From assembly GCA_015062805.1 (NCBI GenBank), contig SUTQ01000019.1, forward strand, positions 1 through 46,134: a stretch of 46,134 nt of DNA, read 5' to 3'. Under the pieces are notes generated by a model. That model saw nothing but the letters and a program-made list of their open reading frames with translations, was not told the origin of the DNA and made no database searches. Source of the DNA: Methanosphaera stadtmanae (GTDB lineage: Archaea > Methanobacteriota > Methanobacteria > Methanobacteriales > Methanobacteriaceae). Of the stretch, positions 1-46,134 are shown piece after piece. The translations under genes were made by a program, and so were the position numbers. Every line of letters starts with the position of its first letter. Position 1 is the stretch's first letter.

Positions 1-55
1 AGAATTTAATTTATTCAAAATAAAATATTTTGATTAAATTACGGGAGGTAGATAC

Positions 56-1609
56 TTGTCTGATAAAAAATCTAAACTAGCATCAGGAAGTATTATCATA
101 CTTTTAGGTTCTATAATTCTTAGATTGGGTGGATTTATTTATCGATTTATATTAAGTAGACTATTAACTACAACAGGATATGGACTTGTAGGACTGACAT
201 TACCTTTTCAAAATATGTTTATTATAGGGGCTTCTGGTGGAGTTCCTCCCGCAATAGCAAAATATGTTTCACAATATAAGGCTATTGAGGATAAGAAAAT
301 GGTACATCAAGTTAGTGTAACTGGTATGAAAATGATGATATTTATGGCGTTTATTGCTGCTATCATCATGTTCTTGATTTCAGAACCTATTGCTATAGGC
401 ATGTGGAACAAACCAGAAGCATTACTTCCTTTAAGATTAGTTTCAGTGATTGTACCATTCAGTGTAATTGTTGGTTCATTTAGAGGAGTGTTCCAGGGAT
501 TTTATCAAATGAAAAATATTTTCTACAGTAAATTCCTTGAACAAATATTTACTCTTATCATCGCATCTTGTCTAGTAATTTTTGGATGGTACGCTGCAGG
601 AGCTGTATTAGGTACAGCCCTGGGTTTTTTAGTATCATTACTAGGATCCTATTATTTATTCAAAAAGGATGTCAAGGATGCATACCTAAACGAAAAATAT
701 CCAAAAATGTCGTTAAGCGAAGAAATATCATTGATGAAGGAAATATTAAAATTTTCCATACCTGTTGTAATAAGTGGAATTGCAGAGATATTCTTATATG
801 ATACAGGAACATTTTTCATTGGAATGTTCTTACCAACATTCTTTGCAGGTTTTTACACAAATGCAAGTGCAATAGCAAGAATACCTTTAATATTAGCAAA
901 TTCCGTATCAACATCAGTACTTCCTGCAACTAGTGAAGCAGATAGTTTAGAAGATAAAGAATTATTGAAAATGTATATGCATCAATCATATAGATATACA
1001 ACAGTTACATCATTACCAGTATCTGCCTTTATTATGGTTTATGCAGTCCCCATGATGGTTTTATTATTCGGTAACGAATATGCAAAAGGTTCAGAAGCAC
1101 TATGGATATTGGTTGGAGGAATGTTTTTCTTCTCAGTATATTTAATAGCTTGTAGTATGTGTCAAGGTTTAGGTAAACCGGCATTCCCTATGTATTCTTT
1201 AATTATAGGTGCTTTAGTAAATGTAGTTTTCAGTTACTTATTAATCCCATTACTTGATATTACGGGCGCAGCAATTGCAACAACCATTGCTACATTTGTT
1301 TTAATGGTATTAACTGTTGGTGAATTAATAAAACTTTCACAAATACATCCACCGTATAAAGATCTTTTTAAGATGTTTATAGCAGCTGGATTTATGATTT
1401 TTGTCATGTATCTTATTCCACACACAATTATTGGAATGTTTGTAGGATTAATAGTAGGAACAATAGTGTACATTATAGTAATTCTATTATTAAAAGCTAT
1501 AAAAGAGGAAGATGTTGTATTTATAGAACATTTCGTAAATAGAAGTGGTCCACTTAAAAAGTATTTGATGAAATTAGTTTATTATACGAAAATTTATTTA
1601 CATCAATAA
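56..1609 (+). CDS. Oligosaccharide flippase, SpoVB/MurJ-like (MOP superfamily)
   Basis: A 517-residue polytopic membrane protein, hydrophobic almost throughout with about 12-14 membrane segments. The N-terminus (KSKLASGSIIILLGSIILR, then LSRLLTTTGYGLVGL) is typical of the Polysacc_synt/SpoVB branch of the MOP superfamily, and the C-terminal half resembles Polysacc_synt_C. Family members flip lipid-linked saccharides or cell-wall precursors across the membrane; in a pseudomurein-walled methanogen a wall or glycan precursor is a reasonable but unproven substrate. The start is TTG: GGGAGG at 43-48 lies seven bases before it and no ATG fits better. It is monocistronic here, convergent with the acyl-CoA synthetase gene. 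Family assignment is firm; substrate is unknown. Confidence 0.88.
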   Translation: MSDKKSKLASGSIIILLGSIILRLGGFIYRFILSRLLTTTGYGLVGLTLPFQNMFIIGASGGVPPAIAKYVSQYKAIEDKKMVHQVSVTGMKMMIFMAFIAAIIMFLISEPIAIGMWNKPEALLPLRLVSVIVPFSVIVGSFRGVFQGFYQMKNIFYSKFLEQIFTLIIASCLVIFGWYAAGAVLGTALGFLVSLLGSYYLFKKDVKDAYLNEKYPKMSLSEEISLMKEILKFSIPVVISGIAEIFLYDTGTFFIGMFLPTFFAGFYTNASAIARIPLILANSVSTSVLPATSEADSLEDKELLKMYMHQSYRYTTVTSLPVSAFIMVYAVPMMVLLFGNEYAKGSEALWILVGGMFFFSVYLIACSMCQGLGKPAFPMYSLIIGALVNVVFSYLLIPLLDITGAAIATTIATFVLMVLTVGELIKLSQIHPPYKDLFKMFIAAGFMIFVMYLIPHTIIGMFVGLIVGTIVYIIVILLLKAIKEEDVVFIEHFVNRSGPLKKYLMKLVYYTKIYLHQ

Positions 1610-1610
1610 A

Positions 1611-1624
1611 TTTTCTATTTTTTT
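1611..1624 (+). terminator. T-tract terminator of the flippase gene
   Basis: A TTTTCTATTTTTTT tract starts two bases after the flippase stop codon, the usual archaeal oligo-T termination signal. The opposite-strand gene has its own T-run on the minus strand near 1672-1680, so the 84-bp convergent gap carries a terminator for each direction. Confidence 0.45.
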
Positions 1625-1693
1625 AATCTCCAAAAAAAGAGTCTTATTTTATATAAATATTAAAATAATTTAAAAAAAAAGATATGAAGAGGA

Positions 1694-3793
1694 TTATAAT
1701 TTAATTTTTATATCTAGAGCACTAGAACCTTCTTCATAACAGAATACTGGATTGATGTCTAACTCTTTAATTTCTGGGAAGTCAAGAGTTAATCTAGTTA
1801 CACGTTTTAATGTATCTTTGACTGCTTCCATATCACAAGGTGCATCTCCACGGTAACCTTCTAATAATTTACTTACTTTTGTACTGTTGATTTGTGCTTC
1901 AATAGCTTCTTCAGTTAAACCTGCACCAAGTTTGAAGTTTACATCATTGATTAAGTTAACGTAGATTCCACCCATACCGAATCCTATGATTGGACCAAAT
2001 TGAGCATCTCTAAGCATACCGATAAGTACTTCTTGTCCTTTTGGCATCATTTTTTGAACTTCAACACCATCAGGTACAACATCAGGATGAGCTTCTTTAG
2101 CTCTTTCAATAATTTCTTCGAATTTTTGTTCGACTTCTTCTTTTGAATTGATGTTTACTTGTACTCCACCAATATCTGTTTTGTGTAAAATTTTATCTGA
2201 TGCTATTTTAAGCACTACAGGATATTGCATTTCTTCTGCTGCTTCCCCTGCTTCTTCTTTGGTTTTTGCAAGAACTATAGGAGCTGCAGATATACCATAT
2301 GCTTTAGCAACTTGATATGCTTCACTACCAATTAATGCATCTTTTCCACTTGCTTTTACAGATTCAATGATTTTTTCGGCTTCTTCTTTGTTAATACCAT
2401 CTAAATTGTCTACAGCAGATTCATGTGATTTTTCTTTAATTAATGAAAATTCGGACATACCTTTAAGAGCTGTTACTGCTGTTTCAGGGAAGACAAATGT
2501 TGGAATATCGTGTTCACGTAATACGAGGTTTTCTTCAACAAATGTTGGTCCTCCCATGTTAACTACCATGATAGGTTTATTGAATTTGTTTTTAGCATCA
2601 ACAATTGCTTCACCTACTTCTTTAGGTTTGTATGATGCTGTTGGACATGCCATGATAATAGCACTGTCAATATAATCTTCAGCCAATACAATTTCTAAAG
2701 TTTTTTCATATGTTTCAGGTGATGCATCACCTAATACATCGATAGGATTGTGTACACTACCTTCCTCAGGAATAACTTCTCTGAGTTTTGCCATTGTTTC
2801 ATCTGTAAGTTCAGCAAGTTGTAATTCTTCCTGTTCAATTTTATCTGCTGTAAGTACTCCTCCACCACCAGCATTGGTAATTACTGCAATGTTTTTACCT
2901 TTAGGTAAATCGGTTTTTGCAAAAGCTGTTCCTAAATCAAATAAGTCTTGCATTGATCTTGCTCTCATTACACCACAAGTTTCAAATGCTGCATCAAATG
3001 CAAAGTCGTTTCCTGCAAGAGCACCTGTGTGTGAAGATACAGCTTTTGCTCCTGCCTGACTGGAACCTGATTTAAGTAAAATAACTGGTTTTTTCTTGGT
3101 GACTTCACTCATTACTTTAATGAAGCGTTCTCCTTCACTGATTCCTTCAAGATATCCTAAAATTACATCAGTTTTATCATCATCAGCCAATTGTTCAATT
3201 ACATCAATTTCAGAAACATCTGCTTTATTTCCTAAACTTACTACTTTACTGAATCCAATTCCTTCAGAAACACTCCAATCAATAATTGCAACTGTCATTG
3301 CTCCACTCTGGGAAACAAATGCTATATTTCCCGGTTTTGGCATTACTTGTGCAAAAGATGCGTTAAGTGGTGTATGTGCATCTAAACTTCCAAGACAGTT
3401 TGGACCTTGAATGTTCATATCATATTTTTTAGCAATTGCAGATAATTCTTCTTCAAGTTTTACTCCTTCACCACCAACTTCTTTAAATCCTGCTGTTAAA
3501 ACAATTACATTTTTAATACCTCTCTGTCCACATTCTTCTAATGAAGCGTTTGTAAATCTGGAAGGTATTGCTACTACAGCTAGGTCACATTCTCCCTCAA
3601 TATCTAATACTGTTTTGTATGCTTTTAATCCTAAAATTTCACCATCTGCTTTGATGTTAATAGGATAAATTTCTCCTTGGTATCCGCAAGTTTTTAAGTT
3701 ATCTGTAACAATGTAACCTAATTTTCCTTTTTGATTTGATGCGCCTATTACGGCCACTCCTTTTGGATTAAATAATCCACTGAGATCTTTCAT
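1694..3793 (-). CDS. ADP-forming acetate/acyl-CoA ligase, fused alpha-beta subunits
   Basis: A 699-residue NDP-forming acyl-CoA synthetase that interconverts acyl-CoA + ADP + Pi with acid + CoA + ATP in the cytoplasm. Order of domains: CoA-binding Rossmann domain (about 1-130, LFNPKGVAVIGAS), succinyl-CoA-ligase-like domains with the phospho-histidine motif SSHTGA near residue 253, and a C-terminal ATP-grasp domain (from about 480, with VVLKIASDKILHKTDIGG near 520-540). The alpha and beta parts are fused, as in Methanocaldococcus and Archaeoglobus and unlike the split Pyrococcus enzyme. The ATG at 3793 is chosen because GGAGA (3801-3805) precedes it by seven bases; a TTG six codons upstream lacks a site. 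In Methanosphaera, which depends on acetate for carbon, acetate activation is a sensible role (inference). Other short acids are possible substrates. Confidence 0.9.
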   Translation of the reverse strand: MKDLSGLFNPKGVAVIGASNQKGKLGYIVTDNLKTCGYQGEIYPINIKADGEILGLKAYKTVLDIEGECDLAVVAIPSRFTNASLEECGQRGIKNVIVLTAGFKEVGGEGVKLEEELSAIAKKYDMNIQGPNCLGSLDAHTPLNASFAQVMPKPGNIAFVSQSGAMTVAIIDWSVSEGIGFSKVVSLGNKADVSEIDVIEQLADDDKTDVILGYLEGISEGERFIKVMSEVTKKKPVILLKSGSSQAGAKAVSSHTGALAGNDFAFDAAFETCGVMRARSMQDLFDLGTAFAKTDLPKGKNIAVITNAGGGGVLTADKIEQEELQLAELTDETMAKLREVIPEEGSVHNPIDVLGDASPETYEKTLEIVLAEDYIDSAIIMACPTASYKPKEVGEAIVDAKNKFNKPIMVVNMGGPTFVEENLVLREHDIPTFVFPETAVTALKGMSEFSLIKEKSHESAVDNLDGINKEEAEKIIESVKASGKDALIGSEAYQVAKAYGISAAPIVLAKTKEEAGEAAEEMQYPVVLKIASDKILHKTDIGGVQVNINSKEEVEQKFEEIIERAKEAHPDVVPDGVEVQKMMPKGQEVLIGMLRDAQFGPIIGFGMGGIYVNLINDVNFKLGAGLTEEAIEAQINSTKVSKLLEGYRGDAPCDMEAVKDTLKRVTRLTLDFPEIKELDINPVFCYEEGSSALDIKIKL

Positions 3794-4026
3794 AATAATT
3801 TCTCCAATCAATTAATTCTTCCATAAATAAAAACAAACTCAAAAAGTATTTTGTTTAACAAATCTATGAAAAATTTTACATGATTTATCATTATTAATTA
3901 CCATCATGTATATATTATAATTATATTTTTGTTGCTATACATATATAAATATTGTTTAAATATTGATTATCTTAAAAAGAATAAGTTATAAAAAGTTTTA
4001 ATAAAAAAATAAAAAAATAAAAATAA

Positions 4027-6180
4027 TTAAAGTATCATGCTTAAACTGATTCTATTTTTTTCACTGTCTACAGACAATACTCTGACTTCAACAATGTCAC
4101 CCACACTTACAATGTCCATAGGATGTTTTACAAATTGTGTATCAGATAATTCAGATATGTGTACTAATCCATCTTGATGAACACCAATATCCACAAATGC
4201 TCCAAAATCAACAATATTTCGAACAACACCTTCCAATATCATATCCTCTTCCAAATCTTCAATGTTAAGTACATCGGAACGTAATTGTGGAGCATCCAAA
4301 TTATCTCTTGGATCCCTACCTGGTTTTTTTAGCTCATTTATTATGTCTTTAAGGGTCCATTCACCCACACCAAGTTCACCAGCCAACTTTTCAATATCAT
4401 CTACTTCAAGGGATACACCACCATTTTTAACATCAAACAAATCATAACCATAAACTGTTAGTAAGGACAATGTTGTTTCATATGATTCCGGATGTACACA
4501 AGTACTGTCAAGAATATTTTTTGGTTCATATATTCTCATGAAACCTGCACATTGTTCGAATGTTTTTGCACCGATACCAGGTACTTTCAGCAATTGATTC
4601 CTGTCTACAAAAGAACCGTTTTCTTCCCTATATGCTACTATGTTATTTGCAATTTTTTTTGATACACCTGCAACATGTTGCATTAAAGTTGCAGATGCTG
4701 TATTTAAGTCTACACCGACATTATTAACACTTTTTTCTACAATTCCCTCTAACGATTCATCCAGTTTCTTTGGATTCATGTCATGTTGATATTGACCTAC
4801 TCCAATTGATTTTGGATCTATTTTAACCAGTTCTGATAAAGGATCTTGTAATCTTCTTGCTATAGAAATTGCTCCACGTTCAGTAACATCATAATCAGGG
4901 AATTCTTCTCTAGCTAGATCACTTGCAGAATATACTGATGCTCCTGCTTCATTAACTATGACATATTTTACGTTGGTGTTTTTGATAATATCCACTATTA
5001 TCTGTTCTGACTCACGTGAGGCAGTCCCGTTTCCTAATGCTATTAAATCAATATCATAAGTTTTAATTAAATCTTGAACAATCCTTTTTGTTTCATCAAT
5101 TTTATTCTGAGGTTCGGTTGGATACACCACAGCTGTATCTAAAACCTTACCATATCCATCTATTACTGCCAGTTTACATCCTGTTCTAAATGCAGGATCC
5201 CAGCCCAATACGATTTTACCTTTAATAGGTGGTTGCATTAATAGCTGTTCTAAATTTTTCTTAAACACTTTTATTGATTTGTCTTCGGCTACATCTGTTA
5301 AAATAGTTCTTATTTCACGTTCTATTGCAGGAGCAATTAATCTTTTATAAGAATCTTTAATAGCATCTTTTATAAAATCAGTAGTGTATTTGTTGTATTC
5401 TTCTTTTTCAGGATTTGATGAAAAGTTGATTAATATTTCATCTTCGAGGAAGAATTTGATATTTTCTAATGGAGCTTCTACTTTTACATTAAGAATCTTT
5501 TCTTTTTCTCCACGATTAATTGCAAGTATCCTATGTTGAACAATATCAGATATATCTTCTGAATAATTATAATACATTTCATACTCTGACTTGACAGTAT
5601 CATCCTTTGCATTAATTGATAATTTACCTTTTTTAATGGTTATATCACGAATAAATCTTCTAAAAGAAGCTTTATCAGAAATCATATCTGCAATAATATC
5701 ATTAGCACCCTGTTTTGCCTCATCAATTGAAGTAACATCATCATTCAAATATTTTTCTGCTTCTTCATCTATTGAATGATTCAACCTTTGATCATATATC
5801 GTGTAAGCAAGTTTTTCCAAACCTTTTTCTCTTGCTTTACTTGCTCTAGTAGACTTTTTTTGTTTAAATGGCCTATATAAATCCTCTAATTCAACCATAG
5901 TGGTTGCTTCTTCAATTTCTTTTTCAAGTTCTGAAGTAAGTTTACCCTGTTTTTCTATATTGTTAAGAATTTGTCTCTTACGTTCATCTAATTTTCTTAG
6001 GTAAATCAGTCTTTCATTTAAACTTCTAAGTAATTCATCACTTAAACCACCAGTAGCCTCTTTACGATACCTTGCAATAAAAGGAATAGAATTATCATCA
6101 TTTATAAGAGTTATAGCAGCATCTGCTTGCCATGGTTTAATATTTAATTCACTAGCTATAATTCGATCAATATCCATCAT
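4027..6180 (-). CDS. tex: Tex-family RNA-binding protein with C-terminal S1 domain
   Basis: About 717 residues with full Tex architecture: an N-terminal helical region (IDRIIASELNIKPWQADAAI), a YqgF/RNase H-like domain from about residue 327 (GWDPAFRTGCKLAVIDGYGK), tandem helix-hairpin-helix motifs around 490-560 (VPGIGAKTFEQC) and an S1 RNA-binding domain from about 643 to the end (GVVRNIVDFGAFVDIGVHQDG). Tex binds nucleic acids and is linked to transcription in bacteria; its archaeal role is unclear. The start at 6180 is preferred because GGTGA lies eight bases upstream; an ATG five codons earlier (6195) opens the same frame without a good site. Length matches bacterial Tex. The family is mainly bacterial, so old horizontal transfer is plausible. 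Confidence 0.9.
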   Translation of the reverse strand: MMDIDRIIASELNIKPWQADAAITLINDDNSIPFIARYRKEATGGLSDELLRSLNERLIYLRKLDERKRQILNNIEKQGKLTSELEKEIEEATTMVELEDLYRPFKQKKSTRASKAREKGLEKLAYTIYDQRLNHSIDEEAEKYLNDDVTSIDEAKQGANDIIADMISDKASFRRFIRDITIKKGKLSINAKDDTVKSEYEMYYNYSEDISDIVQHRILAINRGEKEKILNVKVEAPLENIKFFLEDEILINFSSNPEKEEYNKYTTDFIKDAIKDSYKRLIAPAIEREIRTILTDVAEDKSIKVFKKNLEQLLMQPPIKGKIVLGWDPAFRTGCKLAVIDGYGKVLDTAVVYPTEPQNKIDETKRIVQDLIKTYDIDLIALGNGTASRESEQIIVDIIKNTNVKYVIVNEAGASVYSASDLAREEFPDYDVTERGAISIARRLQDPLSELVKIDPKSIGVGQYQHDMNPKKLDESLEGIVEKSVNNVGVDLNTASATLMQHVAGVSKKIANNIVAYREENGSFVDRNQLLKVPGIGAKTFEQCAGFMRIYEPKNILDSTCVHPESYETTLSLLTVYGYDLFDVKNGGVSLEVDDIEKLAGELGVGEWTLKDIINELKKPGRDPRDNLDAPQLRSDVLNIEDLEEDMILEGVVRNIVDFGAFVDIGVHQDGLVHISELSDTQFVKHPMDIVSVGDIVEVRVLSVDSEKNRISLSMIL

Positions 6181-6292
6181 ATACTTTTTCACCATTAATC
6201 TGATAAAACTTTAATATAATAATATTAGTAAAAAGTAGATAAAAAAATTTTTGAAAAAAAAATAGAAAAATAAAAGAAAAATAACTTAAAAA

Positions 6293-7450
6293 TTAATCAG
6301 CTGAAAAAAATTTTCTCATTACAGGATTATTTAACTCTTTATCAACATCTTTTAATAAGTCATGTATTTCTAAATGTTGTGGACAATATTTTTCACATGC
6401 ACCACATTCAATACAATCATTAGCAGCACCATATTCATCTTTTTCAGATAAGACAAGATAATTTACCGCTGCATTAACCGGATCCCCATTTTGGGTTTTA
6501 TTGATGTGATAAGTATTGTATATTGTGAAATATTTAGAAATTGGAATATGTACAGGACAGTGTTCAAGACAATAATTACATTCAGTACATTTTATAGGAG
6601 TTAATTCATTCACGATATCTCTTACTTTATTAATCAACTCAAGTTCTTCTTCATTAAGTTGTTTAATATCTTTAAATATAGCTAAACTACTTTTCATTTG
6701 TTCTAAACTACTTACACCATTTAATATCATGAATACATTATCCAAATCATTACAGAACCGTAATGCCCATTCAACATTTTCACTACCAGCATCATAATCT
6801 TTAAATACTTTTTCAGCCACTTCCGGTAAATTGGCTAATGCTCCACCCTTAACAGGTTCCATTACAATAACCGGCTTATTATATTCTGTAGCAATTTCAT
6901 AACATTTCTGTGATTCAATTGAAGAACTTGTCCAGTCCAAATAATTTATTTGAAGTTGTACAAAGTCACAGTCAGGGAATGCTTCAAGTGCTTCAATAAG
7001 GTCTTCTGGCTTATCATGGAATGAAAAACCTATGTTTTTGATTTTTCCTTCAGCTTTCTTTTGCCTTACAAAATCAAATGAATCAAAATCATAAACTGCG
7101 TGGTGTGTCATTTCGTTTATATTATGTATTAAATAATAATCAAAATAATCAACTCCACACTTTTCTAATTGTTCATTGAAAAACTTTTCCATATCTTCAG
7201 GTTTTGAAACTGAAAATATTGGTAATTTCGTAGCAACTATAATATCTTCTCTTGGATATCTGTCAACTACAGCTTCTTTAAGAACTAACTCACTAACTCC
7301 ATTATGATAAGGATATGCTGTATCAAAATATTTACCACCATTTGCAATATATACATCAACCATTTCTTTAACTTGTTCTATATCTACTTTAGTTGGATCA
7401 TTTTCATCCAACTGGGGTAGTCTCATCATACCAAATCCAAATTTATCCAC
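6293..7450 (-). CDS. Aldo/keto reductase with C-terminal 2x[4Fe-4S] ferredoxin domain
   Basis: About 385 residues. The N-terminal ~290 residues are an aldo/keto reductase barrel with the Asp/Tyr pair in YFDTAYPYHNG, the Lys in VATKLPI and the His in YYLIHN. The C-terminus adds two cluster motifs, CTECNYCLEHCP and CIECGACEKYCP, so electrons may pass between NAD(P)H or substrate and ferredoxin-type carriers. The start is GTG at 7450, preceded by GGTGAT at 7455-7460; this also matches the N-terminus of the paralogue at 42266-43381. The gene lies 25 bp downstream of, and co-directional with, a TetR regulator, so the two probably form an autoregulated operon. The physiological substrate cannot be read from sequence. 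Confidence 0.88.
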   Translation of the reverse strand: MDKFGFGMMRLPQLDENDPTKVDIEQVKEMVDVYIANGGKYFDTAYPYHNGVSELVLKEAVVDRYPREDIIVATKLPIFSVSKPEDMEKFFNEQLEKCGVDYFDYYLIHNINEMTHHAVYDFDSFDFVRQKKAEGKIKNIGFSFHDKPEDLIEALEAFPDCDFVQLQINYLDWTSSSIESQKCYEIATEYNKPVIVMEPVKGGALANLPEVAEKVFKDYDAGSENVEWALRFCNDLDNVFMILNGVSSLEQMKSSLAIFKDIKQLNEEELELINKVRDIVNELTPIKCTECNYCLEHCPVHIPISKYFTIYNTYHINKTQNGDPVNAAVNYLVLSEKDEYGAANDCIECGACEKYCPQHLEIHDLLKDVDKELNNPVMRKFFSAD

Positions 7451-7475
7451 TTCAATCACCTTTTTCAATGAGAAA

Positions 7476-8030
7476 TTATGGATTAACTCCATCCCATAAA
7501 TAATCAAATGAAATTTCTTTTATGTGATTTATTTCTTTTTCAGGATTTTTTTCAATAAATTCTAACGTGGCTATTAAACAACCAAACATGATATAACTAA
7601 ATAAATCATAATACATTTTAACTTCATTTCTTTTCCTAAACTTATTATAAACGTTTTCAAAGAACTTTGATTCATCATTAATTTGTTTAATAGTTTCATC
7701 AGTAATTACTGGAGAATTTCTGAAAATAACTATAAATCTAAAAATATCCTGATTATTTAAAGCGTAATCAATACATTTTCCCCATAATTCTATCATACCT
7801 TTTTTAAAATCATTCTTCTCTTCAAGATTTTTTGTATAGTCACAATAATCTTTATTTGCATATAAATATAGTTCATTAACTAATTGCTGTTTATTTGAAT
7901 AGTAATTAAATAATGTACCTACACTAACTTTTGCATCTCTTGCTATTTCAGCTGTAGTGGTAGAACCATAACCTTTTTTACTAAAAATTTTTATTGATGA
8001 TTCTATTATACGCTGTTGTTTATCGTTCAT
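7476..8030 (-). CDS. TetR/AcrR-family transcriptional regulator
   Basis: A 184-residue one-domain repressor. The N-terminal helix-turn-helix spans about residues 5-50 (IKIFSKKGYGSTTTAEIAR, then VSVGTLFNYYSNKQQLVNEL), the standard TetR_N pattern; the rest is a helical ligand-binding/dimer domain of normal length. AGGAT lies five bases before the ATG. A perfect 6-bp-arm palindrome lies 37 bp upstream in the promoter, so autoregulation and control of the downstream aldo/keto reductase are likely (inference). The ligand is unknown; redox-active or toxic small molecules are typical for the family. Confidence 0.9.
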   Translation of the reverse strand: MNDKQQRIIESSIKIFSKKGYGSTTTAEIARDAKVSVGTLFNYYSNKQQLVNELYLYANKDYCDYTKNLEEKNDFKKGMIELWGKCIDYALNNQDIFRFIVIFRNSPVITDETIKQINDESKFFENVYNKFRKRNEVKMYYDLFSYIMFGCLIATLEFIEKNPEKEINHIKEISFDYLWDGVNP

Positions 8031-8066
8031 TTTAAATCCTGAAAATTTTAATAATAATTATATATA

Positions 8067-8080
8067 TGACTATTTAGTCA
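8067..8080. promoter_or_regulatory. Candidate TetR operator
   Basis: TGACTA-TT-TAGTCA is an inverted repeat with perfect 6-bp arms. It sits among TATA-like sequence about 37 bp upstream of the TetR start codon, where bound repressor would block TBP/TFB or polymerase. The short spacer and TGACT/AGTCA arms resemble operators of several TetR-family repressors. Binding is inferred from position and symmetry only. Confidence 0.5.
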
Positions 8081-8256
8081 ATAAATTATATATATTTATG
8101 TATTGAAAAGGAAAAAGTTAACCCTACAATTTATTACAATTACATATAGAAGTCATAATTAACAACTAAACAGACATAGCTATTTTATCTAAAAAATAAT
8201 AAATAATTAATTAACAAAATATATCTATTTGCAAACAATTAGAAAAAGGTGGGTAA

Positions 8257-9168
8257 ATGACTAAAAATAATAAACCATCTTTAAAACCTAAAAAAAGTAA
8301 AGATAAGACTAATTCATTAAAAATTCCTAAACTTAACTTAAAAGGTTTAGCAAAAATTAATTTAGATGATTTGTCTAAAATAAATCTTAATGATTTAAAG
8401 AATTTTGACTTAAAAAACACAAGTATTTTTAACAGAAATAATCTTTTAATAGTTTTTATCATCATTTTACTGTTAATAATGATATTTACCGTTAATAGTG
8501 ATAATGAAACAGTTACAAATAATACAACTCAAGAAGAAAAAATTTTACCATCTACAATAAACATAGGTAATAACTCTTTGGGATATGTGGTTAAAGAAGG
8601 TCCTTATGGAAATACAAGTTCCGATGTAAAAATAGCATATATATTAGGAGTTCATCCTAGAGAAAAGGGTGCACACAAACTAATGGAACAATCATTTAAA
8701 GAAAAAGCAGATAACTTGAACTATTGTTACTACATTTATAAAGTCAATGTTACTGAAAATCCAACTGGTTTTTCGGCAAGCCGTATGAATGGACAAAAAT
8801 TAGCAAAAGAATTCATAGTACCCGATGCAATATCCAATAACATAACATTTGCAGTTGATTCCCATTATAGTAATGGTGCTTGGGGTGTAGAAAGATTCAT
8901 ATTTACACCCGATAAAGAAAATGAATTATCTTATACACTGAGTAAAAGTATCGCTGACAATTTTGATTGGATAGTTTACTTTACTCCTGACAATCCTACT
9001 AGTCCTAGATATTTAACGGGTCCATTAAATGAAGGTGGAGTTGCTGCAGTGATTTATGAAGCATATACTGAGGACGATAATAATGTAACCTTAGAACATG
9101 ACAGAGAATTAATTGACTACATAGATAATTGGAATTTTACAAGTAGTATAAATAATACTACTTCGTAA
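8257..9168 (+). CDS. Membrane-anchored M14/aspartoacylase-like metallohydrolase (tentative)
   Basis: A 303-residue protein. Residues 1-60 are Lys/Leu-rich and repetitive (KINLDDLSKINLNDLKNFDL), residues 62-80 form one membrane segment, and the remainder, rich in Asn and Thr, should face outside. The outer domain has GVHPREKGAH near residue 132, VDSHYSNG near 202 and VIYEAYTED near 266. This order of H-x-x-E, later His and late Glu is what zinc carboxypeptidase/succinylglutamate desuccinylase-like (M14) enzymes show, but overall similarity is weak by eye. A role in trimming wall peptides or surface proteins is possible. AGGTGGGT precedes the ATG. The opposite-strand frame at its 5' end is a shadow. 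Confidence 0.7.
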   Translation: MTKNNKPSLKPKKSKDKTNSLKIPKLNLKGLAKINLDDLSKINLNDLKNFDLKNTSIFNRNNLLIVFIIILLLIMIFTVNSDNETVTNNTTQEEKILPSTINIGNNSLGYVVKEGPYGNTSSDVKIAYILGVHPREKGAHKLMEQSFKEKADNLNYCYYIYKVNVTENPTGFSASRMNGQKLAKEFIVPDAISNNITFAVDSHYSNGAWGVERFIFTPDKENELSYTLSKSIADNFDWIVYFTPDNPTSPRYLTGPLNEGGVAAVIYEAYTEDDNNVTLEHDRELIDYIDNWNFTSSINNTTS

Positions 9169-9203
9169 ATATTTTAATAAAAAAAAAGAATTAGATTGTT
9201 TAT

Positions 9204-10340
9204 TTACTCTGTACTATTTTTAATTGAGAAATTTATTTTACCAGTTCCTTGACTTGTAATTTCCATTTGGTCACAATGAGGACTTAAACTGGACAATAAA
9301 CTTTCCCCATCAGAACTACTCATAAACTTAGGTAAATATCCTGAAATATATACTGGATAAACATTTGCTGTAACATTATCGTTAACCACATCAAATTCAA
9401 CAAAATATGCTGTATGTGTATTGGGATTACTTTGATCAAACATGAAATTTCCCAAATTATAGAAAATTGGTTTTCCATTATAAACTTCAATTCCCTGTGT
9501 TACATGAGCATGAGATCCTACAACTGCTGTAGCACCAGCATCTATTGCTAAATGCGATATCTCTTTTTGATTATCATTTGGGCTTCTCGAATATTCATTT
9601 CCATAATGCATATATACAATAATAATATCTGAACCATTCTCTTTTGCCTGTTTAATCTGTTCGACACTTTCAACATCATCCCATGCAGAATATCCGGGAC
9701 TATCATCAGTAGCTATAGGCATCACGGATTGACTATATTCCTGGAAGTTTTCACTATCCATATAATTGAATATTGTTATTTTATGTCCATCTTTTTCAAT
9801 TATAGCTGGTTTTGTTGCTTCTTGTTTATTTTCTCCTGCACCAATATGTGCAATACCATACGAATCCAAGTTTTCTATAGAATCTCTCATTCCAGTAACT
9901 CCATAATCAAATACATGATTATTTGCATTAGCTGAAATAATCATCCCACTAGTTCCATTTAGTAAGGGTATGTATTGTGGATTTGCTTTTAATGGTACAT
10001 CAGGCTTAACCGCATCCCCACTAGTTGTAAAAGGATTTTCTGTGTTGACCAACAAGATATCCGTATCACCAGTTACATTTTGAACATGACGATATGGTGA
10101 TGAATCCAGTGACAACACTCCGGGCATTTTTCGTCCGAACATTACATCACCAGTTACTGTAATCGACACATTTCCTTTATCAATTGTATTTCCTTCTTTC
10201 AGTATATTTCCAATATCAATATTATCCCCACTTACTAGCTTTTCTGACATATGCAGATAAGGACTATCTAGTGCAAATAATAATACTCCTAACAATAATA
10301 AAAGAAATATTATTAAAATAATTTTATTTCTAATTTTCAA
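9204..10340 (-). CDS. CapA-family (poly-gamma-glutamate synthesis-like) metallophosphatase, membrane-anchored
   Basis: A 378-residue protein with one N-terminal membrane anchor (about residues 7-25) and an outer CapA/PGA_cap domain. Family motifs are clear: VTGDVMFGRK near residue 63, LVNTENPFTT, ISANANNHVFDYG near 135, VYMHYGNEY, VVGSHAHVTQGIE near 275 and PIFYNLGNFMFD. CapA proteins take part in poly-gamma-glutamate or capsule handling and have a calcineurin-like phosphoesterase fold. The start codon is TTG (10338-10340) with only a weak GTGGT site. It ends 35 bp from the convergent M14-like gene, so two surface proteins sit side by side. No capBC synthase genes are visible nearby, so polymer synthesis is not implied. 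Confidence 0.85.
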   Translation of the reverse strand: MKIRNKIILIIFLLLLLGVLLFALDSPYLHMSEKLVSGDNIDIGNILKEGNTIDKGNVSITVTGDVMFGRKMPGVLSLDSSPYRHVQNVTGDTDILLVNTENPFTTSGDAVKPDVPLKANPQYIPLLNGTSGMIISANANNHVFDYGVTGMRDSIENLDSYGIAHIGAGENKQEATKPAIIEKDGHKITIFNYMDSENFQEYSQSVMPIATDDSPGYSAWDDVESVEQIKQAKENGSDIIIVYMHYGNEYSRSPNDNQKEISHLAIDAGATAVVGSHAHVTQGIEVYNGKPIFYNLGNFMFDQSNPNTHTAYFVEFDVVNDNVTANVYPVYISGYLPKFMSSSDGESLLSSLSPHCDQMEITSQGTGKINFSIKNSTE

Positions 10341-10416
10341 ATTACCACAACATATTAATTCTATAATTTCATATGTAGTTTCTTCAAAAAAAATATTACG
10401 AAAAAAAATAGTTAAA

Positions 10417-10440
10417 AAAAGACTACCATATTAGTCTTTT
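10417..10440 (-). terminator. Hairpin-T terminator overlapping the symporter stop codon
   Basis: TAGTCTTTT (10432-10440) pairs perfectly with AAAAGACTA (10417-10425) around a 6-base loop. Read on the minus strand the stem ends in a T-run, so it resembles an intrinsic terminator. It overlaps the last codons of the symporter gene. Confidence 0.5.
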
Positions 10441-11903
10441 GAAGGTAAAATAGTCAATATTAAAGGTACTACTACAAATAATAAAGCAATTAACAATTGA
10501 ATTATAATGTTCGTTGAAGATTGTGTTTCAAATAAATCTATAATACCCACAATCCACATTATAGATAAAAATATTGGTAAAATATATTTTATTATTATAA
10601 TCCATAATTTTCCAACCTTAATTGTAGAATATCTGTTTAAGACAGGTAATAATTTATCAACACCATAATTCCAACCAAATATTAATGCTTGTAATATAAC
10701 TGCCAATAATATTCCAAATTGATTAATAAATTCATCAGCTATTGTTAGAACATAATTTCCAGAACCTGTAGTATAAATTAAGGACAACAACAAACCGAAT
10801 AAACATAAAATTGTTACGGATCTAATTCTAGGCATTCTAAATTTTTTGGATACGGCTAATGTCATTGGCTCTAAAAATGCTAATGCAGAAGTTATACCTG
10901 CAAAAAATACGCACAAGAAAAATATAGGTCCTATAATATATGCTGCATCACCCATAACATTAAATATTTCAGGGAATACTACAAATAATAACCCCGTTCC
11001 ACTTGTTGCTATTTCATTAATTGCTAAACCACTAGTTAAGGACATGAATCCCAATATACTAAATACTCCAAATGCAGTGAATATTTCAAAGCTAGAATTT
11101 GAAAATACTACTACTAATACGTTATCTATTAATCTTGATTCTTTAGGCAAATAACTAGCATAAGTAACTGCTATAGCTTGTCCCATTGATAATGAAAAAA
11201 TTATCTGTCCAAATGCTGCCAGCCAAACATTAATATCCAACAGCAAATTCCAATTTGGATTTAATAATGCTGTAACACCATTCCACATACCTGGCAAGGT
11301 TAATGCATATATTACTATAATAGCCATCATTACAAATAATAATGGTATTAAGACTGTTACAACTTTGGAAATTCCTTTATCAAGAGCCTTATGAGAAATA
11401 AACCAAATCAATATCCAAATAAAAATTGTAGCCAATAACGTTGGTAGAACAAAGCTTCCCAAACTATTTAAATTATCTGAACCTACAACAATATTTGACA
11501 TGAAATACGCATTAGGATTACTTCCCCATCCTTTAAAAAAACTTAAAATGAAATAAATTAGATCCCAACCCATTATCACAACATAATAAGTTAATACTAA
11601 AAAGACAAGAAAAGCTGTTATCCAACCAATCACTTCCAATTGAGGTCTAATTTCTTTGAGTATATTTGATAATGAATTCTTAAATGTCGCTCCTAAACCA
11701 TATTCTAAGATTAAAAATGGAATTCCCATAATTAATATTGCAATTACATATGGAATAAAGAATGCTCCTCCACCATTAGAATACAATACATAACTAAATC
11801 GCCAGATGTTTCCTAAACCAACTGCAGCACCTATCATTGCCATTAAAAATGAAAAAGTACTATTCCATTTATATTCGTTATTCTCTTCAATTGTTTTAGA
11901 CAT
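10431..11903 (-). CDS. Sodium:neurotransmitter symporter family (SNF/NSS) transporter
   Basis: A 490-residue, LeuT-fold sodium-coupled transporter with about 11-12 membrane segments. The first-helix signature is complete: FLMAMIGAAVGLGNIWRFSY followed by GGGAFFIPY and GIPFLILEYGLG, the sodium- and substrate-binding region of the family. A GGGGGAGATGG element directly precedes the ATG. Prokaryotic members import amino acids or small amines; the exact substrate is not predictable here. It stands alone, with a long AT-rich leader between it and the divergent gltX gene. Confidence 0.92.
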   Translation of the reverse strand: MSKTIEENNEYKWNSTFSFLMAMIGAAVGLGNIWRFSYVLYSNGGGAFFIPYVIAILIMGIPFLILEYGLGATFKNSLSNILKEIRPQLEVIGWITAFLVFLVLTYYVVIMGWDLIYFILSFFKGWGSNPNAYFMSNIVVGSDNLNSLGSFVLPTLLATIFIWILIWFISHKALDKGISKVVTVLIPLLFVMMAIIVIYALTLPGMWNGVTALLNPNWNLLLDINVWLAAFGQIIFSLSMGQAIAVTYASYLPKESRLIDNVLVVVFSNSSFEIFTAFGVFSILGFMSLTSGLAINEIATSGTGLLFVVFPEIFNVMGDAAYIIGPIFFLCVFFAGITSALAFLEPMTLAVSKKFRMPRIRSVTILCLFGLLLSLIYTTGSGNYVLTIADEFINQFGILLAVILQALIFGWNYGVDKLLPVLNRYSTIKVGKLWIIIIKYILPIFLSIMWIVGIIDLFETQSSTNIIIQLLIALLFVVVPLILTILPSKD

Positions 11904-12164
11904 CCATCTCCCCCATAATTTAATATTATTATTTATGTCTTTCTTTAGTTTTATTATTTGATAAAACTAAAAAGGATATATTATATTTTTCAATTGATTT
12001 TTTTAGTGAAAAAGAAAAAATATGAAAATGTTAAAATATTTTATCGTTCAATTCTAAATTTTTTTATAACTTCTTAAACATATACTATATTATGATGAAA
12101 AAATTTTATTAGTTAATTCTTATACTTTTAATTTATTCATTTAATTAATTAAACGGAGGATACA

Positions 12165-13856
12165 ATGGAAATTGAAGAAACAATTTATAAATATGCCCTA
12201 AGTAATGCTGTTGAACATGGGAATAAATGTCAAACAGGGTCAGTTATAGGAATGGTCATGAGTAAACATCCTGAAATGAGAAAGGATCCTAAGACAGTTA
12301 GTCAACTTGCAGGACAATTTGTTGCAAAAGTTAATGCAATGAGTCCGGAAGAACAACAGACTGAACTTGATAAACTTGGAGGTATTGAAGAACATAAAAG
12401 AGCACCTGAAAAACCAAAAGGATTACCAGAACTTAATAATATAAAAGATGGTAAAGTTAAACTCAGATTTGCACCAAATCCTTCAGGTCCATTACATATA
12501 GGTCATGCAAGAGCAGCAATTCTTAACTTATTATACCAGAAAAAGTATAATGGAAAACTTGTTTTAAGAATAGAAGATACTGATCCTAAAAGAGTGGAAC
12601 CAGATGCATATCAAGCAATACCTGAAGACCTTGCATGGTTGGGTATTGAAGCTGATGAAGCATATATCCAAAGTGATAGATTAGATATTTACTATGAATA
12701 TGCTCAAAAAGCAATAGAATGTGGTGCAGCATATATGTGTACCTGTGATGGTGGAGACTTTAAAAAACTTAAAGATAACTGTGAACCATGTCCATGTAGA
12801 GAGAATAGTGTTGAAAAAAATATGGAACTTTGGAACAAATTCCCTGACATGGAAGAAGGAGAAGCAGTTTTACGTGTAAAAACTGACATCAAACATAAAA
12901 ATCCTGCAATCCGTGATTGGGTTGCTATGAGAATTGTTACTCAAGAACATCCTAGAATCGGAAACAAATACAAAATTTATCCAATGATGAATTTCTCAGT
13001 TACTGTTGATGACCATTTAATGGGTATAACCCACGTCTTACGTGGAAAAGACCATTTGGCAAATAGTGAAAAACAGTCATATCTTTACAAACACTTTGAC
13101 TGGGAAATACCTGAATTTATCCATTATGGTAGATTAAAAATGGATGATGTGGAGTTAAGTACTTCAAAAGCACGTGCAGGAATAGAAGATGGAACTTATA
13201 CTGGTTGGGATGATCCAAGACTTGGAACAATCAAAGCAATTGCCAGACGTGGTATCAAAAAAGAAGTATTATATGAACTCATTGAGGAAATTGGAACAAA
13301 ACAAGCTGATGCTACTATTAGTTGGAAAAAGATTTATGGATTAAATCGTAACATAATGGAAGAAGAAACCAATAGGTATTTCTTCATACCGGAAGCTATT
13401 AAAGTGGATGTAGAAAACTTACCCGAAGATAAAAAAGAATTAACTCTTGAACGTGAATTACATTACAATGAACCTGAAAAAGGTTATAGAACTCTTAAAT
13501 TTACTGGATCCGCATATATTCCTAAAGATGACTTTGATAAAGCAATAAATAATGAAAAACCTTTAAGATTAATGGATTTGGTAAATGTAAATGTTACAAA
13601 AGATTCTTGTACTTATGATAGTGAATCACTTGAAGATGCACAAAGTAAACATGCAAGTATAATCCAATGGTCACCGGTTGAAAATTCTGTTAAAGCAACA
13701 GTTGTAATGCCAGATAATAGCAAAGTAGATGGATTTATTGAACCAGACAGTAAAGATGTTCAAGTAGATGATATGGTACAACTAGAAAGATTTGGTTTTG
13801 CAAGAGTTGATAACATAACTAAAGATGGAATAACTTTCTATTATACACATAATTAA
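12165..13856 (+). CDS. gltX: Glutamyl-tRNA synthetase, archaeal type
   Basis: A 563-residue class I aminoacyl-tRNA synthetase that charges tRNA(Glu), and in archaea generally also tRNA(Gln) before amidation by GatDE. The ~100-residue N-terminal extension is archaeal/eukaryotic in type; the HIGH motif is in FAPNPSGPLHIGHARAAI (about 102-119) and the KMSKS equivalent is VELSTSKARAG near 330. A Cys cluster (CTCDGGDF to CEPCPC) near 192-210 could hold zinc. The C-terminal beta-barrel anticodon-binding domain is of the GlnRS type. GGAGGA lies just upstream of the ATG. dapL follows after 24 bp; a gltX-dapL order is, as I recall, also found in Methanothermobacter. Confidence 0.95.
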   Translation: MEIEETIYKYALSNAVEHGNKCQTGSVIGMVMSKHPEMRKDPKTVSQLAGQFVAKVNAMSPEEQQTELDKLGGIEEHKRAPEKPKGLPELNNIKDGKVKLRFAPNPSGPLHIGHARAAILNLLYQKKYNGKLVLRIEDTDPKRVEPDAYQAIPEDLAWLGIEADEAYIQSDRLDIYYEYAQKAIECGAAYMCTCDGGDFKKLKDNCEPCPCRENSVEKNMELWNKFPDMEEGEAVLRVKTDIKHKNPAIRDWVAMRIVTQEHPRIGNKYKIYPMMNFSVTVDDHLMGITHVLRGKDHLANSEKQSYLYKHFDWEIPEFIHYGRLKMDDVELSTSKARAGIEDGTYTGWDDPRLGTIKAIARRGIKKEVLYELIEEIGTKQADATISWKKIYGLNRNIMEEETNRYFFIPEAIKVDVENLPEDKKELTLERELHYNEPEKGYRTLKFTGSAYIPKDDFDKAINNEKPLRLMDLVNVNVTKDSCTYDSESLEDAQSKHASIIQWSPVENSVKATVVMPDNSKVDGFIEPDSKDVQVDDMVQLERFGFARVDNITKDGITFYYTHN

Positions 13857-13880
13857 AAACAAAAAAATGAAGGGGATAAA

Positions 13881-15116
13881 ATGGCAGTAAATGTAAATGA
13901 AAATTATGGAAATATACAAAATAATTACTTATTTGTTGAAATTGCAAGACGTGTAGAAAAGTATCAAGAAGAAAATCCTGGTGCAGATTTAATTAAGATG
14001 GGAATTGGAGATGTAACAAGACCATTGACAAAAACAGTGATTAAAGCATTTCATGATGCTGTAGATGAAATGGGAGAAGCAGAAACGTTCCGTGGATATG
14101 GTCCAGAACAAGGTTACGATTTTTTAATTGAAGATGTAATTAAAAATGATTTTGAACCATTAGGAATAGAACTTAAAAATTCTGAAGTATTTATTAGTGA
14201 TGGAGCAAAATGTGACACTGGGAATTTCCAAGAATTATTCTCTCAGGATAATATTATTGCAGTAACAGATCCAGTATATCCTGTATATGTAGACAGTAAT
14301 GTAATGGCTGGACGTAGTGGAAAAGTATGTGATGATGGATTTTATGAAAAAATAATATACCTCCCTTGTACTTCTGAAAACAATTTCGTACCAGCACTTC
14401 CTGAAGAAGATGTAGATATAATTTACTTATGTTTCCCTAATAATCCTACAGGAACAACCTTAACTAAAGATCAATTAAAAGTTTGGGTAGATTATGCAAA
14501 AGAAAATGATGCTTTAATATTATTTGATGCAGCATATGAAGCATTTATTTCAACAGAAAATGTTCCACATTCAATATACGAAATCGAAGGAGCAAAAGAA
14601 GTTGCAGTTGAATTTAGAAGTTATTCAAAAATAGCTGGATTTACTGGAACAAGATGTGGTTACTGTGTCGTGCCAGAAGAAGTGTATGTGAAAAATGAAG
14701 CTGGAGAATGTATACAATTAAATCCATTATGGAATAGAAGACAATCAACCAAATTTAATGGAGTATCTTACCCAGTTCAAAGAGCTGCCCAAGCAATTTA
14801 CACACCAGAAGGTAAAAAAGAAATTCAAGAGAATCTTGATTACTATATGGCTAATGCTAAAGTAATTAGAGAAAGTTTAGAGAACATAGGTTTAGAAGTT
14901 TATGGTGGAATAGACTCTCCATACATTTGGTTCAAAACACCAAATAATATTGACTCTTGGACTTTCTTCGACATATTATTAGACCAAGCACATGTTGTAA
15001 GTACACCTGGTGCCGGATTTGGTCCTAGTGGTGAAGGATACATAAGATTAACAGCTTTTAACACTTATGAAAAAACTGTTGAAGCTATGGAAAGAATTTC
15101 TAAATTAGAGTTCTGA
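13881..15116 (+). CDS. dapL: LL-diaminopimelate aminotransferase
   Basis: A 411-residue fold-type I PLP enzyme that converts tetrahydrodipicolinate plus glutamate directly to LL-2,6-diaminopimelate in lysine biosynthesis. DapL hallmarks: [20 protein letters not shown] at the start, [39 protein letters not shown] and the PLP lysine Lys250 in [15 protein letters not shown]. Length matches the family (about 408-415). A GGGGAT site precedes the ATG. Co-transcription with gltX is likely given the 24-bp gap. Confidence 0.95.
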
Positions 15117-15217
15117 ATTTAATTTACCTATTTATTCAAAAAAAATTGAAAAATGTTTTTATACAAATTTCAATTTACATCTATTTTTCTTATAATTTTT
15201 ACATTTTTATACAAATA

Positions 15218-15225
15218 CTTAAATA
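15218..15225 (+). promoter_or_regulatory. TATA box of the histone gene
   Basis: CTTAAATA, preceded by an A-rich BRE-like ACAAATA, lies about 45 bp before the histone start codon. A start site about 25 bp downstream (near 15245) would leave a short leader holding the strong AGGAGATGA ribosome-binding site at 15251-15259. Confidence 0.4.
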
Positions 15226-15265
15226 CTCCTATAACTAATATAATAAATTAAGGAGATGACAAAAC

Positions 15266-15484
15266 ATGACTGAAATACCAAAAGCACCAGTTACAAGAAT
15301 TGTTAAAAACGCAGGTGCAGAAAGAATTAGTAAAGATGCAGAAGAAAAAATTGTTGAAGCAGTAGAAGCATACACTGCAAAACTCGCTGAAGCAGTTATT
15401 GAAGTTGCAAAACACGCTGGTAGAAAAACAATTCAACCAGATGATGTAGACGTAGTTTTAAAAGTAGAAAAATTATTCAACTAA
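15266..15484 (+). CDS. Archaeal histone (HMf/HMt family)
   Basis: A 72-residue single histone fold that dimerises and wraps DNA. Conserved signatures are IVKNAGAERISKDAEEKI (first helix and loop) and AKHAGRKTIQPDDVDVVLK (third helix with the RKT-x-x-x-DD element). Length is slightly above the usual 66-69 because of a short N-terminal MTEIPKAP. AGGAGATGA precedes the ATG with optimal spacing, pointing to high expression. It is monocistronic, with a hairpin-T-run downstream. The opposite-strand Cys/Phe-rich frame here is a shadow. Confidence 0.96.
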   Translation: MTEIPKAPVTRIVKNAGAERISKDAEEKIVEAVEAYTAKLAEAVIEVAKHAGRKTIQPDDVDVVLKVEKLFN

Positions 15485-15500
15485 ATGATGAATAATAATT

Positions 15501-15540
15501 GTTAAAACACTTTTAACTAATTATACTTCATTTTTTCTTT
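15501..15540 (+). terminator. Histone gene terminator
   Basis: GTTAAAA (15501-15507) and TTTTAAC (15511-15517) form a 7-bp stem with a 3-base loop, followed by a T-rich tract ending at 15540. Confidence 0.4.
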
Positions 15541-15816
15541 TCTAACCTCCCATTAATAAAAATCTTTATTTTTATACAATGTATATTAAAATTTATATTT
15601 CTATGAAATATTTTTAATAATTAAATTAATAATTTAATACAAAAAAATAAATAAAGTATTAAATAATGTATTTTTAATTTAAGACATACTAACGTAAAAA
15701 CTAGGAGATTAAAGAAAATATTGAAATATTTTTCTAAAAATATAGTTAAGAATTATTTTTTTAAAAAAAAATGAGATTAAAAAAATAAAAATCTTAAAAA
15801 AAAATAGTTTAGGAAA
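15541..15816. other. AT-rich intergenic stretch without a recognised gene
   Basis: Together with the histone terminator this makes a 332-bp gap between the histone gene and the convergent DUF3467-like gene. It is nearly all A and T with many A/T runs. I see no tRNA-like fold, no open frame with a ribosome-binding site and no clear repeat. Confidence 0.5.
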
Positions 15817-16071
15817 TTATAGATTATTAGATTTTAAGTTATCTTCTAAAACTTGAATAATATTTCTTGCAACTTGTGGTGTCATTACCACCTGTGCAAC
15901 ACATTCTTGTACCATTTCTACATTTCCAAAATCATCACTTGATAATTTTTCTTCTAAAAATGCAACTCGGATCTGATCATGTGATCCGACACAAACAGCA
16001 CCTGAAATTGGTTTACTTGGTTCATTATTAAATTTAATTTTTGGCATTTGTGAATCTAAATTGCTATCCAT
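15817..16071 (-). CDS. DUF3467-like small protein
   Basis: An 84-residue protein. The second half (NVEMVQECVAQVVMTPQVARNIIQVLEDNL) matches the DUF3467 pattern, in which a hydrophobic strand with VVM-S/T-P precedes a helix ending in LxxNL; that family has no established biochemical function. The first five codons overlap the 3' end of the upstream regulator gene by 8 bp, and GGAAGGAT inside that gene serves as the ribosome-binding site, so translation is probably coupled. Pairing with a winged-helix protein suggests an accessory factor for it (inference). Confidence 0.7.
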   Translation of the reverse strand: MDSNLDSQMPKIKFNNEPSKPISGAVCVGSHDQIRVAFLEEKLSSDDFGNVEMVQECVAQVVMTPQVARNIIQVLEDNLKSNNL

Positions 16072-16591
16072 AGTTTATCCTTCCTTTATTAAAACCTTTA
16101 TCTATGTATTGTGTTAAAATAATATCTGTGTTTAAATTATCTGAAGAAATCATTAATGTATTATCTTCCTCATTAAAATTTCCATTATCTGTAATTGATA
16201 AATCACCTTTTTCAATTTTTTCTAATTCATTGTCAATATCAATTTCAATATCAAAGGAATCTAAAAATTTATCCAGTTCTTCATCCGTTAATGCTTCGCC
16301 AATTACATTTTCAGAATTATTTATTTCATCTTCCATAACTAATTCAGCCAATGTAATCTGAGTTTTTATTAATGCTTTTACAACTTTCGAATTGATATTT
16401 ACGTAATAAGTTAATCCATCTTTTTGTAAAATATCCATATCCTCTAAATCCGAAATAAATGAGTCTAAAGTAACGCGGGATATGTTTGCACCTACTGCTA
16501 TTTCTTTTTTTGAATAAGGTCTTCCCGGATTTATTAAAACATAATTCAATACTTTTACTTGTGGATATTTACCAAATATTCTTTCATACAT
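16064..16591 (-). CDS. Winged-helix DNA-binding protein
   Basis: A 175-residue protein. Residues 1-75 read as a winged helix: KVLNYVLINPGRPYSKKEIA, then ANISRVTLDSFISDLEDMDI as recognition region, and a beta wing LQKDGLTYYVNI. The C-terminal half is acidic (many Glu/Asp from residue 90 on) and probably mediates protein contacts. A GAGATGAT site precedes the ATG. It forms a two-gene operon with the DUF3467-like gene, overlapping it by 8 bp. Target genes are unknown. Confidence 0.72.
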   Translation of the reverse strand: MYERIFGKYPQVKVLNYVLINPGRPYSKKEIAVGANISRVTLDSFISDLEDMDILQKDGLTYYVNINSKVVKALIKTQITLAELVMEDEINNSENVIGEALTDEELDKFLDSFDIEIDIDNELEKIEKGDLSITDNGNFNEEDNTLMISSDNLNTDIILTQYIDKGFNKGRINYG

Positions 16592-16664
16592 AAAATCATC
16601 TCAAGTTTATAAATTAAACACAAATTTTTTTAAAGGTTAAAATGTACAATTTTTAAACATATTA

Positions 16665-16672
16665 TTATATAA
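16665..16672 (+). promoter_or_regulatory. TATA box suggesting a leaderless transcript
   Basis: TTATATAA is centred about 28 bp before the ATG at 16697. Archaeal transcription starts about 25 bp after the TATA centre, so the mRNA would begin at or next to the start codon. No Shine-Dalgarno sequence is visible, which agrees. Confidence 0.4.
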
Positions 16673-16696
16673 GATGAATCTAATATATAAAATTAT

Positions 16697-16954
16697 ATGA
16701 AAAGTAATTATGAAGTGGAACGGGACATTTTATCAACCCTATTTAAACATGGATGTATTGGAAAACATCATACTCCTATAATTAATCTTTGTAAAAATCT
16801 TAATCAATATTCTTGCAAAGAAATTAAAAAAGGAATTAAATCCCTACATAAAAAAAAGTATATTAACCTGTATAAAACATATCATGGGATTGATGTCAGA
16901 ATTATTCCTTCCAGTCTACAAGAGATTAAAAAGATAATCGATGTGGATTTTTAA
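16697..16954 (+). CDS. Small winged-helix-like hypothetical protein
   Basis: An 85-residue basic protein. The pattern VERDILSTLFKHGCIGKHHT, CKEIKKGIKSLHKKKYINLYK and a final strand VRIIPSS resembles a compact winged helix, so DNA binding is plausible. No named family was recognised. It has no ribosome-binding site and probably a leaderless message. It overlaps the convergent neighbouring gene by 4 bp at the 3' end and is divergent from the winged-helix/DUF3467 operon, so it could regulate it (inference). Confidence 0.6.
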   Translation: MKSNYEVERDILSTLFKHGCIGKHHTPIINLCKNLNQYSCKEIKKGIKSLHKKKYINLYKTYHGIDVRIIPSSLQEIKKIIDVDF

Positions 16955-17484
16955 AAAAACATATTGTCATGAATTTCAACAATTTTATTTTCAAATTCCG
17001 TATCAGTTATTGAACCTTCAACCAATTGAATTTTTAAATCAAAGACATTTACAAATAACGATAATTGAGGCATAATTAATTTTAACAAATAATTGACAGA
17101 TTCCATGTTTATAATTTCATCATAAATTACTGCATCATTCAAGTTCCATTTCAAGATTATTTCATCTAATTCATATTGTAATTTATCGAATAAATATAAA
17201 ACCATTAATTGAATATCCATAAATTCGTGATAGATATCCTCTTCAAAATTTTCATCCTGACCAAAAAAAGCAGATAATAATGGAAAAACTCTTTTAGAAG
17301 TATATTTAATTATTCCCGTTAATTCTACATATGTTTGTTTATCGAACACGTTTTTCTCAATAATGTTATCAAATTTTTCCACAACTTCATTATAATCTGT
17401 AAAGATCAAACGAAGGTATTTAATATATTGATTAAAATCATCATCCATTTTTAAAAAATTATCATCAATTATTTCTCCAGGCAT
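16951..17484 (-). CDS. Hypothetical acidic helical protein
   Basis: A 177-residue protein that I do not recognise. It is mostly alpha-helical and acidic, without membrane segments, cysteine motifs or a nucleotide-binding loop (for example QYIKYLRLIFTDYNEVVEKF and DIQLMVLYLFDKLQYELDEI). A GGGGAT site stands six bases or fewer from the ATG, supporting translation. It overlaps the end of the small winged-helix gene. No function is proposed. Confidence 0.65.
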   Translation of the reverse strand: MPGEIIDDNFLKMDDDFNQYIKYLRLIFTDYNEVVEKFDNIIEKNVFDKQTYVELTGIIKYTSKRVFPLLSAFFGQDENFEEDIYHEFMDIQLMVLYLFDKLQYELDEIILKWNLNDAVIYDEIINMESVNYLLKLIMPQLSLFVNVFDLKIQLVEGSITDTEFENKIVEIHDNMFF

Positions 17485-17762
17485 AGAATCCCCTTAAAAT
17501 TTTCTATTAAATCCTATATTTATAATCATATAAAAAATTTATGATAGCTATCTAAATAGCTAAAAACAATAGTATAAATATAATGAAAAACTAATAAAAT
17601 AATGTTGTTTATTTTTTTCTAAGAATTAAAATAATTTACGTTAAATGATTACTTTTATGCTTTAATTTCTAAATGATACAAATACACAGAGAATAATTAT
17701 TTAAGTCTAGAAAAAAAATATTAAGAAAAACAAGTATTATCTGAATAAGAAAGGTGAAAAAA

Positions 17763-18029
17763 ATGATTGAAGAATGCATTCCTTTTTTAGGATTAATTAT
17801 TTTTGGAAATATAGAAAACTTAGTTCTTGCTTCACATGGTGTTGTAAAAGGAGCTGATCCTAAAAAACTTGGAATATTAAGTATAATATGTGTAATAATC
17901 TGGTTTTTAATTGGTACACTAGGAACAAATTATGCAATGGCATATGCAAGTGTAATAGAATTAGTTGGAGCAATCGCAATCATAATATTAGGTCTTCAAT
18001 CAATGATTAATGCATTCAGATATCAATAA
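17763..18029 (+). CDS. Half-size membrane protein, LysE/MntP/CadD-like (first of tandem pair)
   Basis: An 88-residue protein with three predicted membrane segments (about 6-24, 36-55 and 64-82). The motifs GNIENLVL, DPKKLG, VIIWFLIGTLGT, VIELVG and ILGLQS are shared with the next gene; by hand alignment about 48 of 77 positions are identical. The segment layout, acidic residue in the first helix and G-x-x-x-x-ILGL third helix resemble one 3-helix repeat of LysE-superfamily exporters (MntP, CadD, UPF0016), which usually have two repeats in one chain. Two half-proteins may therefore form a heterodimeric exporter. Start: ATG at 17763 with AAGGTGA five bases upstream rather than the GTG at 17754. 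Substrate unknown. Confidence 0.75.
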   Translation: MIEECIPFLGLIIFGNIENLVLASHGVVKGADPKKLGILSIICVIIWFLIGTLGTNYAMAYASVIELVGAIAIIILGLQSMINAFRYQ

Positions 18030-18050
18030 TATTAAATACTAGGTGATTAT

Positions 18051-18335
18051 ATGGCATTAGACGATTATAAAGAATACCTTGGATTACTAATCTTTGGAAA
18101 CATTGAAAACTTAGTATTATCATCACAAGGTGCTGTTGCCGGCGTGGATCCTATCGTTTTAGGTTCACTTACACTTGTTGCTGTTATCATATGGTTATTA
18201 ATAGGAACCTATGGAACAAAAGTAGCTATTAAATATGCTAGAGTAATTGAATTTATTGGTGGTCTAGCAATATTTATTTTAGGACTTCAATCATTATTAG
18301 GTGCACTACCTCTTGTTATTCAACAATTCTTTTAA
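18051..18335 (+). CDS. Half-size membrane protein, LysE/MntP/CadD-like (second of tandem pair)
   Basis: A 94-residue paralogue of the preceding protein with the same three membrane segments and motifs (GNIENLVL, DPIVLG, VIIWLLIGTYGT, VIEFIG, ILGLQS). It differs mainly at both ends, with a charged MALDDYKEY start and a hydrophobic tail ending IQQFF. GGTGAT lies three bases before the ATG. The 21-bp gap to its partner and a hairpin terminator just after it define a two-gene operon. Conserved Glu/Asn in helix 1 and the Asp-Pro loop are the best candidates for ion coordination. An alternative is a membrane scaffold of unknown role. Confidence 0.75.
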   Translation: MALDDYKEYLGLLIFGNIENLVLSSQGAVAGVDPIVLGSLTLVAVIIWLLIGTYGTKVAIKYARVIEFIGGLAIFILGLQSLLGALPLVIQQFF

Positions 18336-18365
18336 ATATATGATTTAATCATATATCCTTTTTTT
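18336..18365 (+). terminator. Hairpin-T terminator after the membrane-protein pair
   Basis: ATATATGATT and AATCATATAT (18336-18345 and 18347-18356) form a perfect 10-bp inverted repeat around one base, directly after the stop codon, followed by seven T at 18359-18365. Confidence 0.55.
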
Positions 18366-18414
18366 ATAAAAATATTTAAATAATATTAGAATCATTAGTA
18401 TTTAAAAAAAAAGA

Positions 18415-21400
18415 TTATTTAGTATCATCTTTTAATGTAACGATACTACTTGAATCAATATTTAATTTATCTGAGAATCTTAAAAAGCTAATAACTTCAT
18501 TTAATTTATTAGCCGTCTTAGCAGACAATGATTTAAAACCTAATAATTTTGAAACCAATTTGGCTAATTGATCTATTTTAACAGAATTGTTAAGTATTAA
18601 AACTTGTGTGATAGCTTCTATAATCTCATCATCAGATATGTAATCTATATTTGGTTTAATTCTTTTTCTTACGACAATTTCTTTTTTGAATATGTAATAA
18701 TAATTATTTTTAACATATATTTCATGTGAATGTTGCAACAATGATGAAATCATTGTATCAATAGAAGACTTAAATTTTTTAGTTGCTTTAACATCATATA
18801 CCTTTTTCAATCGGTTATATATTTCTTCACGGTGAATAGGTGCTTCAATCCTGATTATATCTTCAATAACCTCAATAACCTCTGAATTATTTAAAGAATA
18901 AAAGTCTTCACAGTCTATATTATTCTCATAATATATGTAATCTTTATCCGTAGAAGGTTGATCTACTTCAACTTTTTTAACCTGAACTTTAGATTTTACT
19001 TTATCCTCATTTGATTCAGATTGTTTTTTCATTTCTTCTACTTTATCAGTATCTTGAATTGATTGTTCAACAGACTGAACATCATCCGATTGTCCGATAG
19101 AAAGATTTTCTTCAATTTTAACTTCTTCCATTACTTCAAAATCATCATCCGAATCAATAGAATTTTTTCCTCTTATTTCTTTTAAATCATGAATAATTAC
19201 ATTATCAGAATCTTCTTCATCAAGTACTTCAAATATCTCATCAAATTCATCAAATGAACCTTTTTCTTCATTGATTTGATTTGGAACATCAGATTTAGAA
19301 GAATCTTTTACTACACTTTCTTTATGAGATGAGTTTAAATTTTCAATAGAATTATTTTCAACATTCTCTTCTTTTACTTTATCAACAACAATTGTATCCT
19401 CATTTATCTCATCAAGAGTTTTGATACTTTGTTCTTTGTTTTTAATAGCTTCATTTATCGCATTAAGTAAATTTTGTTTTGCATTTTGTCTGTTATGATA
19501 CCATTCTGTTGACCAAATTCTATGATAATTCCATCCCAATCCTTCCAACATGTTTTGTCGAATTCTATCTCTTTCTCTGGCAGATGCACCATCGTTATAT
19601 TCTGTACCATCACATTCTATTGCCAAGATATATTCATCGTCATTATTAGGATCCAATACTGCCAAATCAACACGATAACCAGAACATCCAACTCTTTTTT
19701 CAACTTTATATCCTTTTTTTATCAAGAAATTATAAACTGATTTTTCGAACTCTGAATCGAATTTTTGTTCTTCCATGAAATTTGATGGGAATCTTCCATG
19801 CTCTGCATAGTATAAGTATGTTTTTAGCACTTGTACACCCTTAGGTGATCTTGGTGAAAGATGCATGTCAGAAGATTTAAAGTTAGCAAAGACTATACAT
19901 TTTTCTTTAGCACGTGTTGTTAATACGTTTAATCTTCTTTCTCCACCATCATTATTTAATGGACCAAAGTTACTGGATAAATTATGTGTTTCATCAAAAC
20001 CATAACCTACACTAATTAACATTACGTCTCTCTCATCACCCTGAATGTTTTCAATGTTCTTAACAAAGAATGCTTTATCTCCCGTAGAGTTGAAATATGG
20101 GTCAAGTTCAGGATTTTCTTTGAGTTTTAATTCTAATTCTTCAAGTATTGCTTGTTTTTGTGCTACACTGAATGTACCTATTCCTAAACTTTTTTGGAAT
20201 CCATATTTTCCAAAGTGCTGCAATGCGTATTCAACTACTTCCTTTGCTTCACCCTTATTTTGTCTGGTTTTTCCTTTATCATATATGTTATTTGGATTAT
20301 AGACTAATTTAAGACCCAAGTTTTCTGAATTGATTATGGGAGATGGATATATAAACAAATCATTATTATAGAATTCCAAATTTGAAACTGCAATTAAAGA
20401 CTCATGTCTACTTCGGTAATGGCATTTCAACATCCTATATGGTAAAACGGTTTTACAGAAATGAAGAATGCTTTCAACATCCTGAACATGCATATCTTCC
20501 GCTTCTTGAGATTCTATGTTAGTTTCAACATCAAAGAAAGCTGTTGGAGGCAACTGTTTTGTATCTCCCATGATTATATAATGTTTTCCTCTTAATAATG
20601 CACCTATAGCATCTTCAATTTTTACCTGACTAGCTTCATCAAAAATTATATAATCAAAGTAAGATTCAAATGTCTTTGTATCCAGATATTGAGCTATAGA
20701 CAAAGGACTCATAAGTAAACATGGTTTGATATCAGTAATGACATCATTACATTCCTTCAATATTTGTCTAATAGATTTGTGATTTCGCTTCTTATTCATT
20801 TCATGAACTAGTATACCCAGCTGTGAAGTTGGAGCAATACTTATGGATAAATCTGGCCTTTGATTATCCAATATCTCTTTAACCCTATATTTATTGAGAT
20901 CAATTGTTTGAACATCTAATTCTTTGAACAATTGAATATTCTTTTCATATATGTTTGAGTTAAAATTCTTTAATATTTCATGTTTATCAAATATTTCTAT
21001 CAAAATATTGTTAGCAAAGTTAAACTCAAATAATGGTACGATGGCATCAGCCTTGATTTTATCATTTTTAATGAGTTTAATGATTTCACTAGTATAATTA
21101 TTTTTAAATTGAGAACAATACGTGTTAAATTGACTCCAATCACTTAATGAACGAATATTTTCTGTAATACTTTGAATAATTCCATTAAAATCTTCAAGTT
21201 TGATAGAATTTATATTATTTTCACTAAGTTTATTTTTAAAATGTAATAATGAATTAAGATAATCATAATCTTCTGCTATTTCACCATATTTGACTTCTAA
21301 ATCATCTATAATTAGTTTTAATTCATCTTTACTAAAGTTATCAATTATTACTCTATTAGAATTATCTTCTTTAACATACTTTGAGATACCCTCATATTCA

Positions 21401-23778
21401 CTAACCAATTTCGAGAAGTCAGTATCAACGTTGTTCCATGATTTAAAATATTTTTTGGCTGTAGATTCATTTTCATCAATGAATTTCTTTAATTCTTTTT
21501 GTTTGTATAATAAATCAACATGGAACTCTATATCATCTAATGTTTTGAAATAATCCTTTTTGAAAATTTTTGATACCTTAGCATTTATTTCATTTAAATC
21601 ATCAAAAAGATTAATTAATCTTTCCAATTCATAGATAACTTTTTCAGCAACTAAATTGTTAGATGTATAATAAGGCAATACTGTATTAATTACTCCATTT
21701 ACATCGTCATTCCACATGAATAAATTATCAAAATCTTCTGTTATGGTATTATCATCAACATCCTGAGAATAATAACTTTTTAATTCATTTTTAGATCTTT
21801 TATAATCCTTATTCATGAATTTAGTAAAGGAATCCTTATTTGATTTGAATTGATAGAACTTTTGAACTATATCAGGATCATTTAATGCTCTTTTAACCGG
21901 AGATTCCTGTAGTGATTTGTAAGCTTCTTTGATTTTATTAAGTAATGATCTTGCTTCATGATGAAACATGAAATCAGAAGAGATTTCAGAAGATCGTATT
22001 TTAAATAACAATTGATCTGCTTTCTCTTTAATCGGTTCTATATCTATTTTATTGATATCAATGGCATTATTGAAATTATTTTGATATTCCTGTACTGAAT
22101 CAACTATCTGTTTTAATTTTCCATCTTCTAAAGAATAATCTTGGTCAGATAATGCTAATCTAGCTTGTTGTATATATTTTTTAATTTCACCATATTTGAC
22201 TGGTTTTTGAAGATTGGTTTTATGACTGAATTCTTCAATATCCTGTTGAACATGTTCCATGTGACTATCTATTTCAGATGATTTAAAATTAATGTTATCT
22301 ATATCATCCGGTGAAAGATAATTAATATTAGTATAGTTCCAAGGATTATCCTTAATTGGACTAATTAATTTATATATTTCTGCAATTTCATCTATGTTTG
22401 ATACAAGCTCTGAACGTTTTTTAGGGGTATAATTTTTTAGACTAGGCAAGTTAAATTTATACACCCTCTGACCAATTTTTTCAAGTTCTTGATAATTTAA
22501 TTCATACATTCCTATTAAATCATAAATGGATAAGTTAGTATCACCATATTTTGTTCGAATAAGTTGCCTATATTCATTTAAATTACTAATTGATTGCTGA
22601 AGTTTTTCATAATCTTCATAATCATCAACTTCAACTTTATCCATTAATAATGATTTGTTTAAATCATCTAGGAAAGATCTCTTCCTTGTTTTATTGCTGT
22701 GTAACTCCAAACAATAACTTCCTAAACCAACACTATCCATCCTTTTTTTAACAACATCAAGTGCAGCCATCTTTTCACTAACGAATAATATTTTTTTTCC
22801 GTTAGCCAATAATTCAGATATTAAATTTACAATTGTTTGAGATTTACCAGTACCTGGAGGACCTTCAACTACAAGACTATGACCCTTTTTAGCATCTTCT
22901 ATTACAGCGATTTGTGAAGAATCTGCATCAACAACATTATAATTGTCAATAGGATTTAAATCTTCATCAATAGATTTAACATTGAATGAATCAAAACTAT
23001 CAACTTCACTTAAACCAAATAATCTACCAATTTCACTTTTTTCTATATGATCCCAGTTTTCTATCGATAAATCTTTGAACATTACAAATTTTTTGAAACT
23101 AAATGTGCTGATATATGCCTGACTAAGAACATTCCATCCTTTTTTGAATTCGATTGCCCGTTTAACTTGATTAATATACTCAACCAAATCGTTTTTATTT
23201 TCTATACTGTTTTGTTCAGGTAATATTATCCCTTGTTCCTGAAGTTTATGCTTTAATGATAAATTTAATGAAATATCTTCACTAGTCCAATGAACCTTAA
23301 AAGGTGAACCAACTGATCTTCTTGATAATTCTATTGGAACTAAGACTAATGGTGCTTTATGGGTTGAATTATCCTTTTGTTGTTTCCATTCAACAAAACC
23401 TAATGCTAAAAACAGATTATTGTAACCCAAATCCTGTACACTTGTTCTGAAATACTGGAATAATGAAAATAATCTTTTTTGAAGTTCTTTTTCTGTTAAT
23501 GTTGTTTGTAACTGTAAATCTTCATCTTTATCTGAATCGATAGGTATTGACCATATTCCATCTTCTGAATCTTTAGATGAAGATTTAGGTAAAAAAGATA
23601 ATTTATTCTTATTTAAAACTAATGAATCATAAAGATCCATTATATCTACATCAACAATAGGAACAGTTCTAGCAACTTCTTTAAAATTAAGTAAATTATT
23701 CCTTAAACCCATATCTAAAAGGTTTTGCTGTAAAGTGTTGAATACATCATTAAAGTCTAATTTAGAACGTTCTTCCAT
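18415..23778 (-). CDS. Giant SF1 helicase-nuclease (DUF4011 - AAA_11/12 - DUF559-like - DUF3320)
   Basis: A 1787-residue protein. The N-terminus (LQQNLLDMGLRNNLLNFK) is DUF4011. The helicase core starts with Walker A GPPGTGKS at 306-313; a long coiled-coil insertion (about 370-1020) separates it from the DEAD-box equivalent YIIFDEASQVKIEDA, then MGDTKQLPP, YRSRHESL, IENIQGDERDV and LTTRAKEKCIVFAN. A PD-(D/E)xK nuclease of the MTES_1575/DUF559 (Vsr-like) type follows near 1360-1440 (GYRVDLAVLD, AIECDGTEY, RIWSTEW). After an acidic linker (about 1470-1640) comes DUF3320 (VIEDIIRIEAPIHREEIYNR) and a final helical segment. Such Upf1-like helicase-nucleases are common in prokaryotic defence islands; cleavage of foreign nucleic acid is the likely role (inference). 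GGGAT precedes the ATG. All visible catalytic motifs are intact. Confidence 0.9.
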   Translation of the reverse strand: MEERSKLDFNDVFNTLQQNLLDMGLRNNLLNFKEVARTVPIVDVDIMDLYDSLVLNKNKLSFLPKSSSKDSEDGIWSIPIDSDKDEDLQLQTTLTEKELQKRLFSLFQYFRTSVQDLGYNNLFLALGFVEWKQQKDNSTHKAPLVLVPIELSRRSVGSPFKVHWTSEDISLNLSLKHKLQEQGIILPEQNSIENKNDLVEYINQVKRAIEFKKGWNVLSQAYISTFSFKKFVMFKDLSIENWDHIEKSEIGRLFGLSEVDSFDSFNVKSIDEDLNPIDNYNVVDADSSQIAVIEDAKKGHSLVVEGPPGTGKSQTIVNLISELLANGKKILFVSEKMAALDVVKKRMDSVGLGSYCLELHSNKTRKRSFLDDLNKSLLMDKVEVDDYEDYEKLQQSISNLNEYRQLIRTKYGDTNLSIYDLIGMYELNYQELEKIGQRVYKFNLPSLKNYTPKKRSELVSNIDEIAEIYKLISPIKDNPWNYTNINYLSPDDIDNINFKSSEIDSHMEHVQQDIEEFSHKTNLQKPVKYGEIKKYIQQARLALSDQDYSLEDGKLKQIVDSVQEYQNNFNNAIDINKIDIEPIKEKADQLLFKIRSSEISSDFMFHHEARSLLNKIKEAYKSLQESPVKRALNDPDIVQKFYQFKSNKDSFTKFMNKDYKRSKNELKSYYSQDVDDNTITEDFDNLFMWNDDVNGVINTVLPYYTSNNLVAEKVIYELERLINLFDDLNEINAKVSKIFKKDYFKTLDDIEFHVDLLYKQKELKKFIDENESTAKKYFKSWNNVDTDFSKLVSEYEGISKYVKEDNSNRVIIDNFSKDELKLIIDDLEVKYGEIAEDYDYLNSLLHFKNKLSENNINSIKLEDFNGIIQSITENIRSLSDWSQFNTYCSQFKNNYTSEIIKLIKNDKIKADAIVPLFEFNFANNILIEIFDKHEILKNFNSNIYEKNIQLFKELDVQTIDLNKYRVKEILDNQRPDLSISIAPTSQLGILVHEMNKKRNHKSIRQILKECNDVITDIKPCLLMSPLSIAQYLDTKTFESYFDYIIFDEASQVKIEDAIGALLRGKHYIIMGDTKQLPPTAFFDVETNIESQEAEDMHVQDVESILHFCKTVLPYRMLKCHYRSRHESLIAVSNLEFYNNDLFIYPSPIINSENLGLKLVYNPNNIYDKGKTRQNKGEAKEVVEYALQHFGKYGFQKSLGIGTFSVAQKQAILEELELKLKENPELDPYFNSTGDKAFFVKNIENIQGDERDVMLISVGYGFDETHNLSSNFGPLNNDGGERRLNVLTTRAKEKCIVFANFKSSDMHLSPRSPKGVQVLKTYLYYAEHGRFPSNFMEEQKFDSEFEKSVYNFLIKKGYKVEKRVGCSGYRVDLAVLDPNNDDEYILAIECDGTEYNDGASARERDRIRQNMLEGLGWNYHRIWSTEWYHNRQNAKQNLLNAINEAIKNKEQSIKTLDEINEDTIVVDKVKEENVENNSIENLNSSHKESVVKDSSKSDVPNQINEEKGSFDEFDEIFEVLDEEDSDNVIIHDLKEIRGKNSIDSDDDFEVMEEVKIEENLSIGQSDDVQSVEQSIQDTDKVEEMKKQSESNEDKVKSKVQVKKVEVDQPSTDKDYIYYENNIDCEDFYSLNNSEVIEVIEDIIRIEAPIHREEIYNRLKKVYDVKATKKFKSSIDTMISSLLQHSHEIYVKNNYYYIFKKEIVVRKRIKPNIDYISDDEIIEAITQVLILNNSVKIDQLAKLVSKLLGFKSLSAKTANKLNEVISFLRFSDKLNIDSSSIVTLKDDTK

Positions 23779-23925
23779 AAAATCCCTGTAAATAATACAA
23801 TTAAATTTAAAAAAATTATAAAATATTTATCTTTAAAAAAATTCTTATATTATGATATGTAAATAACAAATATTATAATTTAGTATTGAAATATGAAAAA
23901 GAATTATCGAATCATTGGTGAAAAT

Positions 23926-24249
23926 ATGGAAGAAGTAATTAAAAAAATTATAAAATTTAGAGATGATCGTGACTGGAAACAGTTTCAGACATTAGAAAAC
24001 TTAGCAAAATCAATTTCCATCGAATCAGCCGAATTACTAGAAAATTTTCAATGGGATGATAATTACGATATAGAACACGTTGAAGAAGAATTAGCAGATG
24101 TTCTCATATATTCATATCTAATGGCAATTACTATGAATGTAGATGTTAAAGAAATTATGCTTAAAAAAATAGAAAAAAATGAGAAAAAATATCCTGTTGA
24201 AAAGTCTAAAGGAAAATCAGCCAAATATACTGAATTACTTACGCTTTAG
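23926..24249 (+). CDS. MazG-like nucleotide pyrophosphohydrolase
   Basis: A 107-residue all-alpha NTP pyrophosphohydrolase of the MazG/dCTPase (RS21-C6-like) class. The metal-binding signature is present: ESAELLENFQW (ExxE), then 20-odd residues on, EEELADVLIYSYLMA (ExxD). It hydrolyses (d)NTPs to monophosphates, and removes non-canonical nucleotides in characterised relatives. The start is set at 23926, where GGTGA lies four bases upstream and MEEVIKKIIKFRDDRDW matches family N-termini; an ATG at 23893 in the same frame lacks a site. It is divergent from the helicase-nuclease gene with 147 bp between starts, and overlaps the convergent HerA-like gene by 15 bp. Confidence 0.85.
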   Translation: MEEVIKKIIKFRDDRDWKQFQTLENLAKSISIESAELLENFQWDDNYDIEHVEEELADVLIYSYLMAITMNVDVKEIMLKKIEKNEKKYPVEKSKGKSAKYTELLTL

Positions 24250-25836
24250 TTGACCAAATATACCTCTGACAATTTGTCTAGAGACTTCCCTAACAACAGT
24301 ATTTGCGGCATTAGTAGCTATCCTTTCCATTTCTGATTTTCCTGTAGTACTCTGACTGGTTCTACCTCTTTTTGTGGTTTTGGTTAAATCTATATTGTCC
24401 ATAGTTTGTTGAAGAACATCAGGTAATGGGAAACCACCTTGTTTTTGTTCTGTTTGAGGAATTTGTTGTTGATTCTGATAAGCTGAATTGTCTTGTGGCT
24501 GATAATCTTGAGGATTATATTGGCCCATATCTTGAACGGGTGCTTGCTGTACTTTTTGTAAAAGACGTTCGTAAGCAGATTCCCTATCCAACATTTCCTG
24601 ATATTTTACTTTTAACAATGAAATATTAACAATTTGTTCCCTATATGAATCTTCAATTGCCCCGCTATAACATTGTGGAGGTATAATATCAACTTTTTCT
24701 ACAATGGTAGGAACTCCTTCTTTATCCAAGACAGATACCAATGCTTGACCTATTCCCAAATTAGATATTTCATCCGCAGTATCGAAATTAGGATTTGGCC
24801 TAAATGTTTCGGCAGCTACTTTAACAGCTTTCTGATCTTTTGGTGTGTAAGCCCTCAATGCATGTTGAATTCTATTTCCTAACTGTGATAATATCTCATC
24901 AGGAATATCTGTTGGACTTTGTGTAATGAAATACAAACCAATTCCTTTGGAACGTATTAATCGTACAATTTGTTCAATTTTTCTCTGGAAAACTGGATTC
25001 ATATTATCAAATAATAAATGAGCTTCATCGAAGAAGAAAACAAATTTTGGTTTCTCAAGATCCCCAACTTCTGGCATGGATTCAAAGATTTCTGTTAACA
25101 TCCATAACAAGAATGTTGAATATAAGTCAGGTGCCAAAGATAATTTTACAGAATCAAATACGTTAATTATACCTTTACCATTATCATCACATTGAAGGAA
25201 ATCATTTAATTCCAAAGCAGGTTCACCAAAGAATTTATCCCCACCCTGTTCTTCTAAAGTTAACAGTGAACGTAATATAGTATTTGCTGATTTTGTTGCA
25301 ATTGCCCCGTATTGTGGTTCATATCTTTCCCTATTTTCAGTAACATAATTTATCATAGATTTCAAATCTTTAATATCTATTAACAATAAGGATTCAGAGT
25401 CTGCTACTTTAAAAATTATGTTTAATACACCAGCCTGAGCTTCACTGAGTCTTAATATTTTTGATAACAAAATAGGACCCATTTGTGAAATTGTTACTCT
25501 GATAGGTAATCCTTTTTCACCAAATAAATCCCAAAATTCTACAGGATATCCTTTGAAACTAAATCCTTTAGATTGTAAATCATATTTTTCAACTCTTTTA
25601 GAAACATTTTCGTTAGGTTCACCTGCTTTTGATAAACCTGCTAAATCCCCTTTCATATCTGCAACAAATACTGGAACACCCATATCACTAAATGATTCAG
25701 CTAATGCCTTTAAGGTATATGTTTTTCCTGTTCCTGTTGCACCAGCTATTATTCCATGCCTATTTGCCAATTTAGGATGTAACGTTACACATGTTTCATC
25801 ATTACATCCAATTAATATAGAATCTTCAGTATACAT
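24235..25836 (-). CDS. HerA-like ATPase, DUF853 family
   Basis: A 533-residue FtsK/HerA-type P-loop ATPase of the DUF853 (YjgR-like) family. Walker A is GATGTGKT at 32-39 following NRHGIIA; VADMKGDLAGLS is characteristic; Walker B is FVFFFDEAHLLFDNMNPV near 265; sensor-type region GIGLYFITQSPTDIPDEIL follows. The C-terminus is Gln/Pro-rich and disordered (about 425-475) and ends in a basic tail. Relatives are hexameric motors on DNA or protein; DUF853 proteins themselves have no settled function. GGAGA precedes the ATG. Adjacent to MazG and the helicase-nuclease, it may belong to a DNA-processing or defence locus (inference). Confidence 0.88.
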   Translation of the reverse strand: MYTEDSILIGCNDETCVTLHPKLANRHGIIAGATGTGKTYTLKALAESFSDMGVPVFVADMKGDLAGLSKAGEPNENVSKRVEKYDLQSKGFSFKGYPVEFWDLFGEKGLPIRVTISQMGPILLSKILRLSEAQAGVLNIIFKVADSESLLLIDIKDLKSMINYVTENRERYEPQYGAIATKSANTILRSLLTLEEQGGDKFFGEPALELNDFLQCDDNGKGIINVFDSVKLSLAPDLYSTFLLWMLTEIFESMPEVGDLEKPKFVFFFDEAHLLFDNMNPVFQRKIEQIVRLIRSKGIGLYFITQSPTDIPDEILSQLGNRIQHALRAYTPKDQKAVKVAAETFRPNPNFDTADEISNLGIGQALVSVLDKEGVPTIVEKVDIIPPQCYSGAIEDSYREQIVNISLLKVKYQEMLDRESAYERLLQKVQQAPVQDMGQYNPQDYQPQDNSAYQNQQQIPQTEQKQGGFPLPDVLQQTMDNIDLTKTTKRGRTSQSTTGKSEMERIATNAANTVVREVSRQIVRGIFGQLKRK

Positions 25837-25966
25837 ATTGATTTCTCCATTTAGAACTTTATTGTTAATTTATCTGTAAATGACTATTAAAATATTTAAT
25901 TGAATAATGTAATTGAAAAAAAAGAAATGAAAATGAGTAGTTATAGTTAAAAAAAATTTATATTAA

Positions 25967-27124
25967 TCATTCAATACTAGTTATTGCTTCTTTAAACCTG
26001 TTTAATCCATCAAGAAGCATTTCTTTAGGACATGCTATGTTTAGTCTTAGGAAATTATCACCATTTTCACCAAATTGAACTCCGGGTGATAAAAGTAATC
26101 CAGTTGTTTGATTAATATATTCTGCTAATTCTTTGGATTTGAATTTTATTTTACTACAATCCAACCATAACAAATATGTAGCATTGGAAGGGACTAATTC
26201 AACTATCGACAATTCTTTTTTCAAAAAATCATCAACCAACAATTTGTTTTGATAAACATATTCATTTAATTGATTTAACCATTTTTCACAGTGATTGAAA
26301 GCTGTAATTGTAGCAACTATAGAAAATACATTTATATGTGATGAATCATCTATCTCTAATCTATTCTGTATTATATCATACAGTTGTCTGTTTTTAACAT
26401 GTATCACTGAACTTTGTATGCCTGCTATGTTAAAAGTCTTTGTGGGTGCCAAACATGTGATGATTTTATCATTATCAGTTACTATGCTTTCTAATGCTAT
26501 ATACTTATTTCCAGGATCTACTAAATCACAATGAATTTCATCTGAAATTAATATAACATCATATTTTTTACATAAAAATGCTATTTCTTCTAATTCCTTT
26601 TTATTCCATGTTTTTCCTACAGGGTTATGGGGATTACAAAGTAACATCATAGTAACATTTTCATTAGATAATTTATCTTCCAAGTCAGCAAAATCTATTG
26701 AATATCTTTTTCCATCATAAACAAGTTTATTTTCAATAACTTTTCTGTTGTTATCCAATATCACCTTGAAAAATATATGATAAACAGGTGTTTGTATGAG
26801 TATACAATCATTTTCTTCAGTTAACGCTCTTATAATGCTGGATATTGATGGCATTACTCCCACGGAAAAAAGTAAATTTTCCTTTTTCATTTTTAAATCA
26901 TGTCTATTATCCCACCAATTTATATATGAATTAAAATATTCGTCTGGAATTACAGCATAACCAAAAATACCATGATGAACTCTTTTTGTCAATGCTTCAA
27001 TTATCTCGGGTGCAACTTTAAAATCCATATCTGCTACCCACATAGGTAACTGTGTATCAAAATAATCCCATTTTACTGAACTAGTATTCTTTCTATCTAT
27101 AATTGTATCAAAATCATATTTCAT
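25967..27124 (-). CDS. MalY/PatB-family PLP aminotransferase (cystathionine beta-lyase-like), copy 1
   Basis: A 385-residue fold-type I PLP enzyme. MalY/PatB signatures: YDFDTIIDRKNTSSVKWDYF and MWVADMDFKVAPEIIEAL at the start, LLCNPHNPVGKTWNKKEL, LISDEIHCDLVDPG and the PLP lysine in CLAPTKTFNIAGIQSS. Members carry C-S beta-lyase activity on cystathionine or cysteine conjugates. A GGGGA site precedes the ATG. A close paralogue lies directly upstream in the same orientation (103-bp gap), a tandem duplication. Exact substrate cannot be stated. Confidence 0.9.
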   Translation of the reverse strand: MKYDFDTIIDRKNTSSVKWDYFDTQLPMWVADMDFKVAPEIIEALTKRVHHGIFGYAVIPDEYFNSYINWWDNRHDLKMKKENLLFSVGVMPSISSIIRALTEENDCILIQTPVYHIFFKVILDNNRKVIENKLVYDGKRYSIDFADLEDKLSNENVTMMLLCNPHNPVGKTWNKKELEEIAFLCKKYDVILISDEIHCDLVDPGNKYIALESIVTDNDKIITCLAPTKTFNIAGIQSSVIHVKNRQLYDIIQNRLEIDDSSHINVFSIVATITAFNHCEKWLNQLNEYVYQNKLLVDDFLKKELSIVELVPSNATYLLWLDCSKIKFKSKELAEYINQTTGLLLSPGVQFGENGDNFLRLNIACPKEMLLDGLNRFKEAITSIE

Positions 27125-27227
27125 AGTTTATTCCCCAAAATAAGTATTAAAATAAGAATAAAAAGAAGGATGGTGTTTATAAATTATTATTTTTTAGATT
27201 TTTTTTCTTGAATAATCCTCAAGAATT

Positions 27228-28388
27228 TCACTTATTTAAACTGTTTATTGCTTTTTTAAGTCTGTTCAATCCATCCAAGAGAGTATCCTTTGGACATGCT
27301 ATGTTAAGTCTTAGGAAATTATCCCCATTTTCACCAAAATATACTCCGGGCACCATAAATAAACCTGCTGTTTCATTAATGTATTCATTTAATTGTTTGG
27401 ATGGTATTTTGATTTCATTACAATCCAACCATAAAAAATATGTAGCTTCAGATGGAACCAATTTAACAATAGGCAATTCTTTCTTTAAAAATTCATCAAC
27501 TATTAGTTTATTTTGATAGATGTATTCATTTAATTGATTTGCCCATTCTTCACATTCATTAAATGCAGTTATAGTTGCAACTATAGTAAATACATTAACT
27601 TGTGATGAATATTCAAAGTCCAATCTGGATTGTATTCGTTCATATAAATCTTTATCATTAATATGGACAACTGAACTTTGAATTCCTGCTATGTTAAATG
27701 TTTTTGTAGGTGCTAAACAAGTTATAATATGATCTTTTTCATTAACCGTATTTTCTACAGGCGTGTAATAATTACCTGGATTTACCAAATCACAATGAAT
27801 TTCATCGGATATTAAAAAAACACCATGTTTTTTACATAAATGTGCAATTCTTTCAAGTTCTTCTTTATTCCATATTTTTCCAATAGGATTGTGGGGATTA
27901 CAAAGAATCATCATGGTAGTGTTTTCATCAGATAATTTTTCTTCCAAGTCTTTAAAATCAATTGAATAATGGATTCCATCATATATTAGTTCATTTTCTA
28001 TTACTTTCCGATTATTGTTTTGAATTACTTTGAAAAAATAATTATATACTGGTGTTTGTAGGAGTATGGATTCATTTTCTTTAGTTAATTCTCGGATAAT
28101 ACTGGCAATAGATGGCATAACTCCTATAGAAAAGAGCAATTCCTCTTTTTCCATTTTAAAATCATGTCTTCTATCCCACCAATTTATATAAGCTTGAAAA
28201 AAATCATCAGGGATTAATGCATATCCAAATATTCCATGTTGAACTCTTTTATCTAATTCCTGAATTATTTCAGGTGCAGTCTTAAAATCCATATCACCTA
28301 ACCACATCGGTAATTGTGTATCTTGATAATCCCATTTATGTGAATTAGTATTTCTTCTATTTATAATTGTATCAAAGTCATATTTCAT
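27228..28388 (-). CDS. MalY/PatB-family PLP aminotransferase, copy 2
   Basis: About 386 residues, colinear with copy 1 along its whole length and identical at most positions: MKYDFDTIINRRNTNSHKWD, MWLGDMDFKTAPEII, ILCNPHNPIGKIWNKEEL, ISDEIHCDLVNPG and the lysine motif CLAPTKTFNIAGIQSS. One visible difference is WLGDMDF in place of WVADMDF near residue 30 of the active-site wall. The ATG at 28388 is used because GGGGAT lies six bases upstream; a GTG five codons earlier opens the same frame. All catalytic residues seem intact, so both copies should be active. Confidence 0.9.
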   Translation of the reverse strand: MKYDFDTIINRRNTNSHKWDYQDTQLPMWLGDMDFKTAPEIIQELDKRVQHGIFGYALIPDDFFQAYINWWDRRHDFKMEKEELLFSIGVMPSIASIIRELTKENESILLQTPVYNYFFKVIQNNNRKVIENELIYDGIHYSIDFKDLEEKLSDENTTMMILCNPHNPIGKIWNKEELERIAHLCKKHGVFLISDEIHCDLVNPGNYYTPVENTVNEKDHIITCLAPTKTFNIAGIQSSVVHINDKDLYERIQSRLDFEYSSQVNVFTIVATITAFNECEEWANQLNEYIYQNKLIVDEFLKKELPIVKLVPSEATYFLWLDCNEIKIPSKQLNEYINETAGLFMVPGVYFGENGDNFLRLNIACPKDTLLDGLNRLKKAINSLNK

Positions 28389-28423
28389 AATCAATCCCCA
28401 CACATAAAAAATTAATAGTCAAT

Positions 28424-28627
28424 CTATTTTTTAGATTTTTTAGCTAAATATTTCTCTAATAGTTCTTTTGAATGTTCATCCGTTTCAACTTTTTCTAAGT
28501 ATTCATCAAGATTATCTTCAGTTAAATGACTTTTAGAGATTTCAGAACTTTCCTCATTAGTTTCATTATTTGATTGTTCAATTTCTAAATCTTTGATTTT
28601 GTTAACTAATTTATTTGTTTGATTCAT
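28424..28627 (-). CDS. Small charged hypothetical protein
   Basis: A 67-residue, highly charged, mostly helical protein rich in Glu, Lys, Asn and Ser (LTEDNLDEYLEKVETDEHSK, ending LAKKSKK). No family recognised. There is no Shine-Dalgarno sequence, but a TATA-like AAATATATTTTA lies about 20 bp upstream on the minus strand, so a leaderless message is possible. It precedes the MalY copy 2 gene by 35 bp and may be co-transcribed. Confidence 0.5.
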   Translation of the reverse strand: MNQTNKLVNKIKDLEIEQSNNETNEESSEISKSHLTEDNLDEYLEKVETDEHSKELLEKYLAKKSKK

Positions 28628-28685
28628 AATATCATATCTGTAAAATATATTTAATGTGTTTAACGACTAAAAAAAGATAAAAAGG

Positions 28686-29000
28686 TTATTGAGCATCTTC
28701 TTCAAGAGCTTCAATATAAAAACTAACTGGCCTGAAACCATCATTACAAGATATCATTGCGGATTTTTTATTTTTCATCCACCCATCATAGATATCTTCA
28801 CCACCATGTGCCAAAGTCATAACAAATGGGGAAATTGTTTCCCATGCACTATCACAGAAGTTATCGGGTTTTTCCCACCCATTGGCTATATATACTGTTC
28901 CTTCTTCCATATCACATGCATGTTCTATCGGATTTTCATATTTTTCAATTAAATCATCGTATCTTGCCTTTCGAATAACTGTAATTTTAACTTTTTTCAT
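28686..29000 (-). CDS. TIGR04076-family protein
   Basis: A 104-residue protein that fits the TIGR04076 pattern: KKVKITVIRKARYDDLIEKY at the start, a central CDMEEGTVYI, CDSAWETISPFVMTLAHGG, and SCNDGFRPVSFYIEAL at the end. The conserved cysteines and the C-x-DG-x-RPV-x-F motif are kept; no biochemical function is known for the family, although it is common in anaerobes next to redox genes. GGTG lies just upstream of the ATG. It follows the flavodoxin gene by 20 bp in the same direction, so the two probably form an operon. Confidence 0.8.
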   Translation of the reverse strand: MKKVKITVIRKARYDDLIEKYENPIEHACDMEEGTVYIANGWEKPDNFCDSAWETISPFVMTLAHGGEDIYDGWMKNKKSAMISCNDGFRPVSFYIEALEEDAQ

Positions 29001-29020
29001 TTATACACCAAAAATCTACA

Positions 29021-29488
29021 TTATTCCATTAACCATTCTTTTATTACATTTTCTGATTCATTACCTCGTAATCTGATACCTTTTTTCCATTGATTTTGTG
29101 GATATGTATTTTTAAGATTATTGAATGAATCATTTACACCAGAACCACCACTGGTAACAAATACATAAATCTCTTTATTATTTATGTTGTTTTCTTCAAT
29201 AAACGTATTAATTATGGTAGGAGCAGTATACCACCATACAGGAAAACCTAAAATTATAGTATCATATTTACTGACATCTACAGTATTTTTTATTTCAGGC
29301 CTTGATGACTTATCATTCATTTCAACTGATGAACGGCTGTTTTTGTCATTCCAGTTCAAATCTGCTGAAGTATATTTTTCTTTTGGTTCTATTTCAAAAA
29401 TATCAGAATCAATTACAGTATTTAAATTTTCTGCAACTCGTTTGGTTACTCCACTTGCAGAAAAATAAGCTATTAACTTTTTTGTCAT
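29021..29488 (-). CDS. Flavodoxin
   Basis: A 155-residue FMN-binding electron carrier. The phosphate-binding loop is AYFSASGVTKRVAENL at residues 7-22; the second FMN loop is LGFPVWWYTAPTIINTF, and VFVTSGGSGVNDSF forms the third. This is the Flavodoxin_4 type common in anaerobes, which serves as redox partner for oxidoreductases. AAGGA precedes the ATG at suitable distance. A 12-bp palindrome next to the TATA box suggests regulated expression. Confidence 0.9.
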   Translation of the reverse strand: MTKKLIAYFSASGVTKRVAENLNTVIDSDIFEIEPKEKYTSADLNWNDKNSRSSVEMNDKSSRPEIKNTVDVSKYDTIILGFPVWWYTAPTIINTFIEENNINNKEIYVFVTSGGSGVNDSFNNLKNTYPQNQWKKGIRLRGNESENVIKEWLME

Positions 29489-29516
29489 TTATATCATTCC
29501 TTATATAAGAATTAGT

Positions 29517-29528
29517 TATTACGTAATA
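29517..29528. promoter_or_regulatory. Candidate operator upstream of flavodoxin
   Basis: TATTACGTAATA is a perfect 12-bp palindrome 29-40 bp before the flavodoxin start, directly downstream of a TATA-like TATATAAT (minus strand, 29531-29538). In this place a bound regulator would block transcription initiation. The regulator is not identified. Confidence 0.4.
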
Positions 29529-29578
29529 TTATATATAATTTGTTAATAAGCAATAAACATGAAAAAAATAAAATAATT

Positions 29579-29615
29579 AAAAAAAGAGAGATTTCACAAG
29601 TATAATCTTGTGAAA
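29579..29615 (-). terminator. Hairpin-T terminator of the amino acid ABC operon
   Basis: On the minus strand, a 9-bp perfect stem (arms TTTCACAAG at 29592-29600 and CTTGTGAAA at 29607-29615, 6-base loop) follows the ATPase stop codon and is trailed by a T7 run (29579-29585). Confidence 0.6.
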
Positions 29616-29616
29616 A

Positions 29617-30300
29617 TTAATCGTAGAATTTTCCTAAGAATGATTTCATTCTTTCATTTGATGAAGAGAATACTTCATCAGGTGTTCCTTGTTCTACTAT
29701 ATATCCATCATCCATGAAAATAATATTATCTGCAACATTACGAGCAAATGTCATTTCGTGTGTAACGATAACCATTGTCATATGTTCAGCTGCCAAATCC
29801 TTAATTACTTTTAAAATTTCACCGGTTAATTCAGGATCTAATGCTGAAGTAGGTTCATCAAAGAATAAAATATCAGGATTCATTGCTAATGCCCTAGCGA
29901 TTGAAACCCTTTGCTGCTGTCCACCAGATAATTCACAAGGATAAGCATCTTCTTTATCTGCCAAATCCATTTTCTTAAGTAAACTTCTGGCTTCTTCGTA
30001 AACCTCATTTTTTTCTCTTTTTTGAACCTTCAATGGTGCATGAGTAATGTTTTTCATTACTGAATGATGTGGGAATAAGTTAAAATTTTGGAATACTAAT
30101 CCAAAAGTTCCATCAAAAATTATTTCACCACTATCATAAGTTTCGAGCTCTGTTATACATCTTAAAAGTGTAGATTTACCTGAACCAGAAGGTCCAATTA
30201 TACATAATACTTCACCTTTATTTACTTCAAGAGAAATATCTTTTAAAACCTCATTATCGCCGAAACTTTTTTTAAGATTTTTTATTTCTAATAAACCCAT
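29617..30300 (-). CDS. Polar amino acid ABC transporter, ATP-binding protein
   Basis: A 227-residue GlnQ/HisP-type ATPase that drives amino acid import. Walker A GPSGSGKS at 36-43, Q-loop [12 protein letters not shown], signature [15 protein letters not shown], Walker [16 protein letters not shown] and the switch His in [10 protein letters not shown] are all present. The segment between the first beta-sheet (IIFDG) and the Q-loop is about 14 residues shorter than in E. coli GlnQ, explaining the short chain. The ATG at 30300 follows AGGAGG by six bases; an ATG at 30318 is rejected because it would overlap the permease gene. Third gene of the operon. Confidence 0.92.
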
Positions 30301-30310
30301 GATATTCCTC

Positions 30311-30961
30311 CTAATCATAATAACTTAAACGTTTCTCGAAACGTTCCATTACAAATGCAACCAATACGTTGAATACATAATAGAACACACCTGCTACTAA
30401 CAATGCGCTGATTGATGCATCAGCTGCTGCAATTTGTTTTGCAACAGTAAACATTTCAGGAATTGCTATTACAAAGGATAAGGATGTATCTTTTACAAGT
30501 GTAATAACTTCATTTGTAATTGAAGGTAATACAATTTTTATAACTTGAGGTAAAATGATTATAAAAAATGTTTCAATTTTATTGTACCCTAATACTTGGG
30601 CTGCTTCGTACTGACCTTTAGGAATTGATTCAATTCCACCCCTAAATATCTCAGCAAAGTATGCTGCATAGTTAATTGAAAAAGCAATAATAACTGCTAC
30701 CATCCTATACTCAGGTGATAAAGTCATTCCAAAAATATAGTAAGGTCCAAAGAACACTACAATTAACTGTAGCATCAATGGAGTACCTCTCATGATTGAA
30801 ATATATATTTTCATTAACCATTGTAGAGGTTTAAATTTACTCATCCTTCCTCCAGCAATGAGTAATCCTAGAGGAATGGAGAATAATAAAGTAAGTAAGA
30901 ATATCTCTATTGAAGTTACCATCCCTTCACATAGTTGTGATATAACTGTACTTAGTATCAT
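30311..30961 (-). CDS. Polar amino acid ABC transporter, permease
   Basis: A 216-residue inner-membrane permease of the HisM/GlnP class with five or so membrane segments. The N-terminal [20 protein letters not shown] and [14 protein letters not shown] match the family, and the EAA loop that docks the ATPase is [25 protein letters not shown]. As only one permease gene is present, it probably works as a homodimer. It lies between the binding-protein gene (30-bp gap) and the ATPase gene (10-bp gap). Confidence 0.92.
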
Positions 30962-30991
30962 ATATTATTCGCCTTTATTTTACAAAAAAAA

Positions 30992-31792
30992 TTATTCTGT
31001 AATTAATGATTCAGGAACTCCATAATCAGCATAATTTTGTGCTATTTTTGCGATAGTTCCGTCTTTTTGCATTTCATCTAAAGTAGCTTGTACTTTATCT
31101 TTTAAATCATCATTACCTAATTTAAATCCAATACCGTAATCTTCAGAAGTAATGTTTTCATCTAAGATTTTGTAAGTATCTGCACCATGTTCTTTAACTT
31201 GGTATTTTGCTGTATTGTAATCCATAGCTACTGCATCACAAGCACCAGATGCTAAATCATTAAATGCTGTGTTATAATCTGCAATTTGTACTAAATTTTT
31301 GAATGTGTCAGCAATTGTTTTGTTGTCACCTTGAAGTGCACTTAATGCTGATGAATCTTTTTGAGTTTCAACTTGTTTATCTTTTAAATCTGCAAGACTG
31401 TTAATTCCAGAATCAGATTTTACAACAACTACTTGTTTGTTGTCAATGTATGGTTTTGACCATGTGTATTTATCTTTTCTATCATCAGTTATACTGAATC
31501 CATTCCAAATACAGTCAATGGTTCCTGAACTTAATTCACTGTCTTTAGCATCCCAATCGATTGGTTGAGCTTTAAAAGTCCAATTGTTTCTTTTACATAC
31601 TTCTTGTGCTAATTCTAAATCAAATCCTGTATAGGATCCATTTTCTGCTTTGTATCCGTAAGGAGGGAATTCTGCATCGAATCCAACAATTAAAGTAGTG
31701 TCGTCATTTGCTGCAGATTCATCAGCACTAACTCCGGCAACTAATGCAAGAGCGAGTACTAATACTCCTACTAAAATTCCTATTTTTTTCAT
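30992..31792 (-). CDS. Polar amino acid ABC transporter, substrate-binding protein
   Basis: A 266-residue extracytoplasmic binding protein (SBP_bac_3). It has a Sec signal peptide (MKKIGILVGVLVLALALVAG, cleavage likely after VSA near residue 23), then LIVGFDAEFPPYGYKAENGS, YTGFDLELAQEVCKRNNW and WNGFSITDDRKDKYTWSKPY, family-typical ligand-contact regions. There is no lipobox Cys, so the anchor, if any, is unclear. First gene of the importer operon; a TATA-like TTTATATATAAA lies about 25 bp upstream, implying a very short leader. The amino acid transported is not predictable. Confidence 0.92.
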   Translation of the reverse strand: MKKIGILVGVLVLALALVAGVSADESAANDDTTLIVGFDAEFPPYGYKAENGSYTGFDLELAQEVCKRNNWTFKAQPIDWDAKDSELSSGTIDCIWNGFSITDDRKDKYTWSKPYIDNKQVVVVKSDSGINSLADLKDKQVETQKDSSALSALQGDNKTIADTFKNLVQIADYNTAFNDLASGACDAVAMDYNTAKYQVKEHGADTYKILDENITSEDYGIGFKLGNDDLKDKVQATLDEMQKDGTIAKIAQNYADYGVPESLITE

Positions 31793-32032
31793 TTAAAAAA
31801 CACCATATAATTTATATATAAATTTTTTCAATAGAATAGAAAAACTAATCTATCTAATTAATAGTTTATAACTTTATATATTTATTTATTTCATTTCTAA
31901 ACACATGAATAATAATAAAAAATATTAAAAAAATATTAAAATCTATAAAAATGTATAATATTTGGATAAAAAAAGATAAATTCTTAGATAGATATATTAA
32001 TAATTAATAAAATTGAAAGAAGGAATAACCAT

Positions 32033-32806
32033 ATGTCTATAAAACTAGTATCATGGAATGTAAATGGAATTAGGGCTGTAAGCAAAAAAGAAGAATTTTG
32101 GAACTGGTTTGAAAATACAGAAGCAGATATAATTAATTTTCAGGAAGTAAGAGCTGAATTAAAACAAATCCCAAAAAAACTGTTGAAAGTTGAAAATTTC
32201 ACCCATCATTTTAATGAAGCTGAAAAGAAAGGTTATAGCGGTGTAGGTACTTTTTCAAAAATTGAAGCTTGTGGAATTAAAAAGGGTTTAGGTATTGAAG
32301 AACTAGATAAAGAAGGACGGGTATTACAAATAGAATACTCTGATTTCACATTATTCAATATTTATTTCCCAAATAGTGGAATGGAAGCTAAAAGATTAGA
32401 CTATAAAGTGGATTTCTGTGATGCATTACTTGATATAGTTGTTGACTTAAAAAATAATGGAAAAAATGTTGTAATTACAGGAGATTATAATATTGCTCAT
32501 CATCCAATTGACGTTTATAATCCTGCAAATTGTGAGGGAAAATCTGGTTATTTACCAGAAGAAAGAGATTGGTTGGATAGATTGGAAGAAGCTGGTTTTA
32601 TTGACACGTTTAGATTATTTGATGAAGGAGAAAATAACTTTACCTGGTGGAGTTATAGAACTAAAGCAAGAGATAGAAATGCTGGTTGGAGATTAGATTA
32701 TTTCTATGTTAACGAAGAAATGAAAGATAAAGTTAAATCAGCTACAATTCTCAACCAGGTTTATGGTTCTGATCATTGCCCTGTTACTTTAGAATTAGAT
32801 TTTTAA
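32033..32806 (+). CDS. xthA: Exodeoxyribonuclease III / AP endonuclease
   Basis: A 257-residue EEP-family nuclease that cuts 5' to abasic sites in base excision repair. Catalytic motifs: SWNVNGIRA near residues 7-15, metal-binding Glu in NFQEVRAEL (Glu38), ITGDYNIAHHPIDVYNP near 150, WRLDYFYVNEE, and the terminal YGSDHCPVTLELD with its catalytic His. Length matches ExoIII/ExoA. AAGGA precedes the ATG. It converges with an aldo/keto reductase gene, beyond which lies a uracil-DNA glycosylase: the two enzymes would act in sequence. Confidence 0.95.
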   Translation: MSIKLVSWNVNGIRAVSKKEEFWNWFENTEADIINFQEVRAELKQIPKKLLKVENFTHHFNEAEKKGYSGVGTFSKIEACGIKKGLGIEELDKEGRVLQIEYSDFTLFNIYFPNSGMEAKRLDYKVDFCDALLDIVVDLKNNGKNVVITGDYNIAHHPIDVYNPANCEGKSGYLPEERDWLDRLEEAGFIDTFRLFDEGENNFTWWSYRTKARDRNAGWRLDYFYVNEEMKDKVKSATILNQVYGSDHCPVTLELDF

Positions 32807-32810
32807 CTTT

Positions 32811-33851
32811 CTAAATCCTATTTTTTGTATTTTTCATCCAAACTTTCTCATTTTCATTTAATTTTTTATTATTATCAGCCATAACTCCAACCAATTCATG
32901 AGGTACATATAATTCTTCCAGATAACTCAAATCATCATCTGTCAATTTTAAATCTACACTATTTACTGCACCATCCACATGGTGTTTTTTTGTTGCTCCC
33001 ACTATTGGAGAAGTAACCTTTGTTTCCAACCAACTAAGTGCAACTTCTGTCATAGATACATTATAATTACTAGCTAATTCATTTACACGTTCAATAATCA
33101 GATTATCCTGCGTACTTGTAGAATCATATTTTATTTTAGCATATGCATCTTCTTTTAATCGCTTGGATTCAGCAGTAGGTAATCTTGATAGCCTACCTGA
33201 TGCAAGAGAACTATATGGAGTAAGTGCAATGTTATCTTCCAAACATAAAGGTAACATTTCCCGTTCTTCTTCACGGAAAATAAGATTATAATGACCTTGT
33301 ACTGAAACAAATTCTTTAAATCCTTCCTGTTTTGCAATCATATTGGATTTAGCTAATTGCCATGCAAAACAGTTAGAAATACCAATATACTTTACCAAAC
33401 CATCTTCAACTAATTGATTTAATCCATCCAATACATCATATATTGGCGTGTCAAAGTCCCACATATGGTATATGTACAAATCAATATAATCAAGACCTAA
33501 ATTTTCTAAACTCTTATTTGCCATCTGTTTAATATGTTCCTGACCAGAAATATTGTTTTTAATTTCTTCTTCAGTTCTAGGTAAAAACTTTGTTGCTATA
33601 ACAATATCATCCCTTTCTGCATATTCATTAATAGTTTTTCCCAAATACTGTTCACTAGTTCCATTTTGATAACCAATTGCAGTATCGAAGAAATTTATTC
33701 CATTATCCAATCCATATTTAATTATTTCTTTTGATTCCTTTTCAGGTAAAGTCCAGGAATGCATACCATTATTTGGATCTCCGAAACCCATACATCCCAT
33801 ACATACTTTACTGACACTTAAATTTGAATTTCCTAATTTTACATACTTCAT
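32811..33851 (-). CDS. Aldo/keto reductase (no iron-sulfur domain)
   Basis: A 346-residue NAD(P)H-dependent reductase of the YdhF/IolS-like group. Catalytic residues: Asp and Tyr in FFDTAIGYQNGTSE, Lys in IATKFLP and His in YIYHMWDFD. The C-terminal cofactor pocket is SPIVGATKKHHVDGAV. It lacks the C-terminal ferredoxin domain found in two other aldo/keto reductases of this window. The coding frame stops 4 bp from the convergent xthA stop. It lies 10 bp downstream of ung and is likely co-transcribed with it. Confidence 0.9.
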   Translation of the reverse strand: MKYVKLGNSNLSVSKVCMGCMGFGDPNNGMHSWTLPEKESKEIIKYGLDNGINFFDTAIGYQNGTSEQYLGKTINEYAERDDIVIATKFLPRTEEEIKNNISGQEHIKQMANKSLENLGLDYIDLYIYHMWDFDTPIYDVLDGLNQLVEDGLVKYIGISNCFAWQLAKSNMIAKQEGFKEFVSVQGHYNLIFREEEREMLPLCLEDNIALTPYSSLASGRLSRLPTAESKRLKEDAYAKIKYDSTSTQDNLIIERVNELASNYNVSMTEVALSWLETKVTSPIVGATKKHHVDGAVNSVDLKLTDDDLSYLEELYVPHELVGVMADNNKKLNENEKVWMKNTKNRI

Positions 33852-33861
33852 AATACCAACT

Positions 33862-34533
33862 TCATAATTTCCAATCTATTTCTTCAACATTATTCTCTTT
33901 TAAAAAAGTATTTGCCTGTTTAAAATGATTACATCCGAAAAAGCCACGCCTTGCAGAGAAAGGACTAGGATGAGATGTTATCAAAACCAAATGATTGGGA
34001 TTGTTCAACAATTCTTTCTTTTTTTCTGCCTGTTTACCCCATAACATAAATACTATAGGCTGATCTTGTTTATTGATTTCTTTAATTACGTTATCCGTGA
34101 ATTTTTGCCAACCACAATCGCTATGAGAATTTGCATTAGATTCTTCTACTGTTAAAACAGTATTTAATAGAAAGACGCCCTGTTTAGCCCATTTTTCCAA
34201 ACAACCATTTTCAGGAATTTCATAAGAATATTCCTGATTAATTTCCTTAAAAATATTGGATAATGATCTAGGTATCGGATTTCCTTCTGGTGTGGAAAAT
34301 GCCAATCCGTGTGCCTGGTTAGGTTCATGGTAAGGATCCTGTCCCAATATCACTACTTTAATATGAGATAAGGGAGTGTACTTAAATGCGTTGAATATAT
34401 CTTCTGCATGTGGATATATAATTTTGTTTTCATATTCTTTCTCTAGAAAAACATCCATTTTTTGAAAATATAATGTATTTTGTTCTCTTTCGATAAATTT
34501 ATCCCAATCATTACCTAATTTCTTATTTAACAT
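33862..34533 (-). CDS. ung: Uracil-DNA glycosylase, family 1
   Basis: A 223-residue UNG that removes uracil from DNA. Family-1 motifs are complete: water-activating loop VVILGQDPYHEPNQAHGLAF with GQDPYH near 63-68, GVFLLNTVLTVE with the uracil-binding Asn, and the minor-groove loop TSHPSPFSARRGFFG with HPSP near 187-190. Most archaea rely on family 4 or 5 enzymes, so this UNG is probably of bacterial origin. A GTGAT site and a 4-bp gap link it to the upstream FMN-protein gene. Confidence 0.94.
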   Translation of the reverse strand: MLNKKLGNDWDKFIEREQNTLYFQKMDVFLEKEYENKIIYPHAEDIFNAFKYTPLSHIKVVILGQDPYHEPNQAHGLAFSTPEGNPIPRSLSNIFKEINQEYSYEIPENGCLEKWAKQGVFLLNTVLTVEESNANSHSDCGWQKFTDNVIKEINKQDQPIVFMLWGKQAEKKKELLNNPNHLVLITSHPSPFSARRGFFGCNHFKQANTFLKENNVEEIDWKL

Positions 34534-34537
34534 ATTA

Positions 34538-35008
34538 TCACTTTTCAGTCACAATTTTTCCAGTCATATGTTCAATACTCATTTCAAGCACAAGTGTACG
34601 TTCAAATGCCTTAGTGATCTCATCTTCAGTGTAGTCTTCTGATGGAAAATATTTGTTTCCTAATATTCTTAGCTTATTTTTTCTTTCATTTTCATCTGTA
34701 ATTTCTTTAATTTTTCCAAAGAGGATTACACTCTTAAATATGTACCACCATTGGTTTTCAACCTTTTCACCATTATTTATTACACAAAATGATACTTTTT
34801 CATGTTTTTTTATTGAATCATACATGTGTCCTTCTAATGCTGAGTGAAATATTATTTTATTATCATGGTATAGATAGTTTAATGGTATTCCATATGGATA
34901 CTCGTTTTCTCCTAAAACAGATAGGATACCTCTTGATTCATCCTGTAATATTTGAATACATTCATTATCAGACAATTGTTGTTTAATTCTTCTCATTTTC
35001 CTGAACAT
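34538..35008 (-). CDS. Pyridoxamine 5'-phosphate oxidase-related (NimA-like) FMN split-barrel protein
   Basis: A 156-residue flavin split-barrel protein. The N-terminus MFRKMRRIKQQLSDNECIQI and the core GILSVLGENEYPYGIPLNYL, HSALEGHMYDSIKKHEKVSF and KSVILFGKIKEI match the PNPOx-like/NimA group, which binds FMN or other cofactors. Members reduce nitro compounds or other small molecules, but function here is undetermined. It is the first gene of a likely ung-containing operon, with 4 bp before ung. Confidence 0.88.
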   Translation of the reverse strand: MFRKMRRIKQQLSDNECIQILQDESRGILSVLGENEYPYGIPLNYLYHDNKIIFHSALEGHMYDSIKKHEKVSFCVINNGEKVENQWWYIFKSVILFGKIKEITDENERKNKLRILGNKYFPSEDYTEDEITKAFERTLVLEMSIEHMTGKIVTEK

Positions 35009-35053
35009 AATAATATATATGATATAAGAAATTAATTAGATTAATTGAAAAAT

Positions 35054-35665
35054 TTAAAAGTCCAATAATTCTTTTACGTTGTCAATAATTTTTATTGGAT
35101 AATTATCATAATAGGCTTCTTCATCACCCTGACCCCATGTGACTATTATCACATCCAAATCCACATTTTGTGCAGTTACAATATCTGTTTTTTTATCACC
35201 GATATAGACTATTTCTCCTTTTTTATAGTTTACATTATTTAATATTCTATTCATTACTTCAGGATTTGGTTTAAATCCCCCTTCAGGAGTATAACCAATA
35301 ACATATTTAAAATCTATTTCAGGAAATAGTTTTTCTGTATAATACTCCAATTGTTCCTGACTACGGTTTGAACATATTGCCACTTCATTTCCTCGTTTGA
35401 TTAATTCTTTTAAAACTTCGTTAATTCCATCATAAGGCAATGTATATTCTTTTTCACTTTCTTCATAGATTTTAGAATATAATTTAAGTACTTGCATATC
35501 CTCTGTCATGCTATTTATAAAATCAGAATAATCTATTTGATCAAGAGATTCATAAGTATATTCTGGCAAATTATTCTGTTTTAATGCTTTGTTATATGCT
35601 ATTACAGAATCGTAAAATGTATTAACTAATGTTCCATCAAAATCAAAAATGTAAAATTTCTTCAT
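35054..35665 (-). CDS. HAD-superfamily phosphatase (phosphoglycolate phosphatase-like)
   Basis: A 203-residue HAD hydrolase. Motif I is FDFDGTLVNT with nucleophile Asp8 and Asp10; motif II is the Ser in AICSNRSQEQ; motif III Lys in GGFKPNPEVM; motif IV is YIGDKKTDIVTAQ. The helical cap lies between motifs I and II (subclass IA), as in Gph/PpaX. Substrate could be phosphoglycolate, a sugar phosphate or a nucleotide; sequence does not decide. Confidence 0.9.
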   Translation of the reverse strand: MKKFYIFDFDGTLVNTFYDSVIAYNKALKQNNLPEYTYESLDQIDYSDFINSMTEDMQVLKLYSKIYEESEKEYTLPYDGINEVLKELIKRGNEVAICSNRSQEQLEYYTEKLFPEIDFKYVIGYTPEGGFKPNPEVMNRILNNVNYKKGEIVYIGDKKTDIVTAQNVDLDVIIVTWGQGDEEAYYDNYPIKIIDNVKELLDF

Positions 35666-35742
35666 AAATATATATTTGAAAAAAAGATTTAATAATTATA
35701 ATCATTGAAAAAAAATAATAAAAAAAGAATTAATTTAAAGAT

Positions 35743-36456
35743 TTACCTTTCAGAATATAACAAACCCATAGCTCTTTTTGAGAAAAATAACATATATACT
35801 CCAAAGATACTTATTACTATGGACGTAATTACATTTGAATCCAAATACCATAATATGGTTAAAACAACCAATAGACTTATGATTATTACGCTGAAAACTG
35901 TTAAAGTGGTTAATAGTACTTTTTCAAAACCTATTGTGTGCATATCATTTAATGTGCCAAAAACGTTTAAAGCATTTGTTAATTTTCCAGTTTTTGCTAA
36001 TCTACATTCAGCCATTGTTGTAGCTAAAAAGAATACTATTGATATGATTAATCCAAGTATAGGCATTATCCATAATTGCAAAATAACCCCTAAAAAGAAA
36101 GACAATACTGTTGGCACTATAAAATAAAATATATTTACTACCAATATCTTCCTCGAATTTTTTAATTGGTTTGAAAATTTGAAATTAGGAGTATTTCCAC
36201 TTTGATATATGCTTTCCTTTAGAATATCTAATGAATATCCCTGTGTTAATAAAAACAACACTAAAGAAATTAACAATACACCTGCAATCAATAGCAGTTT
36301 AATCCAGTTATTTGCTGAAATTTCAAATGATTCAAGATTAAAAGCAACTACTGTAAGCATTCCCATAAATATAGCCGAAACCATGAAAATCCATGATGAT
36401 TTGATACTTTTAGTAGGATATAATATTGAATCTATTAATATATCACTTATTTCCAT
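35743..36456 (-). CDS. DUF4013-type membrane protein
   Basis: A 237-residue membrane protein with six or so hydrophobic segments. The N-terminal pattern (ILIDSILYPTKSIKSSWIF) and the FSNQLKNSRKILVVNIFYFI region with following glycine- and valine-rich helices resemble DUF4013, a family common in Methanobacteriales and of unknown function. It stands alone between the HAD phosphatase and the SAP-domain gene, both on the same strand. A role in membrane or envelope homeostasis is only a guess. Confidence 0.7.
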   Translation of the reverse strand: MEISDILIDSILYPTKSIKSSWIFMVSAIFMGMLTVVAFNLESFEISANNWIKLLLIAGVLLISLVLFLLTQGYSLDILKESIYQSGNTPNFKFSNQLKNSRKILVVNIFYFIVPTVLSFFLGVILQLWIMPILGLIISIVFFLATTMAECRLAKTGKLTNALNVFGTLNDMHTIGFEKVLLTTLTVFSVIIISLLVVLTILWYLDSNVITSIVISIFGVYMLFFSKRAMGLLYSER

Positions 36457-36525
36457 ATATTCACATCAATACTTGATTAAAAATAATTTACTCATGAAAA
36501 TATTTAAACTTAACTATATTCAATA

Positions 36526-38595
36526 TTAAAAATAACTATCCAATGACGATATTTTAATTGATTTCTTTTTATTTGAAGAAGAATAACCGCCTATTTTACT
36601 TGGAAAATGATTATATTTTATTCTATAGTTAAGATTATCTAAATTATTTTGATTTAGAACACTTTTTAATATTTCTGAGGATTCATCCAATGTTAAATGT
36701 AGATATTTTTCATCAAATTCCTGATAAATCAAAGAAATTATAAAAAACATCTCCTCAAAATCATATTCGTATTTCAATTTTCTCAAAGTATTAAATGTAC
36801 TTTCCTCTATTGGATTATAAAAGTCATAATAAACATCATCTATGAATAACATGTTAAGATTTATAAAGAATAACTTTAATTCAAGACGTAAAAACTCCTC
36901 AATATCCTGAAGATTTGAATATAATTGAGATTGTAGCTTAATTGAATCAACCAGTTGATTATGTTTTTTTAAATTTATTGCTTTTTCTATATGTTGGTTT
37001 AAAAAATCAAGTGTTATCTCATTTATGGATGTTTTTTCACTACTAGCAAAAAATTCCTCAAATTCTTCATAAACATAATTTTTCAGATATTTATTATGAT
37101 ACAAAATTGTTTTACAATCTTCTTTAAACTGAAATCCTAATTCTGTTATTTTAGGAACTTTTGATTTTATTTTAGTTAAGGAAATATTCGATTTTATTCT
37201 TTCTATCAGTTCCGTTTTATTACCGGATTGTTTTATATTATTTTCCAGCAATATGTTTTTTAATTCTGAAACACTAAATTCCTGTCCTTCTTCAGACCAG
37301 CTAGACTCTAAAACATCATACGTGATATAACCTTTTTTATACATAAACCGCCTTAAATCGATATCCGAGATATTATAATTATCGGCAGCCATATTGAAAA
37401 TTGAATAATAATTTTTTATATTCAAATTGTCTATAATATAACATATAGCTAATGAAATCAAGTACTCATCATTAAACTCATCTTTTTTCTCTATTATATT
37501 ATTTAATGAATATTTATAAGATAATGTTTCGGTTAAAACATCATGATAGAGATATTTATTTTTATTTTTTACATTCACATCGTTAAAAATATCATAACCA
37601 CAACTTACACAGTATCTACGAGAATAATCCAACTCCTCATTACAATAAGGACATGGATTTTTAATAGAATCATCTTTTTCTTTAGTATTGTGAAGATTTG
37701 AAACCAAATAATTTAAACGTAGCGGTATGGACTGTTTACGAATTGTACTTCTTGTTAAATCTATGAATAATTGTTGTTTAATCTTTTTTATTTCATCAAG
37801 TGTTACCATACCTTCATTTACATAATCCATAAAGATGTCGGCTAAATCTGATGAAAACAATTCTTTAATTTCCAAATTAACAGTGGGTAAATTATCTCTT
37901 AAAAGCAATAATCTTCTTTCTATTTCAAGATCACGCCTGGTTAATATATTAACTATATTTTCAAAATAATCTTTATTAAAAATATCCTTGGATTCTAAGG
38001 ATACTTTCTCATTATCGTGCTCAGATATTGCATAATGAACTTCAAAAGTTTCATTATTTTCAATATTAAAAAGTAAGGAAGCACAAAGATCCAAATCATA
38101 TAAATTTGTTAAATTTAGGAAAACATCCCTATTTAGTTGAGAATTCTTAGGAACAATATTTTCTATAGCTATATTAAAATTTATGGCACTGACAACTAAT
38201 GTGTCATTAACTTTTTCAGCATAACCATAATTAACTAATGCATTAACTACTGTTTTATTTGGTTCATGAATACTTATCACATAACCTTCTTCAAGAATAC
38301 GTGATAATTCTTTATTAAATAACATATTTCCTCTAAAGGAAGGTAATATATAAATATTTGTTAAAAGCAGATGAGAATCATTTATAATGGTATATGTACT
38401 AAAACCAGCTACTTTTTCCTTAAATCTTATTTCATTAAAAATATTACAATTATCAACATTTAAAACAAACTTCTCTTCAATCATTGAATCGTAAATACCA
38501 TCATATTTACTTTTTAATATATCTTCAAGGATTAATTTCTTATCATTTTGATAAATAGAAAAAATTTTTAAATGTTTACTTGTATTGTAATTCAT
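36526..38595 (-). CDS. Large protein with zinc ribbon and SAP motif; possible GNAT-like N-terminus
   Basis: About 689 residues, not assigned to a named family. Residues 45-140 contain AGFSTYTIINDSHLLLTNIY followed by ILPSFRGNMLFNKELSRIL, loosely like the acetyl-CoA loop of a GNAT fold (weak). A zinc ribbon CPYCNEELDYSRRYCVSCGY follows near 315-335. A SAP-like helix pair (FSVSELKNILLENNIKQSGN, then KTELIERI) lies around 440-475, a motif that binds DNA or RNA. The rest is helical and acidic. Start ATG at 38595; a TTG five codons upstream is an alternative. No membrane segment, so cytoplasmic. A nucleic-acid-associated role is inferred from the SAP and ribbon. Confidence 0.75.
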   Translation of the reverse strand: MNYNTSKHLKIFSIYQNDKKLILEDILKSKYDGIYDSMIEEKFVLNVDNCNIFNEIRFKEKVAGFSTYTIINDSHLLLTNIYILPSFRGNMLFNKELSRILEEGYVISIHEPNKTVVNALVNYGYAEKVNDTLVVSAINFNIAIENIVPKNSQLNRDVFLNLTNLYDLDLCASLLFNIENNETFEVHYAISEHDNEKVSLESKDIFNKDYFENIVNILTRRDLEIERRLLLLRDNLPTVNLEIKELFSSDLADIFMDYVNEGMVTLDEIKKIKQQLFIDLTRSTIRKQSIPLRLNYLVSNLHNTKEKDDSIKNPCPYCNEELDYSRRYCVSCGYDIFNDVNVKNKNKYLYHDVLTETLSYKYSLNNIIEKKDEFNDEYLISLAICYIIDNLNIKNYYSIFNMAADNYNISDIDLRRFMYKKGYITYDVLESSWSEEGQEFSVSELKNILLENNIKQSGNKTELIERIKSNISLTKIKSKVPKITELGFQFKEDCKTILYHNKYLKNYVYEEFEEFFASSEKTSINEITLDFLNQHIEKAINLKKHNQLVDSIKLQSQLYSNLQDIEEFLRLELKLFFINLNMLFIDDVYYDFYNPIEESTFNTLRKLKYEYDFEEMFFIISLIYQEFDEKYLHLTLDESSEILKSVLNQNNLDNLNYRIKYNHFPSKIGGYSSSNKKKSIKISSLDSYF

Positions 38596-38672
38596 GAAAC
38601 CATTTCCCAAAAATAGTTTTTTCTATTAATATATTAAATTATTTAAAATAAATAAATTTTTAAAAAAAAAGT

Positions 38673-38987
38673 TTAAAATAAGGGAACTAAAGAGTAAACA
38701 GTGATTAATACAATTACTGTGATTATAACAATTGCTCCAAGAGGAACTTTTTTCCAGGATAGTCCCGCAGCAACAATTGCGCCAATTAAACCAATATACC
38801 ATAATTGATTATCTACTGTTAGTACCCCTGGAATTATTAAAGCGCTTAGAGCCGTATATGGAATTAAATCAAGAAACTTTTCAGTTTTTTTACTAAAATT
38901 AATTTGTCCCACAAATATTGATGGTATTAATCTTGGAATAAATGTTACCAGTGCACATCCCAATATTACCATGTCTGCAGTGTTCAT
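38673..38987 (-). CDS. azlD: AzlD-family branched-chain amino acid exporter subunit
   Basis: A 104-residue protein with four membrane segments. NTADMVILGCALVTFIPRLI at the start and DLIPYTALSALIIPGVL in the middle are AzlD signatures. AzlD partners with AzlC for amino acid efflux. Its ATG overlaps the azlC stop codon (ATGA, 38984-38987), so translation is coupled. Substrate assignment rests on the family only. Confidence 0.88.
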   Translation of the reverse strand: MNTADMVILGCALVTFIPRLIPSIFVGQINFSKKTEKFLDLIPYTALSALIIPGVLTVDNQLWYIGLIGAIVAAGLSWKKVPLGAIVIITVIVLITVYSLVPLF

Positions 38988-39685
38988 TTAATTCCCCCAT
39001 CATCTGTTAAAAAATATGCATCATTTATCAAGTATACTCCAATTAATGCACCCAACAATGTTGATACAATTATGGACCAGTTTCCAATTATAGTTTGCAA
39101 TATTATGTTCATTATTCCAGTTATTATAACAAGTAATCCTATTCTATAGTTTTTCTTGACATTTGGTATTAAAATTGCAACAAATAATGCATATAATGAA
39201 ATGTTAAAACTGTTTGTAACAATAACAGGTAATAAATCCAATACAAAAACTCCAATTGCTGCACCCAATATCCAAGATAACCAGGAAGTTAATGATAATC
39301 CGACATATGTCCAAATTGATGATTCATCCATTAAAGAAAACATTGCAAATGATTCATCTGTAGTTAAATGACACGACAATGCATTTAACAAAGGAGAAGT
39401 CTTTTGAACCTTATTATATACACAGACATTCATAACAAAATATCTTAAATTAACAACAAAATTAGTTAATATGATTGCAAAAGCTGTAGCACCATTTAAA
39501 AGCATAGTGACAGCAATAATCTCCCCAGCACCCGCATATACAAGAATTGAAAATCCAACAGTTTGTAAAGGAGTTAATCCTGCTTTAATAGCTAATGCAG
39601 CATAACCAATACCCATAGGTATATATCCCATAGTAATAGGTATTGCTTTTTTAAATCCAAAAATAAATTCATCTTTTTTAGACAA
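38984..39685 (-). CDS. azlC: AzlC-family branched-chain amino acid exporter subunit
   Basis: A 233-residue membrane protein with about six segments. GFKKAIPITMGYIPMGIGYA, QTVGFSILVYAGAGEIIAV, LTNFVVNLRYFVMNVCVY and the CHLTTDESFAMFSL loop are AzlC hallmarks. The start codon is TTG (39683-39685) with AGGAGT about ten bases upstream. It forms a two-gene operon with azlD downstream. The promoter must lie in the AT-rich gap beyond 39686. Confidence 0.9.
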   Translation of the reverse strand: MSKKDEFIFGFKKAIPITMGYIPMGIGYAALAIKAGLTPLQTVGFSILVYAGAGEIIAVTMLLNGATAFAIILTNFVVNLRYFVMNVCVYNKVQKTSPLLNALSCHLTTDESFAMFSLMDESSIWTYVGLSLTSWLSWILGAAIGVFVLDLLPVIVTNSFNISLYALFVAILIPNVKKNYRIGLLVIITGIMNIILQTIIGNWSIIVSTLLGALIGVYLINDAYFLTDDGGIK

Positions 39686-40088
39686 TATAATAACGACTCC
39701 TTTAGTATAAAAATAAATATATGTTTAAAATGATATAAATAATTAATTTATTGAAAAGATTTAAATTATTAATTCATTACAATTATGAGGTAAATATACT
39801 GAATTGAAAATTTTATTTCATTATGTAATAATGTTTTTTATCATTAATTGATGAATAATCAACATTCCATATATATTAAAGATATAATAATATAATTTCT
39901 ATTAAAATTTTTAATAATAAAAAAAATATCAATTGAAACAGATACAGAAATAAAACTAAAACTGTTAAAATTAGTAATTCTTAAGTACCTTTTATAAATT
40001 CTATTTTGTTCAACTAATATTTACTAAAAGATTCAATCGGAAAAAAATTATAAAAAAATTAATAATAAATGTATTATAAAAAGTTTTC
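39686..40088. other. AT-rich gene-free stretch
   Basis: This is the divergent gap upstream of azlC and the secreted-protein gene. It has only very short frames and no tRNA-like fold. It should hold the azlC promoter on the minus strand. I see nothing else definite apart from the tandem repeat that begins at its right end. Confidence 0.45.
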
Positions 40089-40157
40089 ATAAAAAACATA
40101 TTTATAATAAAAAGTTTAAATAAAAAACATATTTATAATAAAAAGTTTAAATAAAAA
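40089..40157. repeat. 31-bp tandem repeat with TATA-like core
   Basis: Two exact 31-bp copies (40089-40119 and 40120-40150) are followed by a partial third. Each begins ATAAAAAACATATTTATAAT and ends AAAAAGTTTAA, so each carries a TATA-like TATTTATAA. They end about 20 bp before the start codon at 40176. Copy-number change could alter promoter strength. Confidence 0.7.
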
Positions 40158-40175
40158 GAATAACTGAGGTATAAA

Positions 40176-40313
40176 ATGTCAAAGAAATTTTTAATTAGTA
40201 TATTAGTATTAATATGTTTCATTACTCTAGCTAGTGTTAGTGCTGAGATAACAGCTCACAAAATTCTTTGTCAAATGATAGCAGTACAACAGATGCTAAT
40301 ACACCAAGTTTAG
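40176..40313 (+). other. Signal-peptide reading frame, out of frame with the downstream secreted-protein frame
   Basis: An ATG at 40176, preceded by GAGGT, opens a 45-codon frame. Its first 23 residues (MSKKFLISILVLICFITLAS, then VSA) are a textbook Sec signal peptide, after which the frame runs into an unrelated sequence and stops at 40311-40313. Without the dinucleotide GA at 40245-40246 (GCTGAGATAAC read as GCTGATAAC) it would continue directly as ...VSA-DNSSQNSLSND... into the frame at 40268-40882. This is best read as the 5' part of one gene split by a 2-bp insertion, or by a sequencing error or slippage site. Confidence 0.7.
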
Positions 40314-40882
40314 AAAATATGTTAAATGCTAATAATGGAAATGAAAACTCACAATCAACTAATGGTTTTTCCATGGATAATATGGCTGGAATGAACATGT
40401 CAGACATGATTCCAGGAATGAACATGTCAGATATGATTCCAGGAATGAACACATCCGCATCCAATGATACAACACCAGAAACTAGTTCAAATAACAATGA
40501 TCAACAAGGTAATACCCAACCAGTATCACATACACAAAAACAGAAAGAAGTCAAACAAAATCCAACAAAAATAACTAACAACCAACAAAAAGTATATAAA
40601 ACTCATACAATCAAAAAAACTAGTGATAATAGTGTTGTTTATCAAGGAAACTCATTGACATTAGATGCAATAAATAAAATATTCGGTCAAAATATTACAA
40701 ATGGACATTTAGTCGTCTTCATGGATGGTCAAGTAATATTCAATGACACTGTAAGTAATGATTTATCAATGACTATATTACAACTCATTGAAAAATATCT
40801 CGGTAATCATAAAATTAAAATAGAATTTACCGATGCTAATAACAATACAAATACCTATGAAGAAGATATAATTATCGAATAA
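40268..40882 (+). CDS. Secreted Asn/Thr/Met-rich protein with C-terminal Ig-like domain; signal peptide frameshifted
   Basis: A 204-codon frame from an in-frame TTG that has no ribosome-binding site; the real start is probably the ATG at 40176 in another frame (see that entry). The body is rich in Asn, Ser, Thr and Gln (surface-protein composition). It holds a Met-rich tandem repeat (GMNMSDMIP twice, about residues 41-58), a Lys/Gln-rich linker, and a C-terminal domain of about 85 residues (SLTLDAINKIFGQNITNGHL, VFMDGQVIFNDTVSND, KIEFTDANNNTNTYEED) that looks like an Ig-like beta-sandwich of methanogen adhesins. Conserved coding character after the shift suggests a recent lesion, programmed slippage or assembly error. 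Confidence 0.65.
   Translation: MSNDSSTTDANTPSLENMLNANNGNENSQSTNGFSMDNMAGMNMSDMIPGMNMSDMIPGMNTSASNDTTPETSSNNNDQQGNTQPVSHTQKQKEVKQNPTKITNNQQKVYKTHTIKKTSDNSVVYQGNSLTLDAINKIFGQNITNGHLVVFMDGQVIFNDTVSNDLSMTILQLIEKYLGNHKIKIEFTDANNNTNTYEEDIIIE
40388..40450 (+). repeat. 27-bp in-gene tandem repeat (Met-rich nonapeptide)
   Basis: Two near-identical 27-bp copies (40388-40414, 40415-40441; one C/T difference) and a partial third encode GMNMSDMIP repeats. The period is a multiple of three, so copy changes would keep the frame. Confidence 0.75.
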
Positions 40883-40894
40883 ACTCATCCCCCT

Positions 40895-40911
40895 CTTTTT
40901 TAACTTTTTTT
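40895..40911 (+). terminator. T-rich terminator after the secreted-protein gene
   Basis: Two T-runs (TTTTTT and TTTTTTT separated by AAC) lie about 13 bp after the stop codon, an archaeal-type termination tract. Confidence 0.4.
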
Positions 40912-41120
40912 AAATATAATTGGATTAAAAAAAATAATACACAATACATTGAATTCCTTATTTGAATTATTATTATAAGAATTTATTAATAGCTTATTTT
41001 TGCGATTTAGATATTCTTTTTATCAGTTAAATACAATACTTAAGATAATTTATATTTGATGAAGTAAAAAATTTTTTTAATGTTTTTGACTATAAAGTAT
41101 TTTATCAATTATCCAAAATG

Positions 41121-41162
41121 TGTTCACATAATTCACACTTTTTGTTCACATAACATGAACAA
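41121..41162. repeat. Paired direct repeats with inverted element
   Basis: TGTTCACATAA occurs at 41121-41131 and again at 41143-41153, exactly 22 bp apart (about two helical turns). The second copy is also the left arm of an inverted repeat, TTGTTCA (41142-41148) and TGAACAA (41156-41162). This looks like a protein-binding array; the protein is unknown. Confidence 0.55.
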
Positions 41163-41172
41163 GGGCATATTA

Positions 41173-41206
41173 TTTACTTCGTTATACGGTAGTATTACGA
41201 AGTAAA
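41173..41206. repeat. 34-bp recombinase-site-like palindrome
   Basis: Left arm TTTACTTCGTTATAC and right arm GTATTACGAAGTAAA are inverted copies with one mismatch in 15, around a GGTA centre. Read as two 13-bp arms with an 8-bp spacer this has the geometry of a tyrosine-recombinase core site (loxP, dif). It is not identical to any such site I know. A regulator operator or RNA hairpin are the alternatives. Confidence 0.5.
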
Positions 41207-41394
41207 ATAAAACTAATGAAAGAAATGAAAAAATCCATAAAAACAAGCATGTCTAAAATACCAAAAATCAACCACCACATATAGATGTAATATACTCAAA
41301 AATGAAAAGTAGAGAAAAATAGAAAAAGTGACTTAGCAGAGAACATTATTATGAAAAAATAATACTATTTATCTATATTTTGATGATTATTATT

Positions 41395-42219
41395 TTATTT
41401 AGATTTTAATTTACTATAGAAATATGAAGCTGTAGCTCCACCATCAATAAGAAAATCTGAACCAGTTATGAAAGCTCCATTTTCATTAAGCATTAATTGT
41501 GCAAGATTTGCTACTTCATCTGCCGTTCCTGGCCTTCCTGATGGACAATTTGCAAACATATTTTTATAGAAATCTCCACGTGGACCATTAAATTCATCAA
41601 TTGCCAGTGGTGTTACAATTATTCCCGGAGATATTGAGTTTATTCTTGCATTTCTTTCGCCCCATTTACATGCTTCATACATTACTCTTTTTACATTACA
41701 CCTTTTTGCAAGTTGATAAGCATGTAATGTGTCTTTAATGTTTTCGGGCTGTAAAATATCCAAATCAAGTAATTCTTCTGTTGGTGTTGTGGCTAATTGT
41801 TCATCAATACTTGCTCCCAATTGTTTCATCCTATGTCCTGACTGTGAAGATATGGTAACTCCACTTCCACCTTCTTTTATTACTTTACCTATTTCTTCCA
41901 ATAATACTGCTGTTCCATAAAGATCTACTTTAAGAATAGTTTCTATACTTGCTTGTGAAGGAGAAACTCCTGCTGCATTAATAAAGTTACTTATTTCTCC
42001 ATAATCCTGAGAAGTTTTAATTAAGTTTTTTATAGATAATCTGCTGGAAATATCACATTCAAGATATTCAACATCAAAACCTGATTCAATCATAGTTTTT
42101 GATATTTTTTCAGCATTTTCAATGTTTTTATCCCCAATTATTAATTTTTTACCGTAACTTATTCTTCTTGCAATTGCCATTCCTATTTGTCCAGCCCCTG
42201 TTAAAACAACAACACCCAT
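41395..42219 (-). CDS. Short-chain dehydrogenase/reductase, paralogue A
   Basis: A 274-residue SDR. The nucleotide-binding turn is VVLTGAGQIGMAIAR (a GAGxxG variant of the usual TGxxxGxG), the stabilising element is INAAGVSP, the catalytic Ser lies in TISSQSGH and the Tyr/Lys pair in YQLAKRCN. ARINSISPGIIVTPLA and GSDFLIDGGATAS close the fold. The start at 42219 follows GGAGG by seven bases; an upstream frame extension to 42276 has no site. Paralogous to the SDR at 44006-44860. It follows the iron-sulfur aldo/keto reductase by 46 bp. Substrate unknown. Confidence 0.88.
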   Translation of the reverse strand: MGVVVLTGAGQIGMAIARRISYGKKLIIGDKNIENAEKISKTMIESGFDVEYLECDISSRLSIKNLIKTSQDYGEISNFINAAGVSPSQASIETILKVDLYGTAVLLEEIGKVIKEGGSGVTISSQSGHRMKQLGASIDEQLATTPTEELLDLDILQPENIKDTLHAYQLAKRCNVKRVMYEACKWGERNARINSISPGIIVTPLAIDEFNGPRGDFYKNMFANCPSGRPGTADEVANLAQLMLNENGAFITGSDFLIDGGATASYFYSKLKSK

Positions 42220-42265
42220 ACTAATTCCTCCATTTAACAATTTTCCCATTTTTTGCTTAATTAAC

Positions 42266-43381
42266 TTATTTTTCAAATAAATTGACTACTTTCTCTAATT
42301 CTTCAGTAATATTAATCTGTTGAGGACATACTTTTTCACATGCACCACATTTTACACAAGAGGATGCTTTTGTAAATTTTTCTGCATAATTATCATAATA
42401 TAAATAATTTAACATTTGATCTACTTTGGACTGTTTTTCATCGTTGAAAATTGAGAAATATTTTGATATAGGAATTTGTTTAGGACAATATTTAAAACAA
42501 TAATCACAGTATGTGCATGGAATTTCAATGGAATCATTTATTATATCACGTGCTTGTTTAATTATTTCCAATTCATCGTTATTCATTGTCTTAAAATCTT
42601 TAACTATACTCATATTTTCCTGAAGTTCTTTTAGATCAGACATTCCACTTAGTACTAATGCTACTGAACTTAAATTTAAGACATAGGATAATGCCCAATT
42701 AACTGGACTTTTTTGGTTATAACTTTGAAATAATTTTTCTACTTTTTCTGGAACATTAACTAAATTTCCACCTTTTAATGGCTCCATAACAAATACATCC
42801 AATCCATTATCCTTAACTATCTCATAACATTTTTTAGCTTGAACTGCATCGTTTTTCCAATCAACATAATTAATTTGAAGTTGTACAAATTCTATATCCT
42901 GGTTTTCTGTCAATACTTGATTTAAAGCTTCAGGAGTTCCATGATGACTTATACCTAATTTATTAATTAAACCTTCCTTTTTAAATTCCCTTAAATAATC
43001 AAATACGTTTAACTGTTTACAAACACCATTATAAAATAGATCAGAAGTATTATGAACCAAATAATAATCGAAATAATCCAATCCACACCGTTCCAATTGT
43101 GTTTGAAAAATATTTTCCGGATTATCATTGATTGTCATTCCATATATTGGCATTTTATCAGCAATTAGAACTTCATCACGAGAATATCTATCTATTACAC
43201 ATTTTTTAATAGCTTCTTCACTTTTTCCATTATGATAATTAAAACCCGTATCAAAATAACGGCCACCATTTTCAATATAATAATCTACAAGTGTATTAAC
43301 TTTATTATAATCTATTTGACTTACATCACCATTTATAATAGGTAATCTCATAAATCCAAAACCTAACTTAAAATCATTCAT
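42266..43381 (-). CDS. Aldo/keto reductase with C-terminal 2x[4Fe-4S] domain, second copy
   Basis: A 371-residue paralogue of the protein at 6293-7450, colinear throughout. Barrel motifs: KLGFGFMRLP at the start, YFDTGFNYHNGKSEE (Asp/Tyr), IADKMPI (Lys) and YYLVHNTSD (His). The C-terminus has CTYCDYCFKYCP and CVKCGACEKVCP, ligands for two clusters. The N-terminus MNDFKLGFG sets the start and supports the GTG start chosen for the other copy. It lies 11 bp downstream of the broken nitroreductase gene and upstream of the SDR, suggesting a redox operon. Confidence 0.88.
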   Translation of the reverse strand: MNDFKLGFGFMRLPIINGDVSQIDYNKVNTLVDYYIENGGRYFDTGFNYHNGKSEEAIKKCVIDRYSRDEVLIADKMPIYGMTINDNPENIFQTQLERCGLDYFDYYLVHNTSDLFYNGVCKQLNVFDYLREFKKEGLINKLGISHHGTPEALNQVLTENQDIEFVQLQINYVDWKNDAVQAKKCYEIVKDNGLDVFVMEPLKGGNLVNVPEKVEKLFQSYNQKSPVNWALSYVLNLSSVALVLSGMSDLKELQENMSIVKDFKTMNNDELEIIKQARDIINDSIEIPCTYCDYCFKYCPKQIPISKYFSIFNDEKQSKVDQMLNYLYYDNYAEKFTKASSCVKCGACEKVCPQQINITEELEKVVNLFEK

Positions 43382-43392
43382 TCAAACCACTC

Positions 43393-43919
43393 CTAAAAAA
43401 AATCATTATGAATATTTTCAATATGTAATTTATCTTCAGAATATTCTTTTTTAAATTCGCCTTTTTGACCTAATGCAATACAATTTAACACTCGAAAATT
43501 ATCAGGAACATTCAATAATTCCCTGATTTCTTCATCAGCACTTTTAACTTGTCCTGCACGGTTTCTTATGTGAATCCAACATGCTCCAATATTAAATTGT
43601 TCTGCAGCAAGTAAGATATAAGTAGATGCAACAGATGCATCTTCTATCCAAAGTTCACAATTTGAAGTATCCACCATTACACAATACATACATTTGATTG
43701 AATTAATGGATTTGCACCCATAGCTTTACAATGAGCTATCTCCCGAATCATTTCTTTATCTTTTACCACAACGAAATGTACGGGATGTTCTCCCCAAGAT
43801 GAAGGTGCTGTTAAAGCTATTTTTAGTATTTCATTAATGGTATTGTCTTCAATTTCATCAGTAAGAAAAATCCGAGTAGATCTTCTTTTTAATGTTAAAT
43901 CCAATAAATCATTGCTCAT
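43393..43919 (-). pseudogene. Nitroreductase-family gene split by a frameshift
   Basis: The 5' part (43919 to about 43681) encodes MSNDLLDLTLKRRSTRIFLT, then ILKIALTAPSSWGEHPVHFV and GANPLIQSNVCIV before a stop. The 3' part (frame open through 43393) encodes VMVDTSNCELWIEDASVAST, ILLAAEQFNIGACWIHIRNR and a typical nitroreductase tail. Together they make one FMN-dependent nitroreductase of about 175 residues. Restoring one G in GTGTAATGG (to GTGGTAATGG) joins the halves exactly between V-C-I-V and V-M-V-D, so a 1-bp deletion at about 43684-43689 explains the break. Start ATG 43919 follows GGGAT. It is either a recent pseudogene or a sequencing error. Confidence 0.8.
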
Positions 43920-44005
43920 AATATCCCAAACAAAAATAGATAATATAATATTTGTATTACTAAGTTTATATTTATACACAATCGAAATAAAAAAAAAAAT
44001 AATAA

Positions 44006-44860
44006 TTAATGAATTTCTAAATCCATTAATCCACTACTTAATGCAGCAATCGTACCACCATCAATTAATAAATCAATACCAGTTACGAATCCTGCTTTGG
44101 TGCTAAGTAAAAATTCACTTGCAAAAGCTATTTCATCAGAAGTACCAACCCTTTTTGCACCACATACATCTATCATTCTTTGATAACCTTCTCCTGAACT
44201 ATTAAATTCATCATAAGCAAGTGGAGTAACTATAATTCCAGGACTTATAGAATTAATTCTTGCTCCTCTATCTGCCCATGAAGTTGCTGATGCATATTGA
44301 ACTCTTAATTGATTTGCTTTTTTAGAAACTACATATGCTATTCCAGAATTAGTTATTACCTCTTCACTAAGACAATCTAGTTCCTTGAGTTTATCTGTTT
44401 CAGTGATTCTTAATAAATGTTCATCTTCCGGACTTAATGGAGAAGGCATGTATCCAGTCATTGAAGAAATAATTAATCCTGCCCCTCCTTTTGCCATTAC
44501 TTTTCCAAATTCATCTAAAGCATATGATGTACCAATTAAATCTAATTTAATTATATGTTCGGGTGATGCCTGTGAAGGAGAAGCACCTGCAGTATCTATG
44601 AAATACATTACTTTTCCTAAGGAATCTGCTTTTTGAGCTAATTCTCTGATAGACTCTTCTTCCATAGCATTAGTTACTTGTGTTTCAACATCATATCCAG
44701 AATATGTTAATTCTTTTTTTAATGATTCTAATTTTTCTTCATTTATATCAGCCAGTAATATTTTTTTTCCGGCTGATATTCTTTTAATTATTGCAAGACC
44801 CATATCTCCTGCACCTAATAATACTACTACTTCCTTTTCTTCGTTTAAATCAAATTTCAT
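44006..44860 (-). CDS. Short-chain dehydrogenase/reductase, paralogue B
   Basis: A 284-residue SDR with the same variant dinucleotide-binding turn, VVLLGAGDMGLAIIKRIS. Other elements: IDTAGASPSQASPEH, catalytic Ser in IISSMTGYM, Tyr/Lys in YVVSKKANQLR, and ARINSISPGIIVTPLAYDEF shared almost word for word with paralogue A. A GGGGTG site precedes the ATG. It starts 2 bp after the upstream aldo/keto reductase ends, so the two are co-transcribed. Paralogue pairing with aldo/keto reductases in both operons points to a duplicated redox module. Substrate unknown. Confidence 0.88.
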   Translation of the reverse strand: MKFDLNEEKEVVVLLGAGDMGLAIIKRISAGKKILLADINEEKLESLKKELTYSGYDVETQVTNAMEEESIRELAQKADSLGKVMYFIDTAGASPSQASPEHIIKLDLIGTSYALDEFGKVMAKGGAGLIISSMTGYMPSPLSPEDEHLLRITETDKLKELDCLSEEVITNSGIAYVVSKKANQLRVQYASATSWADRGARINSISPGIIVTPLAYDEFNSSGEGYQRMIDVCGAKRVGTSDEIAFASEFLLSTKAGFVTGIDLLIDGGTIAALSSGLMDLEIH

Positions 44861-44862
44861 AT

Positions 44863-45702
44863 TTACACCCCATACTTTGATATTGCTTCAATAAACATTG
44901 GATCATCAATATTAGCTATTGGATTTCCTGTTTCTAATTCTTTAATTTTTTCCATATCTTCACTTGAAAGCTCAAAATCAAAAATGTTAAAATTTTCAAT
45001 CATTCTTTCTTTTTTAACGGATTTTGGGAATACTATTATTCCCCTTTGTAAAATCCATCTTAATATTACTTGAGCAACAGTTTTATCGTACTTTTCTCCT
45101 ATTTCCTTTAAAATAGGATTTGAAAAAATATTATTTTTTCCTTCAGCTAACGGTCCCCATGATTCTATAACTGCATCATATTTTTCATAAAATTTTTCTT
45201 GTGAATCCTGTTGATAAAATGGATTTATCTCAATTTGATTCACCATAGGTTTTATTTTACTATGTAAAGATAAATTCGTAAATCTGGAAGGAGTGAAATT
45301 ACACACCCCAATTGCTTTTACTTTTCCTTCATCATATAAATCTTCCAAAGCTCTCCAAGTAGCAAAAATATCGCCAATGTTCTGATGAATTAAATACAAA
45401 TCAATGTAATCTGTTTTTAATTTATTTAATGATTCTTCACATGCTTTTTTTGTTTCTTCATACCCATGGCTTGAATGCCATACTTTTGTTGTTATGAAGA
45501 ATTCTTCACGGTCAATTCCACTTTCTTCTATAGCTTCACCAACTTGAGTTTCATTGAAATATGCCTGAGCTGTATCAAAGTGTCTGTAACCAACTTCTAT
45601 TGCTTTTTTCACTGCTTCTTTTGTATCTTCTGGTGCTATTTGAAATACACCAAAACCTAATTGTGGTACTTCCAAATTATTTGATAATTTAATATAATCC
45701 AT
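44863..45702 (-). CDS. Aldo/keto reductase, 2,5-diketo-D-gluconate reductase type
   Basis: About 279 residues of a compact NADPH-dependent AKR5-like enzyme without an iron-sulfur tail. Motifs: NNLEVPQLGFGVFQI, HFDTAQAYFNETQVGEAIEE (Asp/Tyr), FITTKVWHSSHG (Lys), DLYLIHQN (His) and IVFPKSVKKERMIENFNIFD (cofactor phosphate binding). The ATG at 45702 is chosen because GTGAT lies four bases upstream; an ATG at 45726 lacks a site. First gene of the operon with SDR paralogue B. It probably reduces small aldehydes or keto compounds. Confidence 0.9.
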   Translation of the reverse strand: MDYIKLSNNLEVPQLGFGVFQIAPEDTKEAVKKAIEVGYRHFDTAQAYFNETQVGEAIEESGIDREEFFITTKVWHSSHGYEETKKACEESLNKLKTDYIDLYLIHQNIGDIFATWRALEDLYDEGKVKAIGVCNFTPSRFTNLSLHSKIKPMVNQIEINPFYQQDSQEKFYEKYDAVIESWGPLAEGKNNIFSNPILKEIGEKYDKTVAQVILRWILQRGIIVFPKSVKKERMIENFNIFDFELSSEDMEKIKELETGNPIANIDDPMFIEAISKYGV

Positions 45703-45808
45703 ATTCATCACTTCTTTAAGAGACATTATCAGTTAAATTAATAATATATAAACTATCCTAAGGAAAGTTTTTACTAGGGAAAGTAATATTTTAAAAAAAA
45801 AAATATTC

Positions 45809-46134
45809 TCAATTTTCCCATTTACTTAAAATCCATTTATTTTCAATTTTTTCCATTAAAATCTCAGTGTGTAACGTCCATGTACCTTTAATACCATAAA
45901 CTTTTGCATCTAACTCAACATCAGCATTTAATTTAGCGTATTTTTCTTCAAGAATAACTATACTAGGCTCTATTATTGTTGAATGATAATAATTCAAAAT
46001 ACCATTAACAATATCTTCAATATATTCTTGTTTTGTTTGGATTTTACCTGACATATGAATAAGAGTATAATCTTCATCCATTATAGAATTTAACATTTTA
46101 GCATCTTTATCTATCATTGCTTGTTGAAATTCCT
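45809..46134 (-). CDS. SnoaL/DUF4440-like protein, 5' end outside the window
   Basis: A partial gene; the frame stays open to the right edge, where codons for EFQQA precede the first Met (46117). The visible 107 residues read as an NTF2-like fold: FQQAMIDKDAKMLNSIMDED, LIHMSGKIQTKQEYIEDIVN, a central sheet and WTLHTEILMEKIENKWILSK. That is the DUF4440/SnoaL_3 pattern, a small cone-shaped fold for binding or converting small molecules. Length would be about 120 residues if complete. Function unknown. Confidence 0.8.
   Translation of the reverse strand, partial: EFQQAMIDKDAKMLNSIMDEDYTLIHMSGKIQTKQEYIEDIVNGILNYYHSTIIEPSIVILEEKYAKLNADVELDAKVYGIKGTWTLHTEILMEKIENKWILSKWEN

Follow-up and report, generated by a model that had tools for sequence, protein, structure and literature searches.

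Probable recent disablement of a gene for a small secreted protein in Methanosphaera stadtmanae

The window, by which we mean the whole analysed stretch of 46,134 nucleotides, is one contig (C50) of a 2.12-Mb Methanosphaera stadtmanae genome in 50 contigs. Two of its open reading frames (ORFs) raise the question of whether they represent one gene or two and, if one, what has happened to it. The first (40176-40313, + strand) opens with the signal peptide-like stretch MSKKFLISILVLICFITLASVSA, while the second (40268-40882, + strand, 204 aa) is in a different frame; they overlap at 40268-40313. A preliminary description had interpreted them as a signal peptide and a surface-type protein separated by insertion of a GA dinucleotide (in GAGA at 40245-40248). 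Phase variation by short-repeat slippage, a fresh pseudogene, and a base-calling error were offered as causes. The features of the locus are as follows.

40072..40157, no strand assigned: upstream A+T-rich tandem array (31-bp unit, 2.8 copies, TRF score 151)
40176..40244, + strand: signal peptide-coding gene start (MSKKFLISILVLICFITLASVSA), conserved by relatives, ending VSA then A(D/N), as judged by alignment only
between 40245 and 40246, + strand: lesion, one base fewer than in genomes G003, G006, and G012 according to DNA alignments
40247..40882, + strand: body frame, open from 40247 to the stop codon at 40880-40882 (211 aa open frame)
40388..40451, + strand: Met-rich in-frame repeat (27-bp unit, 2.4 copies)
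40604..40879, + strand: C-terminal module of about 90 residues, shared with further secreted proteins from Methanosphaera and at least one related genus

The 5′ part of the gene was searched for in 20 genomes of the genus, including that of the window. Three other genomes (G003, G006, and G012) carry it over at least 221 of 227 bases; four further genomes show short matches only (up to 59 bases). In G003, a single 324-aa ORF (L005 1030-2004) covers signal, repeat, and module. In G006, one frame runs from the signal into the first portion of the body, in a 170-aa ORF that lacks the module. In G012, the frame is continuous through the junction, after which the contig ends. Comparison at the sequence level shows that the two frames of the window, with the coordinates originally given for signal peptide and body, correspond to one gene in these relatives.

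DNA alignments place an extra C between 40245 and 40246 in G003, G006, and G012. Because all three other carriers have one base more at the junction, the event, as judged from these alignments, is the loss of one base after 40245 in the window and not the gain of a GA. The GAGA at 40245-40248, which is indeed present, is then a by-product of the loss; it is unremarkable in itself, since the window has 79 occurrences of GAGA on its + strand. With respect to the frame, a one-base loss has the same outcome as a two-base insertion; it is the event that differs. A single base loss would account for the arrangement in one step.

Because of the lesion, signal peptide and body are in different frames, and the shifted frame stops at 40313. 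As assembled, the sequence specifies a 45-aa product from the normal start, plus a body frame without signal, so that the protein would lack export as the sequence stands, just as the preliminary description had it. The TTG at 40268 is only the start chosen by the ORF caller, the body frame being open upstream of it to 40247. The downstream frame had also been called intact and domain-bearing. It is open up to its stop codon and carries the C-terminal module. The same split arrangement is found in none of the three other carriers, although a different module gene from G003 (L115, discussed below) does show it.

The signal peptide of the window gene was judged by alignment with relatives, which have a conserved hydrophobic N-terminus. 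The protein layout, also taken from relatives, consists of a signal peptide, a low-complexity Met-rich repeat, a polar linker, and the C-terminal module. Judged from these relatives, the predicted gene product is a small secreted Methanosphaera protein. The G003 homologue shares all four elements with the window gene but differs from it by its continuous frame, many more repeat units, and different neighbours. Length variation of the Met-rich repeat is in frame, the repeat of the window gene being 30 bases shorter than that of G006. The G003 homologue matches the pentapeptide repeat family PF00805 with 26.9 bits (cut-off 20.2), but no single stretch passes and the match covers the biased Met-rich repeat; Pfam gave no PF00805 match for the window protein. 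The only named record found at this locus among genome contigs is Methanosphaera sp. MAG Tb.RUG.228 (G006). Viral contigs contained no exact match to a 24-base pattern, and among the titles listed in a literature search on the gene, none deals with it.

The copy from G006 (L032 1634 onwards) is the closest counterpart, with the same neighbours and 97.4% DNA identity over a 7.5-kb alignment. Window positions 25948-46134 are about 97% identical to G006 contigs C61 and C58, whereas aligned parts of window positions 6329-25955 show 84-89% identity to another G006 contig (C99). Beyond base 7,620 of C58, there are scattered matches of 74-81% and, from about base 14,250, matches of 82-86% to contig C32 from the genome of the window. 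Because a block with about 97% identity is flanked by sequence with 74-89%, the gene appears to sit in a block that was recently shared by two species, with the identity shift located inside C58. The exchange with G006 covers 20 kb or more and is mosaic inside, its genes being 0 to 9% different.

Unlike the window, the G006 copy keeps the junction intact, but single bases are missing from it at two other sites, opposite window positions 40612 and 40751, and these two losses sever the C-terminal module. When polarised with G003, the loss at 40245 falls on the branch of the window and the losses at 40612 and 40751 on that of G006. Six substitutions in the gene are assigned to the window branch and five to the G006 branch, with two assigned to neither. 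The G006 contig has multi=42.9, which makes a low-coverage error unlikely as the source of its lesions.

Frame-disabling one-base losses occur at six positions in the block: 26621, 36436, 40245, 40612, 40751, and 43679. The window accounts for two of them, one in this gene and one in the nitroreductase (43679). The four G006 losses comprise two in this gene, one in a class I/II aminotransferase (26621), and one in a 237-aa gene (36436). Three of the six coding losses thus hit this gene; the clustering has p = 0.001 when this gene is specified and p = 0.058 when any gene is allowed. Excluded from this count were 25968 (block edge), the pair 34864/34873 (which cancel each other), 40410/40412 (30 bases together, in frame), 42213-42251 (differing 5′ end of the SDR gene), and 43394 and 43943 (gene ends). 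The nitroreductase gene (43393-43979, - strand) is in two frames after the one-base loss past 43679, while its G006 homologue is one 199-aa frame. On G006 contig C61, the aminotransferase gene (L069 11671-12854) has fallen into two ORFs of 176 and 186 aa, and the counterpart of the 237-aa gene (L069 2416-3057) is shortened to 213 aa.

Between the window and G006, the gene shows nine nonsynonymous and two synonymous changes over 557.7 and 132.3 sites, respectively (dN/dS 1.07); a MAFFT-based count gave 11 and two. The 22 other block genes, pooled with the nitroreductase scored as two pieces, have 144.3 nonsynonymous and 251.7 synonymous changes (dN/dS 0.14). The difference is significant (Fisher p = 0.003), the contrast being one of 11 changes between two broken copies, and it is similar for a less diverged subset of block genes (dN/dS 0.12, p = 0.002). 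Compared with G003, the window body has a dN/dS of 0.21 and the signal part of 0.32. Because the value is 0.21 against G003 but 1.07 between the two copies, the gene seems to have been constrained earlier and freed recently in one or both lineages. A dN/dS of about 1 makes a real lesion more likely, but it is no proof of the lesion in the window because the break in G006 alone would already raise it.

We thus consider it probable that the window carries a recently disabled gene (a pseudogene) for a small secreted Methanosphaera protein. The fresh pseudogene is the best supported of the causes that had been offered because the sister copy is broken elsewhere, dN/dS is about 1, and the other clear module genes of this genome look broken too (see below). 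The G003 homologue looks functional, with its full length of 324 aa in one frame, while the window copy is interrupted, at a site where none of the three other carriers has a lesion. The otherwise open body frame implies a recent loss. According to this scenario, a gene that was once constrained would have been part of a 20-kb block recently shared by two Methanosphaera species; after sharing, its copies would have drifted and failed at different sites in each lineage. In the window, loss of one base in the signal cleavage region would end translation after 45 codons. A body without export signal would presumably yield no exported product, which would represent loss of function and not regulation. 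A secreted product with the C-terminal module would be expected in neither lineage. The simplest account may be a dispensable surface protein that was lost from an eroding set.

The main rival is a sequencing or assembly error by which one base was dropped, the protein of the strain being intact and exported. Just one base is at stake, the remaining frame is open, and a one-base difference from G006 splits a second window gene as well, the nitroreductase. The site, however, is outside any homopolymer, and the G006 copy is independently broken, with a dN/dS of about 1. Moreover, none of the 12 genes from window positions 1-25950 with a homologue in the G006 stretches is split, and the flags in the C9 sample (0/7 and 1/8 one way; 1/16 the other way) are all at stretch edges. 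The split-gene script has limited sensitivity, having missed the aminotransferase at 26621, which is broken in G006. A base-calling error is thereby weakened, and we regard it as rather unlikely.

A broader version of gene loss involves the C-terminal module. At E <= 0.001, a module profile built from 20 copies has matches in 38 of 119 family genomes, which belong to 3 of 17 genera. Strong ones, with E below 1e-20, come only from the genus of the window and genus g4, with 10 genomes each; those in the third genus are all weak. All 22 full-length modules that were examined end 0-3 residues from the stop codon, and they are carried by diverse proteins: this small protein, but also large papain/lectin-like and other long secreted proteins. 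The module is a candidate sorting or attachment domain. Module rows are window 40604-40879, L005, L007-L011, L013-L017, L024, L107-L109, and L111-L126.

In a Pfam scan of 20 module rows, nine matched Imm42 (PF15593) at E up to 1, with one above the cut-off (L027, 27.7 vs 27.2 bits, E 4.4e-6, half of the profile) and no match in the module of the window itself. When 19 module rows were re-scanned, no family besides Imm42 was above the Pfam cut-off; Big_13 showed a weak match below it in one row (L002). A distant kinship to Imm42 is possible, and the module is not filed as Imm42. NCBIfam had nothing above cut-off for five proteins, and PDB yielded two chance-level matches only for the module (E 0.86 and 0.91). 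A single-sequence AlphaFold2 model of the module is poor (pLDDT 41).

All four clear module copies in the genome of the window look broken (this gene and those on contigs C17, C9, and C43). In the C17 copy, an in-frame stop separates the module from a 921-aa ORF with papain and lectin-like domains; the ORF listings disagree for C17 (1065 vs 125 aa), and the stop was taken from the DNA read directly. On this contig (G000 C17, L104 about 1000-4142, - strand), the module is in frame past the stop, behind the 921-aa surface protein. The module pieces on C9 and C43 are decayed, with two and three stops, respectively (four in another C43 count). Weak module matches were not counted (C25 in the genome of the window, E 3.4e-5; 1259870 and 582926 in G003). 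In G003, 10 of 14 clear module copies share one frame with a hydrophobic N-terminus of the signal type; the other four comprise two short frames, a copy whose module contains a stop, and L115. The difference in intact copies (0/4 in the genome of the window vs 10/14 in G003) has p = 0.023 in a comparison chosen after the data were seen. Counting L115 as an open frame gives 11/14 (p = 0.011), but its signal is in the other frame, hence 10/14.

In L115 (G003:C1:16500-21500, - strand), the signal peptide, which ends AISA, and the open body (about 1148 aa) are in different frames. The frame change, at about 3762-3942 (- strand), is spanned by a 24-bp repeat (2.3 copies); because the unit length is divisible by three, gain or loss of units would leave the frame as it is. 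From its own sequence, we interpret L115 as another small indel in a family undergoing erosion. With L115 as a second case, a systematic cause acting near signal peptides may be involved. It is also conceivable that the module is a sorting or attachment tag which needs a partner, and that this lineage has lost either the partner or the need for one. Module proteins would then decay together and the frameshift would be a sign of a collapsed surface-display route, but this scenario we consider improbable.

Under phase variation, export would be switched ON and OFF reversibly as GAGA or the tandem repeats of the gene slip. This would suit a surface-type protein for which upstream and body tandem repeats differ among genomes. 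A two-copy 8-bp repeat (40194-40209) lies some 36 bases before the lesion, and G003 L115 likewise has signal and body in different frames, beside a 24-bp repeat. According to excerpts from PMC3711429, however, phase variation needs a tandem repeat near the site, and here the nearest is this two-copy 8-bp repeat. At the site itself there is no repeat beyond GAGA, which by comparison with relatives arose from the base loss and, with its two dinucleotide units, does not make a slippage tract. No array extends over 40245, and what distinguishes the relatives is a single base outside any repeat. The 8-bp repeat owes its perfection to a substitution at 40206 on the branch of the window, and the stretch is equally long in G006. 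The 30-base difference in the body repeat between window and G006 keeps the frame, and the lesions of the two copies are at three separate sites. Slippage, as it had been proposed, is thus very unlikely to explain the split. Programmed frameshifting, or re-initiation at 40268, by which the split would be functional, is equally hard to credit: the ORFs do share 40268-40313 and the body has kept an open frame, but no slippery heptamer was seen by eye at GCTGAGATAAC, re-initiation would give a protein without signal peptide, and a programmed site should be conserved (PMC3711429, in part), which this one is not because it is absent from all three other carriers.

The pseudogene reading has a precedent. 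According to excerpts from PMC5814497, an adhesin-like protein (ALP) gene from M. smithii KB11 (BK798_03360) is disrupted by a frameshift compared to the type strain. As in the window, a gut methanogen surface-protein gene is intact in one strain and frameshifted in another; the intact counterpart, however, has 2,879 aa with DUF11 domains, and the two are likened by description only. With such a case already on record in that source, the lesion itself is of little import. The parts of PMC13135261 that we used report more pseudogenes and adhesin-like proteins in intestinal Methanobacteriota. ALPs of Methanobacteriales, as described in excerpts from Gupta and Seedorf 2024 (PMC11532034), resemble the window gene in having an N-terminal signal-like helix and a repetitive extracellular body. 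The protein of the window differs from them in being small. An ALP would also be expected to have an archaeal big domain, which according to the same excerpts has no Pfam model, or a right-handed beta-helix; the observations that bear on this are the poor AlphaFold2 model of the module and the Big_13 match of L002 below the cut-off.

For annotation, the consequence is one gene minus one base instead of two ORFs, and no slippage switch. The locus is a clear small case of a secreted-protein gene that fails at different sites in two species after sharing of a 20-kb block. It also draws attention to a poorly classified C-terminal module, of which the four clear copies in one genome look broken.

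The gene is alone on the + strand, its neighbours being azlC (38984-39685, - strand) and a short-chain dehydrogenase gene (41395-42276, - strand). There is no tRNA gene in the window. A promoter scan found nine sites versus 10.9 expected, the promoter model being bacterial, and the same scan revealed no terminator-like site. The 31-bp array is located directly 5′ of the gene and could affect its expression; it is shorter in G006, as seen from an alignment gap.
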